Assembly (NCBI RefSeq): GCF_024662215.1
Contig: NZ_CP096115.1
Coordinates: 248,001-312,000 of the forward strand
Source: Methanoplanus endosymbiosus
GTDB lineage: Archaea; Halobacteriota; Methanomicrobia; Methanomicrobiales; Methanomicrobiaceae
Reading direction: 5' to 3'
Length of the DNA stretch: 64,000 nt
Shown: positions 1 through 64,000 of the stretch, piece after piece
How the letters are laid out: each line of letters begins with the position of its first letter
How positions within the stretch are numbered: position 1 is the first letter of the stretch
Notes under the pieces: generated by a model
The model's database searches: none
Seen by the model: only the letters and a program-made list of their open reading frames with translations
Told to the model about the DNA's origin: nothing
Made by a program: the position numbers and the translations under genes

Positions 1-1005
1 TACCGAATTTTTATAACCATATTGACGTGCCTGCCTTTGTATTTCTTTCCAGATGCCACTGCCATACTGCATCGCTTTTTTGGCGTAGAATGCGGCTTCA
101 TTTGGCATATGGGCGGATGCAGCGACTCTTAGAGGATATTTCCGGATGCCACCCGCAACAAGTGTTTCAGGCGGCAGAGACTGTGCAGCGCGCACGACTC
201 TAATATCCTGAAATGGGCATGAGAGGTATGTTCCATTCATCCCGGCAACCGACTGATCACGCAGTCCCTGCCGGGAAAGGCTTTTAAAATCCGTATTTAG
301 TGTTTCTTTGATGTTCTCTGTTTCAAGGTACCTGGCATAACCACCAAAAAGTTCATCCGCACCCTGTCCGGCAAGCACTCTGTCATATCCGTTTTCGCCC
401 GCCCATCTGGTTACGAAGTACATTGTTACTGCAATGGATGCCTCAACAGGTGACTTATCCGGAATTACCTTCAGTACTTTCTCAAGTGCAGGCCTGATCT
501 CATTTTTATCAATCTCAACAAGTTCGACATCTAAAATATCTGCCATACCAGCGACCTCTTCTGCATGTTTAAGATCATGTGACCCCTTAAGGCCGACAGT
601 CACTGCCGGAAGTTTTGCAAGCTTTGCAATGAGGGCGGAGTCAACTCCTCCTGAAAATGCCACAACTGCCTTTTCTCCGGGGGGGAGGCATTCTGCCCTC
701 AGCCTGACAGATTCAGTGATTGCCTCCTCAACAGGGAGGGCAGGCAGATCCGGAATTATTATGCCGACCTCTTTTTCATTGCAGAAAATTCTTCCACCAC
801 CCCTTCTGCCCGGAATTATACCCATATAATCCCTTGCAGAATATCCATTCCATTCAAGATAAAACTCCCCTCCACAGTCCAAAAGCCACTCCGGCATAAC
901 TTCAGGCTTATCCCTGAACAGTCTGGTAAGGTCATCCCTGAAGAACACCTCTCCTCTCTTCTCAATCCAGCCCCTTAATTTCAATTCACAATCTTCCTGG
1001 TTCAT
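1..1005 (-). CDS. Asparagine synthase-like ATP-PPi (PP-loop) protein, 3' end outside the window
   Basis: The frame is open from an ATG at 1005 to the left edge, about 335 residues, so the C-terminus is missing. A PP-loop SGGVDS lies at about residues 118-123, followed by an asparagine synthase-like synthetase domain with GQGADELFGGY, the pattern that in this family handles aspartyl-AMP formation. The N-terminus does not start with the Cys2 nucleophile of class II glutaminases. The first 100 residues are short and only faintly resemble a glutaminase domain (GGEFYLEW, SARDYMG), so the enzyme probably does not use glutamine through its own Ntn domain. The substrate could be aspartate or another carboxylate. 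It follows polB by 5 bases on the same strand, so the two are probably cotranscribed. Family assignment is firm; exact reaction is not. Confidence 0.8.
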   Translation of the reverse strand, partial: MNQEDCELKLRGWIEKRGEVFFRDDLTRLFRDKPEVMPEWLLDCGGEFYLEWNGYSARDYMGIIPGRRGGGRIFCNEKEVGIIIPDLPALPVEEAITESVRLRAECLPPGEKAVVAFSGGVDSALIAKLAKLPAVTVGLKGSHDLKHAEEVAGMADILDVELVEIDKNEIRPALEKVLKVIPDKSPVEASIAVTMYFVTRWAGENGYDRVLAGQGADELFGGYARYLETENIKETLNTDFKSLSRQGLRDQSVAGMNGTYLSCPFQDIRVVRAAQSLPPETLVAGGIRKYPLRVAASAHMPNEAAFYAKKAMQYGSGIWKEIQRQARQYGYKNSV

Positions 1006-1010
1006 GATTG

Positions 1011-3542
1011 TCACATTCCAAAATCAAAGAGTGTTGTTCTTGAAGGGTCAACTTCAGCCCACGGTATCCCTATAGCCTCAATGATTCTTGATATCGGCTG
1101 TTTGATCGTCTTCTCCAGCATGGTCTCCCAGTCAATTATGAACTCGTGCGGCACCTGATCGGCATATTCAAAATCAATAACATCGGTCTTTGGGTATTTT
1201 GCCGTAACAGTTTTGATATACACCCTCTTTGGCTTGCTTCCACGTTTGAAATCCGTACCTAGATTATCATTTGAATAGATTGCACCCCTGACGTGGGCAT
1301 CCTTATTCTCATAACTCTGGAGATCCTTTCCAATCCCGCCCGGAATTCCGACATCGTCGAGTGCATATCCACCTTTCCTGTAGGTTTTAATTACCTCTCC
1401 AAGGTAACTTTTAAGTTCGGATTGCTCAGCCCCTTTAAGAATCAGATCCATAACCTTCAGCTGAACTTCCTTAGTAATATGCGGAGAGTCACTCCTCTTC
1501 ATCTCAAAGCCGACAATGTCAATCTGATCAACCTCCTTTCCCTCTTTCCAGACGAGATAACCGGCATATCTCTTCTTCTTTCCGGCCTGAAAGAACCTCT
1601 CATAGATCTTCTCAAATTTTATTGAGAAATAATGGCTCTCTGCATTGAGAATATTCTTTGAAAATTCAGAATAACTGTCATTTAAGCGTTTTTCAATCTC
1701 ACGGGCGGTTTTAATCGTATCCTCCCTCTCCATTACAGGAAGATTTATCATACAGGAATCTGTATCACCATAGATGACGGCATAGCCCATCCCCTCAATG
1801 ATTTTTCTGGTATGATCAATTATAGCACGGCCGACTGATGTGACGGCTGACCCGATGTCCCGGTCATACAGCCTGAACCGTGCATATCCGCTTACACCGT
1901 AGTAGGTGTTCATAATGACCTTCAGGACATTCTGCTGGATGTCATAGAGTTCATATTCAGGGCTGCCGTAGTCATAATTATTCCTCTCTGTCTTTCTCTC
2001 ATCCCTCTCCTTTAAGAGATCACTGATTATGCTTCTTGTCAGGCCGTCAGGCTCTTTTTTAAACCGGATTCCGTTTGGTGCTCTCAGTTCTCCTTCTTTA
2101 TTCTTCGTTTCAGGTGAGGCATTGATGGTCATCATGCACATTGGATAGAGGGACTTTAAGTCAAGGACTATGACATTCTCCTTTACACCCTTTGACGGGT
2201 CAAAGACTGTTGCGCCCTCAAATTCCTCGGCATCTGCATAACCCTTTGACGGAAGGATATATTTTTTGTAGGCTTTCCGGAGAACAAAGATATCAATTAC
2301 ATTGGAAGAATTCAGTGTTCTGTCAAGCGGACAGCCGACATATCTTGCAATCTCCCTGTAAAATTCAACAATCTTATTTTTGTTGTTTATACCAACGCAG
2401 AGTTCAACATCTTTCACATTATATTCAACAAGCTTTTTCGGGTCATACTTCCAGAGATCAGAGACTGTGCCGGTGTAGCGGATTTTGCCTTCGCCGATCT
2501 CTTCTTCTGCGATGGCATCAAGGCGATATGACTCCTTTCTTCCGCCCTGCATCTTTTTATATCCTGTCAAAAGATCAAATACTGCCCTGCCCCTTACAGG
2601 GTTTCTTGCCGATGGCCCGCCGGGCAGTCTTGAAAGCCCTTCGTCACTCACTCCGAGGACCTCAATTCTCTTCTGGATATACGGCATATCGAAATCTGTG
2701 AAATTCCAGCCTGAGAGGACATCAGGATCTCTCTTTGCAATATAGGCGATAAACCGTTTCAGGAGGTCATTTTCATCACTGCATATAACTACTTCATGGC
2801 AGTCATTGCAGAGTGCAACCGATTCCGGCCCGTTCCCGTTAATAAGCCAGACAAATGTCTTATACTCATTGTCATATGAGTCCCAGCAGGTGATGCAGTT
2901 GATCTTTTCTTTGTTCGCATCCGGAAATCCGTGCTCGTCCTCACACTCTATGTCGATTATGCAGACCCTTGCCGGTGAGTTCACCTCTGACGGGGAGACA
3001 TCTTTATAGTCTGTTATTTCAGATTTGACAGAGACACCTCCTGTAAGCCCGTTGTCTATCATAAACCGCGTTGCAAAGGGTATGTCGGCCTCAAAATGTT
3101 TAAATCCCTCACGGAATTCCCTGACATCTCCGGGTTTTGCAGTAATTATTCTGCCAAGCCTCTCACCCTGAATTGAGATGTAATTTTCTGATAAATCCCG
3201 GTTATATCCGCCTGGAAGCCAGGCCTCCCGCACTGCATCTTCCGGTGCATAAAAGTAGGGCCGAAAACCGGTGACCTGAATGTGACGGGCTTTTCCTGAC
3301 TCTTCCCTGCCAAAGATATGTACTACCGGGCCGTCAAATTCGTTTGAGTATTCCACCTGGTTAATTGCAATACTAATCTCATCCGGATTTTTAACTACAG
3401 CTTCTTCTCCGGTAAGTTCCGGATTGTTGTTATTTAAGCCATTAATTTCCTTTTCGACCTCTGACAGGTCATTGCTGCCACAGGTTTTGTTCTTCTCATC
3501 CTGTATGATCACTTCTGTTCCGGGAAAAAGGCTCTGCTGCAT
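1011..3542 (-). CDS. polB: Family B replicative DNA polymerase
   Basis: An 843-residue DNA-directed DNA polymerase of the archaeal B family with 3'-5' proofreading. The exonuclease motifs are visible: DIE in Exo I (D197, E199), WNFTDFD in Exo II (about 279-285) and YNVKD in Exo III (D378). The polymerase motifs follow: DLKSLYP (motif A, 461-467), the KVIMNTYYGVSGY helix (motif B) and YGDTDS (motif C, 591-596) with both catalytic aspartates. The N-terminal 55 residues are acidic and low in complexity and probably disordered. Length is within the usual range for the family. The gene sits 3 bases after mdh and 5 bases before the asparagine-synthase-like gene, suggesting one transcript. No intein or split is present. 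Confidence 0.97.
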   Translation of the reverse strand: MQQSLFPGTEVIIQDEKNKTCGSNDLSEVEKEINGLNNNNPELTGEEAVVKNPDEISIAINQVEYSNEFDGPVVHIFGREESGKARHIQVTGFRPYFYAPEDAVREAWLPGGYNRDLSENYISIQGERLGRIITAKPGDVREFREGFKHFEADIPFATRFMIDNGLTGGVSVKSEITDYKDVSPSEVNSPARVCIIDIECEDEHGFPDANKEKINCITCWDSYDNEYKTFVWLINGNGPESVALCNDCHEVVICSDENDLLKRFIAYIAKRDPDVLSGWNFTDFDMPYIQKRIEVLGVSDEGLSRLPGGPSARNPVRGRAVFDLLTGYKKMQGGRKESYRLDAIAEEEIGEGKIRYTGTVSDLWKYDPKKLVEYNVKDVELCVGINNKNKIVEFYREIARYVGCPLDRTLNSSNVIDIFVLRKAYKKYILPSKGYADAEEFEGATVFDPSKGVKENVIVLDLKSLYPMCMMTINASPETKNKEGELRAPNGIRFKKEPDGLTRSIISDLLKERDERKTERNNYDYGSPEYELYDIQQNVLKVIMNTYYGVSGYARFRLYDRDIGSAVTSVGRAIIDHTRKIIEGMGYAVIYGDTDSCMINLPVMEREDTIKTAREIEKRLNDSYSEFSKNILNAESHYFSIKFEKIYERFFQAGKKKRYAGYLVWKEGKEVDQIDIVGFEMKRSDSPHITKEVQLKVMDLILKGAEQSELKSYLGEVIKTYRKGGYALDDVGIPGGIGKDLQSYENKDAHVRGAIYSNDNLGTDFKRGSKPKRVYIKTVTAKYPKTDVIDFEYADQVPHEFIIDWETMLEKTIKQPISRIIEAIGIPWAEVDPSRTTLFDFGM

Positions 3543-3545
3543 ATC

Positions 3546-4415
3546 TCAGACCTTCCTGCAGAGACAGTTTAAGTGTTCTGAAGCCATTTTCAGCTTTTCA
3601 TTCTCCCATTCGTCAAGCTCCCATTCGATTATCTCAAGGACACCTTCACGCCCAATCCTTGCCGGAACACCCATTGAGCAGTCTTTAAGGCCGTATTCTC
3701 CATTCAGCACAACTGAACAGGGTATTATCCCGCGCCTGTCTGATACAACAGCATCAATTAATGATGATATGTGGTATGCCGGGCCAAAGACTGTACCGCC
3801 TTTGCCTGATATCACCGGCATACTGGCTCTTCGCATCTCTGTGAGAATTTCTTCCCTTGTATCTGTATCAATTCTCCGGCCTGTACCATCTGTCTTTGAG
3901 AACAGAGGTACCTGATGCTCGCCATGCTCACCGATTACAAAGGCATCTCCAGAAAATCCCCTCTCTTTGAGGAATAATGAAAAACGTGCTGAGTCAAGCT
4001 GTCCGCCAAAGCCGATGCACTGCTCTCTATTCAGTCCAAGCGCCTTTTTAAAGAAGTAGTTGTTGGCATCCATCGGGTTTGTAACTGTAATTAGTATTCC
4101 GGAAAAACCCTTCAGATACTCTGCGCATTCACCTGCAACTGCAAGGTTTGCCTCAAGCAGATCAGCTCTTGTCTTAATTGCAGGTGTCCTTGGAATTCCG
4201 GCTGTGAAAACTGCGATGTCAGAGTCCTTTATCTCTCTTGGATCTGTGGATATCTCTGTCTTTATTCCGGTATGGAGAAGATCCAGTTTTTGGGCGTTTA
4301 AAAAATCAGGTACATTGTCGTAGAGAATTATCTCATCTGCAAGTTCTCGTACAGCTGAAATGAATGCCACTTCACTTCCAACTTTACCTGCACCGATTAC
4401 TGAGAGGACTGTCAT
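3546..4415 (-). CDS. mdh: Malate dehydrogenase (LDH/MDH family)
   Basis: NAD(P)-dependent oxidoreductase interconverting malate and oxaloacetate, for the partial reductive citrate cycle of methanogens. The N-terminus has the Rossmann motif GAGKVG and an acidic residue at the end of beta-2 (LYDN). The substrate loop reads GIPRTP, with the arginine typical of malate rather than lactate enzymes, and the catalytic histidine is in GEHGEHQVP. NPMD marks the usual Asn-Pro turn. I chose the ATG at 4415 (start MTVLSVIGAG) because it puts the Rossmann strand at the normal distance from the N-terminus; an in-frame GTG at 4427 would add four residues. The gene is divergent from pyrD, and a perfect 12-base palindrome lies just before its start. 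Malate versus lactate specificity is inferred from the single arginine. Confidence 0.9.
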   Translation of the reverse strand: MTVLSVIGAGKVGSEVAFISAVRELADEIILYDNVPDFLNAQKLDLLHTGIKTEISTDPREIKDSDIAVFTAGIPRTPAIKTRADLLEANLAVAGECAEYLKGFSGILITVTNPMDANNYFFKKALGLNREQCIGFGGQLDSARFSLFLKERGFSGDAFVIGEHGEHQVPLFSKTDGTGRRIDTDTREEILTEMRRASMPVISGKGGTVFGPAYHISSLIDAVVSDRRGIIPCSVVLNGEYGLKDCSMGVPARIGREGVLEIIEWELDEWENEKLKMASEHLNCLCRKV

Positions 4416-4417
4416 TG

Positions 4418-4429
4418 ATGTGTACACAT
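4418..4429. promoter_or_regulatory. 12-bp perfect palindrome between mdh and pyrD
   Basis: ATGTGTACACAT reads the same on both strands. It begins 3 bases upstream of the mdh ATG and is followed, on the minus strand side, by GTTTAAAA and a TATTATTATT stretch that could be a TATA box with a short leader. A dimeric regulator bound here would cover the mdh transcription start. It could also affect pyrD, whose start is about 50 bases away. This is a candidate only. Confidence 0.35.
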
Positions 4430-4477
4430 TTTAAACACAATAATAATAAAATAACTCCAAATACTATCTCAGTTGTT

Positions 4478-5374
4478 ATGGTGTCATTGTTAAAGGAGGA
4501 AAATATTGCTGTCGGTGGTGTCAGTCTTGATAATCATCTCATTCTTGCCGCAGGTGTGCTTGGAACGACAGGTGCTTCACTTAAGAGGATGCTCTCACTT
4601 GGCGCAGGCGGGGTTGTTACAAAATCTATTGGCCCTGAGCCAAAGGGAGGCCATAAAGGGCCATGCGTTCAGGTATATGACGGTGCTGTGATGAACGCTA
4701 TGGGGCTGCCCAATCCTTCTGAGGAATTTAAGGGTGAGCTGTCATTACTTGAAGACAGGCCGGTTATTGTCAGCATATTTGGCGGAGATCCGGATGAATT
4801 CTCTAAGGTTGCATCCTGGTTTTCAGGTATAAAGTCGGTCCGAGGTTTTGAGCTTAACGTATCATGTCCGCATGCTGAAGGATATGGCGCACAGATTGGC
4901 AGCAATCCTGAGCTTGTGCAGGAGTGCACAGAGGCTGTTGTAAAAACCGGAATTCCGGTCTGGGTCAAGCTTACGCCGAATGTTACTGATATAACTGAGT
5001 CCGGCCTCGCGGCAGAGGAGGGCGGCGCATCTGCTGTTGTTGCTGTGAACACAGTCCGTGCAATGAGGATTTCCACTGCTATGAGGCGCCCTGTGCTTGG
5101 GAACGGGTCAGGCGGCCTTTCCGGCCCTGCCATATTTCCGGTTGCAGTGAAGTGCGTCTATGATCTGTATGAGGCGTGCAGAATTCCGGTTATCGGCTGT
5201 GGGGGGATATCGGATGCTGATAATGTCATTGAGATGATAATGGCAGGCGCATCTGCGGTTGAGATCGGCAGTGCAGTTCTGGACAATGTCGGGATATTTT
5301 CTGAGATCTGCGGTGATCTGTACTCTGAAGATGGTGAAAATATAGAGGATATAAGAGGTTGTGCACATGCGTGA
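4478..5374 (+). CDS. pyrD: Dihydroorotate dehydrogenase B, catalytic subunit
   Basis: FMN enzyme oxidising dihydroorotate to orotate in pyrimidine synthesis, class 1B, which works with the PyrK electron-transfer subunit. About 298 residues, the normal length. NVSCPH carries the class 1 active-site cysteine, WVKLTPNV the conserved lysine, and the C-terminal GCGGISDADN and AGASAVEIGSA are the phosphate/FMN loops. The frame is open further upstream, but that extension has no family similarity and overlaps mdh. ATG 4478 (or GTG 4481) is the best start. A perfect AGGAGG at 4494-4499 lies just inside the reading frame, where a start at an ATT codon near 4505 would be needed to use it, so the true start deserves checking. 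The stop overlaps the start of pyrK. Confidence 0.93.
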   Translation: MVSLLKEENIAVGGVSLDNHLILAAGVLGTTGASLKRMLSLGAGGVVTKSIGPEPKGGHKGPCVQVYDGAVMNAMGLPNPSEEFKGELSLLEDRPVIVSIFGGDPDEFSKVASWFSGIKSVRGFELNVSCPHAEGYGAQIGSNPELVQECTEAVVKTGIPVWVKLTPNVTDITESGLAAEEGGASAVVAVNTVRAMRISTAMRRPVLGNGSGGLSGPAIFPVAVKCVYDLYEACRIPVIGCGGISDADNVIEMIMAGASAVEIGSAVLDNVGIFSEICGDLYSEDGENIEDIRGCAHA

Positions 5375-6194
5375 GATAGCATCGGTTCCGGTGAGGATTA
5401 CAGAGATTAGGGATGAGACTCCGACAATAAAGACGTTTGAGTTTGACGGATGCTTCAGTTCAAAGGCCGGACAGTTCTGTATGGTCTGGATTCCTGGAGT
5501 TGATGAAGTGCCTATGGGATTTTCCTCCCCTTCATCAATTACCGTGCAGAAGGTTGGAGAGGCAACAGAGGCGCTCTTCTCCCTTGATGTTGGTGATACA
5601 ATCGGCATCAAAGGGCCGCTTGGAAACGGATATACTCCCAGGGGCCGGGTTCTGGCAATAGCCGGAGGGGTAGGTGCTGCACCACTGCGCCCGCTTGCTC
5701 TTGAAGGTCTTGCAGATACTTTTATTCTTGGTGCAAGGACTGCCGGTGAGATTGTCTATAAGGATGAACTTGGCAGTATGACAGATCTTCATATATCCAC
5801 AGATGACGGGACTTTTGGTCATCACGGCTTTGTAACTGATCTTCTGTCAGGTGTTGATTATGGCAAAGGTAAAGACGATATTAAAGGTCAGAGTAAAGTC
5901 GGTGTAAATCCGGAAGACTACGACACCATATGTGTCTGTGGACCTGAGATCATGATGAAGAATGTCCTTAAAATTCTTGATGGTCTGGGGGCTGCTGACC
6001 GGGCGCAGTTCTCGCTTGTGAGATATATGAAATGCGGGGTTGGTATCTGCGGTTCATGCTGCCTTGATGACGGAGGTCTTCGTGTATGCAGAGACGGCCC
6101 GGTATTCAGTGGTACTGACCTTTTAAAAAGCTCTGAGTTTGGAAATTACTCCAGGGATGCCACAGGAAGAAGGGTTTTTGGCGGCGGCCACTGA
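5367..6194 (+). CDS. pyrK: Dihydroorotate dehydrogenase B, electron transfer subunit
   Basis: FAD and [2Fe-2S] subunit passing electrons from the PyrD flavin to NAD or another acceptor. The N-terminus is a ferredoxin-reductase-type beta barrel. GNGYTPRGRVLAIAGGVGAAP contains the flavin/NAD-binding glycine turn. The C-terminus has the cysteine cluster of PyrK: KCGVGICGSCC followed by a fourth cysteine in RVCRDG. ATG 5367 overlaps the last codons of pyrD by 8 bases, so the subunits are translationally coupled; a GTG at 5361 is a less likely start. About 275 residues. The region around LLSGVDYGKGKDDIKGQSK (approx. 5840-5900) seems a little longer than the family norm, but the fold motifs on both sides are intact. 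Confidence 0.93.
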   Translation: MREIASVPVRITEIRDETPTIKTFEFDGCFSSKAGQFCMVWIPGVDEVPMGFSSPSSITVQKVGEATEALFSLDVGDTIGIKGPLGNGYTPRGRVLAIAGGVGAAPLRPLALEGLADTFILGARTAGEIVYKDELGSMTDLHISTDDGTFGHHGFVTDLLSGVDYGKGKDDIKGQSKVGVNPEDYDTICVCGPEIMMKNVLKILDGLGAADRAQFSLVRYMKCGVGICGSCCLDDGGLRVCRDGPVFSGTDLLKSSEFGNYSRDATGRRVFGGGH

Positions 6195-6230
6195 ATTTTT
6201 TTCAGAAAAACAGGATTTAATATAACATTA

Positions 6231-6252
6231 AAGCCGGTATGACATCCGGCTT
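6231..6252. terminator. Hairpin between convergent pyrK and rlmH
   Basis: AAGCCGG at 6231-6237 pairs perfectly with CCGGCTT at 6246-6252 across an 8-base loop. It lies between two converging genes and its right arm enters the rlmH stop codon. A T-rich run (6195-6203) lies just after pyrK. The position fits a shared transcription end, although the U-tract directly after the stem is weak. Confidence 0.4.
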
Positions 6253-6736
6253 ACCTGTGATACTTCTCTTTTCTGGAAATCTTAAATGCCCTGTATATCT
6301 GTTCGACAGTTAATAGCCGGACAAACTGGTGCGGGAATGTGAGGTCTGAAAGTTTCCATCTGATGTCGGCCCTGCGGATGAGCAGATCTGATACACCAAG
6401 GCTGCCGCCAATGCAGAATACCATTCTCCCCCGGCAGGATAGTTCCTGCTCGCTGATAATCTCTGCAATGCCCTCAGACGAGTATTCCTTTCCGTGAAGG
6501 TCAAGAAGGATTACAAAGTCGTCACTGCCTGTCTGCTTTAAGACTTTATCTCCTTCTTTATCAAGAATAGATTTTATTATTGCGGCTGATGCTTTTTCCG
6601 GGATGCTCTCATCAGCCACCTGAATGATTTCTGTTCCGGCATATGGCCTTAATCTCTTTAAATATTCATCAATACCGTCACTGATGTACCTCTCTTTTAT
6701 TTTGCCTATTGCAATTATACGGATTTGTGCCGGCAT
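6251..6736 (-). CDS. rlmH: 23S rRNA (pseudouridine1915-N3)-methyltransferase RlmH
   Basis: SPOUT-class methyltransferase of 161 residues, the normal size. RlmH methylates N3 of a pseudouridine in helix 69 of 23S rRNA. The sequence starts with the family-type strand IRIIAIGKIKERY. It carries LLDLHGKEYSSE, the knot region FCIGGSLGVSD (SAM binding) and the C-terminal LSDLTFPHQFVRLLTVEQIYRAFKI with the HxxYH-like ending EKYHR. The start ATG at 6736 is one base from the mobA stop, so rlmH is the last gene of panE-mobA-rlmH. RlmH is mainly bacterial, with scattered archaeal occurrences, so a transfer origin is possible. Confidence 0.93.
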   Translation of the reverse strand: MPAQIRIIAIGKIKERYISDGIDEYLKRLRPYAGTEIIQVADESIPEKASAAIIKSILDKEGDKVLKQTGSDDFVILLDLHGKEYSSEGIAEIISEQELSCRGRMVFCIGGSLGVSDLLIRRADIRWKLSDLTFPHQFVRLLTVEQIYRAFKISRKEKYHR

Positions 6737-6737
6737 G

Positions 6738-7358
6738 TCAGATCTTTGTATTTATCTCTTCAAGTTCTTCTAATTTGTTAATGTTTGTAAAGGTCATGAG
6801 GTTTGGATCAATATCTCTGAACTCTTCAACACTGATATATTTTGAATGCAGTTCATGAATCATGGCCCTAAGAGAGAGTGATTTATGGCTTTTAAGGTAT
6901 TTCACAAGGGCATCACGCCTGTAAATGGCATGAAGCGGCTCTACTTTATCTTCATCCCATGCCGGAATTATAGCATCATATTCATTCATCTGATCAAAAA
7001 GCCGGTTAACGACCTCAGGATTTAAAAACGGCATATCGCAGGCAGATACAAATATTACTTCTCCTTTTGCTTCAGGTACACCTGCCTGAAGTCCTCCTAT
7101 CGGTCCTCTTCCTTTAATGATATCACTGACTATATGGACATTATCAATCCCGTAAAAATGACTGCATTTCTCTTCGTTCTTAGCAACGATTATTATCTCA
7201 TCAACGACAGTTTCAAGGCATTCAATAAGCCTTGTGATAAATGTCTCTCCCCTGTAAGAAAAAAAGTATTTATCCCTGCCCCCGGCTCTTTTTCCTTCTC
7301 CTCCTGCAAGAATTATTGCTGTCCGGAATGCCGGCTTTGCAGGATTTTCATCAGGCAT
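6738..7358 (-). CDS. mobA: Molybdenum cofactor guanylyltransferase MobA-like
   Basis: Nucleotidyltransferase of about 206 residues that transfers GMP from GTP to molybdopterin. Methanogens need this for the guanine-dinucleotide cofactor of formylmethanofuran and formate dehydrogenases. The signature AIILAGGEGKRAGGRDK, with the conserved lysine, is at residues 14-30. GPIGGLQAG and the metal-binding SACDMPFL follow, then EPLHAIYRRDAL. The C-terminal 60 residues are typical of the family (FTNINKLEEL). The N-terminus overlaps the 3' end of panE by 8 bases. A related function, such as a CofC-like or other NTP transferase, is less likely given the GGxGxRxGxxK pattern and the ACDMPF motif. Confidence 0.9.
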   Translation of the reverse strand: MPDENPAKPAFRTAIILAGGEGKRAGGRDKYFFSYRGETFITRLIECLETVVDEIIIVAKNEEKCSHFYGIDNVHIVSDIIKGRGPIGGLQAGVPEAKGEVIFVSACDMPFLNPEVVNRLFDQMNEYDAIIPAWDEDKVEPLHAIYRRDALVKYLKSHKSLSLRAMIHELHSKYISVEEFRDIDPNLMTFTNINKLEELEEINTKI

Positions 7359-8268
7359 TATTAATATTTTCCCTGAATTTTATCAGACTGACAACTGTTC
7401 TGTTTACAGGTGTGTCTATGCCGTGTTTATCTCCGAGATCTGTAATTGCACCATTGATAAAATCAATCTCAGTCTTTTTACCCATTGATATGTCCTGGTA
7501 CATTGATGAATGATGATTGGCAGTATCCGGAATCTGCTTTTCTCTTAGATATTTCAGGTAGCTTCCTGCACTGTCCCAGCCAGGATTTATGCCTTCTGCT
7601 TTTAAAACCAGAAAAGCTTCTTTTATGATCTCTGTTATGATACTAAAGGCATTTTTATCCAGAAGTTCTCTGTAGGGAACCATCATGACTGCTCCGAGTG
7701 GATTTAATGCAGAGTTGTATAGTGTTTTTCCCCACAGAGAACCCCTTACATTATCATCAGTAAGGGCGTTTATTCCGGAACTTTGCAGAAGTTTTACAAT
7801 ATTTTCAACCCTTTCATCTGTTCCGCCCGGAAATCTGCCTAATTTTGCGGGGGCTGCCTCAACTGAGACATGAACCTTCCCGTCACCACGCCATTCAAAT
7901 CCGGTAATTATCATTGCACCAATGACTCTGTTGGTATAACCTGCAATGATCTCCTCATTGCCAATTCCGTTCTGAAGACTGATGAGATCAGCATCTCCAA
8001 ACCTGTCACCAAACTGTTCGCAGATATCCCTCGTTGCAAGGGATTTTGATGTGATAATAATATAGTCAAAATCCACACCTTCGGGCAGATCTTCAGAGCA
8101 TGGGAAATGAAAAGTTTCACTGCCCCAGATTCCGGTCATGACAAGACCGTCTTTATTTATTGCGTCTGCATTCCTCCGGCGTGTCACTGCATATACATCA
8201 CATACTTTAGAGAGCATTCCGGCAACGCAGAGACCGACAGCACCGGCACCAAGGACTGCAACTTTCAT
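7351..8268 (-). CDS. panE: 2-dehydropantoate 2-reductase (ketopantoate reductase)
   Basis: NAD(P)H-dependent reduction of ketopantoate to pantoate for coenzyme A synthesis. 305 residues. The N-terminal Rossmann motif GAGAVG is followed by TRRR, a basic loop suited to NADPH phosphate. The catalytic lysine and substrate asparagines are in WGKTLYNSALNPLGA, and SSMYQDISMGKKTEID contains the conserved serine and glutamate of the C-terminal helical domain. ATG 8268 begins directly with the beta-1 strand. The gene leads a three-gene minus-strand unit with mobA and rlmH. Upstream, CTATTTAAGAATTTAA on the minus strand could be the TATA region. Confidence 0.93.
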   Translation of the reverse strand: MKVAVLGAGAVGLCVAGMLSKVCDVYAVTRRRNADAINKDGLVMTGIWGSETFHFPCSEDLPEGVDFDYIIITSKSLATRDICEQFGDRFGDADLISLQNGIGNEEIIAGYTNRVIGAMIITGFEWRGDGKVHVSVEAAPAKLGRFPGGTDERVENIVKLLQSSGINALTDDNVRGSLWGKTLYNSALNPLGAVMMVPYRELLDKNAFSIITEIIKEAFLVLKAEGINPGWDSAGSYLKYLREKQIPDTANHHSSMYQDISMGKKTEIDFINGAITDLGDKHGIDTPVNRTVVSLIKFRENINNA

Positions 8269-8605
8269 GTATCTAATTTGATCTGTTAAATTCTTAAATA
8301 GAGATCATTTAACACCGGACATTTAAGGTTGTTCAATCCAGAAATAAAATAGCAGTGGGATATAATTTTTAAGACTGATGTGATGCCGGGCATCATTATT
8401 GTTTAACATATTATGTGCCTGTATCTGACATTCGACACTAACTCTACGAAAAATAATCTTTTTATCTACCCACTTTTCTTTATCACATCGAAGTAATCAA
8501 ATTTCAAATGTAAGTTAATATAAGCTAATATGGACATTCAGCCGGAATATATTAGTTATTTGTATTGGTGACGCTAAAATATTAAATCAAATTACACACG
8601 CAGAT
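8269..8605. other. 337-bp AT-rich intergenic region with a perfect dyad
   Basis: No gene longer than a few codons is convincing here, and I see no tRNA cloverleaf. The region holds the presumed panE promoter on its left side. The dyad TGATGCC-G-GGCATCA at 8381-8395 is perfect over seven base pairs per arm. A T-rich patch follows at about 8457-8485. It could hold a regulator site or a small RNA, but nothing further can be shown from sequence alone. Confidence 0.4.
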
Positions 8606-9103
8606 TTAGATTTTAACCCCTTCCATCCGGAGAAGTGCTTCCTTAATTTCAACTGACGGGGTAAACCCACCAGTTCCGGATTTGGCAACCACCCGGTGGC
8701 AGGGAATTATCAGTGGTGTCGGATTTCTCTTCATTGCAGTGCCGACAACTCTTGCATTAGTCCCTGCCTTCTTTGCAACCTCACCATAGGTCATTGTTTC
8801 CCCGTATGGGATCTCCTTTACAATCCTGTATATCCCGCAGTATGGATGGCCATCCTCTGTTGCGGATGATTTTAGCATTGAGAGATTCCGGTTTTTACCG
8901 TTTAAATACAGCCTTATGACAGCAGGAATATCCCCGTCTGTCACATCCGGATTCCTGGAAAAACTGACTCTTATTATTCTCTCATCGCTCCACCAGACAA
9001 TGACATGCCAGTACCCGAAGGGATATCTTCCGGAATATGTATTCATATCAGCTTTCTGTCTTTTTGCCTCTCTCTTTCTCTCTCCTTTGATTTTTATCTC
9101 CAC
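8606..9103 (-). CDS. ogt: Methylated-DNA--protein-cysteine methyltransferase
   Basis: Suicide repair protein that removes alkyl groups from O6-guanine (and O4-thymine) by transfer to its own cysteine. The C-terminal half has the family core: YGEVAKKAGTNARVVGTAM (helix-turn-helix), then the active-site IPCHRVV and GTGGFTPSVEIKEALLRMEG. 165 residues from ATG 9103. The first 20 residues are lysine and arginine rich and overlap the end of the helicase gene by 10 bases. An internal ATG (Met20, MNTYSGRYPF) is a possible alternative start. Cotranscription with the upstream helicase is likely, making a small DNA repair operon. Confidence 0.94.
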   Translation of the reverse strand: MEIKIKGERKREAKRQKADMNTYSGRYPFGYWHVIVWWSDERIIRVSFSRNPDVTDGDIPAVIRLYLNGKNRNLSMLKSSATEDGHPYCGIYRIVKEIPYGETMTYGEVAKKAGTNARVVGTAMKRNPTPLIIPCHRVVAKSGTGGFTPSVEIKEALLRMEGVKI

Positions 9104-11091
9104 CTGGCTATATCCTTTGAAAACTGTGATACATCACAGACAACCATCTCATCCTGCATCCATGGTGGCAGTCCTCTCTTAACTCCGGATTCAAGGAAAC
9201 GTGCCTCCCCTATGAGCAGAACGCCTGTGTCATCCGGTGTCCTGAGCACTCTTCCAAGCGCCTGAAGTGCTTTGTTTATTGCCGGAAGTGTGTATGATAT
9301 AAACTCACCCTCCGGGCCGAATTTACTCTTAAAATAGTCAATGACCATCTTTCTGACATCATTATAGGGCGCAAGAGGCAGGCCGATTACAATTGCACCG
9401 TTTAAGAGTTCACCCCTGTAATCAAGCCCCTCACTCCATTTACCACCACATACACCAAAAATGATCCCGGATTTACCCATCTCCGGCAGGGACAGAAACT
9501 TCCTTAAATCACGGTTGGCAACCTGCGTTTCAGGTGATTCTATGAATACCTCTTTTTTGTTTATTTTTTGCGGTATGTCAACTGCAATATTATTGAGCAT
9601 ATCATAGGACGGGAAGTACACCGCAAGGTTTCCCTTTACCTTTGCAAATTCCTGTATATATCTGTGAATTTTCTCAAGGTTGTCCTTATCCTTCCTCTTT
9701 GAAAAAGCAGAAGTGACATCTTTTGAACAGTATATGGCCCGGTTTTTTTTTGGGAATGAATTGGGCAGGGAGAGGGTTAATGCTGGCAGATCCTCAAAAT
9801 AAAGCTTTTTAAAGCTCTCAACCGGAGATAGTGTGCCACTTATCATTATACATGACGAATGGTTCTGAGCAATCTCCTTTAATGTTGATGACGGGTCAAT
9901 ATTTCTGACCTCAAGTGAGATCATATTCTCATTCTTTCTGTATATGGTCAGGAATGCCGGATCCTGAGTTGCCTGAATAATTCTGAAGAAAAATTCCATG
10001 ACTCTCTCAAGCGGAATTTCCTTAAAGTCTCCCTCCTGGATCTTCTTATCCTTTATTGCCTCATATATCCGGTTGAGATCGTCATATATATCCTCCATTT
10101 TATTGTAGAGAGATTCATTGAGTATAAATCTTGAGAACATAACCGGGTCGAAATAGTCCTCTTTTTTAACTGATCTCCTTAATCCTTCCATAAACTTCCT
10201 GACTCTTGGAAGCATACCCTGCACAGCTTCAACACCCTTTATTCTGTTCTTCATATGGGTAAGTTCATTCTGGGCATGTTCAAGGGTTTTTTCACTTATG
10301 CTAATAGTCTGAATGCTCTGGACTGTATCGGAGCAGTTGTGGGCTTCGTCAATGAGAAGCATGGTGTTGTTCTCTTCAATCCCGATTGAGAGATACATCT
10401 GCTCCCTTATTGTTTCGTTGAAGAGGTGGTGGAAATTAAGAAGTATAATATCTGCATCTCTTGATGCCTGAAGCATCACCTCATAAGGGCAGATCTCACT
10501 GCAAAGATCTTTAATCCTGTCAGGATTTACAAGGCTTTTTGATACCTCATCCCCCTTCGCCCTCAGGATGTTTGAGGGAATCATCTTAATGCCGTCATTT
10601 TCAACAAAGACTTTTGATTTTATGTAATAGGGACATAACAGGGGTCTGTCCGGGTCCTGCATTTTGATCTGTTTTTTTATTACTGCATCATTAGCCGGAA
10701 CAAGGGAGCCTTTCTGCGCACGGTCCCTCATTATTGATGAGGAGAAGGCTTTCAGACCTTCACAGAGATGATAGATGTCACCCTCACCTGTCATCGGGCA
10801 CATATTCCGTTTTCCTACGAGATATGCAGCTTTAATCCGTTTTTTTCTCTTAATAAGCTCAATTTCCCGGATGAAAATATTCAGCTGGCTGACTGTTCTC
10901 ACCGCAACCACAATTTTTCTTCCGTTTGCGTTTGCAAGCATTGCCGAGATAACACTTGACTTTCCGCTTCCTGTAGGAGCATCTATAAGGCAGATTTTAT
11001 TCTCCCGTACCGCTTCTGCGGCTGTATTTAACATCGTCTCCTGGTTTGGCCTGAAATTGTCGTATGGAAACCAGTCTTCAATATTACCCAT
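9094..11091 (-). CDS. XPD/Rad3/DinG-type iron-sulfur DNA helicase
   Basis: Superfamily 2 ATP-dependent 5'-3' DNA helicase of 665 residues. Walker A is DAPTGSGKSS at 37-46 and the Walker B/DEAH box is at 248-251. Between them lie five cysteines (about 98, 110, 153, 197, 201), which fits the [4Fe-4S] domain of XPD and DinG helicases. C-terminal motifs include SGTLSPVESFKKLYF, YFPSYDM, FGVCGGKWSEGLDYRGE and QALGRVLRTPDDTGV (motif VI with the arginine finger). Roles of the family are nucleotide excision repair or restart of blocked replication. XPD and DinG cannot be told apart safely here. ogt overlaps its 3' end. Divergent from the PspC gene. Confidence 0.92.
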   Translation of the reverse strand: MGNIEDWFPYDNFRPNQETMLNTAAEAVRENKICLIDAPTGSGKSSVISAMLANANGRKIVVAVRTVSQLNIFIREIELIKRKKRIKAAYLVGKRNMCPMTGEGDIYHLCEGLKAFSSSIMRDRAQKGSLVPANDAVIKKQIKMQDPDRPLLCPYYIKSKVFVENDGIKMIPSNILRAKGDEVSKSLVNPDRIKDLCSEICPYEVMLQASRDADIILLNFHHLFNETIREQMYLSIGIEENNTMLLIDEAHNCSDTVQSIQTISISEKTLEHAQNELTHMKNRIKGVEAVQGMLPRVRKFMEGLRRSVKKEDYFDPVMFSRFILNESLYNKMEDIYDDLNRIYEAIKDKKIQEGDFKEIPLERVMEFFFRIIQATQDPAFLTIYRKNENMISLEVRNIDPSSTLKEIAQNHSSCIMISGTLSPVESFKKLYFEDLPALTLSLPNSFPKKNRAIYCSKDVTSAFSKRKDKDNLEKIHRYIQEFAKVKGNLAVYFPSYDMLNNIAVDIPQKINKKEVFIESPETQVANRDLRKFLSLPEMGKSGIIFGVCGGKWSEGLDYRGELLNGAIVIGLPLAPYNDVRKMVIDYFKSKFGPEGEFISYTLPAINKALQALGRVLRTPDDTGVLLIGEARFLESGVKRGLPPWMQDEMVVCDVSQFSKDIARWR

Positions 11092-11165
11092 TACTTACAT
11101 ATTTGGTGCCGCCACATTTTGTATTATTGTGCTGTGTCTGCGCAGGCACTGCACGGGTGATTTCA

Positions 11166-11387
11166 ATGAATAAGATATACAGAACCAAAGATGACAGGAT
11201 TTTAGCAGGTGTATGCAGTGGAATAGGCAGAGGGCTGGACATTGACCCGAATATTGTACGGATAGTGTTTGTTGTTATGACTCTTGCGTACGGCGCAGGC
11301 ATTATTGCGTACATCGCGGGGTGGGTACTGCTGCCGGATGAAGAAGAAAATGACGTTATTGATGCTGAATTCACAATTAAAAATTAA
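11166..11387 (+). CDS. Small PspC-domain membrane protein
   Basis: A 73-residue protein made up of a PspC domain: KIYRTKDDRILAGVCSGIGR, then DIDPNIVRIVFVV leading into one long hydrophobic segment (about residues 28-56), and an acidic tail DEEENDV. In bacteria PspC acts with the phage shock response at the membrane; stand-alone archaeal copies are of unknown role. ATG 11166 has GGTGA five bases upstream, which fixes this start; the upstream open frame has no domain similarity. It lies 111 bases before purB in the same direction. Confidence 0.85.
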   Translation: MNKIYRTKDDRILAGVCSGIGRGLDIDPNIVRIVFVVMTLAYGAGIIAYIAGWVLLPDEEENDVIDAEFTIKN

Positions 11388-11498
11388 TTTAGCATTTTAT
11401 CTTTATTTGGCATTCAAAAAATTCAGTAATAGTTGCCCGCATATATCATGCATGACTGAAAACCAATTTTATAAACAAGTTACATACCAGTAAACACT

Positions 11499-12839
11499 AT
11501 GGCAATACATCCTATTGATTTCAGATACGGAACACCTGAGATGAAAAAGATCTGGGGCGAGGAAAACCGTTTTGCCGCTGTTGTTCAGGCAGAGGTCGCA
11601 CTTGCAAAAGCAGAGGCAGATCACGGTATGATCCCGGCAGAAGCGGCAGATTCAATCGCTAAACTGGCAAAAAATGCATCACTTGCGCGGGCCAAAGAGA
11701 TTGAGGATGAGATCAGCCATGATATGATGGCAATTGTAAAAGCTGTCACTGAAGTCTGCGGCGAGTCCGGAAGATGGATTCATTATGGCGCGACATCCAA
11801 TGACATCCTTGACACTGCTACAGGGATTCAGCTTAAGGAGAGCATGTTTCTTATTGAGGCAAAACTCAGAGGGCTTCTGAGCGTACTTCTTGAAAGGGCG
11901 AAGGAGACAAAAACACTTGTCTGCGCCGGAAGAACACACGGGCAGATCGGCGTGCCGACAACATATGGTCTGAGATTTGCGATCTGGGCAAGCGAGGTTG
12001 CAAGACATATTGAGAGACTTGAACAGATGAGGCCGCGTGTCGCAGTCGGACAGATGACCGGTGCTGTCGGGACTCAGGCATCATTGGGAAATTCCGGCCA
12101 TGAGGTGATGGTCTCAATGATGGGATATCTTGGCCTTCATCCGGTAGATGTCTCAAACCAGATAATTCAGCGTGACAGGTATGCGGAATATGTAATGCTG
12201 CTGGCAAATATCTCAACCACCCTTGATAAGATAGGAATTGAGATAAGAATGATGCAGAGATCTGAGATCGGTGAGATGGAAGAGGCATTCGGCAAAAAGC
12301 AGGTCGGATCATCAACCATGCCGCATAAGAGAAATCCTATCAAATCTGAGCAGGTCTGCGGACTTGCGCGTATTGTAAGGGCAATGGTTGAACCGGCACT
12401 GATGAACAATACACTGTGGGATGAGAGGGATCTTACAAATTCATCATGCGAAAGGGTAACCTTCCCTGAATCATCCATCCTGACCGATCACATACTAAAT
12501 CTCATGATTGGTGTGATCTCCGGAGTAAAACTCAATGGAGACAATATCCGGAAGAATCTGAACCTTCTGAATGGTGTCAATATGGCAGAGTCTGTTATGA
12601 TTGAACTTACAAAAAGAGGAATGGACAGACAGGATGCACATGAGATAATCAGGGTTAGCAGCATGACTGCCCTTGAGCTGCACAGGCCGCTTGCTGCAAT
12701 TCTTGCTGAAAATCCGGGTGTCTCAAAATATCTCTCATTTAAGGAGATTGAAGAGCTTTTACTCCCGGACAATTACATCGGAACAGCAGTATTTCAGGTT
12801 GACAGCCTTGCTGAAAAACTGACTCCATTTGTACTGTAG
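11499..12839 (+). CDS. purB: Adenylosuccinate lyase
   Basis: Lyase acting twice in purine synthesis: it releases fumarate from SAICAR and from adenylosuccinate. 446 residues, usual length. The superfamily signature GSSTMPHKRNPIKSE lies near residue 270, with the mobile catalytic serine loop. THGQIGVPTTYG carries a conserved histidine, and WIHYGATSNDILDTA is the substrate-binding region. ATG 11499 is preceded by an AT-rich stretch (AATTTTATAAAC at about 11465) suitable as a TATA box with a short leader. An A/T palindrome follows the stop. The gene appears monocistronic or weakly linked to the PspC gene. Confidence 0.96.
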   Translation: MAIHPIDFRYGTPEMKKIWGEENRFAAVVQAEVALAKAEADHGMIPAEAADSIAKLAKNASLARAKEIEDEISHDMMAIVKAVTEVCGESGRWIHYGATSNDILDTATGIQLKESMFLIEAKLRGLLSVLLERAKETKTLVCAGRTHGQIGVPTTYGLRFAIWASEVARHIERLEQMRPRVAVGQMTGAVGTQASLGNSGHEVMVSMMGYLGLHPVDVSNQIIQRDRYAEYVMLLANISTTLDKIGIEIRMMQRSEIGEMEEAFGKKQVGSSTMPHKRNPIKSEQVCGLARIVRAMVEPALMNNTLWDERDLTNSSCERVTFPESSILTDHILNLMIGVISGVKLNGDNIRKNLNLLNGVNMAESVMIELTKRGMDRQDAHEIIRVSSMTALELHRPLAAILAENPGVSKYLSFKEIEELLLPDNYIGTAVFQVDSLAEKLTPFVL

Positions 12840-12866
12840 AAATTATGTAATTGTCTGCTGAGTTAA

Positions 12867-12883
12867 AAAAAATATTATTTTTT
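12867..12883. terminator. Symmetric A/T tract terminating purB and the convergent flavodoxin gene
   Basis: AAAAAATA-T-TATTTTTT is an uninterrupted palindrome between the purB stop (12839) and the stop of the converging gene (12886). It gives a T-run on each strand, the usual archaeal termination signal, so it can serve both transcripts. Confidence 0.55.
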
Positions 12884-12885
12884 AT

Positions 12886-14007
12886 TTAAATATAAGTTCT
12901 GAGGCCGTCGGCCCACTCACCTATGAGGTGCCAGTCTCTGTAATCTCCGGGAATTCTGCCTTCTCTGAATAATGAACTGATCTTTTCTGTGATGGTTATA
13001 TTTCCGGCATCCAGTTTTCCGCCAAAGTAGCCGGTTGTGACGAGATCAATGTGCTGTGAAATTTTTTCTGCAAGTTTTTCAGCTTTCTCTCTCTCTTTGT
13101 AATCATTGTTCCTGAGTGAATATCCGGTGATGAAAAGAGCAGCATTTTTTTTATTCAGATAATTTCTGTGAAGCTTCACAAACTCTTCAGCCTCCGGCAT
13201 TAATTTTCCTTCGTATATCGGTGTGCCCATTACAATGAGTGAATACTGCCTTATATCCTCAACATCCTGCACTTTTTTGACATCTGCCTTATATCCGGCA
13301 TCGAAGAAACTGTTCCTGATGGTCCATGCAATATCAGCAGTTGAGCCGTGCTTTGTTGCATATGTTATCAGGATTGTTGATTCACCTGTATCTTTAGTGC
13401 CCGTTTTATCCTGTGAGATTGGATTTTTTTTAACCGGATCTCTCTTATTTTCAGTTAAAAATCTCTCGGCTTCAGTTTCTCTATAGGACTTAGATGACTC
13501 ACCTGTAATTTTTCCTGATTTATCATTGTTATTATCATGATTGTGATTGTTATAATTGTCACCAACCTTTTTTCTCCGGATAGCAATGGCTCTGAATTTA
13601 TTTCCTCCTTTAGGAGTCTTTGCCCACCCATATGATGCAATGCCTGAGAGAACTATGAGATCAGATATGTACAGCAGGGTATTTTTAATATTTTCACTGT
13701 CTGATCCCTGTTCTGTTTCATTTATAGTTAGATTTTCTATATATGCGGGAATTTCTTCGTCATCAGTTGCATCAAGTGCTACAACGGGGTTTGTAAGCAG
13801 GAGTTCTATCAGCTGTTCCGCAGTATGTAATGACAGACCAAACTCTTCTCCTTCTTCTGTTCTTAATGTTGCACTACCCCTGTCTCTGCAGCTTTCTGTT
13901 ATCCCGAATAATTTATCATCGCCGGTTTTGAACAATGCCCTTGGTGAGGATAATGGTTTGCCTGTATTTAGTTCTATGAAGTCAAGCAAAATATCAGTTT
14001 TTATCAT
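12886..14007 (-). CDS. Two-domain protein: unknown N-terminal domain plus flavodoxin
   Basis: 373 residues. The C-terminal 165 residues are a flavodoxin of the HemG/FldA-like type: ILITYATKHGSTADIAWTI is the FMN phosphate loop, MGTPIYEGKLMPEA the second FMN loop, followed by LFITGYSL and WADGL. The N-terminal 145 residues match no family I recognise. A very polar linker rich in Asn, His and Asp (around residues 152-165) and a Lys/Glu-rich stretch join the halves. It probably passes electrons to an unknown partner. The third gene upstream, at 14992-15510, encodes a stand-alone paralogue of the flavodoxin half. FMN binding is inferred from the family; the fusion is what is unusual. Confidence 0.8.
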   Translation of the reverse strand: MIKTDILLDFIELNTGKPLSSPRALFKTGDDKLFGITESCRDRGSATLRTEEGEEFGLSLHTAEQLIELLLTNPVVALDATDDEEIPAYIENLTINETEQGSDSENIKNTLLYISDLIVLSGIASYGWAKTPKGGNKFRAIAIRRKKVGDNYNNHNHDNNNDKSGKITGESSKSYRETEAERFLTENKRDPVKKNPISQDKTGTKDTGESTILITYATKHGSTADIAWTIRNSFFDAGYKADVKKVQDVEDIRQYSLIVMGTPIYEGKLMPEAEEFVKLHRNYLNKKNAALFITGYSLRNNDYKEREKAEKLAEKISQHIDLVTTGYFGGKLDAGNITITEKISSLFREGRIPGDYRDWHLIGEWADGLRTYI

Positions 14008-14206
14008 TTTAAGAAATTCTCCCGATTATTATTCGATGTGATTATATGATTCCTGTTTATTTTTCTGGATGTTATTATCCTGTTCTTTGCAATATGGTTA
14101 TTGGACTATTTGTATCTTTCCTGGAGGAGAAACTGTAGGAATCAGCTATTATAATTTACCTGAATTAACCTTCATAAATTTATTTGAATTAAAGATGGGC
14201 CGGATG

Positions 14207-14950
14207 TTAATTCCGGACAAATACTTCAGCATCTTTGTCAAACGGATTTGTTCTTATGGCAAGTGAGAAGAGATATGGGAAATTGTCTTTCAGGTGCTTA
14301 AGGTATGACAGCCATTCTATGACAAGCCGTGAATAGACACGGTTTATGTCACCTTCAAGATGTTTAATGTCAGTATCCGGACAGAGAGAAATGTCTGTTC
14401 TTTTATGCAGTTCTTCTGCCAGATGAAATGTTGCCTGAAGCAGATCAGTGAATGACTCATGCTCAAGGAGGACCGGATTTTCAAGCATTCTTATAAGGAA
14501 ATCTTCCTTCTCTTCCATAAAATTCTTGAGTAAACAGATGTCAGTTCCTGATTCACTAATCTCAAAGGAATATCTCTGTATCCTCTCTGTTGCCTCTCTG
14601 AATGTACGATCTGTCCATTCACCCGATATTTTAAGTTCTTTTCCGGCATCCTCAATATCAGGATTGTCTTTTGAGAACATCTCAAGAAGCTCTGTCCCGA
14701 TAACACTGAAAAATGTACCGATGACCATATTCATCTTTTCAAGTTTCTTCTTCTTCTCGCGGTTGTCAAGCATCCTGTGTATAACAAGCGTGACGATTAA
14801 TACTTCAATTGGCAGAAATGCCAGTTCGTGAAGTGCAAAGAGTTCAATATGGTGAAGATCATGAAATATCAGGTAATGCAGGAAGTAAAGCAGGAATGAT
14901 GTAAATACAAGCATTCCTGCAAGTGATATAAACCATTTATTATCATCCAT
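14207..14950 (-). CDS. Membrane protein of unknown function with long cytoplasmic region
   Basis: About 247 residues. Two hydrophobic segments near the N-terminus (roughly 9-28 and 43-60), with a histidine-rich loop between them (FHDLHHIELFALHE), are followed by a basic stretch REKKKKLEK and then about 175 soluble, mostly helical residues. I do not recognise a catalytic motif. ATG 14950 is preceded by GTGAGA, a fair ribosome binding site; a GTG at 14959 is an alternative. It sits between two flavodoxin-domain genes on the same strand, separated by about 200 and 40 bases. The histidines in the membrane loop could bind metal or heme, but that is only a possibility. Confidence 0.65.
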   Translation of the reverse strand: MDDNKWFISLAGMLVFTSFLLYFLHYLIFHDLHHIELFALHELAFLPIEVLIVTLVIHRMLDNREKKKKLEKMNMVIGTFFSVIGTELLEMFSKDNPDIEDAGKELKISGEWTDRTFREATERIQRYSFEISESGTDICLLKNFMEEKEDFLIRMLENPVLLEHESFTDLLQATFHLAEELHKRTDISLCPDTDIKHLEGDINRVYSRLVIEWLSYLKHLKDNFPYLFSLAIRTNPFDKDAEVFVRN

Positions 14951-14991
14951 TTTTCTCACGTCCGGATTTTTATGAAACTGGTATGATTCGG

Positions 14992-15510
14992 TTATTGTGC
15001 TTTAAGATATTTATCTGCTATGCCATCTGCCCATTTATTAACAGTATTTATATCTGTATAATCTCCTTCACCAACTCCTGCAATCCGGACGATCTGGCTG
15101 TCAGTCTCATTTAGATCTGCAATTGTCAGTTTTCCGGCGAAGAACTCCTTTTCATCCATTTTTACATACTGTGAGAATTCATATAATGCGAATTCAGCTT
15201 TTTTCAGGATATGTTCTGTTTTATCTTTGAGTGTAATTCCGCATGTGAAGACAAAAACCGGTTTTTTATTCAGGACATCCCGTCTGAACTGCATGAATTC
15301 CTTTGCTTCCGGCAGCCATTTCCCAAGGTGAAGCGGACTTCCGACAAAGAAGGCATCATAAACAGACATATTTTCGGGGTTGATTGTATTGATGTCCATA
15401 CAGTCCGTTTCAATACCTCTCTTTCTGATTGTATCAGCTATTACTTCGGCTATATCCTTAGTTGAACCGTATCTTGTGGCATATGCCACGAGCACTTTTC
15501 CGGCAGTCAT
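14992..15510 (-). CDS. Flavodoxin-type FMN protein
   Basis: 172 residues, a single flavodoxin domain of the menaquinone-dependent protoporphyrinogen oxidase-like (HemG) group. The FMN phosphate loop is VLVAYATRYGSTKDIAEVI and the second loop is VGSPLHLGKWLPEA, followed by VFTCGITL and the C-terminal KWADGIADKYL. Methanomicrobiales often carry several such proteins; partner proteins are unknown. ATG 15510 lies 23 bases from TTTAAA inside a 12-base palindrome, so the transcript may be nearly leaderless. It is the promoter-proximal gene of the minus-strand group that includes the membrane protein and the two-domain flavodoxin. Confidence 0.85.
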   Translation of the reverse strand: MTAGKVLVAYATRYGSTKDIAEVIADTIRKRGIETDCMDINTINPENMSVYDAFFVGSPLHLGKWLPEAKEFMQFRRDVLNKKPVFVFTCGITLKDKTEHILKKAEFALYEFSQYVKMDEKEFFAGKLTIADLNETDSQIVRIAGVGEGDYTDINTVNKWADGIADKYLKAQ

Positions 15511-15527
15511 ATATTCCGGTATTTATG

Positions 15528-15539
15528 CAGTTTAAACTG
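15528..15539. promoter_or_regulatory. Palindromic TATA-like element upstream of the flavodoxin gene
   Basis: CAGTTTAAACTG is a perfect 12-base palindrome with TTTAAA at its centre. It is about 23 bases before the flavodoxin ATG (15510), where a TATA box of a leaderless archaeal gene would be. The symmetry may be an operator overlapping the TATA box. The divergent gene at 15644 seems to have its own box, CTATAAAATA, near 15576. Confidence 0.4.
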
Positions 15540-15643
15540 TTTATAGTCTGCCATTATCCGTCACCGGTTTTTGATCTATAAAATATCCGGGTAACATTTC
15601 AGTCGAAGGCTATTTGGCAGTTAAAGTTCAAAACAGAATTATT

Positions 15644-16348
15644 ATGAATAATTACTGGCTGAAAGTTCTGGCACTTTTTATTCTGTCCATCCTCATGGTT
15701 TTTTCATCACCTGCAACAGCAGAGGAATTTTATGTCGGAGATGTCATTAATCTTGGTGGAAGTTCTCCGTCAAATTATGTATATCTCTTTGTTTCCGGAC
15801 CAAATCTACCATCAGGCGGTGCAAATCCTGAAGATATTCAGTCTGCGGTTGTGACTGATGATCCTGACAGTTTTGTAAGGGTTACAGTAAACAGTGGCAG
15901 GTGGAGTTATAAGTGGGACACTTCCACAGCTTCAGGCACACCTGATGCCGGAGTGTACAGGGTTTATGCTGCAAGCAAACCTGTAAGTTTAAGCGATATC
16001 TCATCTGCCGATTATTCAATGACAGTTGTAAATATTGTACGGCCTTATGTTACTGCCGGAGCAGAGGGGGGCATAATTTCGGCAAAAACGGGCGTGGTTG
16101 CCGGAACCGGGGATGAAAAAACTGGTGCTGCTCTCCCTGAGATGAAAACCGAATCTGAAAACGGTGTTGTTGCTGTGGAGAGTATGGTGAATGTGAGTAA
16201 TTCAGATACTGTGGTTACCGGAGCCGCAGAAAGCGGTGGAGATGCACAGCCGGCAACTTCTGAAAAATCTGCTCTTCCGGCAGGTGTTCCTGTACTTTCG
16301 ATTGGCATTTTATTTCTGGTATTTTTTGTCCTGCGTAAAAAGGACTGA
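15644..16348 (+). CDS. DUF3821-type surface protein
   Basis: 234 residues, extracytoplasmic. A signal peptide (WLKVLALFILSILMVF, cleavage near TAEE) is followed by a DUF3821-like domain. That domain opens EFYVGDVINLGGSSPSNYVY and continues through VSGPNLP, the tryptophan-rich WSYKWDTS and GVYRVYAAS. A low-complexity acidic and Ser/Gly spacer follows, then a C-terminal hydrophobic helix with a basic end (LRKKD). The domain is common in Methanomicrobiales; no function is known. ATG 15644 gives a normal signal peptide; the frame is open further upstream through a TTG, without similarity. A terminator hairpin follows directly, so the gene is probably separate from the corrinoid cluster behind it. 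Confidence 0.8.
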   Translation: MNNYWLKVLALFILSILMVFSSPATAEEFYVGDVINLGGSSPSNYVYLFVSGPNLPSGGANPEDIQSAVVTDDPDSFVRVTVNSGRWSYKWDTSTASGTPDAGVYRVYAASKPVSLSDISSADYSMTVVNIVRPYVTAGAEGGIISAKTGVVAGTGDEKTGAALPEMKTESENGVVAVESMVNVSNSDTVVTGAAESGGDAQPATSEKSALPAGVPVLSIGILFLVFFVLRKKD

Positions 16349-16384
16349 ATAATCCTTTTTCAGGGATTATCTGTTTTATTTTTC
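16349..16384 (+). terminator. Rho-independent-like hairpin after the DUF3821 gene
   Basis: ATAATCC (16349-16355) pairs with GGATTAT (16364-16370) across an 8-base loop and is followed by a T-rich run up to 16384. It begins one base after the stop codon. It separates this gene from the btuC promoter region. Confidence 0.55.
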
Positions 16385-16472
16385 TCATGTGAATATTCTG
16401 GATCCCATCTGCCGGCCATACATCTGATACAAAATAATTTTACTTAATACAATCAAATAAATATCTATTGTA

Positions 16473-17447
16473 ATGAAGAAAAAAAATATTCTGGTAATTC
16501 TGATTCTTCTGACTATATCTCTCTTCAGTATTATCTTCTCAATATCCCTTGGACCGACAGAGGTTGAACTGTCCACCCTTCTGGGCATTTTTTTAAATCC
16601 TTCCGGGGCTGATCAAACTGCAAATCTGATAATATTGGACATCAGACTGCCAAGAATATTGTCGGCATTTTTTGTCGGCTGCGGGCTGGCTGTTGCCGGT
16701 GCGGTGATGCAGGGACTGTTCAAAAATTCAATGGCTGACCCTTATATTATCGGAACTTCCTCAGGTGGTGCACTTGGTGCTGCCATATCAATAGTAATTT
16801 TTGCAGGTGCCGGCCTTCCGATATTTGCATTCATTGGTGCAACAGGAGCAACGCTTATGGTGTATGTTCTTGCAACCAAAAACGGCAGAGCGCCGGTAGA
16901 GACTCTTCTTCTCTCCGGAGTTGCCCTGTCCATGTTCTTCTCAGCAATACTCTCATTTTTGATGTATAATGCCGGAAAAAGTCTTCACCAGATTGTCTTC
17001 TGGCTGATGGGAGGTTTCTGGAACGTAGGGTGGACTGATGCTTTAACAGGCCTGATTATTATCTTTGCATCAGTATTTCTCCTCTTCTTCTCAAGGGATT
17101 TAAATATCCTCTCTTTAGGTGAGGATGATGCCGGCACTCTCGGTGTTAATGTTGAACTGCTGAAGAAAGTTCTTCTTGTTGTAAGTTCTCTTGTTGCCGG
17201 AATTGCGGTTGCGATTGCCGGTGCTATAGGTTTCATAGGGCTTATTACCCCTCATGTTATGCGCCTCATTGTCGGGCCTGATCACAGGGTGCTCATACCT
17301 TCGTCACTACTTGCCGGAGGACTTTTTTTACTGTGGGCTGACAATATGACCAGAACATTCTTCAATGAAATGCCGGTCGGAGTAATAACTGCATTTGTTG
17401 GAGCACCGTTCTTCCTGCTCCTGCTCAGAAGGAGGATGAAGGCATGA
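16473..17447 (+). CDS. btuC: Corrinoid/iron-siderophore-type ABC transporter permease (BtuC/FecCD)
   Basis: Membrane permease of 324 residues with about nine or ten transmembrane helices. Family marks include RLPRILSAFFVGCGLAVAGA, the GTSSGGALGA loop, and AGAIGFIGLITPHVMRLIVG, which holds the coupling region contacting the ATPase. It has the normal FecCD length less a few residues. ATG 16473 follows an AT-rich promoter (TTTTACTTAATACAA). Its stop overlaps the start of the ATPase gene by 4 bases. FecCD permeases carry vitamin B12, heme or siderophores; the neighbouring BtuF-type protein and DUF4430 protein favour corrinoid. Confidence 0.9.
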   Translation: MKKKNILVILILLTISLFSIIFSISLGPTEVELSTLLGIFLNPSGADQTANLIILDIRLPRILSAFFVGCGLAVAGAVMQGLFKNSMADPYIIGTSSGGALGAAISIVIFAGAGLPIFAFIGATGATLMVYVLATKNGRAPVETLLLSGVALSMFFSAILSFLMYNAGKSLHQIVFWLMGGFWNVGWTDALTGLIIIFASVFLLFFSRDLNILSLGEDDAGTLGVNVELLKKVLLVVSSLVAGIAVAIAGAIGFIGLITPHVMRLIVGPDHRVLIPSSLLAGGLFLLWADNMTRTFFNEMPVGVITAFVGAPFFLLLLRRRMKA

Positions 17448-18661
17448 TCATTGTAGATGACATATCTTCGGGATATGGCGGGGATGACATAATCCGTGAC
17501 ATATCATTTTCACCGGGAGATGGCGAATTTGTGGGAATTATCGGGCCGAATGGTTCGGGTAAGAGTACTCTTCTCAAATCCATTGCAGGAATTTTAAATC
17601 TTTCATGCGGAATTGTAAAGATTGATGAACTTGATGTATCAAAGGTTTCACCAAAAGATATGGCTAAAACTCTCGGTGTTGTCCCCCAGGAGACTGCAAT
17701 ATCCTTTGATTATTCGGTATTTGATATTGTTATGATGGGCCGTCATGCGTACATCGGCAGATTCAGCCAGGAATCAGCAGAAGATATTGACATTGTGAAT
17801 CATGCAATAGATACATGCAATCTCAGACATCTTGCAGAGAGATCTGTCAATGAAATCAGCGGCGGCGAGAGACAGAGAGTGATTATTGCAAGAGCACTTG
17901 CACAGCAGCCAAAAGTTCTTCTCCTGGATGAGGCAACATCTCACCTCGATATCAATCACCAGATGGAGATACTAAACCTGATAAAGGACCTCTCAGGTGT
18001 GACAAAGATAGGGGTATTCCATGACTTAAATCTTGCATCCCAGTACTGCGACAGGCTTATTTTGCTGAATAACGGGAAAGTCTGCTCATCCGGTCTGCCA
18101 AATGAGGTTATTACCCAGAAGAATCTCTCGGAATTTTATGGTATTAATGCAGTTGTAGCTGTTAATCCGATCACAAAAAAACCGAAGATAGTTTCTCTCA
18201 TTGAATCCGGAGACAAATCAGCAGAAAAACTTAACATTCATATCATCTCCGGCGGAGGTTCGGGTTGTGAGATAATGTATGCCCTTTATGAATGCGGGCA
18301 TATTCTCACTGCCGGAATTCTGTCCATTGATGACTCGGACTACTATGCAGCCAAATCACTTGGAATTGATGTACTGTCAGTTATGCCGTTTTCACCTCCG
18401 GATAATGCAATGCTCTGTAAATTATCAGAAATAATCTCAGAGGCAGATGCTGTTGTTATTGCCGGCATGTGTGTCGGTGACGGGAATATTGTGAATATTG
18501 ATGTTCTCACGGAAAATCAGGATATACCTGTATATGTGGTCGGTGAATTTTCAGATTTCACTTCCGGCGGAAAACTGAATGATACCCTTTCAAAGATCAA
18601 AAAACGGATACATTATGCCGGAGATCTCTCCGGACTGTCTTCAGAAATATCCGGCAGATAA
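17444..18661 (+). CDS. btuD: BtuD-type ABC transporter ATPase with C-terminal extension
   Basis: ATP-binding subunit of the importer, 405 residues. Residues 1-255 are a normal FepC/BtuD ATPase: Walker A IGPNGSGKSTLL, Q-loop VPQETAISFDYS, signature ISGGERQRVIIARAL, Walker B LLLDEATSHLD and H-loop GVFHDLNLA. About 145 further residues follow. They begin LNIHIISGGGSGCEIMYAL and include ITAGILSIDD-like strands and DAVVIAGMCVGDGNI, giving the look of a Rossmann-type nucleotide or corrinoid binding domain. The extension is not needed for transport in Escherichia coli BtuD. It may regulate transport or help process the incoming corrinoid. The start overlaps btuC by 4 bases. Confidence 0.9.
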   Translation: MIIVDDISSGYGGDDIIRDISFSPGDGEFVGIIGPNGSGKSTLLKSIAGILNLSCGIVKIDELDVSKVSPKDMAKTLGVVPQETAISFDYSVFDIVMMGRHAYIGRFSQESAEDIDIVNHAIDTCNLRHLAERSVNEISGGERQRVIIARALAQQPKVLLLDEATSHLDINHQMEILNLIKDLSGVTKIGVFHDLNLASQYCDRLILLNNGKVCSSGLPNEVITQKNLSEFYGINAVVAVNPITKKPKIVSLIESGDKSAEKLNIHIISGGGSGCEIMYALYECGHILTAGILSIDDSDYYAAKSLGIDVLSVMPFSPPDNAMLCKLSEIISEADAVVIAGMCVGDGNIVNIDVLTENQDIPVYVVGEFSDFTSGGKLNDTLSKIKKRIHYAGDLSGLSSEISGR

Positions 18662-18670
18662 ATTAAACTT

Positions 18671-18688
18671 ATTTTAGTTATCTAAAAT
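18671..18688. promoter_or_regulatory. Dyad between btuD and the giant surface protein gene
   Basis: ATTTTAG-TTAT-CTAAAAT is a perfect 7-bp stem with a 4-base loop, 10 bases after the btuD stop. TTATATAATT lies about 30 bases further on, before the next gene. It could be an attenuator that lowers read-through, or an operator of a second promoter inside the cluster. Confidence 0.4.
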
Positions 18689-18749
18689 CTGCGTGAATTA
18701 TTTATTCCCTGAATACCAACATTATATAATTAGTTCTGGAGTTAATTTT

Positions 18750-21700
18750 ATGATATTGGGTATGAATAAGCGGATATATTGCTTAACAATAACATTTCTT
18801 TTAATTATTACATTATTATCAGGAACAGTTTCAGCGTCAGATGCTGATGACCTGAACTCTTCTCTATGCGGGGAGGGTATTGAAGAATACAGGGTTTTTC
18901 CGGGAAATTCCATAGGGAATATTTCTGATGTCGAAAATGAAAAGATGAGATCTTCCGGAGAATCAGTGTCATGTTCTGATTCTGTTAATCCGGATGATTC
19001 TGTAATAGAACAGGTGATCCAACCGGATACGCAGAATAATAACAATTGTCTTTTTTTTGATGAGGAGATTATAACATCTGAAGGCACAGGCCCAAAAACC
19101 GCAAACATCCGCTGGAATACAACTCCTCTCTCCGGTGATGCTGATACTCCGCCTCTAATTGCGGATGGCAAAGTCTTCGTCTCCACCTGGTGGACGACAA
19201 ACCAGATGGATGATTATTACCTCTACTGCTATAACCAGAGTGACGGCACATTTCTCTGGAAGAACACACTTGCCAGTGGAATTGGATCATACCTCGCTTC
19301 AGCCGCAACAGGTGGCGGCAGGATATTTGTCCGGGGCATAAATGGTGTTCTTTACGCCGTTGATATGGATACAGGGGTGACCAAATGGACAAAAACCCTT
19401 GATACCTCGCCTCTGTGGTGGAGCCAGACAACATCATCCCCTGTTGTATCCGGAGATTATATTCTGGCAGTCTCCCAGACAACCGGAATTTTAAGGAAGT
19501 TTGATTTTTCCGGCAATGAGATTAAGACATTCAACGGAGGAGGAACTCTGGAACACAGGAGTTCTCCGGTTGTATCCGATGGAGATGCCTATTTCGCTGC
19601 CGGAGATTCGTTAAAGCTTTTCTCAATTAATTTTGAAACCTTTGAAGAGAACTGGAATTTTGTATCATCTGAAAAGATACTCTCATCACCTGTAATTGGT
19701 ACTGATGCACTTTACTTCACCACTTCATCATACCTTTATGCTCTCAATAAAAGTTCCGGTGAAGAACTCTGGATTGCTGCCATAAGTTCGCCAAGCGGTG
19801 CCGGCACTCCTGCTTTCTCAGACGGGCATCTCTATGTAGGTGAAAAGGACGGGCTGCATAAATACAGTTCAGCAGACGGATCTGAAGTGTGGCATTACTC
19901 ATCAGCAAGCATTGCAGCATCTCCCGCTATTGCTGAGAATGGGGTATATTTCGCCACCAATGAGAAAGCCGGAAAAGTAATCTGCTTAAATCCTGATGAC
20001 GGCACTCTGATCTGGGAGTATACACAGGCAGCACCTGCCGGAGGCTACTTTGCGGCATTCTGGGGTTCATCACCGGTAATTGATAATGAAAAACTCTATA
20101 TCGGCGGTGCATATTATAACACTCTATACTGCTTCGGCAAAATGGATGATTTCAGCTGGAGCGGTGATGTCACACTTGAGGAAGGGCCTGATTTTAAATA
20201 TTCACCAACGAACAATCCGTCAGCAGATTACAATGTAAATGCGGCATCTGATCTTGCAGCGCTGAAGAAAGCGTCAGAGAAAGGCGGGTTTGAGTATTAT
20301 ACAGATGATTCATCATATCCTTCATACAATACATTTGAGCTTACCGGAATTGGAGGGATAAACCAGACAGATGACCTCTCATACTGCTGGTCAGAATACA
20401 TCAACGGTGAGAGAATATCAGAAGGGCTTGCCGGTAATATTTTAAGAGACGGAGACCTTCTCCAGTTTGCCTATGGATTTTGCGATTCCGGGAAAGGGAT
20501 TTACCCGGCACCGGACAACTCCGACAATTCTGTCAATATTACAGTTTCTGTTCTAAAAAAGCAGAACAAAGGGCCAAAAACCTCAAACATCCGCTGGAAT
20601 ACAGCTTCTCTCTCCGGCGATGTTGAGACACCACCCGTTATTGCGGATGGCAAAGTCTTCTTCTCCACCTGGTGGACTACAAACAAAATGGATGATTATT
20701 ACCTCTACTGCTATAACCAGAGTGACGGATCATATCTCTGGAAGAATACACTTGCAAATAATGTAAGTTCTTACCTGGCTTCTCCGGCATCAGGCGGCGG
20801 CAATGTATATGTAAGAGGTACTGACGGTGTACTGTATGCTGTTGATATGGATACCGGAAAAACCAACTGGACAAAAACACTTGATAATTCGCCACAGTGG
20901 TGGAGTCAGGCAACCTCCTCCCCCGTAGTATCAGGAGATTATATTCTGGCAGTTTCGCAGACAACCGGAATTCTGAGGAAATTTGACTTTGAGGGCAATG
21001 AAGTTAAAACATTCAACGGTGGAGGAACACTGGAATACAGGAGTTCTCCCGTTGTATCCGGTGAATATATCTATTTCGCAGCCGGAGATTCTCAGAAACT
21101 ATACTCTTTAAATTTTGAGACCTTTGAGGAGAACTGGAATTTTATATCACCTGAAAAAATACTCTCATCACCTGTTATGGGCACAGATAGTATTTATTTC
21201 ACCACTTCGTCAAACCTGTATGCCATCAATAAAAGTTCCGGAGAAGAACTATGGAGCACTGCCATAAGTTCACCAAATGGTGCAGGCACCCCTTCATTCA
21301 TGGACGGACATCTGTATGCTGGTGAAAAGGATGGTCTGCATAAATACAGTGCAGCAGACGGTTCTGAAGAGTGGCATTATTCATCTGCAAGCATTGCAGC
21401 CTCTCCGGCTATTGCTGAAAATGGCATATATTTTGCCACCAATGAGAAAGCCGGAAAAGTAGTCTGTGTAAATCCGGATGACGGCACTCTGATCTGGGAA
21501 TATGCACAGGCAGCACCTGCCGGAAATTGCTTCGCGGCATTCTGGGGTTCATCTCCGGTAATTGACAATGAAATGCTCTATATCGGCGGTGCATATTACG
21601 ATACTCTCTACTGTTTCGGCCCGGAAATGCCACTTGGAGAACCACACCTCTATGCCTCTCCAAAAGGCGGAAAGGCACCGGTAAATGTAAGTTTTTCTGC

Positions 21701-23903
21701 AACCGGGTGTGAAAATGCAAAGAGATTCGTTCTGGACTTCGGTGATGGTTCAGATAAACATATCTCCGGCAGTCTCTCAGGTGTATCTGTATTACATACC
21801 TACACAAATGTCAGTGAATATACTGCAAAACTTACAGCATATAATAGTGATGAAACTGAATCACGCTCCTGCGATCTGAAAATAAACGTAATCACTGCTC
21901 CGGTGAATAAAACAGCCGAAAATTCTGTCTCAGCCAATGTTCCGGGAGTGAACATTTCGGTTTCACAGCCAGGAATACAGGATATAAGCATTAATCTCTC
22001 CGGTTGGGAAGAATCAGACGGAGTTGCAGGATATACAAAACCTGACGGAACAGAGGTAACGATTCAGACCGGAAATTATACCAAATCAGGCGATGTACTT
22101 TCAGGTGAAGTCACCTCAGTAACAATATCGTCTCCGGGTATAAACGGCAGTGAGATTAGCCCGGATGTGGGAAATGCTTCAGTAAACTTTAATTTTACAA
22201 TGGGTGACTACCAGGAGAATGCCACAGTTGAGACTACCATCTCTCCGGACGTGGTGGATGATGCCAAAAATGCCTTCTCTGTTGCATGCACAGATTCAAA
22301 TCTTGTATGTGACAGTATTGCATATACCGTCTATTTCACAAAATCAGGATTTACCAATGATTCATCAGTCTCAGGAGTAAACCTCTCCTTTACTGTTAAA
22401 AATACCTGGATTGACAGTCAGGGTGGGATTTCAGATGTCAGGATTATAAGATGGAAAGATGACGGAGAGAGTGAAGTTCTGTCACCGTTTTCATATGATA
22501 TTTCCGGAAATTACACCCGGTTATATGTCTATTCCGATGGATTTTCAGTTTATGGCCTTATTATGGCACACAGCAATGCACCTTCACCAACTCCGACTAC
22601 CGGAGGAGGTGGGGGCGGAGGAAGTTCACTGACATACACCCCGGTGACACTTTCATCCGGTACATTTGAAGTAACTGCTACGAACAGTGGGAAAGTCTAC
22701 GATGTTGACATATGCACTGCCCTTGGTATCCTTCATGTAAAGGGAATTTCATTTGTGGTAGATGACGGCTGGTATGCCGAGTATGGAACTCTGTTTGTTA
22801 AATCAGTGCAGGGTGAGGATAATGAGGGAAATGCCGGCTGGATGTACCAGGTAAACGGAAATACAGGAAATATTGGTGCTAATGTATTTAAACTGAACAA
22901 TGGCGATGAGGTATTATGGTATTATAGCGAGAGCATGGAATCCGTGCCCGAAGAATCGGCTCAGAAGATTGCACTTAAAGCCAGTATCTCTTCCTCAGCT
23001 TCGGGCAGTTCCGGCTCTTCTGGCGGAGGTGGCGCGGCCACCACATCAGGTGGAAATGTTTTGGCAGCAACCGGTTCAGTTGATCTGGCAATCGGGCTGC
23101 CTGAGGATTCATCCTTAACCCTTGAAGGCGGAAGGATGTACTTCTCAATAGATATTCAGTCTGCAAAATCCTCCGGTGAGGTGATTGTTCAGGATAAAAA
23201 TTCCCTGATAATCACAAGGGGAGATTTAACTCTTAAAATAAGGTTTAAGGATTATAAAGTACGTGATGGTGTAACTTCCGGTGAGATAGAATCTATATCA
23301 ATCTCCACTGCTCCGGTAATTAAAAATTCCGGGATGGATGCAGGAGTAAAAGCCTGCCTTGATATGGAGATGAACAGTATCCCTGTTGACGGCCAGCTTA
23401 TCCTGTCAATACCTGATGATGTCGATTCCGAGGAAATTAACCGGCTGCTTAAAAGCTCAGGCACAGGAAAAGTAATCGGCAATGCGGTATATGAGCTTGA
23501 TGCTGAGAAAGAGAATATTGAAAACGGTGTGGATGTTGCTTCTGCAACTGTATATATGACTGTGCCGGAAGATCTTCTCAGCAGTAAAGGGGAATTATCT
23601 GAATTCAGGATTGTCCATATACTGGATGATGGCGGTGCAGAGATAATTACACCTGAAATCCTCAATGATGATGAACCGGGCCTGGTGACATTTAAGGGTA
23701 TATCTCAAAACGGTGTATCATCCTCATTTGTTCTTGCAACAATTACATCAGAGAGTAAATCTTCAGGTCAGGCAGGCGAAGATAATCTGAATCTGACCGG
23801 AGAAGAGAATAATGCAGAAAAATCCGGTTCATACGCAATGCCGGTTTTTGCTGTACTGGCTGTTCTGTCTCTTGCAGCAGCCCTGAAATATAACAGGAGA
23901 TGA
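18750..23903 (+). CDS. Giant membrane-anchored surface protein: two beta-propellers, two DUF4430-like domains, PKD
   Basis: 1717 residues. Approximate order: signal peptide (1-30); acidic spacer; first PQQ-type beta-propeller (about 115-463); a DUF4430-like domain (about 465-605, with ASDLAALKKASEKGGFEYY and GIGGINQ); a second, nearly identical propeller (about 609-957); a PKD domain (VSFSATG, DFGDGSDKH, HTYTN); a beta-rich PGF-pre-PGF-like region (RIIRWKDDGE); a glycine run; a second DUF4430-like domain (about 1291-1396, with GWMYQVNG and NNGDEVLWYY); a Ser/Gly linker; another beta-rich domain; and a C-terminal helix with a basic end. DUF4430 is the beta-domain of intrinsic factor and transcobalamin. 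ATG 18750 has GGAG nine bases upstream. The next gene overlaps, so the protein is cotranscribed with the toroid-BtuF gene. A corrinoid-capturing role is inferred. Confidence 0.85.
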   Translation: MILGMNKRIYCLTITFLLIITLLSGTVSASDADDLNSSLCGEGIEEYRVFPGNSIGNISDVENEKMRSSGESVSCSDSVNPDDSVIEQVIQPDTQNNNNCLFFDEEIITSEGTGPKTANIRWNTTPLSGDADTPPLIADGKVFVSTWWTTNQMDDYYLYCYNQSDGTFLWKNTLASGIGSYLASAATGGGRIFVRGINGVLYAVDMDTGVTKWTKTLDTSPLWWSQTTSSPVVSGDYILAVSQTTGILRKFDFSGNEIKTFNGGGTLEHRSSPVVSDGDAYFAAGDSLKLFSINFETFEENWNFVSSEKILSSPVIGTDALYFTTSSYLYALNKSSGEELWIAAISSPSGAGTPAFSDGHLYVGEKDGLHKYSSADGSEVWHYSSASIAASPAIAENGVYFATNEKAGKVICLNPDDGTLIWEYTQAAPAGGYFAAFWGSSPVIDNEKLYIGGAYYNTLYCFGKMDDFSWSGDVTLEEGPDFKYSPTNNPSADYNVNAASDLAALKKASEKGGFEYYTDDSSYPSYNTFELTGIGGINQTDDLSYCWSEYINGERISEGLAGNILRDGDLLQFAYGFCDSGKGIYPAPDNSDNSVNITVSVLKKQNKGPKTSNIRWNTASLSGDVETPPVIADGKVFFSTWWTTNKMDDYYLYCYNQSDGSYLWKNTLANNVSSYLASPASGGGNVYVRGTDGVLYAVDMDTGKTNWTKTLDNSPQWWSQATSSPVVSGDYILAVSQTTGILRKFDFEGNEVKTFNGGGTLEYRSSPVVSGEYIYFAAGDSQKLYSLNFETFEENWNFISPEKILSSPVMGTDSIYFTTSSNLYAINKSSGEELWSTAISSPNGAGTPSFMDGHLYAGEKDGLHKYSAADGSEEWHYSSASIAASPAIAENGIYFATNEKAGKVVCVNPDDGTLIWEYAQAAPAGNCFAAFWGSSPVIDNEMLYIGGAYYDTLYCFGPEMPLGEPHLYASPKGGKAPVNVSFSATGCENAKRFVLDFGDGSDKHISGSLSGVSVLHTYTNVSEYTAKLTAYNSDETESRSCDLKINVITAPVNKTAENSVSANVPGVNISVSQPGIQDISINLSGWEESDGVAGYTKPDGTEVTIQTGNYTKSGDVLSGEVTSVTISSPGINGSEISPDVGNASVNFNFTMGDYQENATVETTISPDVVDDAKNAFSVACTDSNLVCDSIAYTVYFTKSGFTNDSSVSGVNLSFTVKNTWIDSQGGISDVRIIRWKDDGESEVLSPFSYDISGNYTRLYVYSDGFSVYGLIMAHSNAPSPTPTTGGGGGGGSSLTYTPVTLSSGTFEVTATNSGKVYDVDICTALGILHVKGISFVVDDGWYAEYGTLFVKSVQGEDNEGNAGWMYQVNGNTGNIGANVFKLNNGDEVLWYYSESMESVPEESAQKIALKASISSSASGSSGSSGGGGAATTSGGNVLAATGSVDLAIGLPEDSSLTLEGGRMYFSIDIQSAKSSGEVIVQDKNSLIITRGDLTLKIRFKDYKVRDGVTSGEIESISISTAPVIKNSGMDAGVKACLDMEMNSIPVDGQLILSIPDDVDSEEINRLLKSSGTGKVIGNAVYELDAEKENIENGVDVASATVYMTVPEDLLSSKGELSEFRIVHILDDGGAEIITPEILNDDEPGLVTFKGISQNGVSSSFVLATITSESKSSGQAGEDNLNLTGEENNAEKSGSYAMPVFAVLAVLSLAAALKYNRR
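19092..20138 (+). repeat. Propeller module copy 1 (direct repeat, 1047 bp)
   Basis: This stretch, coding for the first propeller, repeats at 20574-21620 with a constant offset of 1482 bases and no insertions or deletions. Most codons and most bases agree, including long identical runs such as the region coding for SGDYILAVSQTTGILRKFDF. The copies diverge by scattered substitutions, many at third positions, so the duplication is not an assembly artefact of identical reads. Confidence 0.9.
20574..21620 (+). repeat. Propeller module copy 2 (direct repeat, 1047 bp)
   Basis: Second copy of the propeller-coding module. The first copy is at 19092-20138 and the spacer between them (20139-20573) codes for a DUF4430-like domain. 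The boundaries are sharp: copy 1 ends after LYCFG and leads into DDFSW; copy 2 ends after the same LYCFG and leads into the PKD domain. Confidence 0.9.
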
Positions 23904-23908
23904 TTAAT

Positions 23909-25924
23909 TTGAGAAAAAAACTGATATCAGTATTTTTAACTGTACTCTTCTTAGTACTGGTCTGCCCGGCAGACAGTTATCCGCTTGGTCTGTCAGACCA
24001 GGAGATAACAGGATCGATAGATTACTTTAAGACATGCCAGAAGTCCGACGGTGGTTTTGGCGAGCAGGATCGTAACTCCAACCCGGGTACTTCAACATGG
24101 GTTATACTTGCCCTCGCCGCTGCCGGAGAAGATATTTCTGAATGGAAATCCGGTAGTGTTTCGGCTATGGATTACCTGAAATCACTTGCACCTGAGACTG
24201 TTGCGCTGGATGGTACATCAGAGACATCAAAGATGATTCTTACCCTGGTAGCTATCGGTGAAGATCCACGCAGTTTTGAAGGAACAGATTTTGTAACTCT
24301 CCTAAAGAGTAAGGAGAAGGATTCCGGGCAGTATGGCGATCATATATATACCACAAACTGGGCTGTTATGGCATTGTCTGCTGCCGGTGAGGATGTTTCA
24401 AAGTCAGTACAATGGCTTGAATCACAGCAGAATGATGACGGTGGTTTTGGCTGGACAACAGGCGCTGAAAGTGACAATGATGATACATCTTCTGCCGTTA
24501 TGGCATTATGCTCAGCAGGAAGAAGTTCATCATCCCCGTCAATAAAATCTGCAATATCATTCTTCAGAAACAGCCAGGGTGATGACGGCGGCTTCAATTA
24601 CGGCGGCTCAAGTTCATCCAATACAGCATCTGATTCGTGGGTTATTCAGGCACTTATCGCCGCCGGAGAAGATCCAATCAGTTTTGTAAAGGATGGTAAA
24701 TCTCCGGTGGACAACCTTATGACATACAGGACAGATGATGGTTATTTCATGTGGACATCACTCTTAACTGACAATCCATGCAGAATGACCTCAGCCGCAG
24801 TCCCGGCACTTCTTGGAATTCCATACCCGATAAAACCTGATGACCACCTCTCAGTTGCAAAAACATCAGCAGGCAGCCAGTCAGGCAGTACCTCAAAGGA
24901 CTCTTCGTCAGATGCTGACTCAACAGGTTCTTCATATCTTTCCGGTTCTGATGCTTCATCAGAGGATTCCAACAGAGCAGTAATCGTAGTTGATGACTTT
25001 GGCAGAAGTGTTGAAATTAACGGTTATCCACAGAGAATAATCTCCCTTGCACCTGCAAACACTGAAATTCTGTATGCACTCGGCCTTGGAGACAAAATTG
25101 TGGGTGTGACAGATTATTGTAATTATCCGGCAGAAGCTGAAACAGTTGAAAAAGTCGGTGGATATTCCACTCCAAATGTTGAAAAAATAGTAGCTGCAAA
25201 ACCTGATCTTATCATTGCATCATTCGGGAACACCGAAGAAGTGGCAAATAAACTCAGGAATATGGGCTTTGTTGTGATCTCAACAAATCCAACTGACATA
25301 TCAGATGTTTTAAATGACATTACCATTATCGGAGAGGCAACCGGAACTGAGACAAAAGCCAGAGAAATTGTAACTGATATGGAAGACCGCATTAATTCCA
25401 TACGGACAAAGGCCGCCGGAGCAGATGAACATCCGACAGTTGCACATATGGTATGGTACGATCCTGTCTGGGTCAGTGGAAGTGAGACCTTCCAGAATGA
25501 GATGTTTGAGATAATCAGTGCAAAGAATGCATTCCCTGAGGTGAAAGGATGGGGCACTGTCAGCCTTGAAGAGTTTGTTGTCACAAATCCGGATGTGATT
25601 GTCGTAAGTTCAGGCTCAGGTATGGGTACAGAAGGGAGGGATGTAATCTACAATTACCTCATGGAAGAGACAAGATTCAAAAACATGAATGCGGTGAAGA
25701 ATAACCGTGTCTATGTTGTTGACGCAGATATTATTGACAGGGGCGGACCGAGAATTGTTGACGGACTTGAGGAGGTTGCAGCCGATGTTTATCCTGATCT
25801 CTTTACATATACAGCTAATAGTGAAAATAATAACTCCGAATCAGCCCCACTCGGAATGTCGGTTATAATGTCGTTAATTGCAGGTTTATCCATTGTTTTC
25901 CTGCGGGGAAAGGAGAAAGCCTGA
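23909..25924 (+). CDS. Alpha/alpha-toroid fused to BtuF-type corrinoid-binding protein
   Basis: 671 residues. A signal peptide (ISVFLTVLFLVLVCPADS) leads into about 285 residues of prenyltransferase/squalene-cyclase-type repeats. These show QKSDGGFGE, QQNDDGGFGW and SQGDDGGFNYGG, and three copies of a W-V-I/M-x-A-L-x-A-A-G-E-D helix. A Ser-rich linker (about 315-355) joins a BtuF/FepB-type binding domain (about 357-645) containing DDFGRSVEI, RIISLAPANTEILYALGLGDKIVGVTDYCN (given here only as a landmark over 380-407) and KPDLIIASFG. A C-terminal helix ends in GKEKA. TTG 23909 is chosen because AGGAG at 23894-23898 would sit directly against the in-frame ATG at 23900. The toroid resembles the alpha-domain of transcobalamin; the BtuF part would deliver substrate to BtuCD. 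Corrinoid specificity is inferred. Confidence 0.88.
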   Translation: MRKKLISVFLTVLFLVLVCPADSYPLGLSDQEITGSIDYFKTCQKSDGGFGEQDRNSNPGTSTWVILALAAAGEDISEWKSGSVSAMDYLKSLAPETVALDGTSETSKMILTLVAIGEDPRSFEGTDFVTLLKSKEKDSGQYGDHIYTTNWAVMALSAAGEDVSKSVQWLESQQNDDGGFGWTTGAESDNDDTSSAVMALCSAGRSSSSPSIKSAISFFRNSQGDDGGFNYGGSSSSNTASDSWVIQALIAAGEDPISFVKDGKSPVDNLMTYRTDDGYFMWTSLLTDNPCRMTSAAVPALLGIPYPIKPDDHLSVAKTSAGSQSGSTSKDSSSDADSTGSSYLSGSDASSEDSNRAVIVVDDFGRSVEINGYPQRIISLAPANTEILYALGLGDKIVGVTDYCNYPAEAETVEKVGGYSTPNVEKIVAAKPDLIIASFGNTEEVANKLRNMGFVVISTNPTDISDVLNDITIIGEATGTETKAREIVTDMEDRINSIRTKAAGADEHPTVAHMVWYDPVWVSGSETFQNEMFEIISAKNAFPEVKGWGTVSLEEFVVTNPDVIVVSSGSGMGTEGRDVIYNYLMEETRFKNMNAVKNNRVYVVDADIIDRGGPRIVDGLEEVAADVYPDLFTYTANSENNNSESAPLGMSVIMSLIAGLSIVFLRGKEKA

Positions 25925-27108
25925 TGAAAAAATATTTTTTTCTTTTTTTTTCCCTGCTTCTCATACTGACAATTCCTTCTTTTGCTGCTGCCGGAAATAA
26001 TGCAGTCAGTACTGATGAAATATACTTTGAAAAGCTCTGGGAGGTAAGAACTGTTCCCGGCACAGCGGAGATTTCCATATCCGGTGACGGTGAAACATTA
26101 GCAGGTGGAGGCACAGGCGGATTTTTCTGCTGCGATAATAAAGGCAGTATATTATGGACAAAAGAACTTGGACTATCAGATAATGCTGCTGTATCAGATG
26201 ATAGCAGAAAAATACTCTCCGGTGGTGTTTCACTCAATCTCTTTGACCATGACGGCAGTTCATTATTCAGGAAAAATTATGGCTATGTCATAAGATCCGT
26301 TGCAATTTCTCATGAAGGTAATCTTCTCTATTTTGCAACAGATAATCAGGATTTGAATATTTATAATACTACAGATGAAACAGAGGTCAGTTTTGATGCA
26401 GGATATGACCTTGATTCAGTTGCAGTATCAGAAGACGGAAACTATATTGCAGGAGGGTCATCAATTGGGGATCTGATATTTATGGATGAGGAGGGCAATA
26501 ACATCTGGACGAGAAAATCCCATTCAGGCAAACCTGTAATTGACCTTGATCTCTCTTCAAAGGGTGATTTTATTGTTTATACCGTTGATGACACACTAAA
26601 CGCCCTGTCACGTACCGGAAATATCCGCTGGAATAAACTAATTGCAGGTGCAAAAGGAGTCGCATTGTCTGCTGATGGCTCTTACACAGCTGTTGCACAT
26701 GATGGTCACGTATCTGTTTTTAACCGGAATGGTGATCTGCTTACAGATATTCCGGGTGTTAATGGCGTAAAGGACCTCTCATTCTCTGATGACGGCGAAT
26801 ATCTTGCATTCTGCACAGATGACACTTCCGGATTATTCCGGATGATAACCAAAGAGTCATCGGGCGTTACAGGCAGTGATTACAGTTCTGATAATACTGA
26901 AGGTCTGGATATATCAGAGAGTAGAGATTATTCAGAAATTCCTCCTGAAGGCGGCAATAAGGATAAACCTCTTTTTTCTGATGTCAGAAATACAGCCGGA
27001 GCAGAAAGAACTGAGAATCCGGAGCAGTCAGGAAATCCTGTTATCGCCCTGACAGGAATATTATTGTCACTGCTTATTGCCGGTTATATTTCCGGCAGAG
27101 ACTGGTAA
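25924..27108 (+). CDS. Membrane-anchored WD40-like beta-propeller protein, last gene of corrinoid cluster
   Basis: 394 residues. The signal peptide (FFLFFSLLLILTIPSFAAAG) is followed by about 300 residues of degenerate WD40/PQQ-like blades. They show a recurring pattern of the type ISGDGETLAGGG, VSEDGNYIAGGSS, LSADGSYTAVAHDG and FSDDGEYLAFCTDD. Then come an acidic spacer and a C-terminal hydrophobic helix ending SGRDW. The start codon overlaps the previous stop (TGATG), with AGGAG upstream, so it is translated with the toroid-BtuF protein. Function is unknown; as an anchored propeller it may scaffold the capture complex outside the cell. Two cysteines (FFCCDN) sit next to each other in the first blade. 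Confidence 0.8.
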   Translation: MKKYFFLFFSLLLILTIPSFAAAGNNAVSTDEIYFEKLWEVRTVPGTAEISISGDGETLAGGGTGGFFCCDNKGSILWTKELGLSDNAAVSDDSRKILSGGVSLNLFDHDGSSLFRKNYGYVIRSVAISHEGNLLYFATDNQDLNIYNTTDETEVSFDAGYDLDSVAVSEDGNYIAGGSSIGDLIFMDEEGNNIWTRKSHSGKPVIDLDLSSKGDFIVYTVDDTLNALSRTGNIRWNKLIAGAKGVALSADGSYTAVAHDGHVSVFNRNGDLLTDIPGVNGVKDLSFSDDGEYLAFCTDDTSGLFRMITKESSGVTGSDYSSDNTEGLDISESRDYSEIPPEGGNKDKPLFSDVRNTAGAERTENPEQSGNPVIALTGILLSLLIAGYISGRDW

Positions 27109-27196
27109 GTCTGTAATCGGCAGATCTATCTGTTTTTTGCCTGCAATTCACTAATCCGGCGGCTTAAATAATTTAAAAAAGGGTTTGGTTCTTTTT

Positions 27197-27835
27197 TCAG
27201 GCACTGTCATATACAAGGCACATGTAGCGTGAAGAGAATACTGCAACTGCCGGCATGAGTATGAACATTAACAGCCATCCGATTACAGGTATCATTTCAA
27301 GTATAGTATAAAAGACTACTACTGCAATCCAGAGGATAAATAACATCAGGAAATATTTAGCCCAGCCGATCTTTCCAATCTTTGCAAAAATTTCTGAGAA
27401 ATTAAATGCCTCTGTGAATTTACCTTCCCTTGCAAACCGGATTATACCTGCAATAGCTATAAGTTCAACTACTAATGCAAAAATCATCACTATTATCAGA
27501 CCTATGCCAAATGCACCTATAAGTGCAACAGGGCTTGTTATGTCTCCTGCACCAAGTGCCATAAATGATCCGCCAATGATTATAAATCCGACAATCATAA
27601 CCGGAATCATGTAAATTAATGAAATGATAAAATAGACAATTCCGTCAATAAACATTTTTACCCAGTTGTCTGCTTCAGGTGCAGGTTTTTCGCCCCTTAG
27701 AATCCTTAACTGGTATCCCATAATCAACGGAAAAATAATGGATGAAATAATAAGCAGAATCCACTTAGTCCATTTTCCCATCAGCCCTTCCTTTGTATAT
27801 TCAAAGGAATCGTTAAACATATTTCCAATATCCAT
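27197..27835 (-). CDS. DUF4013 family membrane protein
   Basis: 212 residues with about five or six hydrophobic segments. The N-terminus NMFNDSFEYTKEGLMGKWTKW, followed by long aliphatic helices and a final SSRYMCLVYDSA, is typical of DUF4013 proteins, which are frequent in methanogens and have no known function. ATG 27835 is preceded by AAGGAGGT with a 7-base spacing, a near-perfect ribosome binding site, so the upstream open frame is not used. The gene converges on the corrinoid cluster; T-runs in both directions lie in the 88-base gap. Confidence 0.85.
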   Translation of the reverse strand: MDIGNMFNDSFEYTKEGLMGKWTKWILLIISSIIFPLIMGYQLRILRGEKPAPEADNWVKMFIDGIVYFIISLIYMIPVMIVGFIIIGGSFMALGAGDITSPVALIGAFGIGLIIVMIFALVVELIAIAGIIRFAREGKFTEAFNFSEIFAKIGKIGWAKYFLMLFILWIAVVVFYTILEMIPVIGWLLMFILMPAVAVFSSRYMCLVYDSA

Positions 27836-28029
27836 AGAAGATACCTCCTTAAAAGTAACAGTTCTAATTAAGTCCGGTTTGTATTTATAACCTCCCGGAG
27901 AATCTGAAAAATCATGTGAAATCTCTACTGAAAACAAATAGAAATGAAAATAATAAGCAGAAGATTAGAATAGATGTTATTTTGACTTTGATTTTTATTT
28001 TTTAAAAGATTTATATCTGGATGGAAAAC

Positions 28030-28482
28030 TTAATCGCCATTTACTTTATTCTTAATAGATATTCCATTTAAGTCACATGCTCCTTCACAGGGTTCTTCAC
28101 CCGAATCAATAACCCTGTACGCATCAGCAAGAACAGATGCCTGTGCAAGAGAACCCGCAATAAGGACAACCTCAAGAATTTCGTCCTTTGTTGCACCTTT
28201 TTTTAGTGCAGCCCTCATATGGTATTCAGTACAGTGTTTGCAGTTAAGTGCTGCACCGACTGCAAGAGATATTAATTCTACAAATTTTGGATCAATTGTG
28301 CTTGTATCGGCTATAGCCCCTTTGTAAAGCAGATGTGATAACAATACTTCGGGCCTCTTTGACATTCTCTGAAATATAAGGGGAACTTTTCCGGACTCTT
28401 TTTCAATCTCGTCCAGCCACCCTTCTGCAAATTCTTCCTTGCCAATATCTGCAATGTCCTTTAACAGCTTTTCAAATTCCAC
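28030..28482 (-). CDS. AhpD-like carboxymuconolactone decarboxylase-family protein
   Basis: About 150 residues of the AhpD/CMD helical family. CKHCTEYHMRAA carries the CxxC and downstream histidine of alkylhydroperoxidase-type members, which act in disulfide relay or peroxide removal. The C-terminus has two further cysteines (CEGACD). No ATG is available. GTG 28482 (MEFEKLL) is preceded by AGGTG nine bases upstream; GTG 28494 is an alternative that adds four residues. It lies 68 bases after mmp7, at the end of the MCR activation block, and could share its transcript. A redox role beside oxygen-sensitive proteins is plausible but unproven. Confidence 0.8.
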   Translation of the reverse strand: MEFEKLLKDIADIGKEEFAEGWLDEIEKESGKVPLIFQRMSKRPEVLLSHLLYKGAIADTSTIDPKFVELISLAVGAALNCKHCTEYHMRAALKKGATKDEILEVVLIAGSLAQASVLADAYRVIDSGEEPCEGACDLNGISIKNKVNGD

Positions 28483-28550
28483 AGCTAAAAACACCTGTCA
28501 TGGTTAAATTATATTGTATTATATTCAATAATTTTGGTTTGAAATTAATA

Positions 28551-29492
28551 TCAAATCATAATATTAGTTTCTGAAAAGGGTTTGATCTTTATCCATATGT
28601 AATTGCGCATACGGGAAGGAGTAATATCACAGATTTCACCAACAGTGATCCCATCTTCAATCTCAACTGCACCAAGTTCATCTGAATATTCTTTATATGA
28701 TATTTTAACTCTTAGTCCTGCTGTCTGCACAGTAATAGGGGTTGGGTGAGTTGAACCTTTTATAATGTGCATCTCCTCATCAATTATGGACATCAGTTTT
28801 GCCGGAGATACTGACAGTGTATCCTTTGCAATCTCTTCCCTTTTTTCATCGAGAACACCGGATATAACATCCACCAGTTCATCAAGATACTCAATCTCAC
28901 CCTCCTGTTTCTTCATCCTGTGTCCAATACGTCCAATATTGCCGACATATCCGTCAAGAGGCGGATCTGCAAGGGTAGCAAGTGACTCTGTATCCGGACC
29001 TCCGGTAAGAATAATCGGGACTGTTATGCCACGCCTCAGCGCCGGAAGTTTATGCCGGATACATGATTCAAAATTGCCGAGCATGAGAACAGCACAGTCA
29101 TGCTCATTGATAATGTCCCTCTCTTCAATATTGAGATTTGCAATCCTCTTTCCAAAACCTCTTGAAAGGCCGATCATATTGGTCTTGGCTCCGGCACTTC
29201 TCAGATATTCTGCCACATCACAGGATGTATGAGGGAGGTGATGAATCTCAAGGCTTGGCGAGATTACGGCAATCTCAGTACCCACAAGGGGTGACTCAAA
29301 GACCTCACTTCCAAAAGGCCTGCCTGTCTCTTTTATCAGATCAATGTCTTCTTTTGGCACAAGACACTGGAGCACCACATCCTGTGCAATCATATGCTTC
29401 TGGACAATATGGCCGCCAAGATCATCTATCAGGTCGAGTATAATGTCATGCTTATACACTCCGCCTTTGTATGTAATCGGAACAAATGTCAT
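28551..29492 (-). CDS. mmp7: Methanogenesis marker protein 7
   Basis: 313 residues, recognised by overall sequence and by its place in the atwA cluster. Mmp7 is found in methanogens and, as reported from structural work on the MCR activation complex, binds complex iron-sulfur clusters with Mmp17 and McrC while A2 hydrolyses ATP. Cysteines that could serve are C43, C91, C133, C144 and one near 293. The N-terminus VPITYKGGVYKHD and the C-terminal IKVSYKEYSDE/ITPSRMRNYIWI-like strands are typical. ATG 29492 lies 3 bases after the mmp17 stop. Role in this organism is by family inference. Confidence 0.9.
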   Translation of the reverse strand: MTFVPITYKGGVYKHDIILDLIDDLGGHIVQKHMIAQDVVLQCLVPKEDIDLIKETGRPFGSEVFESPLVGTEIAVISPSLEIHHLPHTSCDVAEYLRSAGAKTNMIGLSRGFGKRIANLNIEERDIINEHDCAVLMLGNFESCIRHKLPALRRGITVPIILTGGPDTESLATLADPPLDGYVGNIGRIGHRMKKQEGEIEYLDELVDVISGVLDEKREEIAKDTLSVSPAKLMSIIDEEMHIIKGSTHPTPITVQTAGLRVKISYKEYSDELGAVEIEDGITVGEICDITPSRMRNYIWIKIKPFSETNIMI

Positions 29493-29495
29493 AGT

Positions 29496-30071
29496 TCATC
29501 CCTCCAGTTTATCAAATGCTTCTGAAATTTCCTTTTCAGCAACATCATCGGTGAGAATATTTTCACTTGCAATGTAGTAAAAACGGCTGCCTTTTGTGCA
29601 CTCCCTTCTCACTTTGAAACCCTCAGGGGCTATCCACTGCATAGCATATATAATGTCCTTATACACCCCTGTTCCGGCATCAAAGACAGCAAGATTTTTA
29701 ATCTCTTCAACTCCGGCAATACTGGCATCAATGGTAATTGTGAATCTGTCCGGCTGTATTACATTCTCCCTGCCATAGAGATCCCAGAGCTTTTCCAGGA
29801 GAAATGAGAGGTAAGTTTCATCACCGATCTCTATTGTGATTTTGCCTTCATCATTTAATATTCCGGTAAAATCACCGGCACGCACTTTTCCGGGCATTTT
29901 CCTGATCTCTCCGGAAGCAATGAATAACGGAAATTCCGGGTCAATTTTGATGTAAAATCTGCTGATGATCTGCAGTAGATTGAGATCCATTAAAATATCT
30001 CCGGCTATCTCTTCATAAGCCTTCCTGCCCTTCTCCTCAACACATTCAACCTGGAAATAATCAAGAGCCAT
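29496..30071 (-). CDS. mmp17: Methanogenesis marker protein 17
   Basis: 191 residues. It matches Mmp17, a methanogen-specific protein that forms part of the MCR activation complex with A2, Mmp3, Mmp7 and McrC. Landmarks are YFQVECVEEKG with C10 near the N-terminus and RRECTKGSRFYYIASENILTDD with C158 near the C-terminus. The middle contains QPDRFTITID, a strand of the ferredoxin-like fold expected for the family. It lies 4 bases after mmp15 and 3 bases before mmp7, so translation is probably coupled. Confidence 0.9.
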   Translation of the reverse strand: MALDYFQVECVEEKGRKAYEEIAGDILMDLNLLQIISRFYIKIDPEFPLFIASGEIRKMPGKVRAGDFTGILNDEGKITIEIGDETYLSFLLEKLWDLYGRENVIQPDRFTITIDASIAGVEEIKNLAVFDAGTGVYKDIIYAMQWIAPEGFKVRRECTKGSRFYYIASENILTDDVAEKEISEAFDKLEG

Positions 30072-30075
30072 TGTT

Positions 30076-31323
30076 TCATCTGTCCTTATTATCTATGAAT
30101 CCGGATGCGAGAAGTGCAGATCCGACTGAACCGATATACTGCGAATGGTGCGGAACAATAATATCTGTCTGAAGAAGTTTACCCATCTCATTTACAAGAC
30201 CCTGGATAAGTGACGTTCCTCCGACCATTATCACCGGCTCTTTGATCTCCACTTCCTGAAGCTGCTGTTCAAAGACCTGCTCGGCAACACTTCTGCATGC
30301 AGCTGCTGCCACGTCCTGCTTGGTGTGCCCTTCAGCAAGTGCATTTACAAGACTCTGTGTTCCAAAGACAATACAGTAGCTGTTCATCGGAACCACAGAC
30401 GAATCTCCGCCCATTGCAAGAGGGCCGAGTTCAGTGATGTCAATACCAAGCCTCTTTGCAGTCATCTCAAGGAACCGCCCGGAAGCACCTGCACATATGC
30501 CGCCCATTGTAAAAGTACCCGGAATTCCGTCCTGGACAGATATTGCCTTATTATCCATTCCGCCAATATCAATGACGGTTGCCTCACCCTTCTGCCGGTC
30601 AGCAAGATATACAGCACCTTTTGAGTTTACAGTGAGTTCTTCCTGTATCAGATCGGCCTTAAGCTGATTGCCTATAAGGTACCTGCCATATCCTGTTGTG
30701 CCGACTGCATCGATCTCAGAGAGCTTTATTCCTGCCTCTTCAAGGGCACTCTCCATAACGGATTTTGCACTGCCCAGCACTTCAGTGGTGGGTGTCCATC
30801 CGGTGCCGACAATCTCATTATCCTTCATTACAACAGCTTTTGTAGTTGAAGAACCGGAATCAATGCCGAGGGTTATTCCTTCCTGAACTTCCCTCGCCAA
30901 AAGTGCCCTTCTTCGTGCAATTGTAGTTAAGGCTTCCATTCTTGTCAGAAGTGTTCCGGAAGTAGTCCTTTCAGTGAATGAATAGCTCACCACCGGGAGA
31001 TCAGAGTTGTTGTGGATATACCTTCTCAGCTCATTTCTGACGATTGCAGCTTCTGAGCATCTGAAGCATGTGGCAATAAATACCGCATCTGCCTCTACAG
31101 AACCTTCAACGAGGGCCTTTGCCCTTGCAATTGCAAGTTTTAAGTCACCGGACTTTGCTTCAAGGCCAAATTCCTGATATGCCTCTGTTATGTCTTTTAG
31201 TGTGACATCCGGAAAGAACATCTCGGCATTGACCATCTCTGCTGCGTCATAGATCTCCTTCTGCACTCCGCTGTGTTCAGGGCCGCATGACAACTGTGCC
31301 ACTCTGACAGGTTGATCATTCAC
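30076..31323 (-). CDS. mmp15: Methanogenesis marker protein 15 (BadF/HgdC-type ATPase)
   Basis: 415 residues. The ASKHA ATPase fold of the 2-hydroxyacyl-CoA dehydratase activators is visible: [15 protein letters not shown] (about 152-166), [23 protein letters not shown], and [13 protein letters not shown] with the cysteine that in activators binds a bridging [4Fe-4S] cluster. C13, C86 and C89 (CFRCSEAA) form an N-terminal extension. Such proteins drive low-potential electron transfer with ATP, so a role in MCR cofactor assembly or reduction is plausible; it is not an established member of the purified activation complex. It starts directly after the mmp5 stop without a gap. Confidence 0.9.
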
Positions 31324-31812
31324 TTATTCTTCACCTCCGGAATTATCCATACTTTCTGATTCATCTTCTGGCATATTAAGACTGTCAAGAAAGCCCTTAA
31401 TGTTTGTAACAAACTGTATTCCTTCCTCTTCATCTGATGGATAATTCAGATCAAGCACAGGAATGTCTTCCCTGGTTCGTACAAGATACTTTACCAGCTC
31501 GTTTGTTCTGGAACAGCCCATGCAGCCAAATGAGAGATCTGCGTCATTGATGATTATCGCTGCCTCTGCTTCATCAATCATCGGGCCAAACAGTGCCATT
31601 CTTCCCCTTACTCCGGCAGGCACTTCCACCGCTGCATATTTAAGACCTTTTTTAGGGTCTTCCGGAGTCATCTGCATAGGGGGTGAGTCAAGTCCGGGTG
31701 TCTGTATCTTCTCCCGTACGGCAACTGCGGCCCCTAAGGGCTGATGTCCGAATCTCTCGACCATATCGGATAATATGAGGCTTGTTGATGGATATATGAA
31801 AACTTTTGCCAT
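31324..31812 (-). CDS. mmp5: Methanogenesis marker protein 5
   Basis: 162 residues. Identified as Mmp5 by KVFIYPSTSLILSDMVERFGH at the N-terminus, the cysteine pair CMGCSRTNELVKYLV and the position between mmp6 and mmp15. The C-terminal 20 residues are acidic and probably disordered. The family is confined to methanogens and its biochemical role is not known. CxGC together with the neighbouring ATPase Mmp15 suggests a redox or iron-sulfur task. ATG 31812 is 2 bases after the mmp6 stop. Confidence 0.88.
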   Translation of the reverse strand: MAKVFIYPSTSLILSDMVERFGHQPLGAAVAVREKIQTPGLDSPPMQMTPEDPKKGLKYAAVEVPAGVRGRMALFGPMIDEAEAAIIINDADLSFGCMGCSRTNELVKYLVRTREDIPVLDLNYPSDEEEGIQFVTNIKGFLDSLNMPEDESESMDNSGGEE

Positions 31813-31814
31813 TG

Positions 31815-32285
31815 TCAGGATACCTCTGAGTTAATAATTTTTACAAGTTCTTCTGCCGGAAGCTTCTTCTTTTCAGTCAGGGTATTTTCCGGATTATAAT
31901 TATATTTATTATCTTCTGTACCGAGTTTTTCAAGACCTTTTGATATATATCTGACCAGTCCGATCTCAAATTCATGGCCATAATATCCAGGTCTTGCACC
32001 ACCCAGATTTGCCCTGCATCTCCTTGTGTCTCCCGGAGGATAACCCCTGTCCTTGACAAATATATGCGGTGGGTCAAGCTTCCTTAGTTCAGTTATGATC
32101 TCAGATACCTCACCTGGCATTCCGGTGATCTGAAGGCCAAAACATGTCTCCTTTATCATAACTCCCTCTGAGATCTCATATGCTGCTGTTACAAGCATCT
32201 GAGGAGTTACATCCGGAGATTCAACAAATACATATTTTGTTACCGTTCCCACAAATTCCGGGATATATTGTTTATCCGGAGGCAT
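31815..32285 (-). CDS. mmp6: Methanogenesis marker protein 6
   Basis: 156 residues. Recognised as Mmp6 by TKYVFVESPDVTPQMLVTAAY, the strand HIFVKDRGYPPGDTRRCRANLGGARPG (landmark, about residues 75-101) and GHEFEIGLVRYISKGLE. Start ATG 32285 lies 14 bases inside the end of mmp3, so the two are translationally coupled. The family occurs in methanogens only and has no assigned reaction. The conserved RRCRANLGG with a cysteine could bind metal or substrate. Confidence 0.88.
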   Translation of the reverse strand: MPPDKQYIPEFVGTVTKYVFVESPDVTPQMLVTAAYEISEGVMIKETCFGLQITGMPGEVSEIITELRKLDPPHIFVKDRGYPPGDTRRCRANLGGARPGYYGHEFEIGLVRYISKGLEKLGTEDNKYNYNPENTLTEKKKLPAEELVKIINSEVS

Positions 32286-33828
32286 CTGATTTAACCTCCA
32301 TGATATAAATCAGGCCGCCCTCTTCGATAAATTTTAATTTATCAGTGTCAATCAGGCGGCCTATAATATTTGTGGCATTGAACGGCTCTGATGTCGGCCC
32401 GAAATCACTGTTTGGTGCGGTTCTTACTCCGACAAGACCACTGTTCTTCCTTGAGTCGTTTGTCATGGCGATGCTGTAAGCCGGAACTTCACCTGATGGG
32501 TTGTTCTCAATGTTTATCTTTGTGGTTTTCGGTATCTTTGGACTGAAGAGATATACATCCTCAAAGTTGAGTACCACAGGCAGTTTTCCAATGCTGTACC
32601 ACTTCAGGCCGGTCACTTCACGGAAAGTTTCACAGGTTTTTGGTGCTTTGTCATCCCATAGTTCGATCTTAAGAACTGATGATAAAGGAACGGTTTTAAC
32701 TTCCACTCTCTTTTCCTTTAACATTTCAAGTGTTGTAGCCGGGTTCTGCCCGGTTACAACCCTCTTCTCCTCTTCAGAATCGGTACTAAAAGAGATGCCG
32801 TACTTCAATGCAGTATCTTTTGCTTCTGTAAGGCTCATTCCGCGAAGATCGATCTGGTCAGGGATTATCTGTACTGAAAATTTTTCATCCCCGCCGGCAA
32901 GTCTGGCAATCTCAATGCCATGCTCAACTTCCCCGACATGGGTGTGTGACGGACTGCTTGCAACACTTTTCCTGTAAATATAAATGCTGCCTTTCTGTTT
33001 TCCGGATGTCCTGACAGTTACAGATCCTTCAAGCCTTGGTTTCTTAAGTTCAAACGGGACGATGCTCTTCTTCATCGTCTCATCTCTGATGAATGTTCCT
33101 GCCCCAAGATTATTTGCAAATCTGCCACCCGAATAGGTGAGAAGAAGATGTTCAACGCTTTTTGCTGATGTTATGTCAATCTCATCTTCTGAATATCCCG
33201 ATGCACGGATAACTATCCGGGTAACTATCTCCATCCCGTCTTCTAATTTCAGATCCATATCTGATGTGGTAAAAGAGGACGATCTGTCAACTCTGCTTAT
33301 TATCCTTTCAGCATTGAGAATTCTGTCTTTAACAGTCAGTTTTTCAACAATTGCCTTTCCGCTCACAACTTTACCGATTACTCCGCCGGAGGTCTCTGAA
33401 CCGTGGTCTGCGAAGTGAGGAATTTTAGAGAATATAAGAAAAGACTTTTTAGGATCATATCCGGCACATCCCAGTATTACATCATTATGCGCATATCTGT
33501 GATGCTTTTTATCCGGAATTATTCCGGATGTAAAATTTCCGGCTGACACACCATACCTGTCTGACCATCTGACAGGATGATTCTCACCCGAATCTGAAAA
33601 AAGATTTATGAATCCGGCATCCCCTATGAATTTTTCAGCTTTTTCGTTTAGCTCAACTACTATCTCTCCGGCAGTAGTAAATAGCCTGGCGCTTGCTGTC
33701 TCACTCTCATGAATGCCTGCTGATTTAATTACGGCTACAGAAAATTCCTCCCTGAAATCAGGAAGCAAATCCCTGAGCCTGTCTCCTTCTTTAACCTCTC
33801 TTATCTCACCGTCAAGGTGAATTATCAT
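32272..33828 (-). CDS. mmp3: Methanogenesis marker protein 3 (UPF0288)
   Basis: 518 residues. It starts with a ubiquitin/ThiS-like strand (MIIHLDGEIREVKEGDRLRD). Towards the C-terminus it has a cyclophilin-like part (IELWDDKAPKTCETFREVTG and DFGPTSEPFNATNIIG). Mmp3 is a component of the ATP-driven MCR activation complex. The combination of an N-terminal ubiquitin-like domain, a central part with SHTHVGEVEHGIEIA and a peptidyl-prolyl isomerase-like end is the standard family layout. The gene lies 12 bases after atwA and its end overlaps mmp6. Isomerase activity is not shown for the family. Confidence 0.9.
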   Translation of the reverse strand: MIIHLDGEIREVKEGDRLRDLLPDFREEFSVAVIKSAGIHESETASARLFTTAGEIVVELNEKAEKFIGDAGFINLFSDSGENHPVRWSDRYGVSAGNFTSGIIPDKKHHRYAHNDVILGCAGYDPKKSFLIFSKIPHFADHGSETSGGVIGKVVSGKAIVEKLTVKDRILNAERIISRVDRSSSFTTSDMDLKLEDGMEIVTRIVIRASGYSEDEIDITSAKSVEHLLLTYSGGRFANNLGAGTFIRDETMKKSIVPFELKKPRLEGSVTVRTSGKQKGSIYIYRKSVASSPSHTHVGEVEHGIEIARLAGGDEKFSVQIIPDQIDLRGMSLTEAKDTALKYGISFSTDSEEEKRVVTGQNPATTLEMLKEKRVEVKTVPLSSVLKIELWDDKAPKTCETFREVTGLKWYSIGKLPVVLNFEDVYLFSPKIPKTTKINIENNPSGEVPAYSIAMTNDSRKNSGLVGVRTAPNSDFGPTSEPFNATNIIGRLIDTDKLKFIEEGGLIYIMEVKSDASG

Positions 33829-33840
33829 GTGATTTGCACC

Positions 33841-35451
33841 TCATTTTTCAGGCTGGGACATAATTTCACGTTCTTCATTGGTGAGATATTCAAGAACCTT
33901 CTCGGTCTCTCCGATTGTTACTATCTTACCATGCCTCATCAGCATTGCCCTGTCACATATATCTCTGACAAATTCCATGTCGTGTGAGACAACAATAAAG
34001 GTCTCGTCCATCTCTTCACGGGCATGCATGATTGAATGCTTGACATCTATCTTGGTAATCGGGTCCATTGTTCCGGTTGGCTCATCAAGAAGAATAATTC
34101 TTGGTTCGCGGATGAGCACCTGCGCAAGTGCAACACGGTGTTTCTCTCCTTCGCTTAACTGGCCCGGAAGGCGGCTTAGAATATCCCGGCTCTTATCTTC
34201 GGTAAATCCGGCCATTTTAAGGGTTATTATTGCCTTCCTCATGGCAAGTTCTTTTGGAAACTCAAGGCCGATTGAATCTGTGAGATTATCGAGGATATTT
34301 CTGTGAGGATAGAGATCATATTCCTGATGAAGGAGACCGATATAACATTTTGCACGCCCGCGGAACTCTATTCCGGGCTTTGTCATATCAATCCACTGAT
34401 CACCGATTCTGACATCCATGTCTCCGCCGGTAGGTTCAATAATACCTGATATTATTCTTGACAGGGTGGTTTTTCCTGCTCCGCTTGTTCCGATTATCCC
34501 AAATATCTCTCTTTCTCCAACCTCAAAAGAAACTCCGTCAACAGCTTTAATCATTCCCCTGTCAACAGTAATGTAACGCTTTGTAATGTCCTTTGCCTTA
34601 AGCAGTTCTTTTCCAATATCTGGTTTCTCAAAACTTTCATCATCGGTTGCATCTTTGAGAAATTCCCTGACAATCTCTTTGGAATCGCCAATTTTTTTGA
34701 TTTTGCCATCTTCAAGGAATATTGCACGTTTGCAGATGTCTTCAATGATCTCAGAGAAATGGGATGAGACTACCATACTCATGCCATTGCTGACAGATGC
34801 TTCATGCAGCATTTCATGAACAACATTTGCAGTTCTTGGATCAAGTGTGCCTGTTGGTTCATCTGCACATAGTAAGAGAGGCTCTTTAGCAAGCTGTCTT
34901 GCAAGAACCACACGCTGTTTTTCTCCGCCGGAGAGATCACGTGCAATGTGCATCATCCTGTGCGACAGTCTGACTTCATCAAGGAGATCTGCTGCTCTTG
35001 ATACCTGTTTTTCTGAAGGATAATTTACATCGCTCAATGCATGCATGACATTTTCTATTACTCTGTCATCGCCATACAGCGCAAATGATCTCTGAAACAT
35101 TATTGCACTGCGGCGCATTATCCTTCTTTTCATTCCGGCATTTTCTTCGGCCCAGAGGTCAAAGTCGCCTGATATTAATTCACTGCCACATTTAGGGCAT
35201 TTACTTCCGGATTTGCTCTGCAGGTCTATGTGTGGACAGCTGTCGCAGTATGATATATGGAAAATTACATTTCCTAAGGTTGGCGGTGTGTCAACACCCC
35301 TTATAAGGTGCATCAGTACGGTTTTTCCGGCTCCGCTTCTGCCGATTATTCCAACGATTTCCCCTTCTTCTATATCAAAGTTTATATTGTCCAGAACCCT
35401 ATGTCCATCAAAGTCCTTGCAAAGATTCTCAACCGTAACAAATGGTGCCAT
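33841..35451 (-). CDS. atwA: Methyl-coenzyme M reductase system, component A2 (double ABC ATPase)
   Basis: 536 residues, two ABC ATPase domains in one chain. Domain 1: Walker [14 protein letters not shown], signature [15 protein letters not shown], Walker [13 protein letters not shown]. Domain 2: [39 protein letters not shown]. Inside domain 1 two CxxC pairs (C69/C72 and C85/C88) form a zinc-ribbon-like insert. A2 uses ATP to help reduce the nickel of coenzyme F430 in MCR to Ni(I). It is the first gene of the block; ATG 35451 has GAGGAT nine bases upstream. A perfect 7-bp dyad lies 68-86 bases upstream. Confidence 0.95.
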
Positions 35452-35518
35452 AAGATTAATCCTCTAATTAATAACTGTTTTATGATAATAATAATACTAT
35501 TCCTTTGGGATTGCCTGT

Positions 35519-35537
35519 CTGCATAGATCGTATGCAG
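35519..35537. promoter_or_regulatory. Inverted repeat upstream of the MCR activation operon
   Basis: CTGCATA-GATCG-TATGCAG is perfect over 7 bp per arm and lies 68-86 bases before the atwA start. It is in the promoter region of the only obvious upstream gap of the operon, next to a CTATAC stretch. It could be the operator of a dimeric regulator. The spacing to a TATA box is not certain. Confidence 0.45.
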
Positions 35538-35636
35538 TATAGTAATCAAAATAATTCCGGAGAGTATTAACTTATCTTTTGTAAATGAAAAATTGTCTTT
35601 GAAATTTAAAAGAGTTTATATCGGGTTCTGCCGGGT

Positions 35637-36467
35637 TCAATATTTTTTGAAATTCCCGCCTTTAATTGCGTTTTCTGTAATATTTTTAATTTCACTCACA
35701 TCATTTATAATTATATCTGCTGTCTCAATGAGTTTTTTTGGCTTATTTTTATTCTGCTGGCATGTCAGAACTGCAATGTCTGCCTCTCTTAATGCGGGAA
35801 TATCATTTATTCCGTCTCCAACCATTATTACACAGTCATAAACAGATTTCAGATCCTTTATGACCTGCGCCTTAATTGATGGTGTTGCAACACCGTGGAT
35901 GTTGTCATGCGGAATTCCAAGATAATCTGCCATTTTTACAAGTTTGTCCGTGCTGTCTCCGGATGCGACATATGTTGCAACTCCCATCTTATGCAGGCTG
36001 GATATTGTCTCCTTTGCATTTGAAAAAGGCCGCCCTCCGGAAGTTATGGTGAATTCTATGCCCTTAAGATCCCGGTTAACAATAACTCCGCTGTTCATAG
36101 CAACAATTGGCAGCTTTTTACAGCAGTTCCAGACTGTTTTTATGCAGATCTGAAGATCTGAAATCCGGGCATATCTGTCATTTAAGAGATATTCTGATAC
36201 TTCTTCATGTGAGACTATGCCGTTTGAACAGGCAATTCCAAATTTTATTCCCTCTTTCTTCATATAATCGGAGAGAAGGGTGTCAGATGGGGTCTCAAAT
36301 ATGTTCAGGGAGTGGGCATAAAGAAGAATTAATGAGCGCCCTTTTTCTGAGCATGTCAGCATCGTACTTTCAACACCTTTTTTCATTTTTTTGGATCTTA
36401 CGTCCACGGCCACGCGGTAGGTGTATAAAAGGGTGCCTGCACTGTCAAAAACAATAGCTACTTTCAT
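35637..36467 (-). CDS. HAD-superfamily hydrolase with DxAGT motif
   Basis: 276 residues. Motif I reads VFDSAGTLL, so the residue two after the nucleophile Asp8 is alanine instead of the usual aspartate. This DxAGT form is known from phosphonoacetaldehyde hydrolases, while P-type ATPases have DKTGT. Motif II is VASGDSTDKLV; motifs III/IV are MVGDGINDIPALREADIAV, very like the soluble end of P-type ATPases. The cap is about 120 residues with several cysteines (NCCKK). A true substrate is not evident. It is on the same strand as atwA, 185 bases upstream of that gene's start region, with its own promoter. Confidence 0.8.
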   Translation of the reverse strand: MKVAIVFDSAGTLLYTYRVAVDVRSKKMKKGVESTMLTCSEKGRSLILLYAHSLNIFETPSDTLLSDYMKKEGIKFGIACSNGIVSHEEVSEYLLNDRYARISDLQICIKTVWNCCKKLPIVAMNSGVIVNRDLKGIEFTITSGGRPFSNAKETISSLHKMGVATYVASGDSTDKLVKMADYLGIPHDNIHGVATPSIKAQVIKDLKSVYDCVIMVGDGINDIPALREADIAVLTCQQNKNKPKKLIETADIIINDVSEIKNITENAIKGGNFKKY

Positions 36468-36638
36468 AGAAATCCCTGTAATATTAAAGAATATGCGTGA
36501 ATACTAATCATTCTTTTCATTATTTTATCTGAATATATATATTTTTGCTGTACTAAATACACTGCCGGAGCATGGACGGTAAATCTTCTGCATTCTTTGG
36601 ATAAATTTTTAATATCCTGCCGGTAATGGTAGATCACT

Positions 36639-37844
36639 ATGTCTGATGTATTTTCATACTATTATTTCAGGCCACGCAGTGATACAAAACCTGAGGATGC
36701 GGCAGTAGCAATTGCTGAGGAAGAGACAACAGGTACGTGGACTGATCTTAAAACAAGGAAGGATTATGTAGGGGTTCTTGACGGAAGCGTTGAGGAACTC
36801 CGTAAAGAGGGAGACGGATATGTCACAAAAATCCGCTATCCTGTTGAAATTTTTGAACCGGGAAATATACCTCAGTATCTGAGCGTTGTTGCCGGAAATC
36901 TCTTTGGTCTTGGAAGACTTGATTCTGTGCGCCTCCTGGATATTGATATTCCCGATAAGCTTGCCTGTTTTGACGGCCCTCTGTTCGGCATGAAGGGAGT
37001 CAGAAGGCTTATTGGTACAGATAAGTCAGGAAGGCCGCATGTCGGTACAATTATCAAGCCAAAGGTCGGCCTTACTCCGGAGGACACAGCAGAAGTTGCA
37101 TATAATGCGGCAGTCGGCGGTGTTGATTTCATCAAGGATGATGAGACACTGACAGATCAGGCGTTCTGCCCTATGGATGAGAGGATTGAAGCTGTAATGG
37201 CAAAGATTGACCAGGCACAGAGTGAGACAGGCAGGAAGATTCTTTATGCCGTCAATATCTCTGACCGTGCTGACAAAATTGTGGAGCGTGCTGAAAGGGC
37301 ACTTGAACATGGTGCAAATACACTTATGGTTGATGTTATCACCTGCGGGTATTCGGCACTTCAGGCTCTTTCAGAAGAGCTTAAGATCAATGTGCCGCTT
37401 CATGTTCACCGGACAATGCATGGGGCAATGACAAGAATGCCTGAACATGGCATTGCAATGAGACCCCTTGCAAGGCTTGTCCGGCTTTCAGGCGGGGATC
37501 AGCTGCACACCGGAACTATCAGCGGAAAGATGGGCCATTCTCCCATAGAGCTTAAACGTGACAATGAAATTTTAAAAGAAGATTATTTCGGGTTAAAACC
37601 TGTCTTTCCGGTTGCAAGCGGAGGGCTGCATCCCGGAAAGGTTCATGCTGAGATTTCAGGACTTGGCCGGGACATTGTTCTGCAGGCAGGCGGGGGTATT
37701 CACGGCCACCCGGACGGGACTGAATCCGGTGCGCGTGCTATGAGGCAGGCGGTTGATGCATTCATGGAGGGCTTAACGGCTCAGGAATATGCGAAAGATC
37801 ACATTGAACTCAGAAAAGCTCTGGAAAAATGGGGCGATAGTTAA
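36639..37844 (+). CDS. rbcL: Form III ribulose-1,5-bisphosphate carboxylase, large chain
   Basis: 401 residues. Residues corresponding to the RuBisCO active site are all visible: E and T in EETTGTW, N in GNLFG, both lysines in TIIKPKVGL, the carbamylated lysine with D and E in FIKDDE, HR in HVHRTMHG, H in LHTG, the loop-6 lysine in SGKMGH, SGG in ASGGLHPG and GG in AGGGIHGHPDG. It should therefore carry out carboxylation rather than be a form IV RuBisCO-like protein. Loop 6 (GKMGHS) and HVHRTMHG differ from plant forms. In Methanospirillum a related enzyme works with phosphoribulokinase in a reductive hexulose-phosphate pathway; the alternative is AMP salvage. No partner gene lies nearby. Confidence 0.92.
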   Translation: MSDVFSYYYFRPRSDTKPEDAAVAIAEEETTGTWTDLKTRKDYVGVLDGSVEELRKEGDGYVTKIRYPVEIFEPGNIPQYLSVVAGNLFGLGRLDSVRLLDIDIPDKLACFDGPLFGMKGVRRLIGTDKSGRPHVGTIIKPKVGLTPEDTAEVAYNAAVGGVDFIKDDETLTDQAFCPMDERIEAVMAKIDQAQSETGRKILYAVNISDRADKIVERAERALEHGANTLMVDVITCGYSALQALSEELKINVPLHVHRTMHGAMTRMPEHGIAMRPLARLVRLSGGDQLHTGTISGKMGHSPIELKRDNEILKEDYFGLKPVFPVASGGLHPGKVHAEISGLGRDIVLQAGGGIHGHPDGTESGARAMRQAVDAFMEGLTAQEYAKDHIELRKALEKWGDS

Positions 37845-37978
37845 TTCAGAAACCAGTAATATGCAGGACTGACAGGTCCGGCATTAAAATACAATATTTT
37901 CTGACAGTTTCCCGGAAAAATAAATTGATTAATTACAGTGATAAATATATAAAAAAAGTACATACAGAGGTTTTTTAA

Positions 37979-38803
37979 ATGGAGATATTCTTTACAAAAC
38001 TACAGGGAAATGGCAATGACTTCATTTTAATTGATGAGATGGAAGAGAATATAATCCCGGATTCAATGAAAGGGCAGTTCTCCGGATTATACTGTGACAG
38101 AAGATATGGTATAGGTGCAGACGGAATTCTGTTCATATCTGCATCTGAAGATGCAGATGTCAGAATGAGACTCTTTCAGCCTGACGGGAGTGAAGCAGAG
38201 ATGTGCGGCAACGGCATACGCTGCCTTGCAAAGTATGCTCTGGATATGAAATATGTCAAAGAAAACTGCACAATAGAGACAGAATCAGGAGTTCTCTCTG
38301 TTGATATGGAGTATGACGCTGAAGGGGAATTTTCTGCAACAATAGATATGGGCAAAATTATCTTTGAGAGGGAGGAGATTCCGGCAGCAGGAAAAGGAAA
38401 ATACTGTGAGGAGATTGACGGCATGGCCGTATATGCAGTAAACACCGGAGTGCCCCACGCTGTGGTCTTTACTGAAGATCTTGAGAGCCTGCCTTTATGT
38501 GAGAGAGCACCACAGATCAGGCATCATGATTCATTTCCAAAAGGAGTAAATGTAAATTTTGTTGAGATTACAGGGGATGATGAGATTGTCATCCGGACAT
38601 TTGAGAGAGGTGTTGAGGATGAGACATTCAGCTGCGGAACAGGATCAACTGCCTCTGCCGCAGTTGCAAATTATCTTGGAAAGACAGGCGATATTGTGAA
38701 TGTCACAACAAAAGGCGGCCCGCTGACGATATATATAACAGAGGGCAGAGCAACGATGAAAGGCCCGGCCGTAACGGTTTTTAAGGGTTCGATATCCTTT
38801 TAA
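37979..38803 (+). CDS. dapF: Diaminopimelate epimerase
   Basis: 274 residues. Cofactor-free epimerase converting LL- to meso-diaminopimelate in lysine synthesis. Both catalytic cysteines are present: MCGNGIRCLAKYA near residue 80 and SCGTGSTASAAVANYL near 219. The start has the usual FTKLQGNGNDFILID. ATG 37979 is preceded by GAGG eight bases upstream and by ATAAATATATAAA as a TATA region. Its last 23 bases overlap the converging radB gene. Methanogens lack murein, so the product is presumably used for lysine only. Confidence 0.95.
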   Translation: MEIFFTKLQGNGNDFILIDEMEENIIPDSMKGQFSGLYCDRRYGIGADGILFISASEDADVRMRLFQPDGSEAEMCGNGIRCLAKYALDMKYVKENCTIETESGVLSVDMEYDAEGEFSATIDMGKIIFEREEIPAAGKGKYCEEIDGMAVYAVNTGVPHAVVFTEDLESLPLCERAPQIRHHDSFPKGVNVNFVEITGDDEIVIRTFERGVEDETFSCGTGSTASAAVANYLGKTGDIVNVTTKGGPLTIYITEGRATMKGPAVTVFKGSISF

Positions 38804-39458
38804 TCCCTTTTTCTGTGATCTCAAACCGGAAATATTCCCCCTCCGGTTTTGACCGGTGCTTCTCTAAAACTGCCCTTCTGAAATTTTTATCTCTCTCTAT
38901 TCTGATGATTACCTTTGAGATATGCCTGAGTGATGTCCCTCCAAGACCTGACAGCCTGTCTGTGTCAATATCGGTATATACCTGATTTGTGACAATTACC
39001 GGAATGTCATACTTTCTGGAATATGCGAGAAGTTTGATCAGCTGCTGTGAAAGCTGCCTCTGTACATCTCCGGATGACGCGGCATTCACCCTGTACAGTG
39101 CTGTAATAGAATCAAGAACAATAAGACCTGTATTTTTTCTCTCCAGAATTTCTCTGCACTGGTCGATCATTATGCTCTGCTCCCTGAAGTCGCAGGGTTC
39201 AAACAAAATGAGATTTGAGGCAAGTTCTTTGGCATTATCACCGGCAATCTGCTTGAACCTCTCAGCAGAAAAACCCTCAGAGTCAATGTATATGACTGAC
39301 TTTCCTGACCTCAGGACACTTACAGCACTCATCAGGCAGAAGGTGCTCTTCCCTCCCGCAGGTTCGCCATAATACTGTGTAATTACTCTGTTCTCCAACC
39401 CTCCGCCTATCAGTTCGTCAAGTTCATCTGCGCCCGTATGTATCTTTGAAATGTTCAT
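38781..39458 (-). CDS. radB: DNA repair and recombination protein RadB
   Basis: 225 residues, a RecA/RadA paralogue without the N-terminal helix-hairpin-helix domain. Walker A is YGEPAGGKSTFC, Walker B is GLIVLDSITALY, and LSGLGGTSLRHISKVIIRIER is the C-terminal core strand region. RadB is thought to assist RadA filament formation in euryarchaea. ATG 39458 (MNISKIHTGADELDEL) is chosen because it has AAAGGA upstream and matches the family N-terminus; an upstream ATG at 39500 would add 14 residues. It converges on dapF with a 23-base overlap. Confidence 0.92.
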   Translation of the reverse strand: MNISKIHTGADELDELIGGGLENRVITQYYGEPAGGKSTFCLMSAVSVLRSGKSVIYIDSEGFSAERFKQIAGDNAKELASNLILFEPCDFREQSIMIDQCREILERKNTGLIVLDSITALYRVNAASSGDVQRQLSQQLIKLLAYSRKYDIPVIVTNQVYTDIDTDRLSGLGGTSLRHISKVIIRIERDKNFRRAVLEKHRSKPEGEYFRFEITEKGIKRISNP

Positions 39459-39601
39459 CTGTCCTTTCTCTGCAAAAAATATGGTATTATCTGTATTCAT
39501 TTTTTTCTTTCAGTCAGATCTCCGGCGATAAACAACATCCTGTGCCGGAAACTTCTCTTCAGCCTGAAGATAATGATGTGCAGGTATATTCAGGGTTAAG
39601 G

Positions 39602-40801
39602 TTAGTTCAGCCCCGTGCTGCCAAATCTTAACTTCAATATCTGATGCCCCTTTTCTGTGGCAATTCTTCTGACTTCCTGCAGCGGAATGCCTGTATCTTC
39701 AGCAATGTTTCTGATATCCTCATACTCCGGCTTAAGTGAGATTATTCTGTTATCCTTTACTCCGGCTTTAATAGCTACGGTATAGCTCTTATCTCCGGCA
39801 GTCAGCTCAATTTTTTCAAATACTCTCGTTATAGCAGTTCTGTGCACTGATTTGAAATGCCGGATGCCCAGTGTGCCGAGTTCATCGCATAAAATTCCTA
39901 CGAACATATCGGAATCTTTCGGGCTGCATATGACTTTTATCAGATGTCCGGGCCTGCCCTTCTTCATTATAGCCGGAATTGCAGATACATCCCTTGCACC
40001 GGAGTTCATTATTTTCTGCATGAGATACGCAATATTTTCTCCGGTTGTATCATCCACATTTGTCTCCAGGATGTCCACAATGTCTGCTTCACTCTCTTCT
40101 GATTCAACTGTATATACTCTGAGGACATTTGGTGTCTCTGTTGTATCAGCAGTGCCCGCACCATATCCTGTGGATTTGACTGTTCCCTCCGGGGGTGCAT
40201 CAGATCCGGCATGTGAATAAAATTCGGATAATAATGCTGCTCCTGTTGGTGTCAGCAGTTCTGCTTTTTCATCGGAGTGTGAGAACCTGAGCTTACTTCT
40301 GCGCATTATCTCCATAGTTGCGGGCGCAGGAACCGGAATAAGTCCGTGTGCAGACTGTACAAATCCTGTTCCTGCCTTTACCGGCATTATAAAGACCTTA
40401 TCGGGGTTAACTGAAAAGAATGCGGTGCATGCGCCAATAACATCTGCAATGGCATCATCCGCGCCTACTTCATGAAAATGAGGACAGTGACCGTGTATCG
40501 TCTCTTCAGCGTCTGCAATTCTTCCAAAAACGGACAATGCCATCTCTATCACATTTTTGGGCGCTGATGCGGTTTTAACGATCGAATAGACTTCTTCAGG
40601 CGTTCTGGAGATCTTCTCTGCATGGGTATTGATATATAAAGCTGATATTCCACACTTATTCACCCGTTTAAGAGACGGTTTCGCCACAACAGACTCCATT
40701 GCGGCCATAACATCCCTTTCATCTGCACCAAGATCAAGCAGAGAGGATATTATCATATCTCCTGCGGCACCATGGAATGGATCAAATACAATAGTGAGCA
40801 T
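39602..40801 (-). CDS. larC: LarC-type nickel-pincer cofactor/nickel insertion protein
   Basis: 399 residues of the LarC (UPF0272) family. FDPFHGAAGDMIISSLLDLGA at the N-terminus, the histidine-rich HGHCPHFHEVGADDAIADV and PVPAPATMEIM are family hallmarks. C-terminal LETNVDDTTGENIAYLM and KKGRPGHLIKVIC complete it. LarC inserts nickel into the pyridinium dithiocarboxylate cofactor of lactate racemase using CTP. Many archaea carry larC without a lactate racemase, and its job there is open. LarB/LarE are not in this window. The start is 51 bases from the divergent AAA ATPase gene. Confidence 0.9.
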   Translation of the reverse strand: MLTIVFDPFHGAAGDMIISSLLDLGADERDVMAAMESVVAKPSLKRVNKCGISALYINTHAEKISRTPEEVYSIVKTASAPKNVIEMALSVFGRIADAEETIHGHCPHFHEVGADDAIADVIGACTAFFSVNPDKVFIMPVKAGTGFVQSAHGLIPVPAPATMEIMRRSKLRFSHSDEKAELLTPTGAALLSEFYSHAGSDAPPEGTVKSTGYGAGTADTTETPNVLRVYTVESEESEADIVDILETNVDDTTGENIAYLMQKIMNSGARDVSAIPAIMKKGRPGHLIKVICSPKDSDMFVGILCDELGTLGIRHFKSVHRTAITRVFEKIELTAGDKSYTVAIKAGVKDNRIISLKPEYEDIRNIAEDTGIPLQEVRRIATEKGHQILKLRFGSTGLN

Positions 40802-40852
40802 ATATGAGAAGTACTTATATCCATTAGCATATATTTGTCTTAAGGTGTCATC

Positions 40853-43393
40853 ATGATAAATCTCAGAACTGATAGTGCTTATCCTGAAGATCAGGGAAGC
40901 GGAAGGGCAAGACTTGATCCTGAAACGATGCTTCAGCTTCGTATCTCCCCCGGAGATCTTGTCTTTCTTGAAGGAAAAAGAAAGACTGTTGCAAAAGTCT
41001 GGAGGATGATGGTCAATGACTGGAATCAGGAAAAAATTAAGATCGATAATTTTACCAGGATGAACGCCGGAATCAGCATTGGTGACCGGGTTTCAGTAAC
41101 GCCTATAAAAGAAGTTATACCTGCTAAAAGAGTTGTTCTGGCCCCGCCTGAGGATCTCCCCCGGCAGCTGCCGATAAATTACAACAGTGCAATGTCAAGG
41201 CTCATTGATTATCCGGTACTGCTCGATGACAGTGTACCGGTTCTCGCCGGGATGCCGTTTGTTCAGCCTCAGCCAGTAGCATTCAAGGTTATTTATCTTG
41301 AGCCTGAAAATGCAGTGATTATTTCCAGAGATACAGAAATAGAATTTTCAGATAAGCCCGCAGCAGGTTTTGAAGGTCTGAAGCTGATCTCTTATGAGGA
41401 TATCGGCGGGCTGAAAACTGAACTTCAGAATGTCAGGGAAACCATTGAACTTCCAATGCGGCATCCGGAATTATTCAGTAAACTTGGAATCGATCCCCCA
41501 AAGGGTGTTTTACTGTACGGCCCGCCGGGAACAGGAAAGACCCTGATTGCTAAAGCAGTGGCAAATGAGAGCGGCGCACATTTTATCTCAATAGCAGGGC
41601 CTGAAATAATCTCAAAATACTACGGTGAGAGCGAGCAGAGGTTAAGGGAAATCTTTGACGAGGCTGAAGAGAATGCTCCTTCGATCATATTTATAGATGA
41701 ACTGGACTCCATCGCGCCCAAAAGGGAGGATGTAACCGGTGAAGTTGAGAGAAGGGTTGTTGCTCAGCTTCTGACTATGATGGACGGTCTTGACGAAAGA
41801 GGGCAGGTCGTTGTAATTGGTGCTACAAACCGGCTTGATGCCATTGATCAGGCACTCAGAAGGCCGGGCCGCTTTGACCGTGAGATTGAGATTGGAGTGC
41901 CGGGAGAAGAGGATCGTATGGAGATCCTACGCATCCATACCCGTGGTATGCCAATTGAAGGGGAAAACAGAATTATAGCCAAGAAAAAAGAGTTAAAGGC
42001 CACAGAATCCAGTGACAGAGGAGAACTTGAAGAAGAACTCCGGATGATAAAGGATGAAATAGGCAGAACAAGGGAGATGCTCTTAAAAGAGCTTGCAGGT
42101 AAGACAACCGGTTTTGTCGGTGCTGATCTTGCATCACTTGGCCGAGAGGCAGCAATGAGAGCACTCAGAAGATATCTCCCGCATATTGATCTGGAGTCTG
42201 ATGAGATATCTCCGGAAATTCTTGAATCCATTGAGATATTAATAAAGGACTTCAGGCTGGCTTTAAGGGAGATCAGTCCCAGTGCAATGCGTGAAGTATT
42301 CCTTGAAGTTTCCCATATCAACTGGCGGGATGTCGGCGGCCTTGATTCTGAGAAAGAAGAGGTTCGCGAGACTGTTGAATATCCACTCACCAAAAGGGAC
42401 AGTTTTGAAGAACTCGGTATTGAACCACCAAAAGGTGTTCTGCTCTATGGCCCTCCGGGAACAGGAAAAACCCTGATTGCAAAGGCAGTGGCAAATGAGA
42501 GCGGGGCAAATTTCATTCCTGTCAGAGGGCCGCAGCTGCTTTCCAAATGGGTTGGTGAGAGTGAAAAGGCTGTCAGGGAAGTATTCAGAAAAGCACGTCA
42601 GGTAGCACCGGCAATAATATTTTTTGATGAGCTTGATGCCCTTGCACCTGCAAGGGGGCGTGGATCGGAGTCCCACGTCATTGAAAGCGTGTTAAATCAG
42701 ATTCTGACTGAATTTGACGGTCTTGAAGACCTTACCGGTGTTTCAGTGCTTGCCGCAACCAACAGGCCCGACATCATTGACCAGGCGCTCCTGCGTGCCG
42801 GAAGGTTTGATCGGCTGGTCTATATCGGAGAGCCGGATGAGAAGTCACGTGAAAAGATACTGCATATTCATTCCAGATTTTTGCCGATAGAGAATTCTGT
42901 CATAGAGAATATTCTTGAGATTACCAAAGATTTTGATGAAGTAATGTTTGAGGAGATCTTTGTTGATATCCGTAAGAAGCGTGATATAATGCCCAACAGG
43001 ATTATCACTGTGGATGAAATGAAAAAGGCGTGTGAGTCATGCAGTAAAAAGGCTGAAAAGAGACTTCCCTCAGGCAAAAGAAGAAAGATTATAATTGAAC
43101 TTCTGAGCAAGAATGCACTCAGGCTTGATGATCCGGCGAGGGATGCTCTGATTGTTAAGATAGCAGGGAAAACAGAAGGCTATGTCGGTTCAGATCTTGA
43201 ACTGCTCTGCCGGGAATCTGCAATGTTTGCTATGAGAGACGGAAGAAATATTGTTGGTGAGAGTGATTTTAAAAAGGCGCTTGCCAAAGTGCATCCTATG
43301 ATGAATGAAAATCTAAGGGAGCAGTACAAAAATATGAAGAGCCATTTTAAAGGCGGGCGGCCTAAAGACATTCAGCCTGTAGAATATCAGTGA
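40853..43393 (+). CDS. CDC48/VAT-type double AAA ATPase with lid insertions
   Basis: 846 residues. An N-domain (1-175, double-psi barrel type) precedes D1 with GPPGTGKTL (223-231), [10 protein letters not shown] and [16 protein letters not shown]2 has GPPGTGKTL (533-541), [10 protein letters not shown] and [15 protein letters not shown]. The family unfolds ubiquitin-like tagged or damaged proteins and feeds the proteasome. Two insertions stand out: about 42 residues in D1 (approx. 370-412, charged, coiled-coil-like) and about 85 residues in D2 (approx. 681-768, with a CESC pair). Both lie at the same place, between the [16 protein letters not shown] strand and the GKTxGYVG(A/S)DL lid helix. 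Otherwise complete; no key residue is missing. Confidence 0.93.
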
Positions 43394-43514
43394 TTATCAA
43401 AATATATCCGTTTGCTGCCTAATATAGGTAGATTCCGGATAAAAAAGCCTGATTTTCATCTCCTTTTTTTCTTCTTCCCAAGTTAATATTTAAACAGTCT
43501 TTTAAAAATCAGAG

Positions 43515-45116
43515 ATGAATATATATGCAGAAGATAAACCGGAATTTACCGGAGGACTACAATTGCCAAACTGCACAACTTTTATTGACAATAATGCCAG
43601 GCTTACTGAAAAACAGGCGTTATATTTCCCTGCAAAGGATTACGGTTATACATACAGGGAACTTTTTGATAAGGTAAATACCTGGTCTGGTATTTTAACA
43701 GAACTGGGTGTCTCAAAAGGGGACAGAGTAGGTATATATCTCCCTTCAAATCCTGAATATGTAATATTATATTTTGCAGTATGGCGGATCGGTGCGGTTG
43801 CAGTGCCGATGAATATTGTCTTAAAGCCTGCTGAAATCAGATATCTTCTGGAAGATTCCGGTGCAAAACTCCTTGTAACCAATTCTTCAGGCGAGCAGAA
43901 TGCAAAAAAAGGGGCAATGTCCTGCCCTGATATATTGCCTGTCAGTTACATCTCCATAGACAGTGAAGAATGGAAAATTTCTGAAGAAAAATCGGGGAAA
44001 TTTTTCAGACCGGCTGACTGCCGCATGGATGATCTCTGCCAGCTCCAGTACACTTCCGGAACAACAGGGAGGCAGAAGGGTGCAATGCTCACACATGGCA
44101 ACTGGATTGCTGCACTGGATACTGAAAGGGAGGTTTTGGGTCTTACAGGTGATGATGTATTTCTCGGCATATACCCTATGGCTCACGTAGGGGTTTCATG
44201 GGGTATATCGGCACTGAAGGCCGGCGCTACCTGGATAATAATTGAAAGGTTTGATCCTGATGAATACATTGGCCTTGCAGAGAGGTTCAGTGCAACTGTC
44301 ATCGCCGGAATGCCACCCGTGATTCATTCACTTCTTAAGATGCCGGATGGTACTGAAAAGAAGTTATCATCTGCAAAGGAGATGATAAGCGGCGGAGGGC
44401 CGCTTCATCCGGGTGTGTGGAAAGAGTTTCATTCAAGATTTGGCATACCAATAGTCAATGCCTATGGCCTCTCAGAGACCATTGTGGTCGGTACAGGCAC
44501 GGCAATAATTCCCGGAGACTATGAATCAGCAGACCGTTACAGAAGCGTTGGAAGACCTGTCGGATATTCGGAGGTAAAGATAGTATCTCCCAAAGATCCA
44601 ACAGCTGAACTTCCGGCAGACGAGATCGGTGAAATTGCCCTCAGAGGCCCTGGTGTTGCAAAAGGCTACTGGAATATGGAAGAGGAGACAAAGGCTGTTT
44701 TTATCAGTGACGGGTGGTTTTTAACCGGAGATATGGGCTTTATTGATCCCGACGGCAGGGTTTCGATAACTGACAGGAAGAAGGATATGATTGTAATGTC
44801 AGGCTGGAAGATATATCCGACTGAGATCGAAAAAGCTATGATTGAACACCCCGATATTGATGATATCGCATTATTTGGCTGTCCTGATGTTCATCGAGGT
44901 GAAATTCCTGTTGCTGCAATTGTTCCGGCAAAGGGCATAGTTCCGGATGTAAAAGCACTTGAGGATTTTGCAAAGTCAAGGCTTGCGGGCTACAAAGTGC
45001 CGAGGCGCTATATAATTATGAAAGAACTTCCAAGAGTGAATGGGTGGAAACTCTTAAGAAAAGAACTTAGGGTGCAGTACTGCAATGACTGTGACAAAAA
45101 AGAGAGGAATGAATAA
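43515..45116 (+). CDS. Acyl-CoA synthetase (AMP-forming)
   Basis: 533 residues of the ANL adenylating superfamily. A3 motif YTSGTTGRQKGAMLTH, A5 NAYGLSETIV, A7 WFLTGDMGFIDPDG, A8 RVSITDRKKDMIVMSGWK. The A10 lysine is in PRVNGWKLLRKEL, where the normal glycine before lysine is tryptophan. The substrate is a carboxylic acid, probably medium or long chain or aromatic, not determinable here. The next gene starts within its stop codon (TAATG), so the KaiC-like protein is cotranslated. Upstream has a pyrimidine tract (terminator of the AAA gene) and AATATTTAAAC as TATA region. Confidence 0.9.
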   Translation: MNIYAEDKPEFTGGLQLPNCTTFIDNNARLTEKQALYFPAKDYGYTYRELFDKVNTWSGILTELGVSKGDRVGIYLPSNPEYVILYFAVWRIGAVAVPMNIVLKPAEIRYLLEDSGAKLLVTNSSGEQNAKKGAMSCPDILPVSYISIDSEEWKISEEKSGKFFRPADCRMDDLCQLQYTSGTTGRQKGAMLTHGNWIAALDTEREVLGLTGDDVFLGIYPMAHVGVSWGISALKAGATWIIIERFDPDEYIGLAERFSATVIAGMPPVIHSLLKMPDGTEKKLSSAKEMISGGGPLHPGVWKEFHSRFGIPIVNAYGLSETIVVGTGTAIIPGDYESADRYRSVGRPVGYSEVKIVSPKDPTAELPADEIGEIALRGPGVAKGYWNMEEETKAVFISDGWFLTGDMGFIDPDGRVSITDRKKDMIVMSGWKIYPTEIEKAMIEHPDIDDIALFGCPDVHRGEIPVAAIVPAKGIVPDVKALEDFAKSRLAGYKVPRRYIIMKELPRVNGWKLLRKELRVQYCNDCDKKERNE

Positions 45117-45727
45117 TGCCTGATAAAGGAAGTATGGTTAATATCGGTGTGGGCAAGAGGTCCACCGGAATTTCCGGTCTTGACTTCCAGCTTGGGGGCG
45201 GAATTATGAAGGGCAAATCAATTCTTCTCTGTGCAGGCCCTCTCTCAGGTGCTGAATTGATTGCAGAGCAGTTTTTCCGCTCTTCTGAGGATGTTGAAAG
45301 TTCTTATATTATGATTGACGGCCCAGTCTCTGAAGGTATGACTGATGCGTCTGAGATGTCATCTGAAGAGATTTCAGAAGCTATGACCGGTGAGAGAATA
45401 GTTATTGATTCCATCTCATCTGTGATTGTTAAATCCGGAATTGACAGTGCACTTTCCATCATGAAAAGAGCGTCTGTTGTGAATGAGACTAACGATGTGA
45501 ATACGCTTTATATTATGTACAATGATCTTCACAGCGCCTATGATGAGATGAGGCTGATAAGAAATTCCGATATTATCATCTCACTCAACGAATTTATGCA
45601 CGGAAATGAAATTGAGAGAAATCTGACCATAAATAAAATTCCGGGAGCAGATGTGCCGGGAAGGGTATTTCCTTATAATATAATGGAAAACGGAATCGAG
45701 CTTTCAACCACAGCGAGGGTTGTATAA
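45116..45727 (+). CDS. KaiC/RAD55-like protein with degenerate Walker A
   Basis: 203 residues. The N-terminus STGISGLDFQLGGGIMKGKSILL is typical of KaiC/RAD55 family ATPases. In place of GPPGTGKT the P-loop reads GPLSGAELIA, so the lysine and following serine/threonine are absent. The chain is also shorter than a normal RAD55 domain: about 30 residues are missing after the P-loop. Walker B-like ERIVIDSISSVI is kept. It may bind nucleotide weakly or only act as a regulatory partner. TAATG overlap with the acyl-CoA synthetase gene implies linked function. A terminator hairpin follows at 45777. Confidence 0.75.
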   Translation: MPDKGSMVNIGVGKRSTGISGLDFQLGGGIMKGKSILLCAGPLSGAELIAEQFFRSSEDVESSYIMIDGPVSEGMTDASEMSSEEISEAMTGERIVIDSISSVIVKSGIDSALSIMKRASVVNETNDVNTLYIMYNDLHSAYDEMRLIRNSDIIISLNEFMHGNEIERNLTINKIPGADVPGRVFPYNIMENGIELSTTARVV

Positions 45728-45776
45728 ACTAAATATAGCCGGATCCTGAAAATTCCGGTGCTAAACTATCATCCGG

Positions 45777-45794
45777 ATTATCTTTTCAGATAAT
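45777..45794 (+). terminator. Hairpin after the KaiC-like gene
   Basis: ATTATCT-TTTC-AGATAAT is a perfect 7-bp stem with a 4-base loop, followed by TTTCTTCC. It lies between the plus-strand KaiC-like gene and the minus-strand acyltransferase gene, so it may serve the former. Confidence 0.5.
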
Positions 45795-45822
45795 TTCTTC
45801 CGGAAAAATATTTTCTGCATGG

Positions 45823-46797
45823 CTATTTCATTGAAAGCGCTTTTTTCTCAATTAAATGCCATGAAGCGTATGCCATCGGGATTACAGCTGCAAATGTAAG
45901 ACCTATCAGCTGGCCGACTGCTATCGCCGGAATAAAGTGCAGTATTGTCTGCTGAATTGGATAAGAGTAGATGTACATTCCATATGACGGGTCGCCTTTT
46001 ACCCCGAATTTATGCAGAATTCCTATCGGAAGGTATGCAATACAGAGAACAAAATATGGTATTGCAATAAGTGCAAATACAAACATAAACGGCGTTTTGA
46101 AAAAAACAATCACTGGAATAAAGAGAAGTGCTGAAAGCCACAGTTTATACTCTATCTTCTCCCGGTTGACATACAGATACGAACCAATCAGGAAATAAGC
46201 TGCAAATCTGATCTTATTGAGTGCGGGATTGTCATACCATACAGCCCAGAGAAGAACAGTTGAGAATATTATCGGAAGAAGTGTTCTTTTCCGCCATAAT
46301 ATGCCCATAATCCCAAAAGCTGCCACAAAAACATATAGCATAAATTCAAATGGTATTGTCCATAATGGAGCATTCACATATGTCACAGGATTCTCAGTGA
46401 ATATTCCGATTGCCCACCCATTGATATAAAACGGCATAGCCATCCATGTCTGCGGGTCTGCAAGTCTGAGAAAATATTCCCTTAATGTATATGATGTGTT
46501 AACCGGACCGATGACAAACATTATGAAAAGGATGGATGTTAACATTCCGGGGAAGAGTCTGAGTGCCCTTTTTTTAAAGTAAGTCCGTGGTTCAGGCTTC
46601 TTCTCCCAGCTTTTTGTGATGAGATAACCACTTATTACAAGGAGTGTCGCAAGTCCGAACTGCCCGACAAGAAGATGCCAGTCAAAGAGATGAACATTGG
46701 CATAGCCAAGCGAGAGGGCAAAGCAGTGTGAAAAAATAATTGAACCCGCGGCTAAAAACCTCAGCAGGTCAAAATTATTGCTGAATTTTTCATTCAT
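45823..46797 (-). CDS. Acyltransferase family 3 membrane protein (OafA/YrhL type)
   Basis: 324 residues with about ten transmembrane helices. The start NNFDLLRFLAAGSIIFSHCFA, with the conserved arginine and histidine, is typical of acyltransferase 3 (O-acetylation of surface sugars). YGMYIYSYPIQQTILHF is the conserved C-terminal helix. In bacteria these enzymes decorate O-antigen or exopolysaccharide; here a surface glycan or glycolipid is a likely target. It lies 12 bases downstream of the methionine synthase gene on the same strand, probably by chance of operon layout. Family certain, acceptor unknown. Confidence 0.88.
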   Translation of the reverse strand: MNEKFSNNFDLLRFLAAGSIIFSHCFALSLGYANVHLFDWHLLVGQFGLATLLVISGYLITKSWEKKPEPRTYFKKRALRLFPGMLTSILFIMFVIGPVNTSYTLREYFLRLADPQTWMAMPFYINGWAIGIFTENPVTYVNAPLWTIPFEFMLYVFVAAFGIMGILWRKRTLLPIIFSTVLLWAVWYDNPALNKIRFAAYFLIGSYLYVNREKIEYKLWLSALLFIPVIVFFKTPFMFVFALIAIPYFVLCIAYLPIGILHKFGVKGDPSYGMYIYSYPIQQTILHFIPAIAVGQLIGLTFAAVIPMAYASWHLIEKKALSMK

Positions 46798-46809
46798 ATT
46801 TTAAAAAAA

Positions 46810-47706
46810 TTATAATTCTTTCCTGGCCATGTCAGCGGCAGAGACCATATTATTAAGTTTTGCAAATGCAGTCTCTCTTGTATGCATCCTGAGGCCACAG
46901 TCCGGATCAATCAATATTTTTGCAGGGTCAAAGAGATCAGTTGCCTTTAAGATTCTCGAATAGATCTCTTCAACAGTATCAATTTTATCTGATGATGAAT
47001 CAACAACCCCAAAACCGATCATTTTATTTTTAAGATCCTTTCCGGAGATATACTCAAGATTTTCCGGATTGCATGCAAATTCAAAATCGAGGATGTCAAC
47101 CGGCATTTTGATTATATCATCAAATACATTTCCTATATTTCCACAGATGTGCAGGCATGTCGGCACCCGTACAATACCTGTAATCGCACTTATTGCCTCA
47201 TGTGCGGCTGCCATATCAGCAGCACCCGTTGAAAGTATCGGTTCATCGATCTGAAGAATTTTAATACCGATATCTTCAAGGTTTTTTGCCTCATGACCAA
47301 GTGCCTGCGCAAGGTCAAGAACAAGTTCATTCCTGTTCCGGTACACAGGCGTATCAATCTTTAGTGCATGTGCAATCGTTGAAGGGCCTGCAAACATCGC
47401 CTTGACCCTCTCATGCTTTGATACTGCATATTTTGTATCGTGAACCGTTATCGGTTTTGCCGGAGCCCTGACATTGCCGGTGACATTATTTCCCTTAATT
47501 CCGGGAAGGAGCGAGATGATCTGAGAGATCATATCACCCCTCACCTGTCCGGATGAGATGATATCAATGCCGGCTTTTATCTGGTCATGTACAGCAGTCT
47601 CAAGCGCAGGCTGAAAGGGGTCAAAGATTGATTTCAGTCCTTTTCCCTGTACAGCCGGATAGCTGCCGACTACAGTTGTCGGCAGAAGCTTCTGCATTAG
47701 TGTCAT
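46810..47706 (-). CDS. Folate-independent core methionine synthase (MetE-like, MesA type)
   Basis: 298 residues, only the C-terminal catalytic part of MetE. TTVVGSYPAVQGKGL opens it. The zinc-binding region is LHICGNIGNVFD with its cysteine, and a second cysteine is in IDPDCGLRMHTRE. VRAPAKPITVHDTKYAVS is a substrate loop. Methanogen enzymes of this type take the methyl group from a corrinoid protein (MtrA-type) rather than from methyl-folate, which ties this gene to corrinoid supply. ATG 47706 overlaps the aspS stop by 4 bases. Donor protein is inferred from characterised relatives. Confidence 0.88.
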   Translation of the reverse strand: MTLMQKLLPTTVVGSYPAVQGKGLKSIFDPFQPALETAVHDQIKAGIDIISSGQVRGDMISQIISLLPGIKGNNVTGNVRAPAKPITVHDTKYAVSKHERVKAMFAGPSTIAHALKIDTPVYRNRNELVLDLAQALGHEAKNLEDIGIKILQIDEPILSTGAADMAAAHEAISAITGIVRVPTCLHICGNIGNVFDDIIKMPVDILDFEFACNPENLEYISGKDLKNKMIGFGVVDSSSDKIDTVEEIYSRILKATDLFDPAKILIDPDCGLRMHTRETAFAKLNNMVSAADMARKEL

Positions 47707-48992
47707 GGAGTAAGCCTATGTCTGTCCCTTGGGAATAAAACTGCTTCTCTGATATTTGGCAGGTCAAGCATTGTCATAATGAGGCGCTCCATTCCAAGCC
47801 CCCATCCTGAGTGCGGCGGCATACCGTATTTAAATGGTTTTAAGTAGAATTCAAAGCTCTCAGGAGAGAGTCCCTTGTTTATAATCTGTTCTACGAGCAG
47901 GTCGTGCTGGTGGATACGCTGTGCGCCGCTTGAAAGCTCCATTCTGGGGTGCATCATATCAAATGCCTTGCAGATTTCCGGATTGTCTTCATAAGGCATT
48001 GCATAGTATGGCTTAATCTCTGTCGGCCAGTCTGTGATAAAGTAGTGCTGGCCCATCTCCTCACCAATTGCACGCTCAGCAGCTGTTGAGAGGTCATCGC
48101 CATATCCTATGTCCTCATCAATGGATACAGCGGCAATATCAATTGCCTGTGCATATGTGATCTTTGGGAATGGCGACTTGGGAACGGTGAAGTCAACATC
48201 AAAGAGTTCAAGTTCATCACTGCATAATTTCTCAACATTTGTATATGCTGCAACAACTGCTCTTTCAAGGAGATCCATTACACCATTGTGATCTGTAAAT
48301 GATACTTCCACATCAATTGATGTCGCTTCGTTGAGATGTCTTGTTGTGTTGTGCTCTTCTGCCCTGAATATCGGTCCGATCTCAAATACCTTCTCAAATC
48401 CGGCAGACATCATCATCTGTTTGTAAAGCTGCGGACTCTGGTTTAAGAATGCCTCCTTCTCAAAGTATGCAAGTGGGAACAGCTCAGTGCCGCCCTCGGT
48501 TGCTGCGGCAACAATCTTTGGTGAATGGATGTTTATAAATCCCTCACTGAAGAAGAGGTCATAGAGCGCGTGTGTCACAGCACTTCTAATCTTAAAGATC
48601 GCACCGACCTTTGGTCTTCTTGCATCAAGATAACGGTTGTCAATCCTGGTATCCACTTCTGCAAGAACCTTTTCTGAGACATCAAGCGGGAGTGGTGTCT
48701 CTGCCCGGCTGATCAGCTCCATCGTCTCCGGAATTATCTCTCTTCCGCCGGGCGCTTTCTCTGTTGCCTTGACAATTCCTGAAATTCTTACAACAGATTC
48801 TCTTGATATGTTTCTGGCGCACTCTGTTACTGCTTCAGGTGCTTTCTTTTTTACTACAGTTGCCTGTAAAAATCCTGTTCTGTCCCTTAGAATATAGAAG
48901 GAAAGTCCTCCGAGGTCTCGTACTTCATGAACCCATCCGATGACTTCTGCTCTTTCTGTATCCTTTGTAACGTCCTTTAACTGTGTTCGCAT
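47703..48992 (-). CDS. aspS: Aspartyl-tRNA synthetase (archaeal type)
   Basis: 429 residues of the short archaeal AspRS type. An N-terminal OB-fold (about 1-100) leads to class II motifs: motif 2 [20 protein letters not shown] and motif 3 [28 protein letters not shown]. Many methanogens lack asparaginyl-tRNA synthetase and use a non-discriminating AspRS plus GatCAB, which may apply here. Minus-strand order is aspS, methionine synthase, acyltransferase. Start ATG 48992; a CAAATATAATT stretch about 15-25 bases upstream may be its TATA box. Confidence 0.95.
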
Positions 48993-49294
48993 AAAATATC
49001 TGAATTATATTTGTTGCAGGTTTTATTTTGTTTTTCACTATCTGTCCGGAAAAAATGTCAGTATTTCCTCTCTTCTGAAATGAATTTCATAAAAAGCGCC
49101 CTCTGTGAATTATGGCATCCGAAGATCCACCTTAAAAAAGATAGATTTTATCATTTAAGAGAATTATACCTTCAGAATAACCAAAAATTCAGTATGAATG
49201 GTATATCAGTGCCATGATGAATTGGTTATATATATCCGGAATTAATACTTTGTGAGATTCCGCGCCGGAATTTACACAGGAGCTGAAAATATTT
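48993..49294. other. Divergent promoter region aspS/uspA
   Basis: 302 bases without a supported gene. A 68-codon open frame at 49011-49217 has unlike-neighbour composition (Cys, His and Phe rich) and no ribosome binding site, so I do not call it. The right part carries the uspA promoter: GGTTATATATATCC at 49224-49237, the dyad at 49257-49271 and AGGAG near 49278. Confidence 0.4.
49224..49271 (+). promoter_or_regulatory. TATA box and dyad upstream of uspA
   Basis: GGTTATATATATCC (49224-49237) is a strong TATA candidate. About 25 bases on, at the expected transcription start, lies the perfect dyad ATTCCG-CGC-CGGAAT (49257-49271). This arrangement fits a repressor blocking initiation of the stress gene. 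Confidence 0.5.
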
Positions 49295-49762
49295 ATGTTT
49301 AAAAAAATTATTGTCGCACTTGATGGTTCAGTGGATTCAAAAAGAGCACTGGCTGTAGCCATACAGGAAGTAAAACTCAGAAATGCAGAACTTCATCCGG
49401 TTTTTGTAATTCAGTATGTGATGGGTGGCGGTGTTCCTTTTGATCCTGTATCAGCACTGCCTGACGGAAGTTCTGAAATTATGAATGAGGTTATGGAAAA
49501 TGAAGCTGAAAGAGTTCTGAGTGATGCCTCTGAAGACTGTGTGGATGCCGGAGTTAATGTCATTACCCATACACAGTTTGGTGATCCAAGGGATGCAATT
49601 TTAGATCTTGCAGATGAGATCTCAGCAGATATGATTATCCTTGGATCATCGGGCAAGACAGGACTTGAACGAATGATTATGGGCAGTGTCAGCTCTGCGG
49701 TCATTCAGCACAGCAAAATCACAACCATGATAGTAAAAGGCAAAAAAGAAGATATTTTATAG
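49295..49762 (+). CDS. Universal stress protein UspA family
   Basis: 155 residues. The start FKKIIVALDGSVDSKRALAVAI and the ATP-binding loop LGSSGKTGLERMIMGSVSSAVIQHS match the ATP-binding subgroup (Gx2Gx9GS/T). Such proteins form dimers and respond to stress; target pathways in archaea are unclear. Its stop codon abuts the start of the next gene. A TATA box and dyad precede it, as annotated. Confidence 0.92.
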   Translation: MFKKIIVALDGSVDSKRALAVAIQEVKLRNAELHPVFVIQYVMGGGVPFDPVSALPDGSSEIMNEVMENEAERVLSDASEDCVDAGVNVITHTQFGDPRDAILDLADEISADMIILGSSGKTGLERMIMGSVSSAVIQHSKITTMIVKGKKEDIL

Positions 49763-51001
49763 ATGAATCAGATCATAAGATGTCTCCGGTTCATATCAAC
49801 CATGAAATATAATATTCTTCCCGGAATTCTGATTATTTTAATCATCATTCCTGGTGTTATGGCAGATGACGGAATTGATGTATGGGGTTATACAGTTCCT
49901 GAACTCAGTGCAGGACCTGGAGATGAGGTGTATGCACACTATACAATTGAATATAATTTTGATTCCGATGCCGAATCAATTGAATTTTATACCGATCTTC
50001 TGGAACCAAAATGGAGATTTGCCATTGTAATTGACGGTGTAAGGCATGATCTACCTGTACGGCACAGTCGTTATGAGACTATAACCGGTTTTGAACTATA
50101 CTACCCAAAGACCTACAATAATTATGTTGAAGCTGAATTAAACGGTACTGTGCCTGAGGTTTTAACTTCGGGAGAACATGATGTCATGACAGTCTCATAT
50201 TATGATGGCGGCGGAAACCTTGATGATGAAGAGATCATCAGAATAAATTTTGTAAATCCTTCTGATGTGTCATCCGGAATTTCCGGTGCAGAATATGAAC
50301 TTTCAGTGCTGAAGGCAGCTATTGACGCTGACAGAATTTCCGGAGTGAATACAACTCCTGCATATGAAAGATATATCAATGCTCTCTCTGCTGTTGAGGC
50401 TGCAAAGGTTTCTGATGCAGGCGTGGCATCTCAGCTGATTTCATCAGCCGAAGCAGATATTGCCGATGCTTATGCACTCCTTGAAAAGTACGGTGCGCTC
50501 TCGTGCATTTACAGAACTGAGGAGAAGACTGAGTCACTTGATGAAATAATTTCGTCATTGTCAGACGGTGGTTCTGAATCACAGGATAAGATCTGGATGG
50601 TCAGGTCATATAATGAGAATGCCAAAACCCTGATCATTCTTGCTCAGGACAAGTATAATTCCGGGCTGTACGGGGAGGCAGAAAATTATGCCCTTCAGGC
50701 TGAAGCAAAGGCAGATGAAGCATACAGTTATGCAGGATATTCATCTTCCGGAACAGATGATCCGGCACGGGCCGGGGAAACAGGCGAACCGACTCAGAAG
50801 GTTAGAGATTTCACACCCGGAATTTCAACCGGGATTGGCGGGATTTCCGGCAATCTCTCTGAATCAGAAGATATTGATGACCTTATTCATTCTGAGGTCA
50901 GTATTGAGAGTTTCCTTCAGATATCCGGAAAACTGTTTGATCTCTTAAAGGGTATGGGGGATTTCCTATCTCAGATTTCTTCCTATGCCTCTTCCAATTG
51001 A
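49763..51001 (+). CDS. Exported protein of unknown function, coupled to UspA
   Basis: 412 residues. An N-terminal signal peptide (YNILPGILIILIIIPGVMA) is followed by a beta-rich domain (about 35-170, GPGDEVYAHYTIEYNF, VIDGVRHDLPVRHSRYE). A helical alanine-rich section (about 175-330) has coiled-coil character and TPR-like alternation of Ala and Leu, for example YGEAENYALQAEAKADEAYSYAG. Then come a Ser/Gly/Thr linker and a final helical segment. No transmembrane anchor is seen at the C-terminus. ATG 49763 follows the uspA stop directly; Met14 (49802) is an alternative. The end overlaps the converging CofD-like gene by 36 bases. No family recognised. Confidence 0.7.
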   Translation: MNQIIRCLRFISTMKYNILPGILIILIIIPGVMADDGIDVWGYTVPELSAGPGDEVYAHYTIEYNFDSDAESIEFYTDLLEPKWRFAIVIDGVRHDLPVRHSRYETITGFELYYPKTYNNYVEAELNGTVPEVLTSGEHDVMTVSYYDGGGNLDDEEIIRINFVNPSDVSSGISGAEYELSVLKAAIDADRISGVNTTPAYERYINALSAVEAAKVSDAGVASQLISSAEADIADAYALLEKYGALSCIYRTEEKTESLDEIISSLSDGGSESQDKIWMVRSYNENAKTLIILAQDKYNSGLYGEAENYALQAEAKADEAYSYAGYSSSGTDDPARAGETGEPTQKVRDFTPGISTGIGGISGNLSESEDIDDLIHSEVSIESFLQISGKLFDLLKGMGDFLSQISSYASSN

Positions 51002-51868
51002 CATTATATCCCAGGCAAGGGACTCATTTTTTCCTTTAGTGCCGGTATTGGCGTGAATTTTCATTGTGCCTGAAATTTCTGTCTCCTCTTTTATATCCTG
51101 AATAATTATATCGGAAAATCTCCGGCAGAGAGCCACTGTTCTGTCATACATGACCGCCTCTCTGCATTCCGGATATTTGTCAGGCATACGCGGCAGAAGA
51201 GAGATGACTTTTGCCGATTTAAGTGCAGTTACCATTCCCCTGCATGCCAGAACCGGAAGAACTGATGTGGCATAATCCCCCGGACCAATGATTACAAATT
51301 CTGAAGATATGATGGCATTTATGGCCTTTTGTGCTGCATATGGTATTCCGGCAGACAGGATCATAACTGATTCAGCAGAGAGTGGTTTTAATTCTCCGGT
51401 GTTTACCAAATCCCTGTATTCTGCCGGAGAATATGATACCTCTCCAACCTTTACTGCTGCTGATATTCTTCTCTCTGTTGCCGGAATTATTGTGGCCGTT
51501 ATGCCTAAATCAGAGCAGAACTCTCTTGTGATCTCTGTTATCTTCAGCCCCGAACGTATCATCTCCGCCCTTGCAATCTGAAGTCCTCTCTCGCGATCAC
51601 CTGTTTCATAATATTCCGGGTGGTTCATCCGTTCAAGAAATTTATCTGTAGAGTAGGTATCACCTGCAATTCCGGCCCACGTATTTGTGTTTAAAATTCC
51701 GGAGAAGAGGAAGAGGAGGTTATCAATATTATGGGATACAATTCCGCCACTCATCGTAAAGGAGTCAGATGTATCTGAGATTACTGTTATTTCATCGTCA
51801 TTGAGAAAAGATCGCAGACCTGATATGAGTCTTAAGGAATATTTTCCACCGGAAATTATTGTTATCAT
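50966..51868 (-). CDS. Divergent CofD-like paralogue
   Basis: 300 residues with the CofD fold pattern but altered motifs. Where cofD reads LSGGTGTPKLIRGFR, this protein has ISGGKYSLRLISGLR. Other matches are FLFSGILNTNTWAGIAGDTYSTDKFL, ETGDRERGLQIARAEMIR and VIIGPGDYATSVLPVL (cofD: GPSNPVTSISPIL). The loop glycines around the phosphate are changed and the DTSDSF segment replaces cofD's NTAEDM. It may transfer a different nucleotide-activated or phosphorylated group, or be a regulator of F420 synthesis. It overlaps the exported protein gene by 36 bases at its 3' end. The true cofD lies about 1.2 kb away on the same strand. Confidence 0.75.
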   Translation of the reverse strand: MITIISGGKYSLRLISGLRSFLNDDEITVISDTSDSFTMSGGIVSHNIDNLLFLFSGILNTNTWAGIAGDTYSTDKFLERMNHPEYYETGDRERGLQIARAEMIRSGLKITEITREFCSDLGITATIIPATERRISAAVKVGEVSYSPAEYRDLVNTGELKPLSAESVMILSAGIPYAAQKAINAIISSEFVIIGPGDYATSVLPVLACRGMVTALKSAKVISLLPRMPDKYPECREAVMYDRTVALCRRFSDIIIQDIKEETEISGTMKIHANTGTKGKNESLAWDIMSIGRGIGRNLR

Positions 51869-51955
51869 CTGGGTGGAGATAGTTGTTCTGTAATTTTAAA
51901 AAAAGTATGCAGATTATTTCTCTTCCGGATAATCTGTAATGTCATTGTTTTCAGT

Positions 51956-52984
51956 TCAATTATCATCTAAATTATCTTCAGTAACAGATTCTGTTACTGC
52001 ATCCGGTCTGTCCGGCCCCTCTTCGTCATAAACGTCTGTCATTGAGTATTCAGGTGCCATTGCGCCAAGAACATCCAGTGAGTACATCCTGATATATGTC
52101 ACAAACGGGACACTGATAATCAGAATAACCGGAATGAGTATGATAACATAGGCAATCAGGAGGATTATTGAAACCGGAGAAAGTATTGTGCCTGCTGATA
52201 ATCCGGCTGTGGCAATGAATGCCAGAAGGAATGGCACTCCTATGATGATTGCGGCAATCACTGCAATTATCACCATAATTATCACGATGACAATCGAGAG
52301 GATAAATTTCATGATTATGTAGATGATAATCTGAAGCCAGCCTCTGCCCATCACATTCCAGCATTTCTTCCATCCTTCAATTACTCCGCAGTCATCTGCT
52401 GTCATAATCGGGACCACAAAGTCAATGGTAAGCATGAAAAGGATAGCTATGGGTATTGCAATGATTATTACTGCAAGCATCATAGTGAAGAAGATCATGA
52501 TATTCATTGCACCGCCGGCTGTTCCCATTACTCCGGCTATTAATGCTATCATTGCCACAGCAACCAACAGAATCAGAAGGAAACTTACCGCAAGTTCAAA
52601 TCCAAATAGTCTTGCACCTTTTCCAACCCTTTCACTGAAATAATGCCTTATTCTGAATTCTTTTGTTCTTAAGCAGTCCACAAAGATGAACTGAAATACT
52701 GCCGAGAGATAGCCGAATATCAGGGCAAGGATGATGACTGCAAAGACTATCAGCAGTATCAGCGTCATGTCCGGAAATCCGTTCATGCCCGGCATTGCAG
52801 TATTCAGTCCGCCCATCTCTGAAGGGCCTCCTGTGAACTGGAAGGGGTTTATTGCCGTAATTCCGCCTGCGAACAGGGAGATTAATGCCAGTCTGAGCCA
52901 TATGCCCAGGTTAAAAGGCCATAATATCGCCTTGGTCTTGTCAAGAGCGGAATCTATCTTTGAGAATGCGAAATATTCAGTCAT
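51956..52984 (-). CDS. Polytopic membrane protein (DUF7544-like)
   Basis: 342 residues with about six hydrophobic stretches, some very long and isoleucine rich. The N-terminus YFAFSKIDSALDKTKAILWPFNLGIWLRLALISLF, used only as a landmark (residues 4-38), and the FVDCLRTKEFRIRHYFSERVGKG loop recall a family of archaeal membrane proteins without known function. The C-terminal 30 residues are acidic. It lies 41 bases after the end region of cofD on the same strand and 87 bases before the CofD paralogue, so the three may form one transcript. Confidence 0.7.
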   Translation of the reverse strand: MTEYFAFSKIDSALDKTKAILWPFNLGIWLRLALISLFAGGITAINPFQFTGGPSEMGGLNTAMPGMNGFPDMTLILLIVFAVIILALIFGYLSAVFQFIFVDCLRTKEFRIRHYFSERVGKGARLFGFELAVSFLLILLVAVAMIALIAGVMGTAGGAMNIMIFFTMMLAVIIIAIPIAILFMLTIDFVVPIMTADDCGVIEGWKKCWNVMGRGWLQIIIYIIMKFILSIVIVIIMVIIAVIAAIIIGVPFLLAFIATAGLSAGTILSPVSIILLIAYVIILIPVILIISVPFVTYIRMYSLDVLGAMAPEYSMTDVYDEEGPDRPDAVTESVTEDNLDDN

Positions 52985-53025
52985 AGATGGTAAAAAATGG
53001 ATCAGCCTTCATATAAATTGATGGG

Positions 53026-53964
53026 TCACTTTCTTTCCCTGATGATTTCAATAAGTGAACCGGCAAGTTCTCTGCTGATCTCTTTATTTAACATAAGTGT
53101 GTCAAACCTGACTGATCTCTCAACCGGAATTTCATCCCTGATGTCCTGAACAAATATATCTGTAAATTCACTGTACAGGCTGAATGTGGCAGCTGAATCC
53201 GGAGCCATACCCCATGCCTCCATCAGTTCCTTTGCAGGGCCGCTTATCGGAGTGTCACCTATGAACGGGCTGACTGCGATTACAAATTTATCCTGCAGGG
53301 CCTCTTTTATTCCGGCACATTCAAGTATTGGTGATATGCTTGTTACAGGATTTGAAGGGCCGAGGATGACTGCGTCTGCATTTCTGATAGCGTCCAGTGC
53401 TTCTGTGGTTGCTTTAGCCTTTGAGTAATCTCTCACAACCTCATCAATTTTAACCCTCCCCTTATGCCTCACCCAGAACTCCTGAAAATGGATCAGTCCT
53501 TCTTCAGTTCGTATATAGGTGGTGACCTCTGAATCTGTCATAGGGAGAACTTCCGCTTTAACACCAAGCTTTTCACACAAAAGTTCTGTGGACTGTGTAA
53601 GAGATTCTCCTTCTCTGAGCATCCTGCCCCTTGCAATATTTACCGCACGATCGCGATCCCCAAGTGTCAGGTAGATGTTCTCACCAAGATCCCTCAGATA
53701 ATCATTGGTAATTGTTGTATCACCCCTAATACCCCACCATAAGTCAGTGTTTAAAATTCCGGCAAAGAGGTACATGACTGTGTCAATATCCGGTGACAGG
53801 TGGCTTCCGTAGATCCACATATCCTCAGCTGTGTTTACAATAACTGAGATATTTTCATCATCAAGATGACTTCTAAAACCCCTGATAAGCTTTGGAGTGC
53901 CTGTGCCTCCGGATAAGAAACAGATCTTCATCGGATTATGACTGTCATCATTGCTTTTATTCAT
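53026..53964 (-). CDS. cofD: 2-phospho-L-lactate transferase (coenzyme F420 synthesis)
   Basis: 312 residues from ATG 53964; about 301 from Met12 (53931), which is where the family sequence begins (MKICFLSGGTGTPKL). CofD joins a 2-phospholactate-type moiety to the deazaflavin Fo, giving F420-0. Landmarks are SGGTGTPKL, NTAEDMWIYGSHLSPDIDTVMY, TLGDRDRAVNIARGRML, GPSNPVTSISPILECAGI and SPFIGDTPISGPAKELM. TTTAAAG at about 53990 may be the TATA box for a nearly leaderless message. The divergent copy at 50966-51868 is a paralogue. Methanogenesis needs F420 as hydride carrier. Confidence 0.95.
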   Translation of the reverse strand: MNKSNDDSHNPMKICFLSGGTGTPKLIRGFRSHLDDENISVIVNTAEDMWIYGSHLSPDIDTVMYLFAGILNTDLWWGIRGDTTITNDYLRDLGENIYLTLGDRDRAVNIARGRMLREGESLTQSTELLCEKLGVKAEVLPMTDSEVTTYIRTEEGLIHFQEFWVRHKGRVKIDEVVRDYSKAKATTEALDAIRNADAVILGPSNPVTSISPILECAGIKEALQDKFVIAVSPFIGDTPISGPAKELMEAWGMAPDSAATFSLYSEFTDIFVQDIRDEIPVERSVRFDTLMLNKEISRELAGSLIEIIRERK

Positions 53965-54249
53965 TAAAATGATTGTTTGTAGTCTGTACTATCTTTAAAT
54001 TGTTATATGATGCCTGAAGGTATGCTGACATCCGGAGAAATTACTGTCGGCCCTGAATATTATAAACCGTATGAGTGAAGAATCCAGAATAAGATTTTCA
54101 GACATATAAATTGTTAAATTAAAATGAGGTATGGAATTAATATGCTGCTGAATCAGGAAATATTCTGTAAATTTTTAAAGAAATATTTTTTTGCTGTTAC
54201 CTCATGCTTTATAAACCTCGATAATTTATATTTAAACTGAATCTGAAAT

Positions 54250-55455
54250 ATGAAATTTATAAAAGATCCTGTTCATGGCTATGTTGAAGTTCCTGACGAA
54301 ATTCTCCCTTTTCTGGATTCATCCGCCGTTCAGAGACTGAGATCTGTAAAGCAGCTTGGTTTTTCACACCTTGTTTATCCGGGTGCAAACCACACCCGTT
54401 TTGAACATTCACTCGGCACTATGCACCTTGCCGGTGTTATGGCAAAGAACCTCATGCTCTCTGCACATGACATAACTATTGTCTCTCTTGCCGGACTTCT
54501 GCATGATATCGGCCACGGCCCCTTTTCCCATGTTACAGAATCACTTATGGAGAAGTACGTCGGAAGGCAGCACCATGAGATAGAATCATATCTGAAGAAG
54601 GGTGATCTTGCAGTCCTCTTTGAAAATTCAGGCATATCTCCGGATGAGTTATACTCAATAATCGGCGGGGATCATAATTACGCCGGAATTATCCATGGTG
54701 AACTTGATGTTGACCGGATGGACTACCTCTTAAGGGATGCGCATTATTCCGGAGTGCCGTACGGGACAGTTGATGCCCAGCGGCTGATTCACAGTACAAT
54801 TCTCTCACCAAAAGGACTTGTTCTGAAGAAGAGCGGAATCAATGCCGCAGAGTCCCTTCTCATTGCAAGAACACTCATGAGACCGTCTGTATATTATCAT
54901 CATGTAAGCAGGATTGCTGAAGCTATGGTAAAGGCAGCAGCAGAGGCTCACCTTCTGGATATTGGCACATCTGAGGCCGGGAGACTATTATCCTTAAACG
55001 ATCCTGCATTTATGATGGAAGTCTCAACTTCAGAGTCAGACTTTGCAAGAGATCTTATGGAAAGACTCGCAGTCAGGCGACTGTATAAAAGATCAATCTA
55101 TGCAGGAATGGATCAGGTGAGATATTCTTCAGTTAACAAAATGATAGATCTCGGTGATGAATCCGGTATAAAAAAAGCGATATGTGAAGCCTGCGGGCTT
55201 GATGAAGATAAGATACTGGTTGATATTCCGTCAAGGCCCTCATTTATGAATATTGATGTCAATGTAGGTGAAGGTGCGGCATTAACGTCACTTGAAGACT
55301 TATCCCCACTTGTAAATACTTTAAATGAGACCAGAAAAAGTCAGTGGAGAATAGGAATATACACCCCACAGGAATACAGGGAGACTGTTGAAGAGGCTGC
55401 TTATAATGTTCTTGATATCCGAAAACCCACCCGGCAGGACAAACTCAATATCTGA
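54250..55455 (+). CDS. HD-domain phosphohydrolase (SAMHD1-like fold)
   Basis: 401 residues. The start KFIKDPVHGYVEVPDEIL and ANHTRFEHSLG with HD residues AGLLHDIGHGPFSHVTE identify the HD superfamily group that includes dGTPases and SAMHD1. YTNY-type GELDVDRMDYLLRDAHYSGVPYG is a further family signature. Likely metal-dependent hydrolysis of nucleotides; the substrate is unknown. The C-terminal 120 residues look like the family's regulatory end. Preceded by TTTATATTTAAAC, a TATA-like element at about 54226, with an almost leaderless start. Confidence 0.9.
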   Translation: MKFIKDPVHGYVEVPDEILPFLDSSAVQRLRSVKQLGFSHLVYPGANHTRFEHSLGTMHLAGVMAKNLMLSAHDITIVSLAGLLHDIGHGPFSHVTESLMEKYVGRQHHEIESYLKKGDLAVLFENSGISPDELYSIIGGDHNYAGIIHGELDVDRMDYLLRDAHYSGVPYGTVDAQRLIHSTILSPKGLVLKKSGINAAESLLIARTLMRPSVYYHHVSRIAEAMVKAAAEAHLLDIGTSEAGRLLSLNDPAFMMEVSTSESDFARDLMERLAVRRLYKRSIYAGMDQVRYSSVNKMIDLGDESGIKKAICEACGLDEDKILVDIPSRPSFMNIDVNVGEGAALTSLEDLSPLVNTLNETRKSQWRIGIYTPQEYRETVEEAAYNVLDIRKPTRQDKLNI

Positions 55456-55616
55456 CGAAAAATATCCCGGCGGTCCGGAGATAACATGAGTTCTGAATAT
55501 GACAAATTATCAGTCAGGCATATCTCCGCACGCTAATAATATCTTTCATTAAATCCATACATTTTAATAATATTTTAGATCGATATAATAACCCATCCGG
55601 ACTAAAAGGAGAAATT

Positions 55617-56162
55617 ATGAAGAAATATGTTGTTGCTGTCACAGGTGCAAGCGGAATAACTTATGCAAGACGGCTTCTTGAGGTGCTCACACCTCTGGCA
55701 GAAGTGCATATTATTATCTCAGATATGGCAAAGAAGATCGCAGATTATGAGGAAGTTGATCTTTCTGGATTTGACGGCATATATGTTGCAGAAGAGGATA
55801 TGTTTGCAGATATCGCAAGCGGTTCTTTCAGGTACGACGCAATGGTCGTCATACCATGCAGCATGAAGACACTTGCAGCAATCAATTCAGGTTTTAGTGA
55901 CAATCTTATTACAAGGGCAGCAGATGTCTGCTTAAAGGAAGGCAGGAAGTGCATCCTTATGCCAAGGGAGATGCCCCTTTCCGGAATACATCTCAGAAAT
56001 ATGGCTGAACTTGACAGTGCAGGAGCAACAATAATGGTCATCAGTCCGGGTTTTTACCTTAAGCCAAAGACGATTGATGACCTTATTGACATGGTTGTTG
56101 CAAGAGTGCTGGATCACCTTGGTGTAAAACACAGTATTTCAGATAGATGGAGTGGTAACTAA
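55617..56162 (+). CDS. ubiX: Flavin prenyltransferase UbiX
   Basis: 181 residues. UbiX prenylates FMN to make prFMN, the cofactor of UbiD decarboxylases. The N-terminus YVVAVTGASGITYARRLLEVL holds the FMN loop; VIPCSMKTLAAINSG and EGRKCILMPREMPLS are further signatures. ATG 55617 has AAAGGAG seven bases upstream. Its stop overlaps the ubiD start by one base. In archaea ubiX-ubiD often serve the modified mevalonate pathway together with aconitase X, the next two genes here. Confidence 0.95.
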   Translation: MKKYVVAVTGASGITYARRLLEVLTPLAEVHIIISDMAKKIADYEEVDLSGFDGIYVAEEDMFADIASGSFRYDAMVVIPCSMKTLAAINSGFSDNLITRAADVCLKEGRKCILMPREMPLSGIHLRNMAELDSAGATIMVISPGFYLKPKTIDDLIDMVVARVLDHLGVKHSISDRWSGN

Positions 56163-57403
56163 TGCGTAATTTCATAGAGAAGATGAGGGAAAACAACCTT
56201 GTTATGGATATTGAAGAGGATGTCTCCTCCGTGTATGAGGCTCCGAAGATTGCAGCCGGCACAGATAAACTTGTATTTTTCCACAAACTTGACGGCAGCC
56301 ACAGAGGAGTAATGAATGTTACTGCATCACGGGAAGCAATAGCACTGGCACTTGATTATGATGAGGATGAACTTGTAAAAAATCTTTCAGGAGCAGAATA
56401 TTCCGGAGATATTGATATAAAGGGAAAGCTCAGCATGCACCACCCGAATTTATTCTCGATTCCGGTAATGAAATATTTTCCTCTTGATGCAGGGCGTTAT
56501 CTCACATCGGCAGTTGTATTTTCAGAATATGGCGGTGTCAGGAATGCATCCATTCACAGAATGCTTGTCCTTGATGAAAACCACCTTGCAGCAAGACTTG
56601 TTGAAGGCAGGCATACTCATACACTTCTTAAAAAGGCTCTTGAAAACGGCGAAAGACTGCCGGTTGCAATAACAATTGGTACACATCCGGCAGTCACATT
56701 TGCATCCTGCACCAGGGTTCCGGAGAATAAGGAACTTAATTTCGCAGCGGAACTGATGGGCGGCAGTCTTGATGTATATGAGTGCCCCAACGGAGTGTCT
56801 GTGCCTGATGCCGAGATTGTCCTTGAGGGATTTATCGGCGGAGATATGGCCGATGAAGGGCCGTTTGTTGACATTACAGGAACATATGACCCTGTAAGGT
56901 CTGCGCCTGTAATTGAGATCACAGGCATGCACGTTAAAAATGATCCCGTATATCATGGTATTCTTCCGGCAGGAAACGAGCATAAACTACTGATGGGAAT
57001 GCCCTATGAACCTAAAATCTACAGGATGGTTGCAGGAGTTACAACTGTCAGGGATGTGCTGCTCACAACCGGAGGATGCGGTTATCTGCATGGTATTGTG
57101 AAGATACGCAAGAATACTGAAGGTGACGGTAAAAATGCAGTTATGGCGGCATTTGCTGCACATACCTCCCTTAAGCATGTTGTAATCGTTGATGAGGATA
57201 TTGACATCCGGAATATGGAGGATGTTGAATATGCAATTGCAACCCGCGTCAGGGGAGACCGTGATCTGATGGTAATCTCCGGGGTCAGAGGTTCTTCACT
57301 TGATCCGTCAAGGATTGGCGATGGTCTCAATGTAAAGATTGGAATAGATGCCACAATGGAGATGGGCAGGAAAAACGAATATATAAGGGCAGAGTGGGAC
57401 TGA
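56162..57403 (+). CDS. UbiD-type decarboxylase, probable anhydromevalonate phosphate decarboxylase
   Basis: 413 residues of the UbiD family, shorter than bacterial UbiD, as in archaeal anhydromevalonate-5-phosphate decarboxylase. Signatures: RHTHTLLKKALENGERLPVAITIGTHP (landmark over about 150-176), NASIHRMLV (prFMN-contacting His), EGPFVDITGTYD with the catalytic acid, and MGRKNEYIRAEWD at the end. In the modified mevalonate pathway this enzyme converts trans-anhydromevalonate 5-phosphate to isopentenyl phosphate. Its genomic position between ubiX and the aconitase-X gene supports this assignment. Proteins for phenolic acids are less likely. Confidence 0.9.
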   Translation: MRNFIEKMRENNLVMDIEEDVSSVYEAPKIAAGTDKLVFFHKLDGSHRGVMNVTASREAIALALDYDEDELVKNLSGAEYSGDIDIKGKLSMHHPNLFSIPVMKYFPLDAGRYLTSAVVFSEYGGVRNASIHRMLVLDENHLAARLVEGRHTHTLLKKALENGERLPVAITIGTHPAVTFASCTRVPENKELNFAAELMGGSLDVYECPNGVSVPDAEIVLEGFIGGDMADEGPFVDITGTYDPVRSAPVIEITGMHVKNDPVYHGILPAGNEHKLLMGMPYEPKIYRMVAGVTTVRDVLLTTGGCGYLHGIVKIRKNTEGDGKNAVMAAFAAHTSLKHVVIVDEDIDIRNMEDVEYAIATRVRGDRDLMVISGVRGSSLDPSRIGDGLNVKIGIDATMEMGRKNEYIRAEWD

Positions 57404-57407
57404 AAAA

Positions 57408-58571
57408 ATGTATCTTGACAGTGAAGATGAGAAAGTTCTCGCCGGAGAGTATGGTGAGACAAGACAGAAGATGATGGAGATACTTGTGGCTTTGGGCAAG
57501 GTATTCAATGCAGACAATTTAATACCGATATCAAGTGCGCAGGTGGCTGGTGCATCATATAAGACGATAGGAAAATGGGGTCTTGAATGGCTCAGCCATC
57601 TTGATGCACGGGTGGTTGTTCCTTCTGTTTTAAACCCAATCGGCATGCCCAGGGAAGGCTGGCAGGATATTGATATACCACGTCAGTTTGCAGACAATCA
57701 GAATAAAGTTATCAATGCCTACAAGAGGCTTGGAATCAGGATGGAGTGTACATGCACACCATATTATCTGAATAATACAAATTACGGTGATCATCTGGCA
57801 TGGTCCGAGTCATCTGCCGTATCCTATGCAAATTCCGTCATCGGTGCAAGGACAAACAGGGAAGGCGGCCCTTCCGCGCTTGCGGCGGCAATGGTTGGCA
57901 AAACTCCTAATTACGGCCTCCATATCTTTAAAAACAGGATGCCTGAGATTTCAGTTGAGATTGAAGGCGGGGACAATATCCATGCACAACACTATGGGGC
58001 TATCGGCTATCTGGCCGGCAATAAAGTCGGCAAAAAAATTCCCCTCTTTACAAATATCCGTCCATTGAGGGATCAGTTAAAGGCACTTGGTGCTGCAATG
58101 GCAGCAAGTGGTGCTGTTGCCCTGTACCATGTAAAGGGTATTACTCCTGAGACAAAACTGCCGACATTTGTGAAAGATCCATCTGAGAAAATTATCATTG
58201 AACAGAGTGAGATTGAGGCTCTGTTTAATGACGAAGAGGTTGATGCAGTTGCCGTCGGCTGCCCGCACTGTTCACCCGGTGAACTGATGAATCTCTCTAA
58301 ACTTCTGGATGGCAAGTCTGTTAAAAAGCCGTTTTATGTCTTTGTTGCAGAAGGTGTCATGAATTCAAACCGGAAATATGTCTCAAAGATTGAGAAGAGC
58401 GGTGCAAAGGTTATAAGGGACACCTGCATCGTTGTCTCTCCGGCTATGGATAAGTTTGAGAGAATAATGGTTGATTCCGGAAAGGCATTTGCATATGTTC
58501 CGAATATGTGCGGCGCGACTGCGAAAATAGGATCTGTTGAAGAGTGTGTTGCAGAGGCACTCCGGAAATAA
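57408..58571 (+). CDS. Aconitase X large subunit, phosphomevalonate dehydratase
   Basis: 387 residues matching the AcnX catalytic subunit. It dehydrates (R)-mevalonate 5-phosphate to anhydromevalonate phosphate in the archaeal mevalonate pathway. Iron-sulfur ligands are suggested by RMECTCTPYYLNN, AVGCPHCSPGELMNL and VPNMCGA. SAQVAGASYKTIG and NREGGPSALAAAMVG are family signatures. The small (DUF126) subunit is not in this window and should be elsewhere. It starts 4 bases after ubiD, completing a ubiX-ubiD-acnX operon. Confidence 0.93.
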   Translation: MYLDSEDEKVLAGEYGETRQKMMEILVALGKVFNADNLIPISSAQVAGASYKTIGKWGLEWLSHLDARVVVPSVLNPIGMPREGWQDIDIPRQFADNQNKVINAYKRLGIRMECTCTPYYLNNTNYGDHLAWSESSAVSYANSVIGARTNREGGPSALAAAMVGKTPNYGLHIFKNRMPEISVEIEGGDNIHAQHYGAIGYLAGNKVGKKIPLFTNIRPLRDQLKALGAAMAASGAVALYHVKGITPETKLPTFVKDPSEKIIIEQSEIEALFNDEEVDAVAVGCPHCSPGELMNLSKLLDGKSVKKPFYVFVAEGVMNSNRKYVSKIEKSGAKVIRDTCIVVSPAMDKFERIMVDSGKAFAYVPNMCGATAKIGSVEECVAEALRK

Positions 58572-58574
58572 TTT

Positions 58575-59489
58575 TTATAAATCTATAACTTTTTTCAGAC
58601 CGTCTGCTTTTACATAATATACCTCTGCAAAGCCGCATGGGTGATAACGCATCTTTGCATCCCTAAGTCCGGAGAGGCCGAGGTCAGATTCCCGGTTGAT
58701 AAACTCATATCTCTCTGACAGCATTTTTGCAGTTTCGTTGTTGATGCCTTTGTAATTTCCCTGGCAGTCCGGCAGTCCTTTTTCAAAATGAACAATGGCT
58801 GTATCATGATTCAGTTCTTCAAATATGGATATGGCAGATATATTGTCATTAACTCTGATAATAAGGCCGGAAAGTCCGAGTTTTACAAAATTTTTCACCG
58901 AAGAAACGGCCGCTTCCATCTCGTAGCCAAAAACTTTTGTTTTGCTGCACTCCTTCCATTCGCACCATCTGACAAGGAAATCCTCTACTTCGTAGAGGTT
59001 CTCCTCTGTTATGCTCTCAATTGTGTATCTGCATTTATTTCTGAATTTATTGAGATGCTTTCTGATTGTAAGATATTTCTTTCCGGGAAGATCTTTTAGA
59101 TCCGATGTCTTGTATATGTAGTCAAAAAAATCCCTGTCAGTGTTGATTGTTACATCCGGAAATATTCTTGAGAATTTTTCCTTTGTTTTAGTGTCAAAGA
59201 TCTGGTACGCATATTCTCCGCCGATTTCAGCGGCCAGATTTACGGTTTTCAAAAACAGGTCAGTATCTTCGGGGCCGAATGGCCCGCGTACTGAGTGTTC
59301 ACCTTCAATTGTGCTTGTGATGATTAACGAATCTTCTGTAATCAGATATCTGTAAGCAGCGTAATCATTCCAGCAGAACATATTTGTAAAGGAATTATCA
59401 CTGTGAACAGGAGGGTAATTTTTCTGGTGTTTTTTAATTATTTCAATGTCATTTAGAGTTATAGGTTTAAAGTCTTCAAATTTCAGCAT
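58575..59489 (-). CDS. DUF2156 (phosphatidylglycerol lysyltransferase C-terminal-like) protein
   Basis: About 304 residues. FEDFKPITLNDIEIIKKHQ at the N-terminus, NMFCWNDYAAYRYLITED, and DFFDYIYKTSDLKDLPGKKYLTIRKHLNKF are typical of DUF2156, a GNAT-like fold related to aminoacyl-phosphatidylglycerol synthases. The acceptor in archaea is unknown. ATG 59489 is preceded by GGTGA six bases upstream and follows the GNAT stop by 5 bases; ATG 59501 is an in-frame alternative. It converges on the acnX gene with a 3-base gap. Confidence 0.88.
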   Translation of the reverse strand: MLKFEDFKPITLNDIEIIKKHQKNYPPVHSDNSFTNMFCWNDYAAYRYLITEDSLIITSTIEGEHSVRGPFGPEDTDLFLKTVNLAAEIGGEYAYQIFDTKTKEKFSRIFPDVTINTDRDFFDYIYKTSDLKDLPGKKYLTIRKHLNKFRNKCRYTIESITEENLYEVEDFLVRWCEWKECSKTKVFGYEMEAAVSSVKNFVKLGLSGLIIRVNDNISAISIFEELNHDTAIVHFEKGLPDCQGNYKGINNETAKMLSERYEFINRESDLGLSGLRDAKMRYHPCGFAEVYYVKADGLKKVIDL

Positions 59490-59494
59490 AAAAT

Positions 59495-59920
59495 TCACCA
59501 TCTGGTGTATATCATAGGAGTATGTCCGTTCATTATTTCAAACCCTTCCATCCGGTAAAAATCTTCTGTATCAGGTTCTGCGATAAGGCCAATCCATGAG
59601 AGGCCTCTTTTAACTGATTCATCGACAAGACTTTTCAGAACCGTTTTGCCAAGGCCCTTTCCTCTGTAATCTTTTAAAATTACAAGGTCCTGAATATATC
59701 CGTCTGAAACTCCGTCTGATATGACCCTGCCCATGCCCACAGCCTTATTTTGTCTGACAGAATATGCAACTGCAAACAGGAAACTTCCGGATATTAGGGG
59801 CAAAATTCCCATTTTATCCCACTCTTCCTTCCACCAGTTTCCCTGCCTGTATAATTCTATTATTTCAGAAGTATTCCATTCTTCTACAAACCGTATTTCG
59901 ATCTTTTCATCATCAGGCAT
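59495..59920 (-). CDS. GNAT family N-acetyltransferase
   Basis: 141 residues. The acetyl-CoA binding motif is LVILKDYRGKGLGKTVLKSLV, followed by GLSWIGLIAEPDTEDFYRMEGFE, the typical last GNAT strands. The N-terminal half has tryptophans (WNTSE, NWWKEEW) that may form the substrate pocket. The acceptor is unknown. ATG 59920; first gene of a two-gene unit with the DUF2156 protein, which shares the acyltransferase-like fold. Confidence 0.88.
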   Translation of the reverse strand: MPDDEKIEIRFVEEWNTSEIIELYRQGNWWKEEWDKMGILPLISGSFLFAVAYSVRQNKAVGMGRVISDGVSDGYIQDLVILKDYRGKGLGKTVLKSLVDESVKRGLSWIGLIAEPDTEDFYRMEGFEIMNGHTPMIYTRW

Positions 59921-60031
59921 TTAAGTTAATTATTTCTGTAGGATTTGATATTAATCTGGCTGTTCTCCGATAAATATTTGCAATGATATTTGTAATATAA
60001 TGAATATCTATGTACATAATCCGGTGTAACA

Positions 60032-60502
60032 ATGATTGAAATAAAAGATCATCAAAAAGCATTGCTGGTGCTTGGGTGTCCGCAGGTACCCACACAGACC
60101 GCTGCCGCAATGTATCTTGCGTATAAACTGAAAAATACCGGGATTATACCTGTAATTGCAGCAAATCCTGCTGCAAGAATGCTGATGAAATATGCAGATC
60201 CTGAAAAGCACTATATTGATGAACTGCATGATCTGGACAGAATGATCGGTGATCTTGTTGAAAGGAGGCAGAATTTCTCTTTATGCTTTGTATTCGTCCA
60301 TAATGATTCAGGTCTGTCTTATGCTGCTTCTATGAATATAATACTTAATGGAGGGATAGTAATTCCTGTAATATTCGGAAAGGAGATTGAATCACTTAAG
60401 GAAGGGATTAATTTTGACTGTTCTGTCATATCCGGAAGAGCAGAACATAACCCAAAACCGCTGATAAATGCAATGGAGAGTGGAATTAAATGGGATGTTT
60501 AG
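60032..60502 (+). CDS. DUF1890 methanogen protein
   Basis: 156 residues. It starts IKDHQKALLVLGCPQVPTQTAAAMYL and has NPAARMLMKYADPEKHYIDEL, giving a Rossmann-like pattern (nucleotide- or B12-like fold) with C16. DUF1890 proteins are confined to methanogens; the function is unknown. The end overlaps the DUF1894 gene by 13 bases, a pairing conserved in methanogens as far as I know, which suggests a complex of the two. ATG 60032 has GGTGT near position 60023. Confidence 0.87.
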   Translation: MIEIKDHQKALLVLGCPQVPTQTAAAMYLAYKLKNTGIIPVIAANPAARMLMKYADPEKHYIDELHDLDRMIGDLVERRQNFSLCFVFVHNDSGLSYAASMNIILNGGIVIPVIFGKEIESLKEGINFDCSVISGRAEHNPKPLINAMESGIKWDV

Positions 60503-60762
60503 AGAAACTTCCATATGAAGTAATACAGAGAAATTCCAGTTTTAAGGAAGCGCGTGAATATGTCGAAAAGAACATAAAGGAATATTATGAAGTTCCTCCG
60601 GGTTACAAAATATTTGATGTTTATATCATAGGAGTACCCCCAATTAAGGTTGGTATTGACGGAGATAGTGTGATCTTCCCATATACAAAACCCTGTCACG
60701 GGACATTTCTTGTGAGGGTGAAAGAAGCTCACGATGAGATAAAGAGACTCAGGAAAAAATAA
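60490..60762 (+). CDS. DUF1894 methanogen protein
   Basis: 90 residues. The sequence CLEKLPYEVIQRNSSFKEAREYVEKN and DVYIIGVPPIKVGIDGDSVIFPYTKPCHGTF (landmark regions) match DUF1894, known only from methanogens. It includes C3 and a second cysteine in KPCHG. Start ATG 60490 lies inside the DUF1890 gene, so it is translated by coupling. The reaction or role is unknown; its strict occurrence in methanogens points to C1 metabolism. Confidence 0.87.
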   Translation: MGCLEKLPYEVIQRNSSFKEAREYVEKNIKEYYEVPPGYKIFDVYIIGVPPIKVGIDGDSVIFPYTKPCHGTFLVRVKEAHDEIKRLRKK

Positions 60763-60780
60763 TATTTTTAGCTTTTTTTG

Positions 60781-61341
60781 ATGAATTTTATTGCCGTTCT
60801 ACTTATTGCAATCGGGCTTGCAATGGATGCCTTTGCTGTTTCCATCTCTGCCGGAGTAAAGGTTCCAAAGGGATCAAAAATCAGGACAGCTCTTATTATG
60901 GCCCTGGTTTTTGGACTATTCCAGGCTTTAATGCCGGTTATCGGGTGGACATTAGGGACAGGTTTTGCAGATTATGTGGATGCCTGGGATCACTGGATTG
61001 CTTTTATTTTGCTGTCAGCGATTGGTCTGAAGATGATATATGAGGGCCTCTCAGAATCAGAGGGGGATGAAGAGAGAAATGTCACAAATGGTGTAATAAT
61101 CTTAATATTGGGCATTGCCACAAGTATTGATGCCCTTGCAGTAGGATTTACATTTGCATTCCTGAATGAACCCATCCTGATTCCGGTACTGATAATTGGT
61201 ATTGTAACCTTTCTCTTTTCATTTGCCGGTGTGATTTTTGGTGAAAAATTCCGTGATCTTATCGGAAGAAAAGCAGAAATTCTCGGTGGGCTTGTCCTTA
61301 TAGGGATAGGGGTGAAGATACTTGCTGAGAGTTTAATCTGA
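60781..61341 (+). CDS. mntP: Manganese efflux pump MntP family
   Basis: 186 residues with six transmembrane helices. The conserved aspartates sit in GLAMDAFAVSISAG (helix 1) and GIATSIDALAVGF (helix 4), which in MntP form the Mn(II) path. ATG 60781 is preferred over a TTG three bases earlier. It follows DUF1894 by 18 bases in the same direction and may share its transcript. Metal specificity is inferred from the family. Confidence 0.92.
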   Translation: MNFIAVLLIAIGLAMDAFAVSISAGVKVPKGSKIRTALIMALVFGLFQALMPVIGWTLGTGFADYVDAWDHWIAFILLSAIGLKMIYEGLSESEGDEERNVTNGVIILILGIATSIDALAVGFTFAFLNEPILIPVLIIGIVTFLFSFAGVIFGEKFRDLIGRKAEILGGLVLIGIGVKILAESLI

Positions 61342-61403
61342 GATCTGTGTGAATCTGATCAAAAAGCTGATGAAACTGAATTTATAGAGCATGAATTTGT
61401 ATT

Positions 61404-61475
61404 ATGAATAAAATCCGGTATTTTTTAATCATGCTTGTAACTATCCCCCTAGTAATTTCTGAAGTAATTGTGTAA
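61404..61475 (+). CDS. Possible 23-residue hydrophobic peptide
   Basis: A frame from ATG 61404 to TAA codes for a basic start (NKIR) and then a hydrophobic run (FLIMLVTIPLVI), like a signal peptide or small membrane peptide. It lies in the 195-base gap before the OGG1-like gene. No good ribosome binding site is visible. It may be a small membrane protein, a remnant of a larger gene, or chance. Confidence 0.2.
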   Translation: MNKIRYFLIMLVTIPLVISEVIV

Positions 61476-61536
61476 TGTGGTCTATTTCAGAGGTTATAAT
61501 ATTATAATTATGACTGACAACCAATAATGTATATAA

Positions 61537-62415
61537 ATGACTGATATCTGTACGATTGATCTCAACACTAAAACACCTTTCAGTCTGGATATTACATTAT
61601 CCTGCGGGCAGGCACCAAGGTGGGAATATTCTGAAGGCTGGTGGATTGGAGTTGTGCTTGAAGATGTAATTAAAATCAGGCAGACAGATAATACCCTTGA
61701 ATTTACAGGTTGTGATGGGGAATTTATCCGTGATTATTTCTGCCTCGATTATGATCTGAATGAATTTTATAAAAAGTTCAGTGATGATTATCTGCTGAAA
61801 GATGCCTTTGAAAAGCTGAGAGGTTTAAGAATTGTCAGACAGGACCCATGGGAATGTCTCTTGTTTCAGATGACTGTTAATAAAATCCGGACAAAAGGGG
61901 ATTATGACCGGATAACAAGAATAGCAAAAGGAGTCGGGAAAGAATTAATTTTTGAGGGCAGGAAATATTATTCGGTTCCGGGGGCAGAGATTATCTCAGA
62001 ATCAGGTTTAAGAACCCTAAAAACCTGCAACATTGGTTATTATGCCACAAATATTTTTAATACGGCAGAAAAAGTCATTGAGGAGAGAGACTGGGCAGAA
62101 AAAGTATCTGTTATGGATTATGAGAATGCAGTTGCTTATCTTTCAGGATTTAAAGGGGTAAAAAGAAGTGTTGCAGAATGGGTTTTATTACTCTCACTAA
62201 AGCGATATGATATCTTTCCGGTGGACACACATATAAGGGATTTCTTCGTTAAGAACTACATGAAAGATTATCATTTCAGCAAAACAGGAAGTAATGCTAT
62301 TGATTCTACAGTCAGAGATGTAGCAGATAAAAAATTTGGCAGTTATGCCGGATATGCAATGGAATATCTCTTCAATATGAATAATGAGTTTATTGAGGAT
62401 TTTATTAAATCCTAA
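61537..62415 (+). CDS. OGG1-family DNA glycosylase lacking the catalytic lysine
   Basis: 292 residues. The N-terminal OGG_N-type domain (FSLDITLSCGQAPRWEYSEG, RDYFCLDYDLNEFY) and the helix-hairpin-helix domain of 8-oxoguanine glycosylases are both present. The Gly/Pro-Asp part is LSGFKGVKRSVAEWVLLLS followed by FPVDTHIRDFF. In human OGG1 the nucleophile Lys249 lies 19 residues before Asp268; here the position 19 residues before the aspartate is serine (GVKRSVAE versus GVGTKVAD). The aspartate is kept. The protein may thus be a monofunctional glycosylase, like AlkA, without AP lyase activity. ATG 61537. Substrate uncertain: oxidised or alkylated base. Confidence 0.85.
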   Translation: MTDICTIDLNTKTPFSLDITLSCGQAPRWEYSEGWWIGVVLEDVIKIRQTDNTLEFTGCDGEFIRDYFCLDYDLNEFYKKFSDDYLLKDAFEKLRGLRIVRQDPWECLLFQMTVNKIRTKGDYDRITRIAKGVGKELIFEGRKYYSVPGAEIISESGLRTLKTCNIGYYATNIFNTAEKVIEERDWAEKVSVMDYENAVAYLSGFKGVKRSVAEWVLLLSLKRYDIFPVDTHIRDFFVKNYMKDYHFSKTGSNAIDSTVRDVADKKFGSYAGYAMEYLFNMNNEFIEDFIKS

Positions 62416-63764
62416 TTCTCAGTGGCTTTAATAATTTCATCATAAAATTTTTCTGACTCTTCTTTGGTCCTTCCTTCAACGAAGAGTCTCATGAATGGTT
62501 CAGTGCCGGAAGGTCTGAGAAGTGCCCATGAATTGTCTCTGTTTACTCTGACACCATCGGTCAGATCGAGACTGTCATCCTTAAAAGCCTGCTGAATTTT
62601 TTCAGTGATAACATCCGGCTCTTCAGTATAAACCTTCCCGCGCTTCATATATTTTGGTGGCAGTTCAGATCTCAGCTCAGATAGTTTTTTGCCGGAAGTC
62701 GATATGAGGTATGCCATGGATGCGGCAGTCATGCCTCCGTCACGGCAGTGCTGATGTCCCGGAAAGATCAGCCCTCCGTTTCCTTCGCCGCCAAAGAGAA
62801 CATTTTCACCTGACTGTGACAGTTCAAGCATCTTTCTTGCAACATAGATGCTGCCGACTTTGGTGTATATCACTGTGCAGTTCTCTTCTGAGGCAATTTT
62901 TTCTACGATCTTTGATGTGCTCACCGGAGTTACAACCACTCCCGGCCCTTTATCTTTACAGATGAGCATCTGCATTAATGCGAACTCCTCGTTCTCCTCT
63001 ACGTATTCACCTCTGTCATCGACAAATACGGCCCGGTCTGCATCTCCGTCATGTGCAACCCCAAATGATGCTCCGGTTGCGACAGTAAGTTCAGACAATC
63101 CCATCAGCCCTTCAGGAGATGGTTCGGGCAGTCTGCCGGGAAATGTTCCGTCTGTTTTTCCGTTTATTGTATGGACTCTGCATCCCATCTTTGAGAGGAT
63201 CTGCGGTGTTGTTTTACATGCCGGACCTGATCCGGGATCTACTGCCACTATTAATTCTGTATCTGTCTTTGGGAAATATCCGGCGACTGCATCTATATAT
63301 TCTGCCAGCATCTCCTCTGAGTGCCTCTCTTCGCCGGTCTCTCTCCAGTCTTTGATATCGAAATCCTCTGAAAAAAGTATCTCTTCAAGTGCTATGGTGT
63401 TGTCATCGCCCATCTCTGTCCCGTCGGTGTCAATCAGTTTTACACCGTTGTATTCCGGAGGATTGTGTGAGGCAGTCACAACTGCTCCACCGTCAAAATA
63501 CTTTCTAACCAGATACTGTAGTGCAGGTGTAGGAAGAACGCCTAAGTCAACCACATCGCATCCGCCTGAAAGAATTCCGGCCTTGAGTGCGTTTATGAGT
63601 GCCGGCCCGGAGGTTCTTGTGTCCATGCCCACAGCAAGTGTCCCAGGTCTCATTTTGCTCAGTGAAAGACCTATGTTCATTGCAAGCTGCGGGTTCATTG
63701 CTTCGCCGACAACTGCCCTTACACCGTTTGTACCAAAAAGCTGTTTCTTTTTAATTTCTGCCAT
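62412..63764 (-). CDS. glmM: Phosphoglucosamine mutase / phosphohexomutase
   Basis: 450 residues of the alpha-phosphohexomutase family. The start LFGTNGVRAVVGE is followed by the phosphoserine loop VVTASHNPPEYNGVK, the magnesium loop AHDGDADRAVF, sugar loop FGGEGNGGLIFPGH and phosphate site LLRPSGTEPFMRLFVEGR. Archaeal members make glucosamine-1-phosphate for N-acetyl sugars of surface glycans. ATG 63764 has AGGGGA upstream and fits the family start; the longer frame up to 63860 adds 32 unlikely residues. It converges on the OGG1-like gene with a 4-base overlap. Confidence 0.92.
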   Translation of the reverse strand: MAEIKKKQLFGTNGVRAVVGEAMNPQLAMNIGLSLSKMRPGTLAVGMDTRTSGPALINALKAGILSGGCDVVDLGVLPTPALQYLVRKYFDGGAVVTASHNPPEYNGVKLIDTDGTEMGDDNTIALEEILFSEDFDIKDWRETGEERHSEEMLAEYIDAVAGYFPKTDTELIVAVDPGSGPACKTTPQILSKMGCRVHTINGKTDGTFPGRLPEPSPEGLMGLSELTVATGASFGVAHDGDADRAVFVDDRGEYVEENEEFALMQMLICKDKGPGVVVTPVSTSKIVEKIASEENCTVIYTKVGSIYVARKMLELSQSGENVLFGGEGNGGLIFPGHQHCRDGGMTAASMAYLISTSGKKLSELRSELPPKYMKRGKVYTEEPDVITEKIQQAFKDDSLDLTDGVRVNRDNSWALLRPSGTEPFMRLFVEGRTKEESEKFYDEIIKATEN

Positions 63765-63919
63765 AAAATTCCCCTGAATTACTCCGTTAATAATTGGATT
63801 GGTGAAAGTTATAGCTTTCACATTAATATTCTGTGCGGATATTTTCATCCGGCAGGTCATTTAGATCATACGTATAGCATCCGGCGGTTTATGGATTTTA
63901 GTGTGGTTCAGTTTTACTG

Positions 63920-64000
63920 TTGAAGGTCGGAATTGTAGCCGAGGAGATCAGTTTCCCGGAATTATTTATATCCGGACAGGTGAATGCTGAAAAAGTGTTT
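63920..64000 (+). CDS. Possible start of a gene running off the right edge
   Basis: From TTG 63920 the frame is open to the window end, giving a 27-residue start (KVGIVAEEISFPELF and following). The codon use resembles neighbours, and a stop lies 21 bases upstream in frame. The product cannot be recognised from so short a piece. It would be divergent from glmM. Confidence 0.35.
   Translation, partial: MKVGIVAEEISFPELFISGQVNAEKVF

Follow-up and report, generated by a model that had tools for sequence, protein, structure and literature searches.

What does a run of five genes do that places a BtuCD-type importer beside three anchored surface proteins in the archaeon Methanoplanus endosymbiosus? 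The run lies at positions 16473-27108 of the window, by which we mean the whole 64,000-nucleotide stretch of DNA that was analysed, in a host genome that consists of a single contig of 3.16 Mb. The preliminary description had listed btuC, btuD, a giant protein, a toroid/BtuF fusion and a propeller gene, and all five were present there on one strand. We read the operon as a surface system for the capture and import of corrinoids, the vitamin B12 family, with a probability of roughly 0.7.

Gene layout and the importer

All five genes are on the forward strand, with spacings of -4, +31, -4 and -1 bases from btuC to the propeller gene. The first gene, btuC (16473-17447), encodes a FecCD-type permease (PF01032, 1.4e-92, Pfam), and the second, btuD (17444-18661), encodes an ABC ATPase at residues 1-250 (ABC_tran, Pfam) with a C-terminal domain at residues 255-405; this domain of about 150 residues was conserved in relatives and had no Pfam match. 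They are followed by a giant anchored protein (18693-23903; PQQ_2 at 1e-68, PKD and DUF4430 in Pfam), a toroid-BtuF fusion with a signal peptide and a C-terminal anchor (23900-25924; assigned by Pfam and by recurrence in relatives), and an anchored propeller protein with WD/PQQ-like blades (25924-27108; Pfam), which was kept as the final gene in most Methanomicrobiales loci. Each of these last three proteins is hydrophobic near its N-terminus and has a membrane segment at its C-terminal end. The GTG start of the giant is doubtful, and from the ATG at 18762 a signal peptide would begin.

The BtuF-type substrate-binding domain occupies residues 360-650 of the fusion (24977-25849; PF01497, 1e-42). 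With it, a FecCD permease, its cognate ATPase and a BtuF-type binding protein, the parts of a BtuCDF transporter, stand together in one operon. The best NCBIfam matches of btuC and btuD were the corrinoid models PRK09535 (BtuC, 337 bits against a cut-off of 461) and PRK09536 (corrinoid ABC ATPase, 319 bits, also below its cut-off). In the PDB, the BtuF domain matched the B12-binding protein 5ysc at 2e-31 and Escherichia coli BtuF (1n2z) at 5e-26.

The DUF4430/SLBB and toroid domains

The giant is composed, in order, of a propeller, DUF4430 domain 1, a second propeller, a PKD domain, DUF4430 domain 2, a PGF-type region and the membrane anchor, so that, beside the two DUF4430 domains described earlier, it holds a PKD domain and a pair of PQQ propellers. 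DUF4430 was found in two stretches (1.6e-16, Pfam), here called SLBB1 (residues 489-603; 20157-20501; 24.2 bits) and SLBB2 (residues 1317-1416; 22641-22940; 4.7e-13, 51.3 bits), both above the PF14478 family cut-off of 23.8 bits. Searched against 177,635 PDB sequences at E<=1, the SLBB1 family profile returned only transcobalamin-1 (E 0.002) and transcobalamin-2 (E 0.8). The SLBB2 profile, unlike that of SLBB1, gave no significant match in the PDB from sequence alone, but the two domains are homologous, their profiles aligning at 99.2% probability in hhalign.

SLBB2 was placed by its structure, which AlphaFold2 modelled for the domain alone with a pLDDT of 91.3 and a pTM of 0.83. Among 350,542 PDB chains, Foldseek ranks 1-19 were transcobalamin, haptocorrin and intrinsic factor together with 3u7z; the E-values were modest (0.006 and above), and these ranks alone had a probability above 0.15, the next match standing at 0.05. 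VIA-align superposed SLBB2 on the cobalamin carriers and 3u7z with Z of 7.6-8.6 and rmsd of 2.3-2.5 over 80-82 residues, and no other chain among the 142 aligned had Z >=2. The 3u7z structure is a bacterial DUF4430-like domain that is annotated as putative metal binding. The earlier identification of DUF4430 with the transcobalamin-type beta-domain is thus upheld by the SLBB1 profile and by the Foldseek and VIA-align matches of SLBB2, and the model indicates that SLBB2 has a transcobalamin-type fold. Elsewhere in the host genome, at a distance from all btu genes, DUF4430 occurs six-fold in a protein that ends in a dockerin-like region. Searches with the propellers returned BamB and designed and other generic propellers, and no BtuG match was seen among them.

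The alpha/alpha-toroid occupies residues 25-312 of the fusion (23972-24835), as assigned from PF13243/PF00432, family alignments and the fold of a relative. It matched SQHop/Prenyltrans at about 1e-12 (Pfam), and its family profile matched squalene-hopene cyclases and prenyltransferases. The relative is an Archaeoglobaceae SLBB-toroid protein whose toroid is 46% identical to that of the window; its model had a pLDDT of 88.3 and a whole-model pTM of 0.63, which makes the arrangement of the two domains uncertain. Its best VIA matches were toroid enzymes (squalene-hopene cyclase, Z 25.8, rmsd 2.8, 262 residues). Such enzymes fill its best 50 matches, from which transcobalamin and intrinsic factor are absent, and this is not counter-evidence. 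An invariant DxDDT motif, DNDDT in the window (24473-24487), was present in 53 of 53 toroids, and HMMER placed it over the DxDD acid motif of squalene-hopene cyclases. Generic toroid families matched the same 53 toroids without exception, and the eukaryotic cobalamin-binding family PF01122 matched 14 of them (best E 3.8e-5, in a small and closely related sample); the 10 further toroid proteins compared, true cyclases for the most part, gave no match to it.

The proposal that the toroid is transcobalamin-like therefore held in part: the toroid fold and the PF01122 matches agree with it, but squalene-hopene cyclases and prenyltransferases are its nearest matches both by sequence and by fold. The refuting condition named in the preliminary description, a better match to other families, thus formally holds for the toroid, whereas for DUF4430 the cobalamin carriers are themselves the matches. 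The better cyclase match is less damaging because a single fold is common to all these toroid families. In general type the toroid fits, but it cannot be assigned clearly to the branch of transcobalamin, and its tie to the transcobalamin toroid is suggestive only.

Conservation and gene order in relatives

Among 59 further genomes of the order, about 25 carry the full toroid-BtuF fusion, at 43-88% identity, with the nearest carriers in Methanomicrobiales. Since the fusion recurs with almost always the same neighbours, the operon is far beyond chance. A survey of toroids covered 64 loci from Methanomicrobiales, Archaeoglobaceae and a third family. Within the stretches read, DUF4430 adjoined the toroid in 62 of the 64 loci and BtuF in 61, and a PQQ propeller was present in 53; several of the loci that miss a part are contig ends. 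The toroid, DUF4430, BtuF and BtuCD, which the preliminary description had grouped into one system, were thus found together, and the conserved system is real. All seven toroid-less btuCDF loci of Methanomicrobiales that were examined had neither DUF4430 nor the PQQ propeller.

The order of the parts was near-constant, running from propeller plus DUF4430 through SLBB2 and the toroid to BtuF, and the gene boundaries shifted; btuC and btuD stood before the cluster, divergent from it or after it. In Methanomicrobiales, the toroid was fused to BtuF in 38 loci, and SLBB2 either ended the giant or formed its own gene. In Archaeoglobaceae and one neighbouring family (20 loci), SLBB2 and the toroid shared one frame and BtuF was separate, and in a third family of the phylum SLBB2, toroid and BtuF were all separate genes (L144-L146). 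The exceptions to this order were three Methanocorpusculum-type loci (L151, L186 and L187), in which the fusion lies ahead of the propeller gene. Because SLBB2 and the toroid form one polypeptide in Archaeoglobaceae, they are expected to act together, and the fusion is good evidence for joint action of both domains. In six Archaeoglobaceae loci, cbiZ was flanked immediately by btuD on one side and the propeller-DUF4430 gene on the other (called by Pfam in one and by similarity in the other five). The cbiZ product is a corrinoid-salvage amidohydrolase.

Proposed corrinoid capture, alternative readings and known systems

In the proposed mechanism, the giant would display transcobalamin-type DUF4430/SLBB beta-domains at the cell surface, and its partner would display an alpha/alpha-toroid physically tied to BtuF. 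A corrinoid would first be captured at the surface by the DUF4430/propeller protein and would then, by analogy with transcobalamin, most likely be closed between SLBB2 and the toroid. It would next be handed to BtuF, which is covalently tied to the toroid in Methanomicrobiales, and BtuCD would take it in with ATP. We infer the identity of the ligand, the in-trans closure between SLBB2 and toroid and the sequence of the hand-over steps, and the main reason for the action in trans in the window is the existence of the natural DUF4430-toroid fusion.

Several lines of evidence favour the capture and import of corrinoids: the SLBB domains match cobalamin carriers and the BtuF domain is close to B12-binding BtuF proteins; among NCBIfam models, those for corrinoid transport score best with permease and ATPase; the parts are re-fused across lineages, mostly in one order, in the manner of a Rosetta stone; cbiZ sits inside six Archaeoglobaceae clusters; toroid loci carry SLBB and BtuF whereas toroid-less btuCDF loci lack SLBB and the PQQ propeller; and PF01122 matches 14 of the 53 toroids but not the 10 further toroid proteins. 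This reading is weakened by the toroid, which matches cyclases and prenyltransferases best and keeps DxDD, by the uncertain domain arrangement of the SLBB-toroid model and the absence of transcobalamin from its best 50 matches, and by the importer, since BtuC and BtuD score below their NCBIfam cut-offs and BtuCDF-type transporters are hard to distinguish from heme and iron transporters (PMC2667541). A more specific and tentative version is a "split transcobalamin", in which a beta-domain on one anchored protein and an importer-linked toroid would close over the corrinoid in trans, capture and hand-over to BtuCD would take place in one surface complex, and the same parts would be re-fused across archaea.

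The same capture-import machine could serve another ligand, such as heme, an F430-like tetrapyrrole, a chelated metal or the "distinct metabolite" of Burroughs et al., although this appears unlikely. In its available text, their 2007 paper raised this option for archaea able to synthesize B12 themselves (PMC1796856). The host genome carries cbiD of the de novo pathway, so B12 from outside may be unneeded, and the top PDB hit for the BtuF domain is 4m7o, an "iron-binding protein" that scored above the B12-binding BtuF proteins. However, B12 makers can salvage as well, and the host has cbiZ outside the operon besides cbiD and therefore can probably do both; the BtuF domain does match E. coli BtuF, all structure matches of the SLBB domain except 3u7z are cobalamin carriers, and cbiZ lies within the six related clusters of Archaeoglobaceae.

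Corrinoids might also be imported by BtuF-BtuCD alone, with the propeller and DUF4430 domains serving in adhesion as general modules of the surface or the S-layer. Archaeal surface proteins often carry PQQ and PKD domains, and the host's six-fold DUF4430 protein is remote from the btu genes. Against such a general role, Archaeoglobaceae have SLBB2 and the toroid as one fused protein, and the btu loci that lack the toroid also lack DUF4430, which makes this reading quite improbable. That the toroid is an extracellular single-domain class II terpene-cyclase-like enzyme merely sharing an operon with a corrinoid importer is very improbable, even though DxDDT stands at the squalene-hopene cyclase position in all 53 toroids and single-domain class II cyclases exist (MstE is among the toroid's matches), for the toroid leaves the cell, is joined to BtuF or SLBB and goes with them at almost every locus, no terpenoid genes were seen among the conserved neighbours checked, and the Asp residues might just as well bind amides of the corrin.

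Capture and import of corrinoids, if true, would mean that archaea have a well-delimited B12 capture machine open to testing, and would connect a BtuCDF importer with the fold of transcobalamin. A family that Pfam still lists as a "domain of unknown function" would become a group of surface proteins for which a specific role is predicted. The natural fusions would let corrinoid binding by SLBB and toroid be measured jointly and separately. The system would also bear on the origin of the animal intrinsic factor/transcobalamin plan, and the split arrangement, if true, would show in its re-fused archaeal parts how a one-chain carrier could arise from a multi-protein importer.

In the literature searched, no description was found of the toroid-BtuF fusion, of the coupling of SLBB and toroid to BtuCDF or of the split layout, and a search on DUF4430 in archaea gave nothing on point. 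The preliminary description had known of no such system, which these searches bear out for the split layout but not for the general idea, since B12 scavenging by bacterial toroid plus DUF4430 proteins was already proposed in 2007. According to the available text of that paper (PMC1796856), Burroughs et al. defined a transcobalamin-like SLBB clade, noted its toroid fusions, propeller fusions and euryarchaeal members, and left the archaeal ligand open; BtuF is unmentioned in this text, and the figures show some archaeal neighbourhoods, with Methanospirillum and Methanosarcina among the paper's abbreviations.

Compared with known systems, the window shares permease, ATPase and BtuF with archaeal and bacterial BtuCDF transporters, but its BtuF bears an N-terminal toroid and a membrane anchor, its BtuD an extra domain, and further surface proteins are added. 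Bacteroides BtuG and BtuH with BtuB follow an analogous plan, in which a surface propeller and accessory binders load a B12 importer (PMC10404256, PMC6143338), although that system is outer-membrane and TonB-dependent and the sequence searches with the window propellers gave no BtuG. The bacterial SLBB plus toroid proteins, known here from the available text of the 2007 paper alone (PMC1796856), are likewise surface anchored and predicted B12 scavengers; they go with CbiO/CbiQ-type transporters, in contrast to the BtuCD and toroid-BtuF fusion of the archaeal window. Animal transcobalamin, haptocorrin and intrinsic factor share with the window an SLBB beta-domain of the same fold and an alpha/alpha-toroid, probably for corrinoid capture. 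In transcobalamin, however, both domains lie in one chain with the toroid first, whereas in the window they are divided between two anchored proteins and in the Archaeoglobaceae fusion SLBB precedes the toroid. The window toroid, unlike that of transcobalamin, is nearer to squalene-hopene cyclase and keeps DxDD, and the system is coupled to an ABC importer where the animal carriers are coupled to an endocytic receptor. Because the one-chain, toroid-first feature fails in the window, its proteins are not classed as transcobalamins; by analogy, they are likely to resemble them in how they work.

Genes and domains of the btu cluster

Directly upstream of btuC, at window 15614-16348, lies the gene for a small exported, anchored protein with a hit (8e-26) to a portion of the MEMAR S-layer glycoprotein family. 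In BtuD, the C-terminal domain of about 150 aa (window 18206-18661) gave no match in the Pfam search. This domain is kept in the BtuD of Methanomicrobiales and at many Archaeoglobaceae loci, and it is missing from some loci, such as L133.

Neighborhoods of btu genes at other loci

A PF01261 (xylose-isomerase-like TIM-barrel) gene was observed at 10153-10995 of locus L067, with counterparts in 15 further loci. It was found close to btuCDF in toroid-bearing and toroid-less loci alike, and possibly encodes a corrinoid-related enzyme. At L054, L067, L150, L167, L168, and L174, an ECF-like double-ATPase ABC gene is encoded on the opposite strand, separated from the btu cluster by a few kilobases and accompanied in several of these loci by a CbiQ-type gene. 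In Methanogenium cariaci (L170), the cluster is apparently fragmented into numerous short frames, affecting btuD, propeller/DUF4430, toroid/BtuF, and the last propeller, which reflects either a decaying copy or poor assembly.

Further toroid and DUF4430 proteins

At L147, L148, and L149, which represent one family of the phylum, the toroid is divergent, and in two of these three loci it is carried by ~1800-aa proteins. PQQ propeller and DUF4430 genes adjoin it, and neither btuC nor btuF was found within the stretch read around it. The host genome encodes, distant from all btu genes, another DUF4430 protein (L009 6616-9987, corresponding to about 38615-41986 of host contig G000:C1). This exported 1123-aa protein contains six nearly identical type 1 DUF4430 domains and has a dockerin-like C-terminus.

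Follow-up and report, generated by a model that had tools for sequence, protein, structure and literature searches.

The window, i.e., the 64,000-nucleotide stretch of Methanoplanus endosymbiosus DNA analyzed here, is part of a single-contig genome of 3.16 Mb. Between positions 16473 and 27108, five genes follow each other head to tail (gaps of −4, 31, −4 and −1 nt), and the fourth encodes an α/α toroid and a BtuF-type substrate-binding domain in one chain. The following features were assigned:

16473..17447, + strand: BtuC-type permease, 324 aa (open reading frame; type assigned from context and from relatives in syntenic loci)
17444..18661, + strand: BtuD-type ATPase, extended at its C-terminus by about 145 aa (PF00005, 1.9e-31)
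18693..23903, + strand: 1736-aa surface protein, in the order propeller, DUF4430, propeller, PKD, DUF4430, C-terminal part
20298..20474, + strand: first DUF4430, between the two propellers (PF14478, 24.2 bits)
22653..22967, + strand: second DUF4430, β-grasp, transcobalamin-like (PF14478, 51.3 bits; alignment A5, 27 rows)
23900..25924, + strand: fused toroid–BtuF chain, 674 aa, a single open frame without internal stop
23900..23980, + strand: N-terminal hydrophobic helix, probable signal peptide (AlphaFold2 helix, aa 2–20)
23993..24832, + strand: α/α toroid, about aa 32–311 (Pfam, AlphaFold2, alignments A1 and A4)
24842..24973, + strand: Ser-rich tether, aa 315–358 (serine content, AlphaFold2 disorder)
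24974..25804, + strand: BtuF-type substrate-binding domain (PF01497, BtuF sequence and fold matches)
25856..25918, + strand: C-terminal membrane-anchor helix, aa 653–673 (AlphaFold2 helix)
25924..27108, + strand: propeller protein, 394 aa (PF13360, 1.8e-7, and WD40-type matches; 1-nt overlap with the fused gene)

A sequence-only reading of the locus had started the fused chain at 23909, which is an in-frame TTG three codons into the frame that opens at 23900; the parts it had described were all recovered. According to Pfam, the N-terminal half is a toroid of the prenyltransferase/squalene-cyclase kind (PF13243, 6.6e-13; PF00432, 1e-11). Both motifs named beforehand lie in it, i.e., DGGF at residues 50, 179 and 228 (at 278, the variant DDGYF) and the helix motif W-[VA]-[IV]-x-A-L-x-A-A-G-E-D three times, at residues 67, 154 and 247. 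The BtuF-type domain is complete, with PF01497 matching residues 380–610 at 1.1e-42 (146.5 bits, above the cut-off of 27.5); the architecture search proposed as a check finds a PF00432-type toroid and PF01497 in one chain. Structure prediction, proposed as well, was carried out with AlphaFold2 on a 28-row alignment and gave two folded units, one of them the toroid, joined by a disordered stretch (pLDDT 85 for the chain, below 50 for residues 318–355). In the tether, 17 of the 44 residues are serine, and the predicted helix at residues 653–673 is a likely membrane anchor. Many relatives carry a PGF-type motif at the C-terminus, which the window copy lacks.

The order was represented by 150 genomes, and at least 43 of these contain a match that covers both halves of the chain (from residue 14 or earlier to residue 636 or later); as judged by the named loci, the relatives within the order are Methanomicrobiales. 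Among the matches listed, and excluding the window's own genome, full-length relatives share 42–88% identity; partial matches, e.g., G115, G128, G131 and the second G135 copy, were left out of the tally. The fusion is present in 30 of the 77 fetched loci, with tethers of 25–48 residues that are mostly rich in Ser, Thr, Pro and Ala and not conserved in sequence. A flexible tether is expected to look like this, with compositional bias but without sequence conservation. The sequence-only reading had named a sequencing error joining two genes as what would undo the fusion. Such an artefact is ruled out by the full-length relatives and the fetched loci, together with the toroid tree described below. 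Confinement of the toroid to the window genome was likewise rejected, as 79 of 392 genomes searched in the phylum match profile A4 (E ≤ 1e-20).

In the toroid tree (43 rows, toroid matches of about 240 aa or less omitted), each architecture forms one branch (SH-aLRT 98–99), and all 29 fused rows lie on one side of a single branch (SH-aLRT 99). This is consistent with one fusion event. The BtuF half alone gives no single origin, because fused and solo BtuFs of the Methanomicrobiales are intermixed in its tree (84 rows, 8 changes); the solo copies may stem from duplication or from loss of the toroid. Rows counted as solo in this tree include fragments, e.g., L092_SOLOno_2, a fused ORF with a weak toroid match that is cut at a contig edge. 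In locus L093, toroid and BtuF lie in overlapping frames at the contig start, perhaps because of a frameshift. A second, solo BtuF gene stands beside the fused one in L071, L072, L074, L075, L077, L081 and L082; the window operon has none.

BtuC and BtuD share the operon with the fused gene, BtuD being assigned by Pfam and NCBIfam and BtuC by synteny and relatives only. At 319 bits (4.3e-95), short of the cut-off of 537, the top-scoring NCBIfam model for the ATPase is NF007082, ‘corrinoid ABC transporter ATPase’. Its C-terminal extension (window 18218–18658) recurs in BtuD of most relatives and matches no Pfam family among the best 25 of 27 Pfam matches. The 1736-aa surface protein contains PF13360 (1.3e-68), PKD (1.7e-6) and, in two stretches, PF14478 (1.6e-16; 61 bits, above the cut-off of 23.8). 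In the loci of 19 relatives, the fused gene is always adjoined by a DUF4430 gene (19/19) and nearly always by the downstream propeller gene (18/19; weak in L045, at a contig end). BtuC and/or BtuD are found in 16 of them, and the remaining three (L045, L046 and L054) stop at a contig end. In a Methanoculleus UBA430 MAG (L076:9650-13102), a single case, toroid, BtuF and propeller are encoded in one frame of 1151 aa, which ties the downstream propeller to the system.

In the sequence-only reading, the tether would let the toroid swing to a partner and return ligand to BtuF; of this, the meeting of the toroid with a partner is supported here. The likely partner is the second DUF4430 (22653..22967), encoded in the overlapping upstream gene, which that reading had not connected with the toroid. 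In the window, DUF4430 and toroid lie in separate neighboring genes and not in one chain. Twelve Archaeoglobi loci encode both in one chain, followed by BtuF as the next gene, and L123 and L135 have separate genes for DUF4430, toroid and BtuF, all three adjacent (the MAG labels of L120, Nitrosotalea, and L135, Methanosarcinales, possibly reflect misbinning). Bacterial cases were found as well. On a Latilactobacillus plasmid, DUF4430 and an ECF transporter are encoded after an LPXTG-anchored toroid, and in Vescimonas a DUF4430 gene precedes the neighboring toroid gene; bacterial and archaeal toroids have D-x-D-x-T, N-x-x-S and a G-x-D/N stretch in common. The three ways in which the genes are cut, together with the bacterial examples, show that the link between DUF4430 and toroid survives rearrangement. 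The Priestia protein (L172), a prenyltransferase-repeat protein of generic type, has no DUF4430 among the neighbors listed and was omitted from alignment A6.

Where at least 5 kb of flank were available on both sides, DUF4430 was found within 6 kb in 23 of 23 toroid loci, compared with 1 of 14 BtuF loci without toroid; these loci are interrelated, come partly from the same genomes as the 19 above and hence do not represent independent events. Without the flank restriction, i.e., over all 77 fetched loci, DUF4430 is nearby in 41 of the 48 loci with a toroid and in 3 of the 29 without. The toroid profile used for the flank counts was more sensitive than the one used earlier (48 vs. 46 loci). The genes from 16473 to 27108 form an operon that includes the fusion, and we observe the architecture of the fused chain, its conservation and its association with DUF4430 directly in the genomes.

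In transcobalamin, B12 is sandwiched between a toroid and a domain of the DUF4430 family. We propose, with a probability of roughly 0.6, that the operon serves corrinoid uptake and that toroid and DUF4430 form a split, transcobalamin-like clamp, which is tethered to BtuF and feeds BtuCD. The toroid on the BtuF chain and DUF4430 on the upstream propeller protein would be the two halves of this clamp; carried by two anchored proteins, they would close on the corrinoid outside the membrane. The tether would keep the catch within reach of BtuF, which would take over the corrinoid and then deliver it to BtuCD. The propellers might act as first catchers, similar to BtuG of Bacteroides, a propeller at the cell surface with a link to genes for B12 uptake (passages of PMC6143338); this is an analogy only. 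We infer the corrinoid ligand and its capture, the ligand-driven assembly of the halves and the handover to BtuF. Closure by the ligand is proposed by analogy with human transcobalamin, as passages of PMC5599065 report that its α and β domains, when made separately, join only upon cobalamin addition. More tentatively, and with somewhat less than even odds, the system could be a naturally split transcobalamin, in which the corrinoid itself is the glue between two surface proteins and, by holding them together, brings the catch to dock on BtuF and BtuCD. Under the same joint estimate, lineages would have re-cut one ancestral clamp in three ways, i.e., as toroid with BtuF, as toroid with DUF4430 and with all parts separate.

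The identity of the ligand was assessed from the BtuF half and from neighboring genes. The BtuF half matches BtuF of V. cholerae at 2.2e-31 and BtuF of E. coli at 4e-26, and its fold aligns with E. coli BtuF with a Z score of 26.9 (rmsd 2.3, 242 aligned). Tyr422 of the fused chain is found at the place of E. coli BtuF Trp66, and a Trp66-to-Tyr mutant of BtuF with bound cobinamide is present in the PDB. The chain missed the cut-off of the NCBIfam BtuF equivalog NF002894 (122.7 bits vs. 234), and we therefore speak of a BtuF-type domain and not of an orthologous BtuF.

CbiZ, an adenosylcobinamide amidohydrolase, is a corrinoid salvage enzyme. In the Archaeoglobi operon it lies between BtuD and the propeller gene (a cluster of 5 loci; PF01955 confirmed in all three scanned, L115, L134 and L136), and the gene order in L115, L126, L134 and L136, four loci in which the stretch is completely covered, is BtuC, BtuD, CbiZ, propeller, DUF4430–toroid, BtuF. 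This position of CbiZ points to a corrinoid ligand. CbiZ is absent from the stretch in other Archaeoglobi loci, e.g., L116 and L130, and from the window operon, near which no corrinoid gene besides the BtuCD-type genes was identified. CbiB is close to the system in L135. The window's own genome has CbiZ elsewhere (L140:1402-2379) and also CbiD; since CbiD is present, the host could make its own B12, and with both genes it may combine synthesis and salvage of corrinoids. The CbiZ of this genome has a Cys-rich tail, and a Cys-rich ORF that is similar by eye stands beside CbiB at L135:3087-3452.

The most probable alternative keeps the surface uptake machine but gives it a ligand other than a corrinoid, which would be heme or a different metal tetrapyrrole, a siderophore or some other metabolite. 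Heme and siderophores are likewise bound by Peripla_BP_2 domains, the top PDB match of the BtuF half carries an iron-binding label (4m7o, 6e-41), and heme and siderophore binders reach Z scores of 25–29 with it, alongside BtuF. Moreover, CbiD is present in the host, and Burroughs et al. 2007, in passages of PMC1796856, suggested that the ligand in B12-producing archaea is a distinct metabolite. We nevertheless consider a non-corrinoid ligand unlikely, given that the Archaeoglobi operon includes CbiZ, that CbiB is close to the system in L135, that the BtuD-type ATPase matches a corrinoid ATPase family, and that DUF4430 is the family of the transcobalamin β-domain.

The sequence and fold matches of the toroid count against the split clamp. 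Toroid profiles A4 (30 archaeal rows), A6 (10 archaeal and 3 bacterial rows) and A7 (3 bacterial rows) were compared with PDB sequences: A4 found squalene-hopene cyclase at 7e-30, whereas up to E = 10 neither transcobalamin nor intrinsic factor appeared with any of the three. PF01122 is not among the Pfam matches listed for the toroid up to E = 1, and hence we say that the toroid would work like transcobalamin, not that it is one. Because the BtuF half filled the fold search with the whole window chain, the toroid fold was judged on an Archaeoglobi chain. Cyclases reached Z scores of about 26 and intrinsic factor 21.5 (3kq4, rmsd 3.1, 244 aligned) and 21.3 (2pmv). Since cyclases score higher, the α/α toroid fold is not diagnostic of transcobalamin. 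The DUF4430 part of the Archaeoglobi chain gave no fold match among the matches listed, and at a pTM of 0.56 the AlphaFold2 model of this chain is too uncertain for the packing of DUF4430 on the toroid to be read from it. In the PDB, the DUF4430 profile matched 3u7z at E = 0.13, with two unrelated-looking chains below.

The DxDD motif is the catalytic acid of class II cyclases. The toroid has a conserved DxDDT at residues 192–196 (D192-N-D194-D195), which aligns with DVDDT of squalene-hopene cyclase (DVDD 374–377) and of drimenyl diphosphate synthase, with the latter in one register across 194 residues. In the alignments, the invariant columns include toroid residues, those of DxDDT and the GG motifs among them; some Methanocorpusculum rows have Asn at the last Asp of DxDD, and Firmicutes toroids beside DUF4430 keep D-x-D-x-T without the last Asp. 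The toroid did not pass the NCBIfam cyclase models (squalene_cyclas, 40.6 vs. 322.7; hopene_cyclase, 33.8 vs. 431). The match to the SCO2321 family membrane protein model NF053823 also stayed below the curated cut-off (114 bits vs. 300). Although the toroid is nearest to cyclases by sequence and fold, a role in binding is more likely than one in catalysis, because DUF4430 is always near in well-flanked loci, Btu genes accompany it, the chain is probably secreted and the last Asp is absent in the bacterial toroids.

The toroid might also have no ligand of its own and serve only to position BtuF in the cell wall, as a structural or adhesive module. Archaeal surface proteins often carry repeat domains, and the neighbors here are propeller and PKD proteins, but the invariant DxDDT and GG motifs are at odds with this role, and a spacer needs no DUF4430 alongside, yet all 23 well-flanked loci have one. 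We hence regard it as improbable. A toroid that is an enzyme and not a binding half, resembling class II terpene cyclases but secreted and with a single domain, would explain the top sequence and fold matches to squalene-hopene cyclase and drimenyl diphosphate synthase and the aligned DxDDT, but is very improbable given the fixed association with DUF4430 and Btu genes, the probable secretion, the single toroid of about 290 aa, and the last Asp that is missing in Firmicutes and Asn in some Methanocorpusculum rows.

The proposed split corrinoid clamp has counterparts in known systems. As in transcobalamin, intrinsic factor and haptocorrin, an α/α toroid would work with a DUF4430 (SLBB) β-grasp domain. 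Unlike in these animal B12 carriers, the archaeal halves lie on two proteins, with the toroid joined to BtuF, and the archaeal toroid has no sequence match to PF01122 or a solved transcobalamin. A BtuF-type domain, BtuC and BtuD are shared with BtuCDF of E. coli and Vibrio, whereas the archaeal BtuF is probably membrane-anchored and carries toroid and tether, and surface partners would replace the outer-membrane receptor. The DUF4430 family corresponds to SLBB in Burroughs et al. 2007 (PMC1796856), whose SLBB passages describe surface proteins with toroid and SLBB in either order, in fusions and in operons, as well as propeller–SLBB fusions, several SLBB proteins per operon and CbiO/CbiQ-type transporter neighbors. 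The term ‘BtuF’ is absent from the main text of that paper, and its SLBB passages contain no fusion to a substrate-binding protein. A literature search, with subscription journals mostly outside its scope, found no published report of a toroid–BtuF fusion. The claim of the sequence-only reading that the combination is new to characterized transporters thus agrees with this search, with the reservation that toroid–DUF4430 fusions and operons had already been published. As far as these searches show, neither the toroid–BtuF fusion nor an ABC importer with the proposed clamp halves on two of its surface proteins has been published; the parts and their pairing are known.

If the proposal is correct, archaea without an outer membrane would catch corrinoids by a ligand-assembled clamp and pass them to an ABC transporter. 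This clamp would share its two domain folds with the animal B12 carriers and would show the coupling of a very tight two-domain B12 clamp to a transporter. DUF4430 and toroid would obtain a testable joint function in archaea, which also bears on the question of 2007, i.e., the ligand of archaeal SLBB proteins.

Further genes were noted in the loci compared. In the same genome as the window, an ORF of 1123 aa (L043:8616-11984, i.e., G000:C1:38615-41983) contains six near-equal DUF4430 repeats and a dockerin-type C-terminus; two large ORFs downstream of it are, by eye, papain-type peptidase-like with PKD domains. Downstream of the system in the Methanoculleus locus L071 (14240-17023), the other strand encodes a CbiQ-type transmembrane protein, a double ATPase and a small ORF, perhaps an ECF transporter. 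Eight toroid loci, including L071:13082-13822 and L081:19338-20063, carry a gene for a xylose-isomerase-like TIM barrel (PF01261 in the one scanned, L081), in several loci near the BtuD or propeller gene. In the window itself, two nearby ORFs on the minus strand (50966-51868 and 53026-53964) are alike by eye and may be CofD-like.
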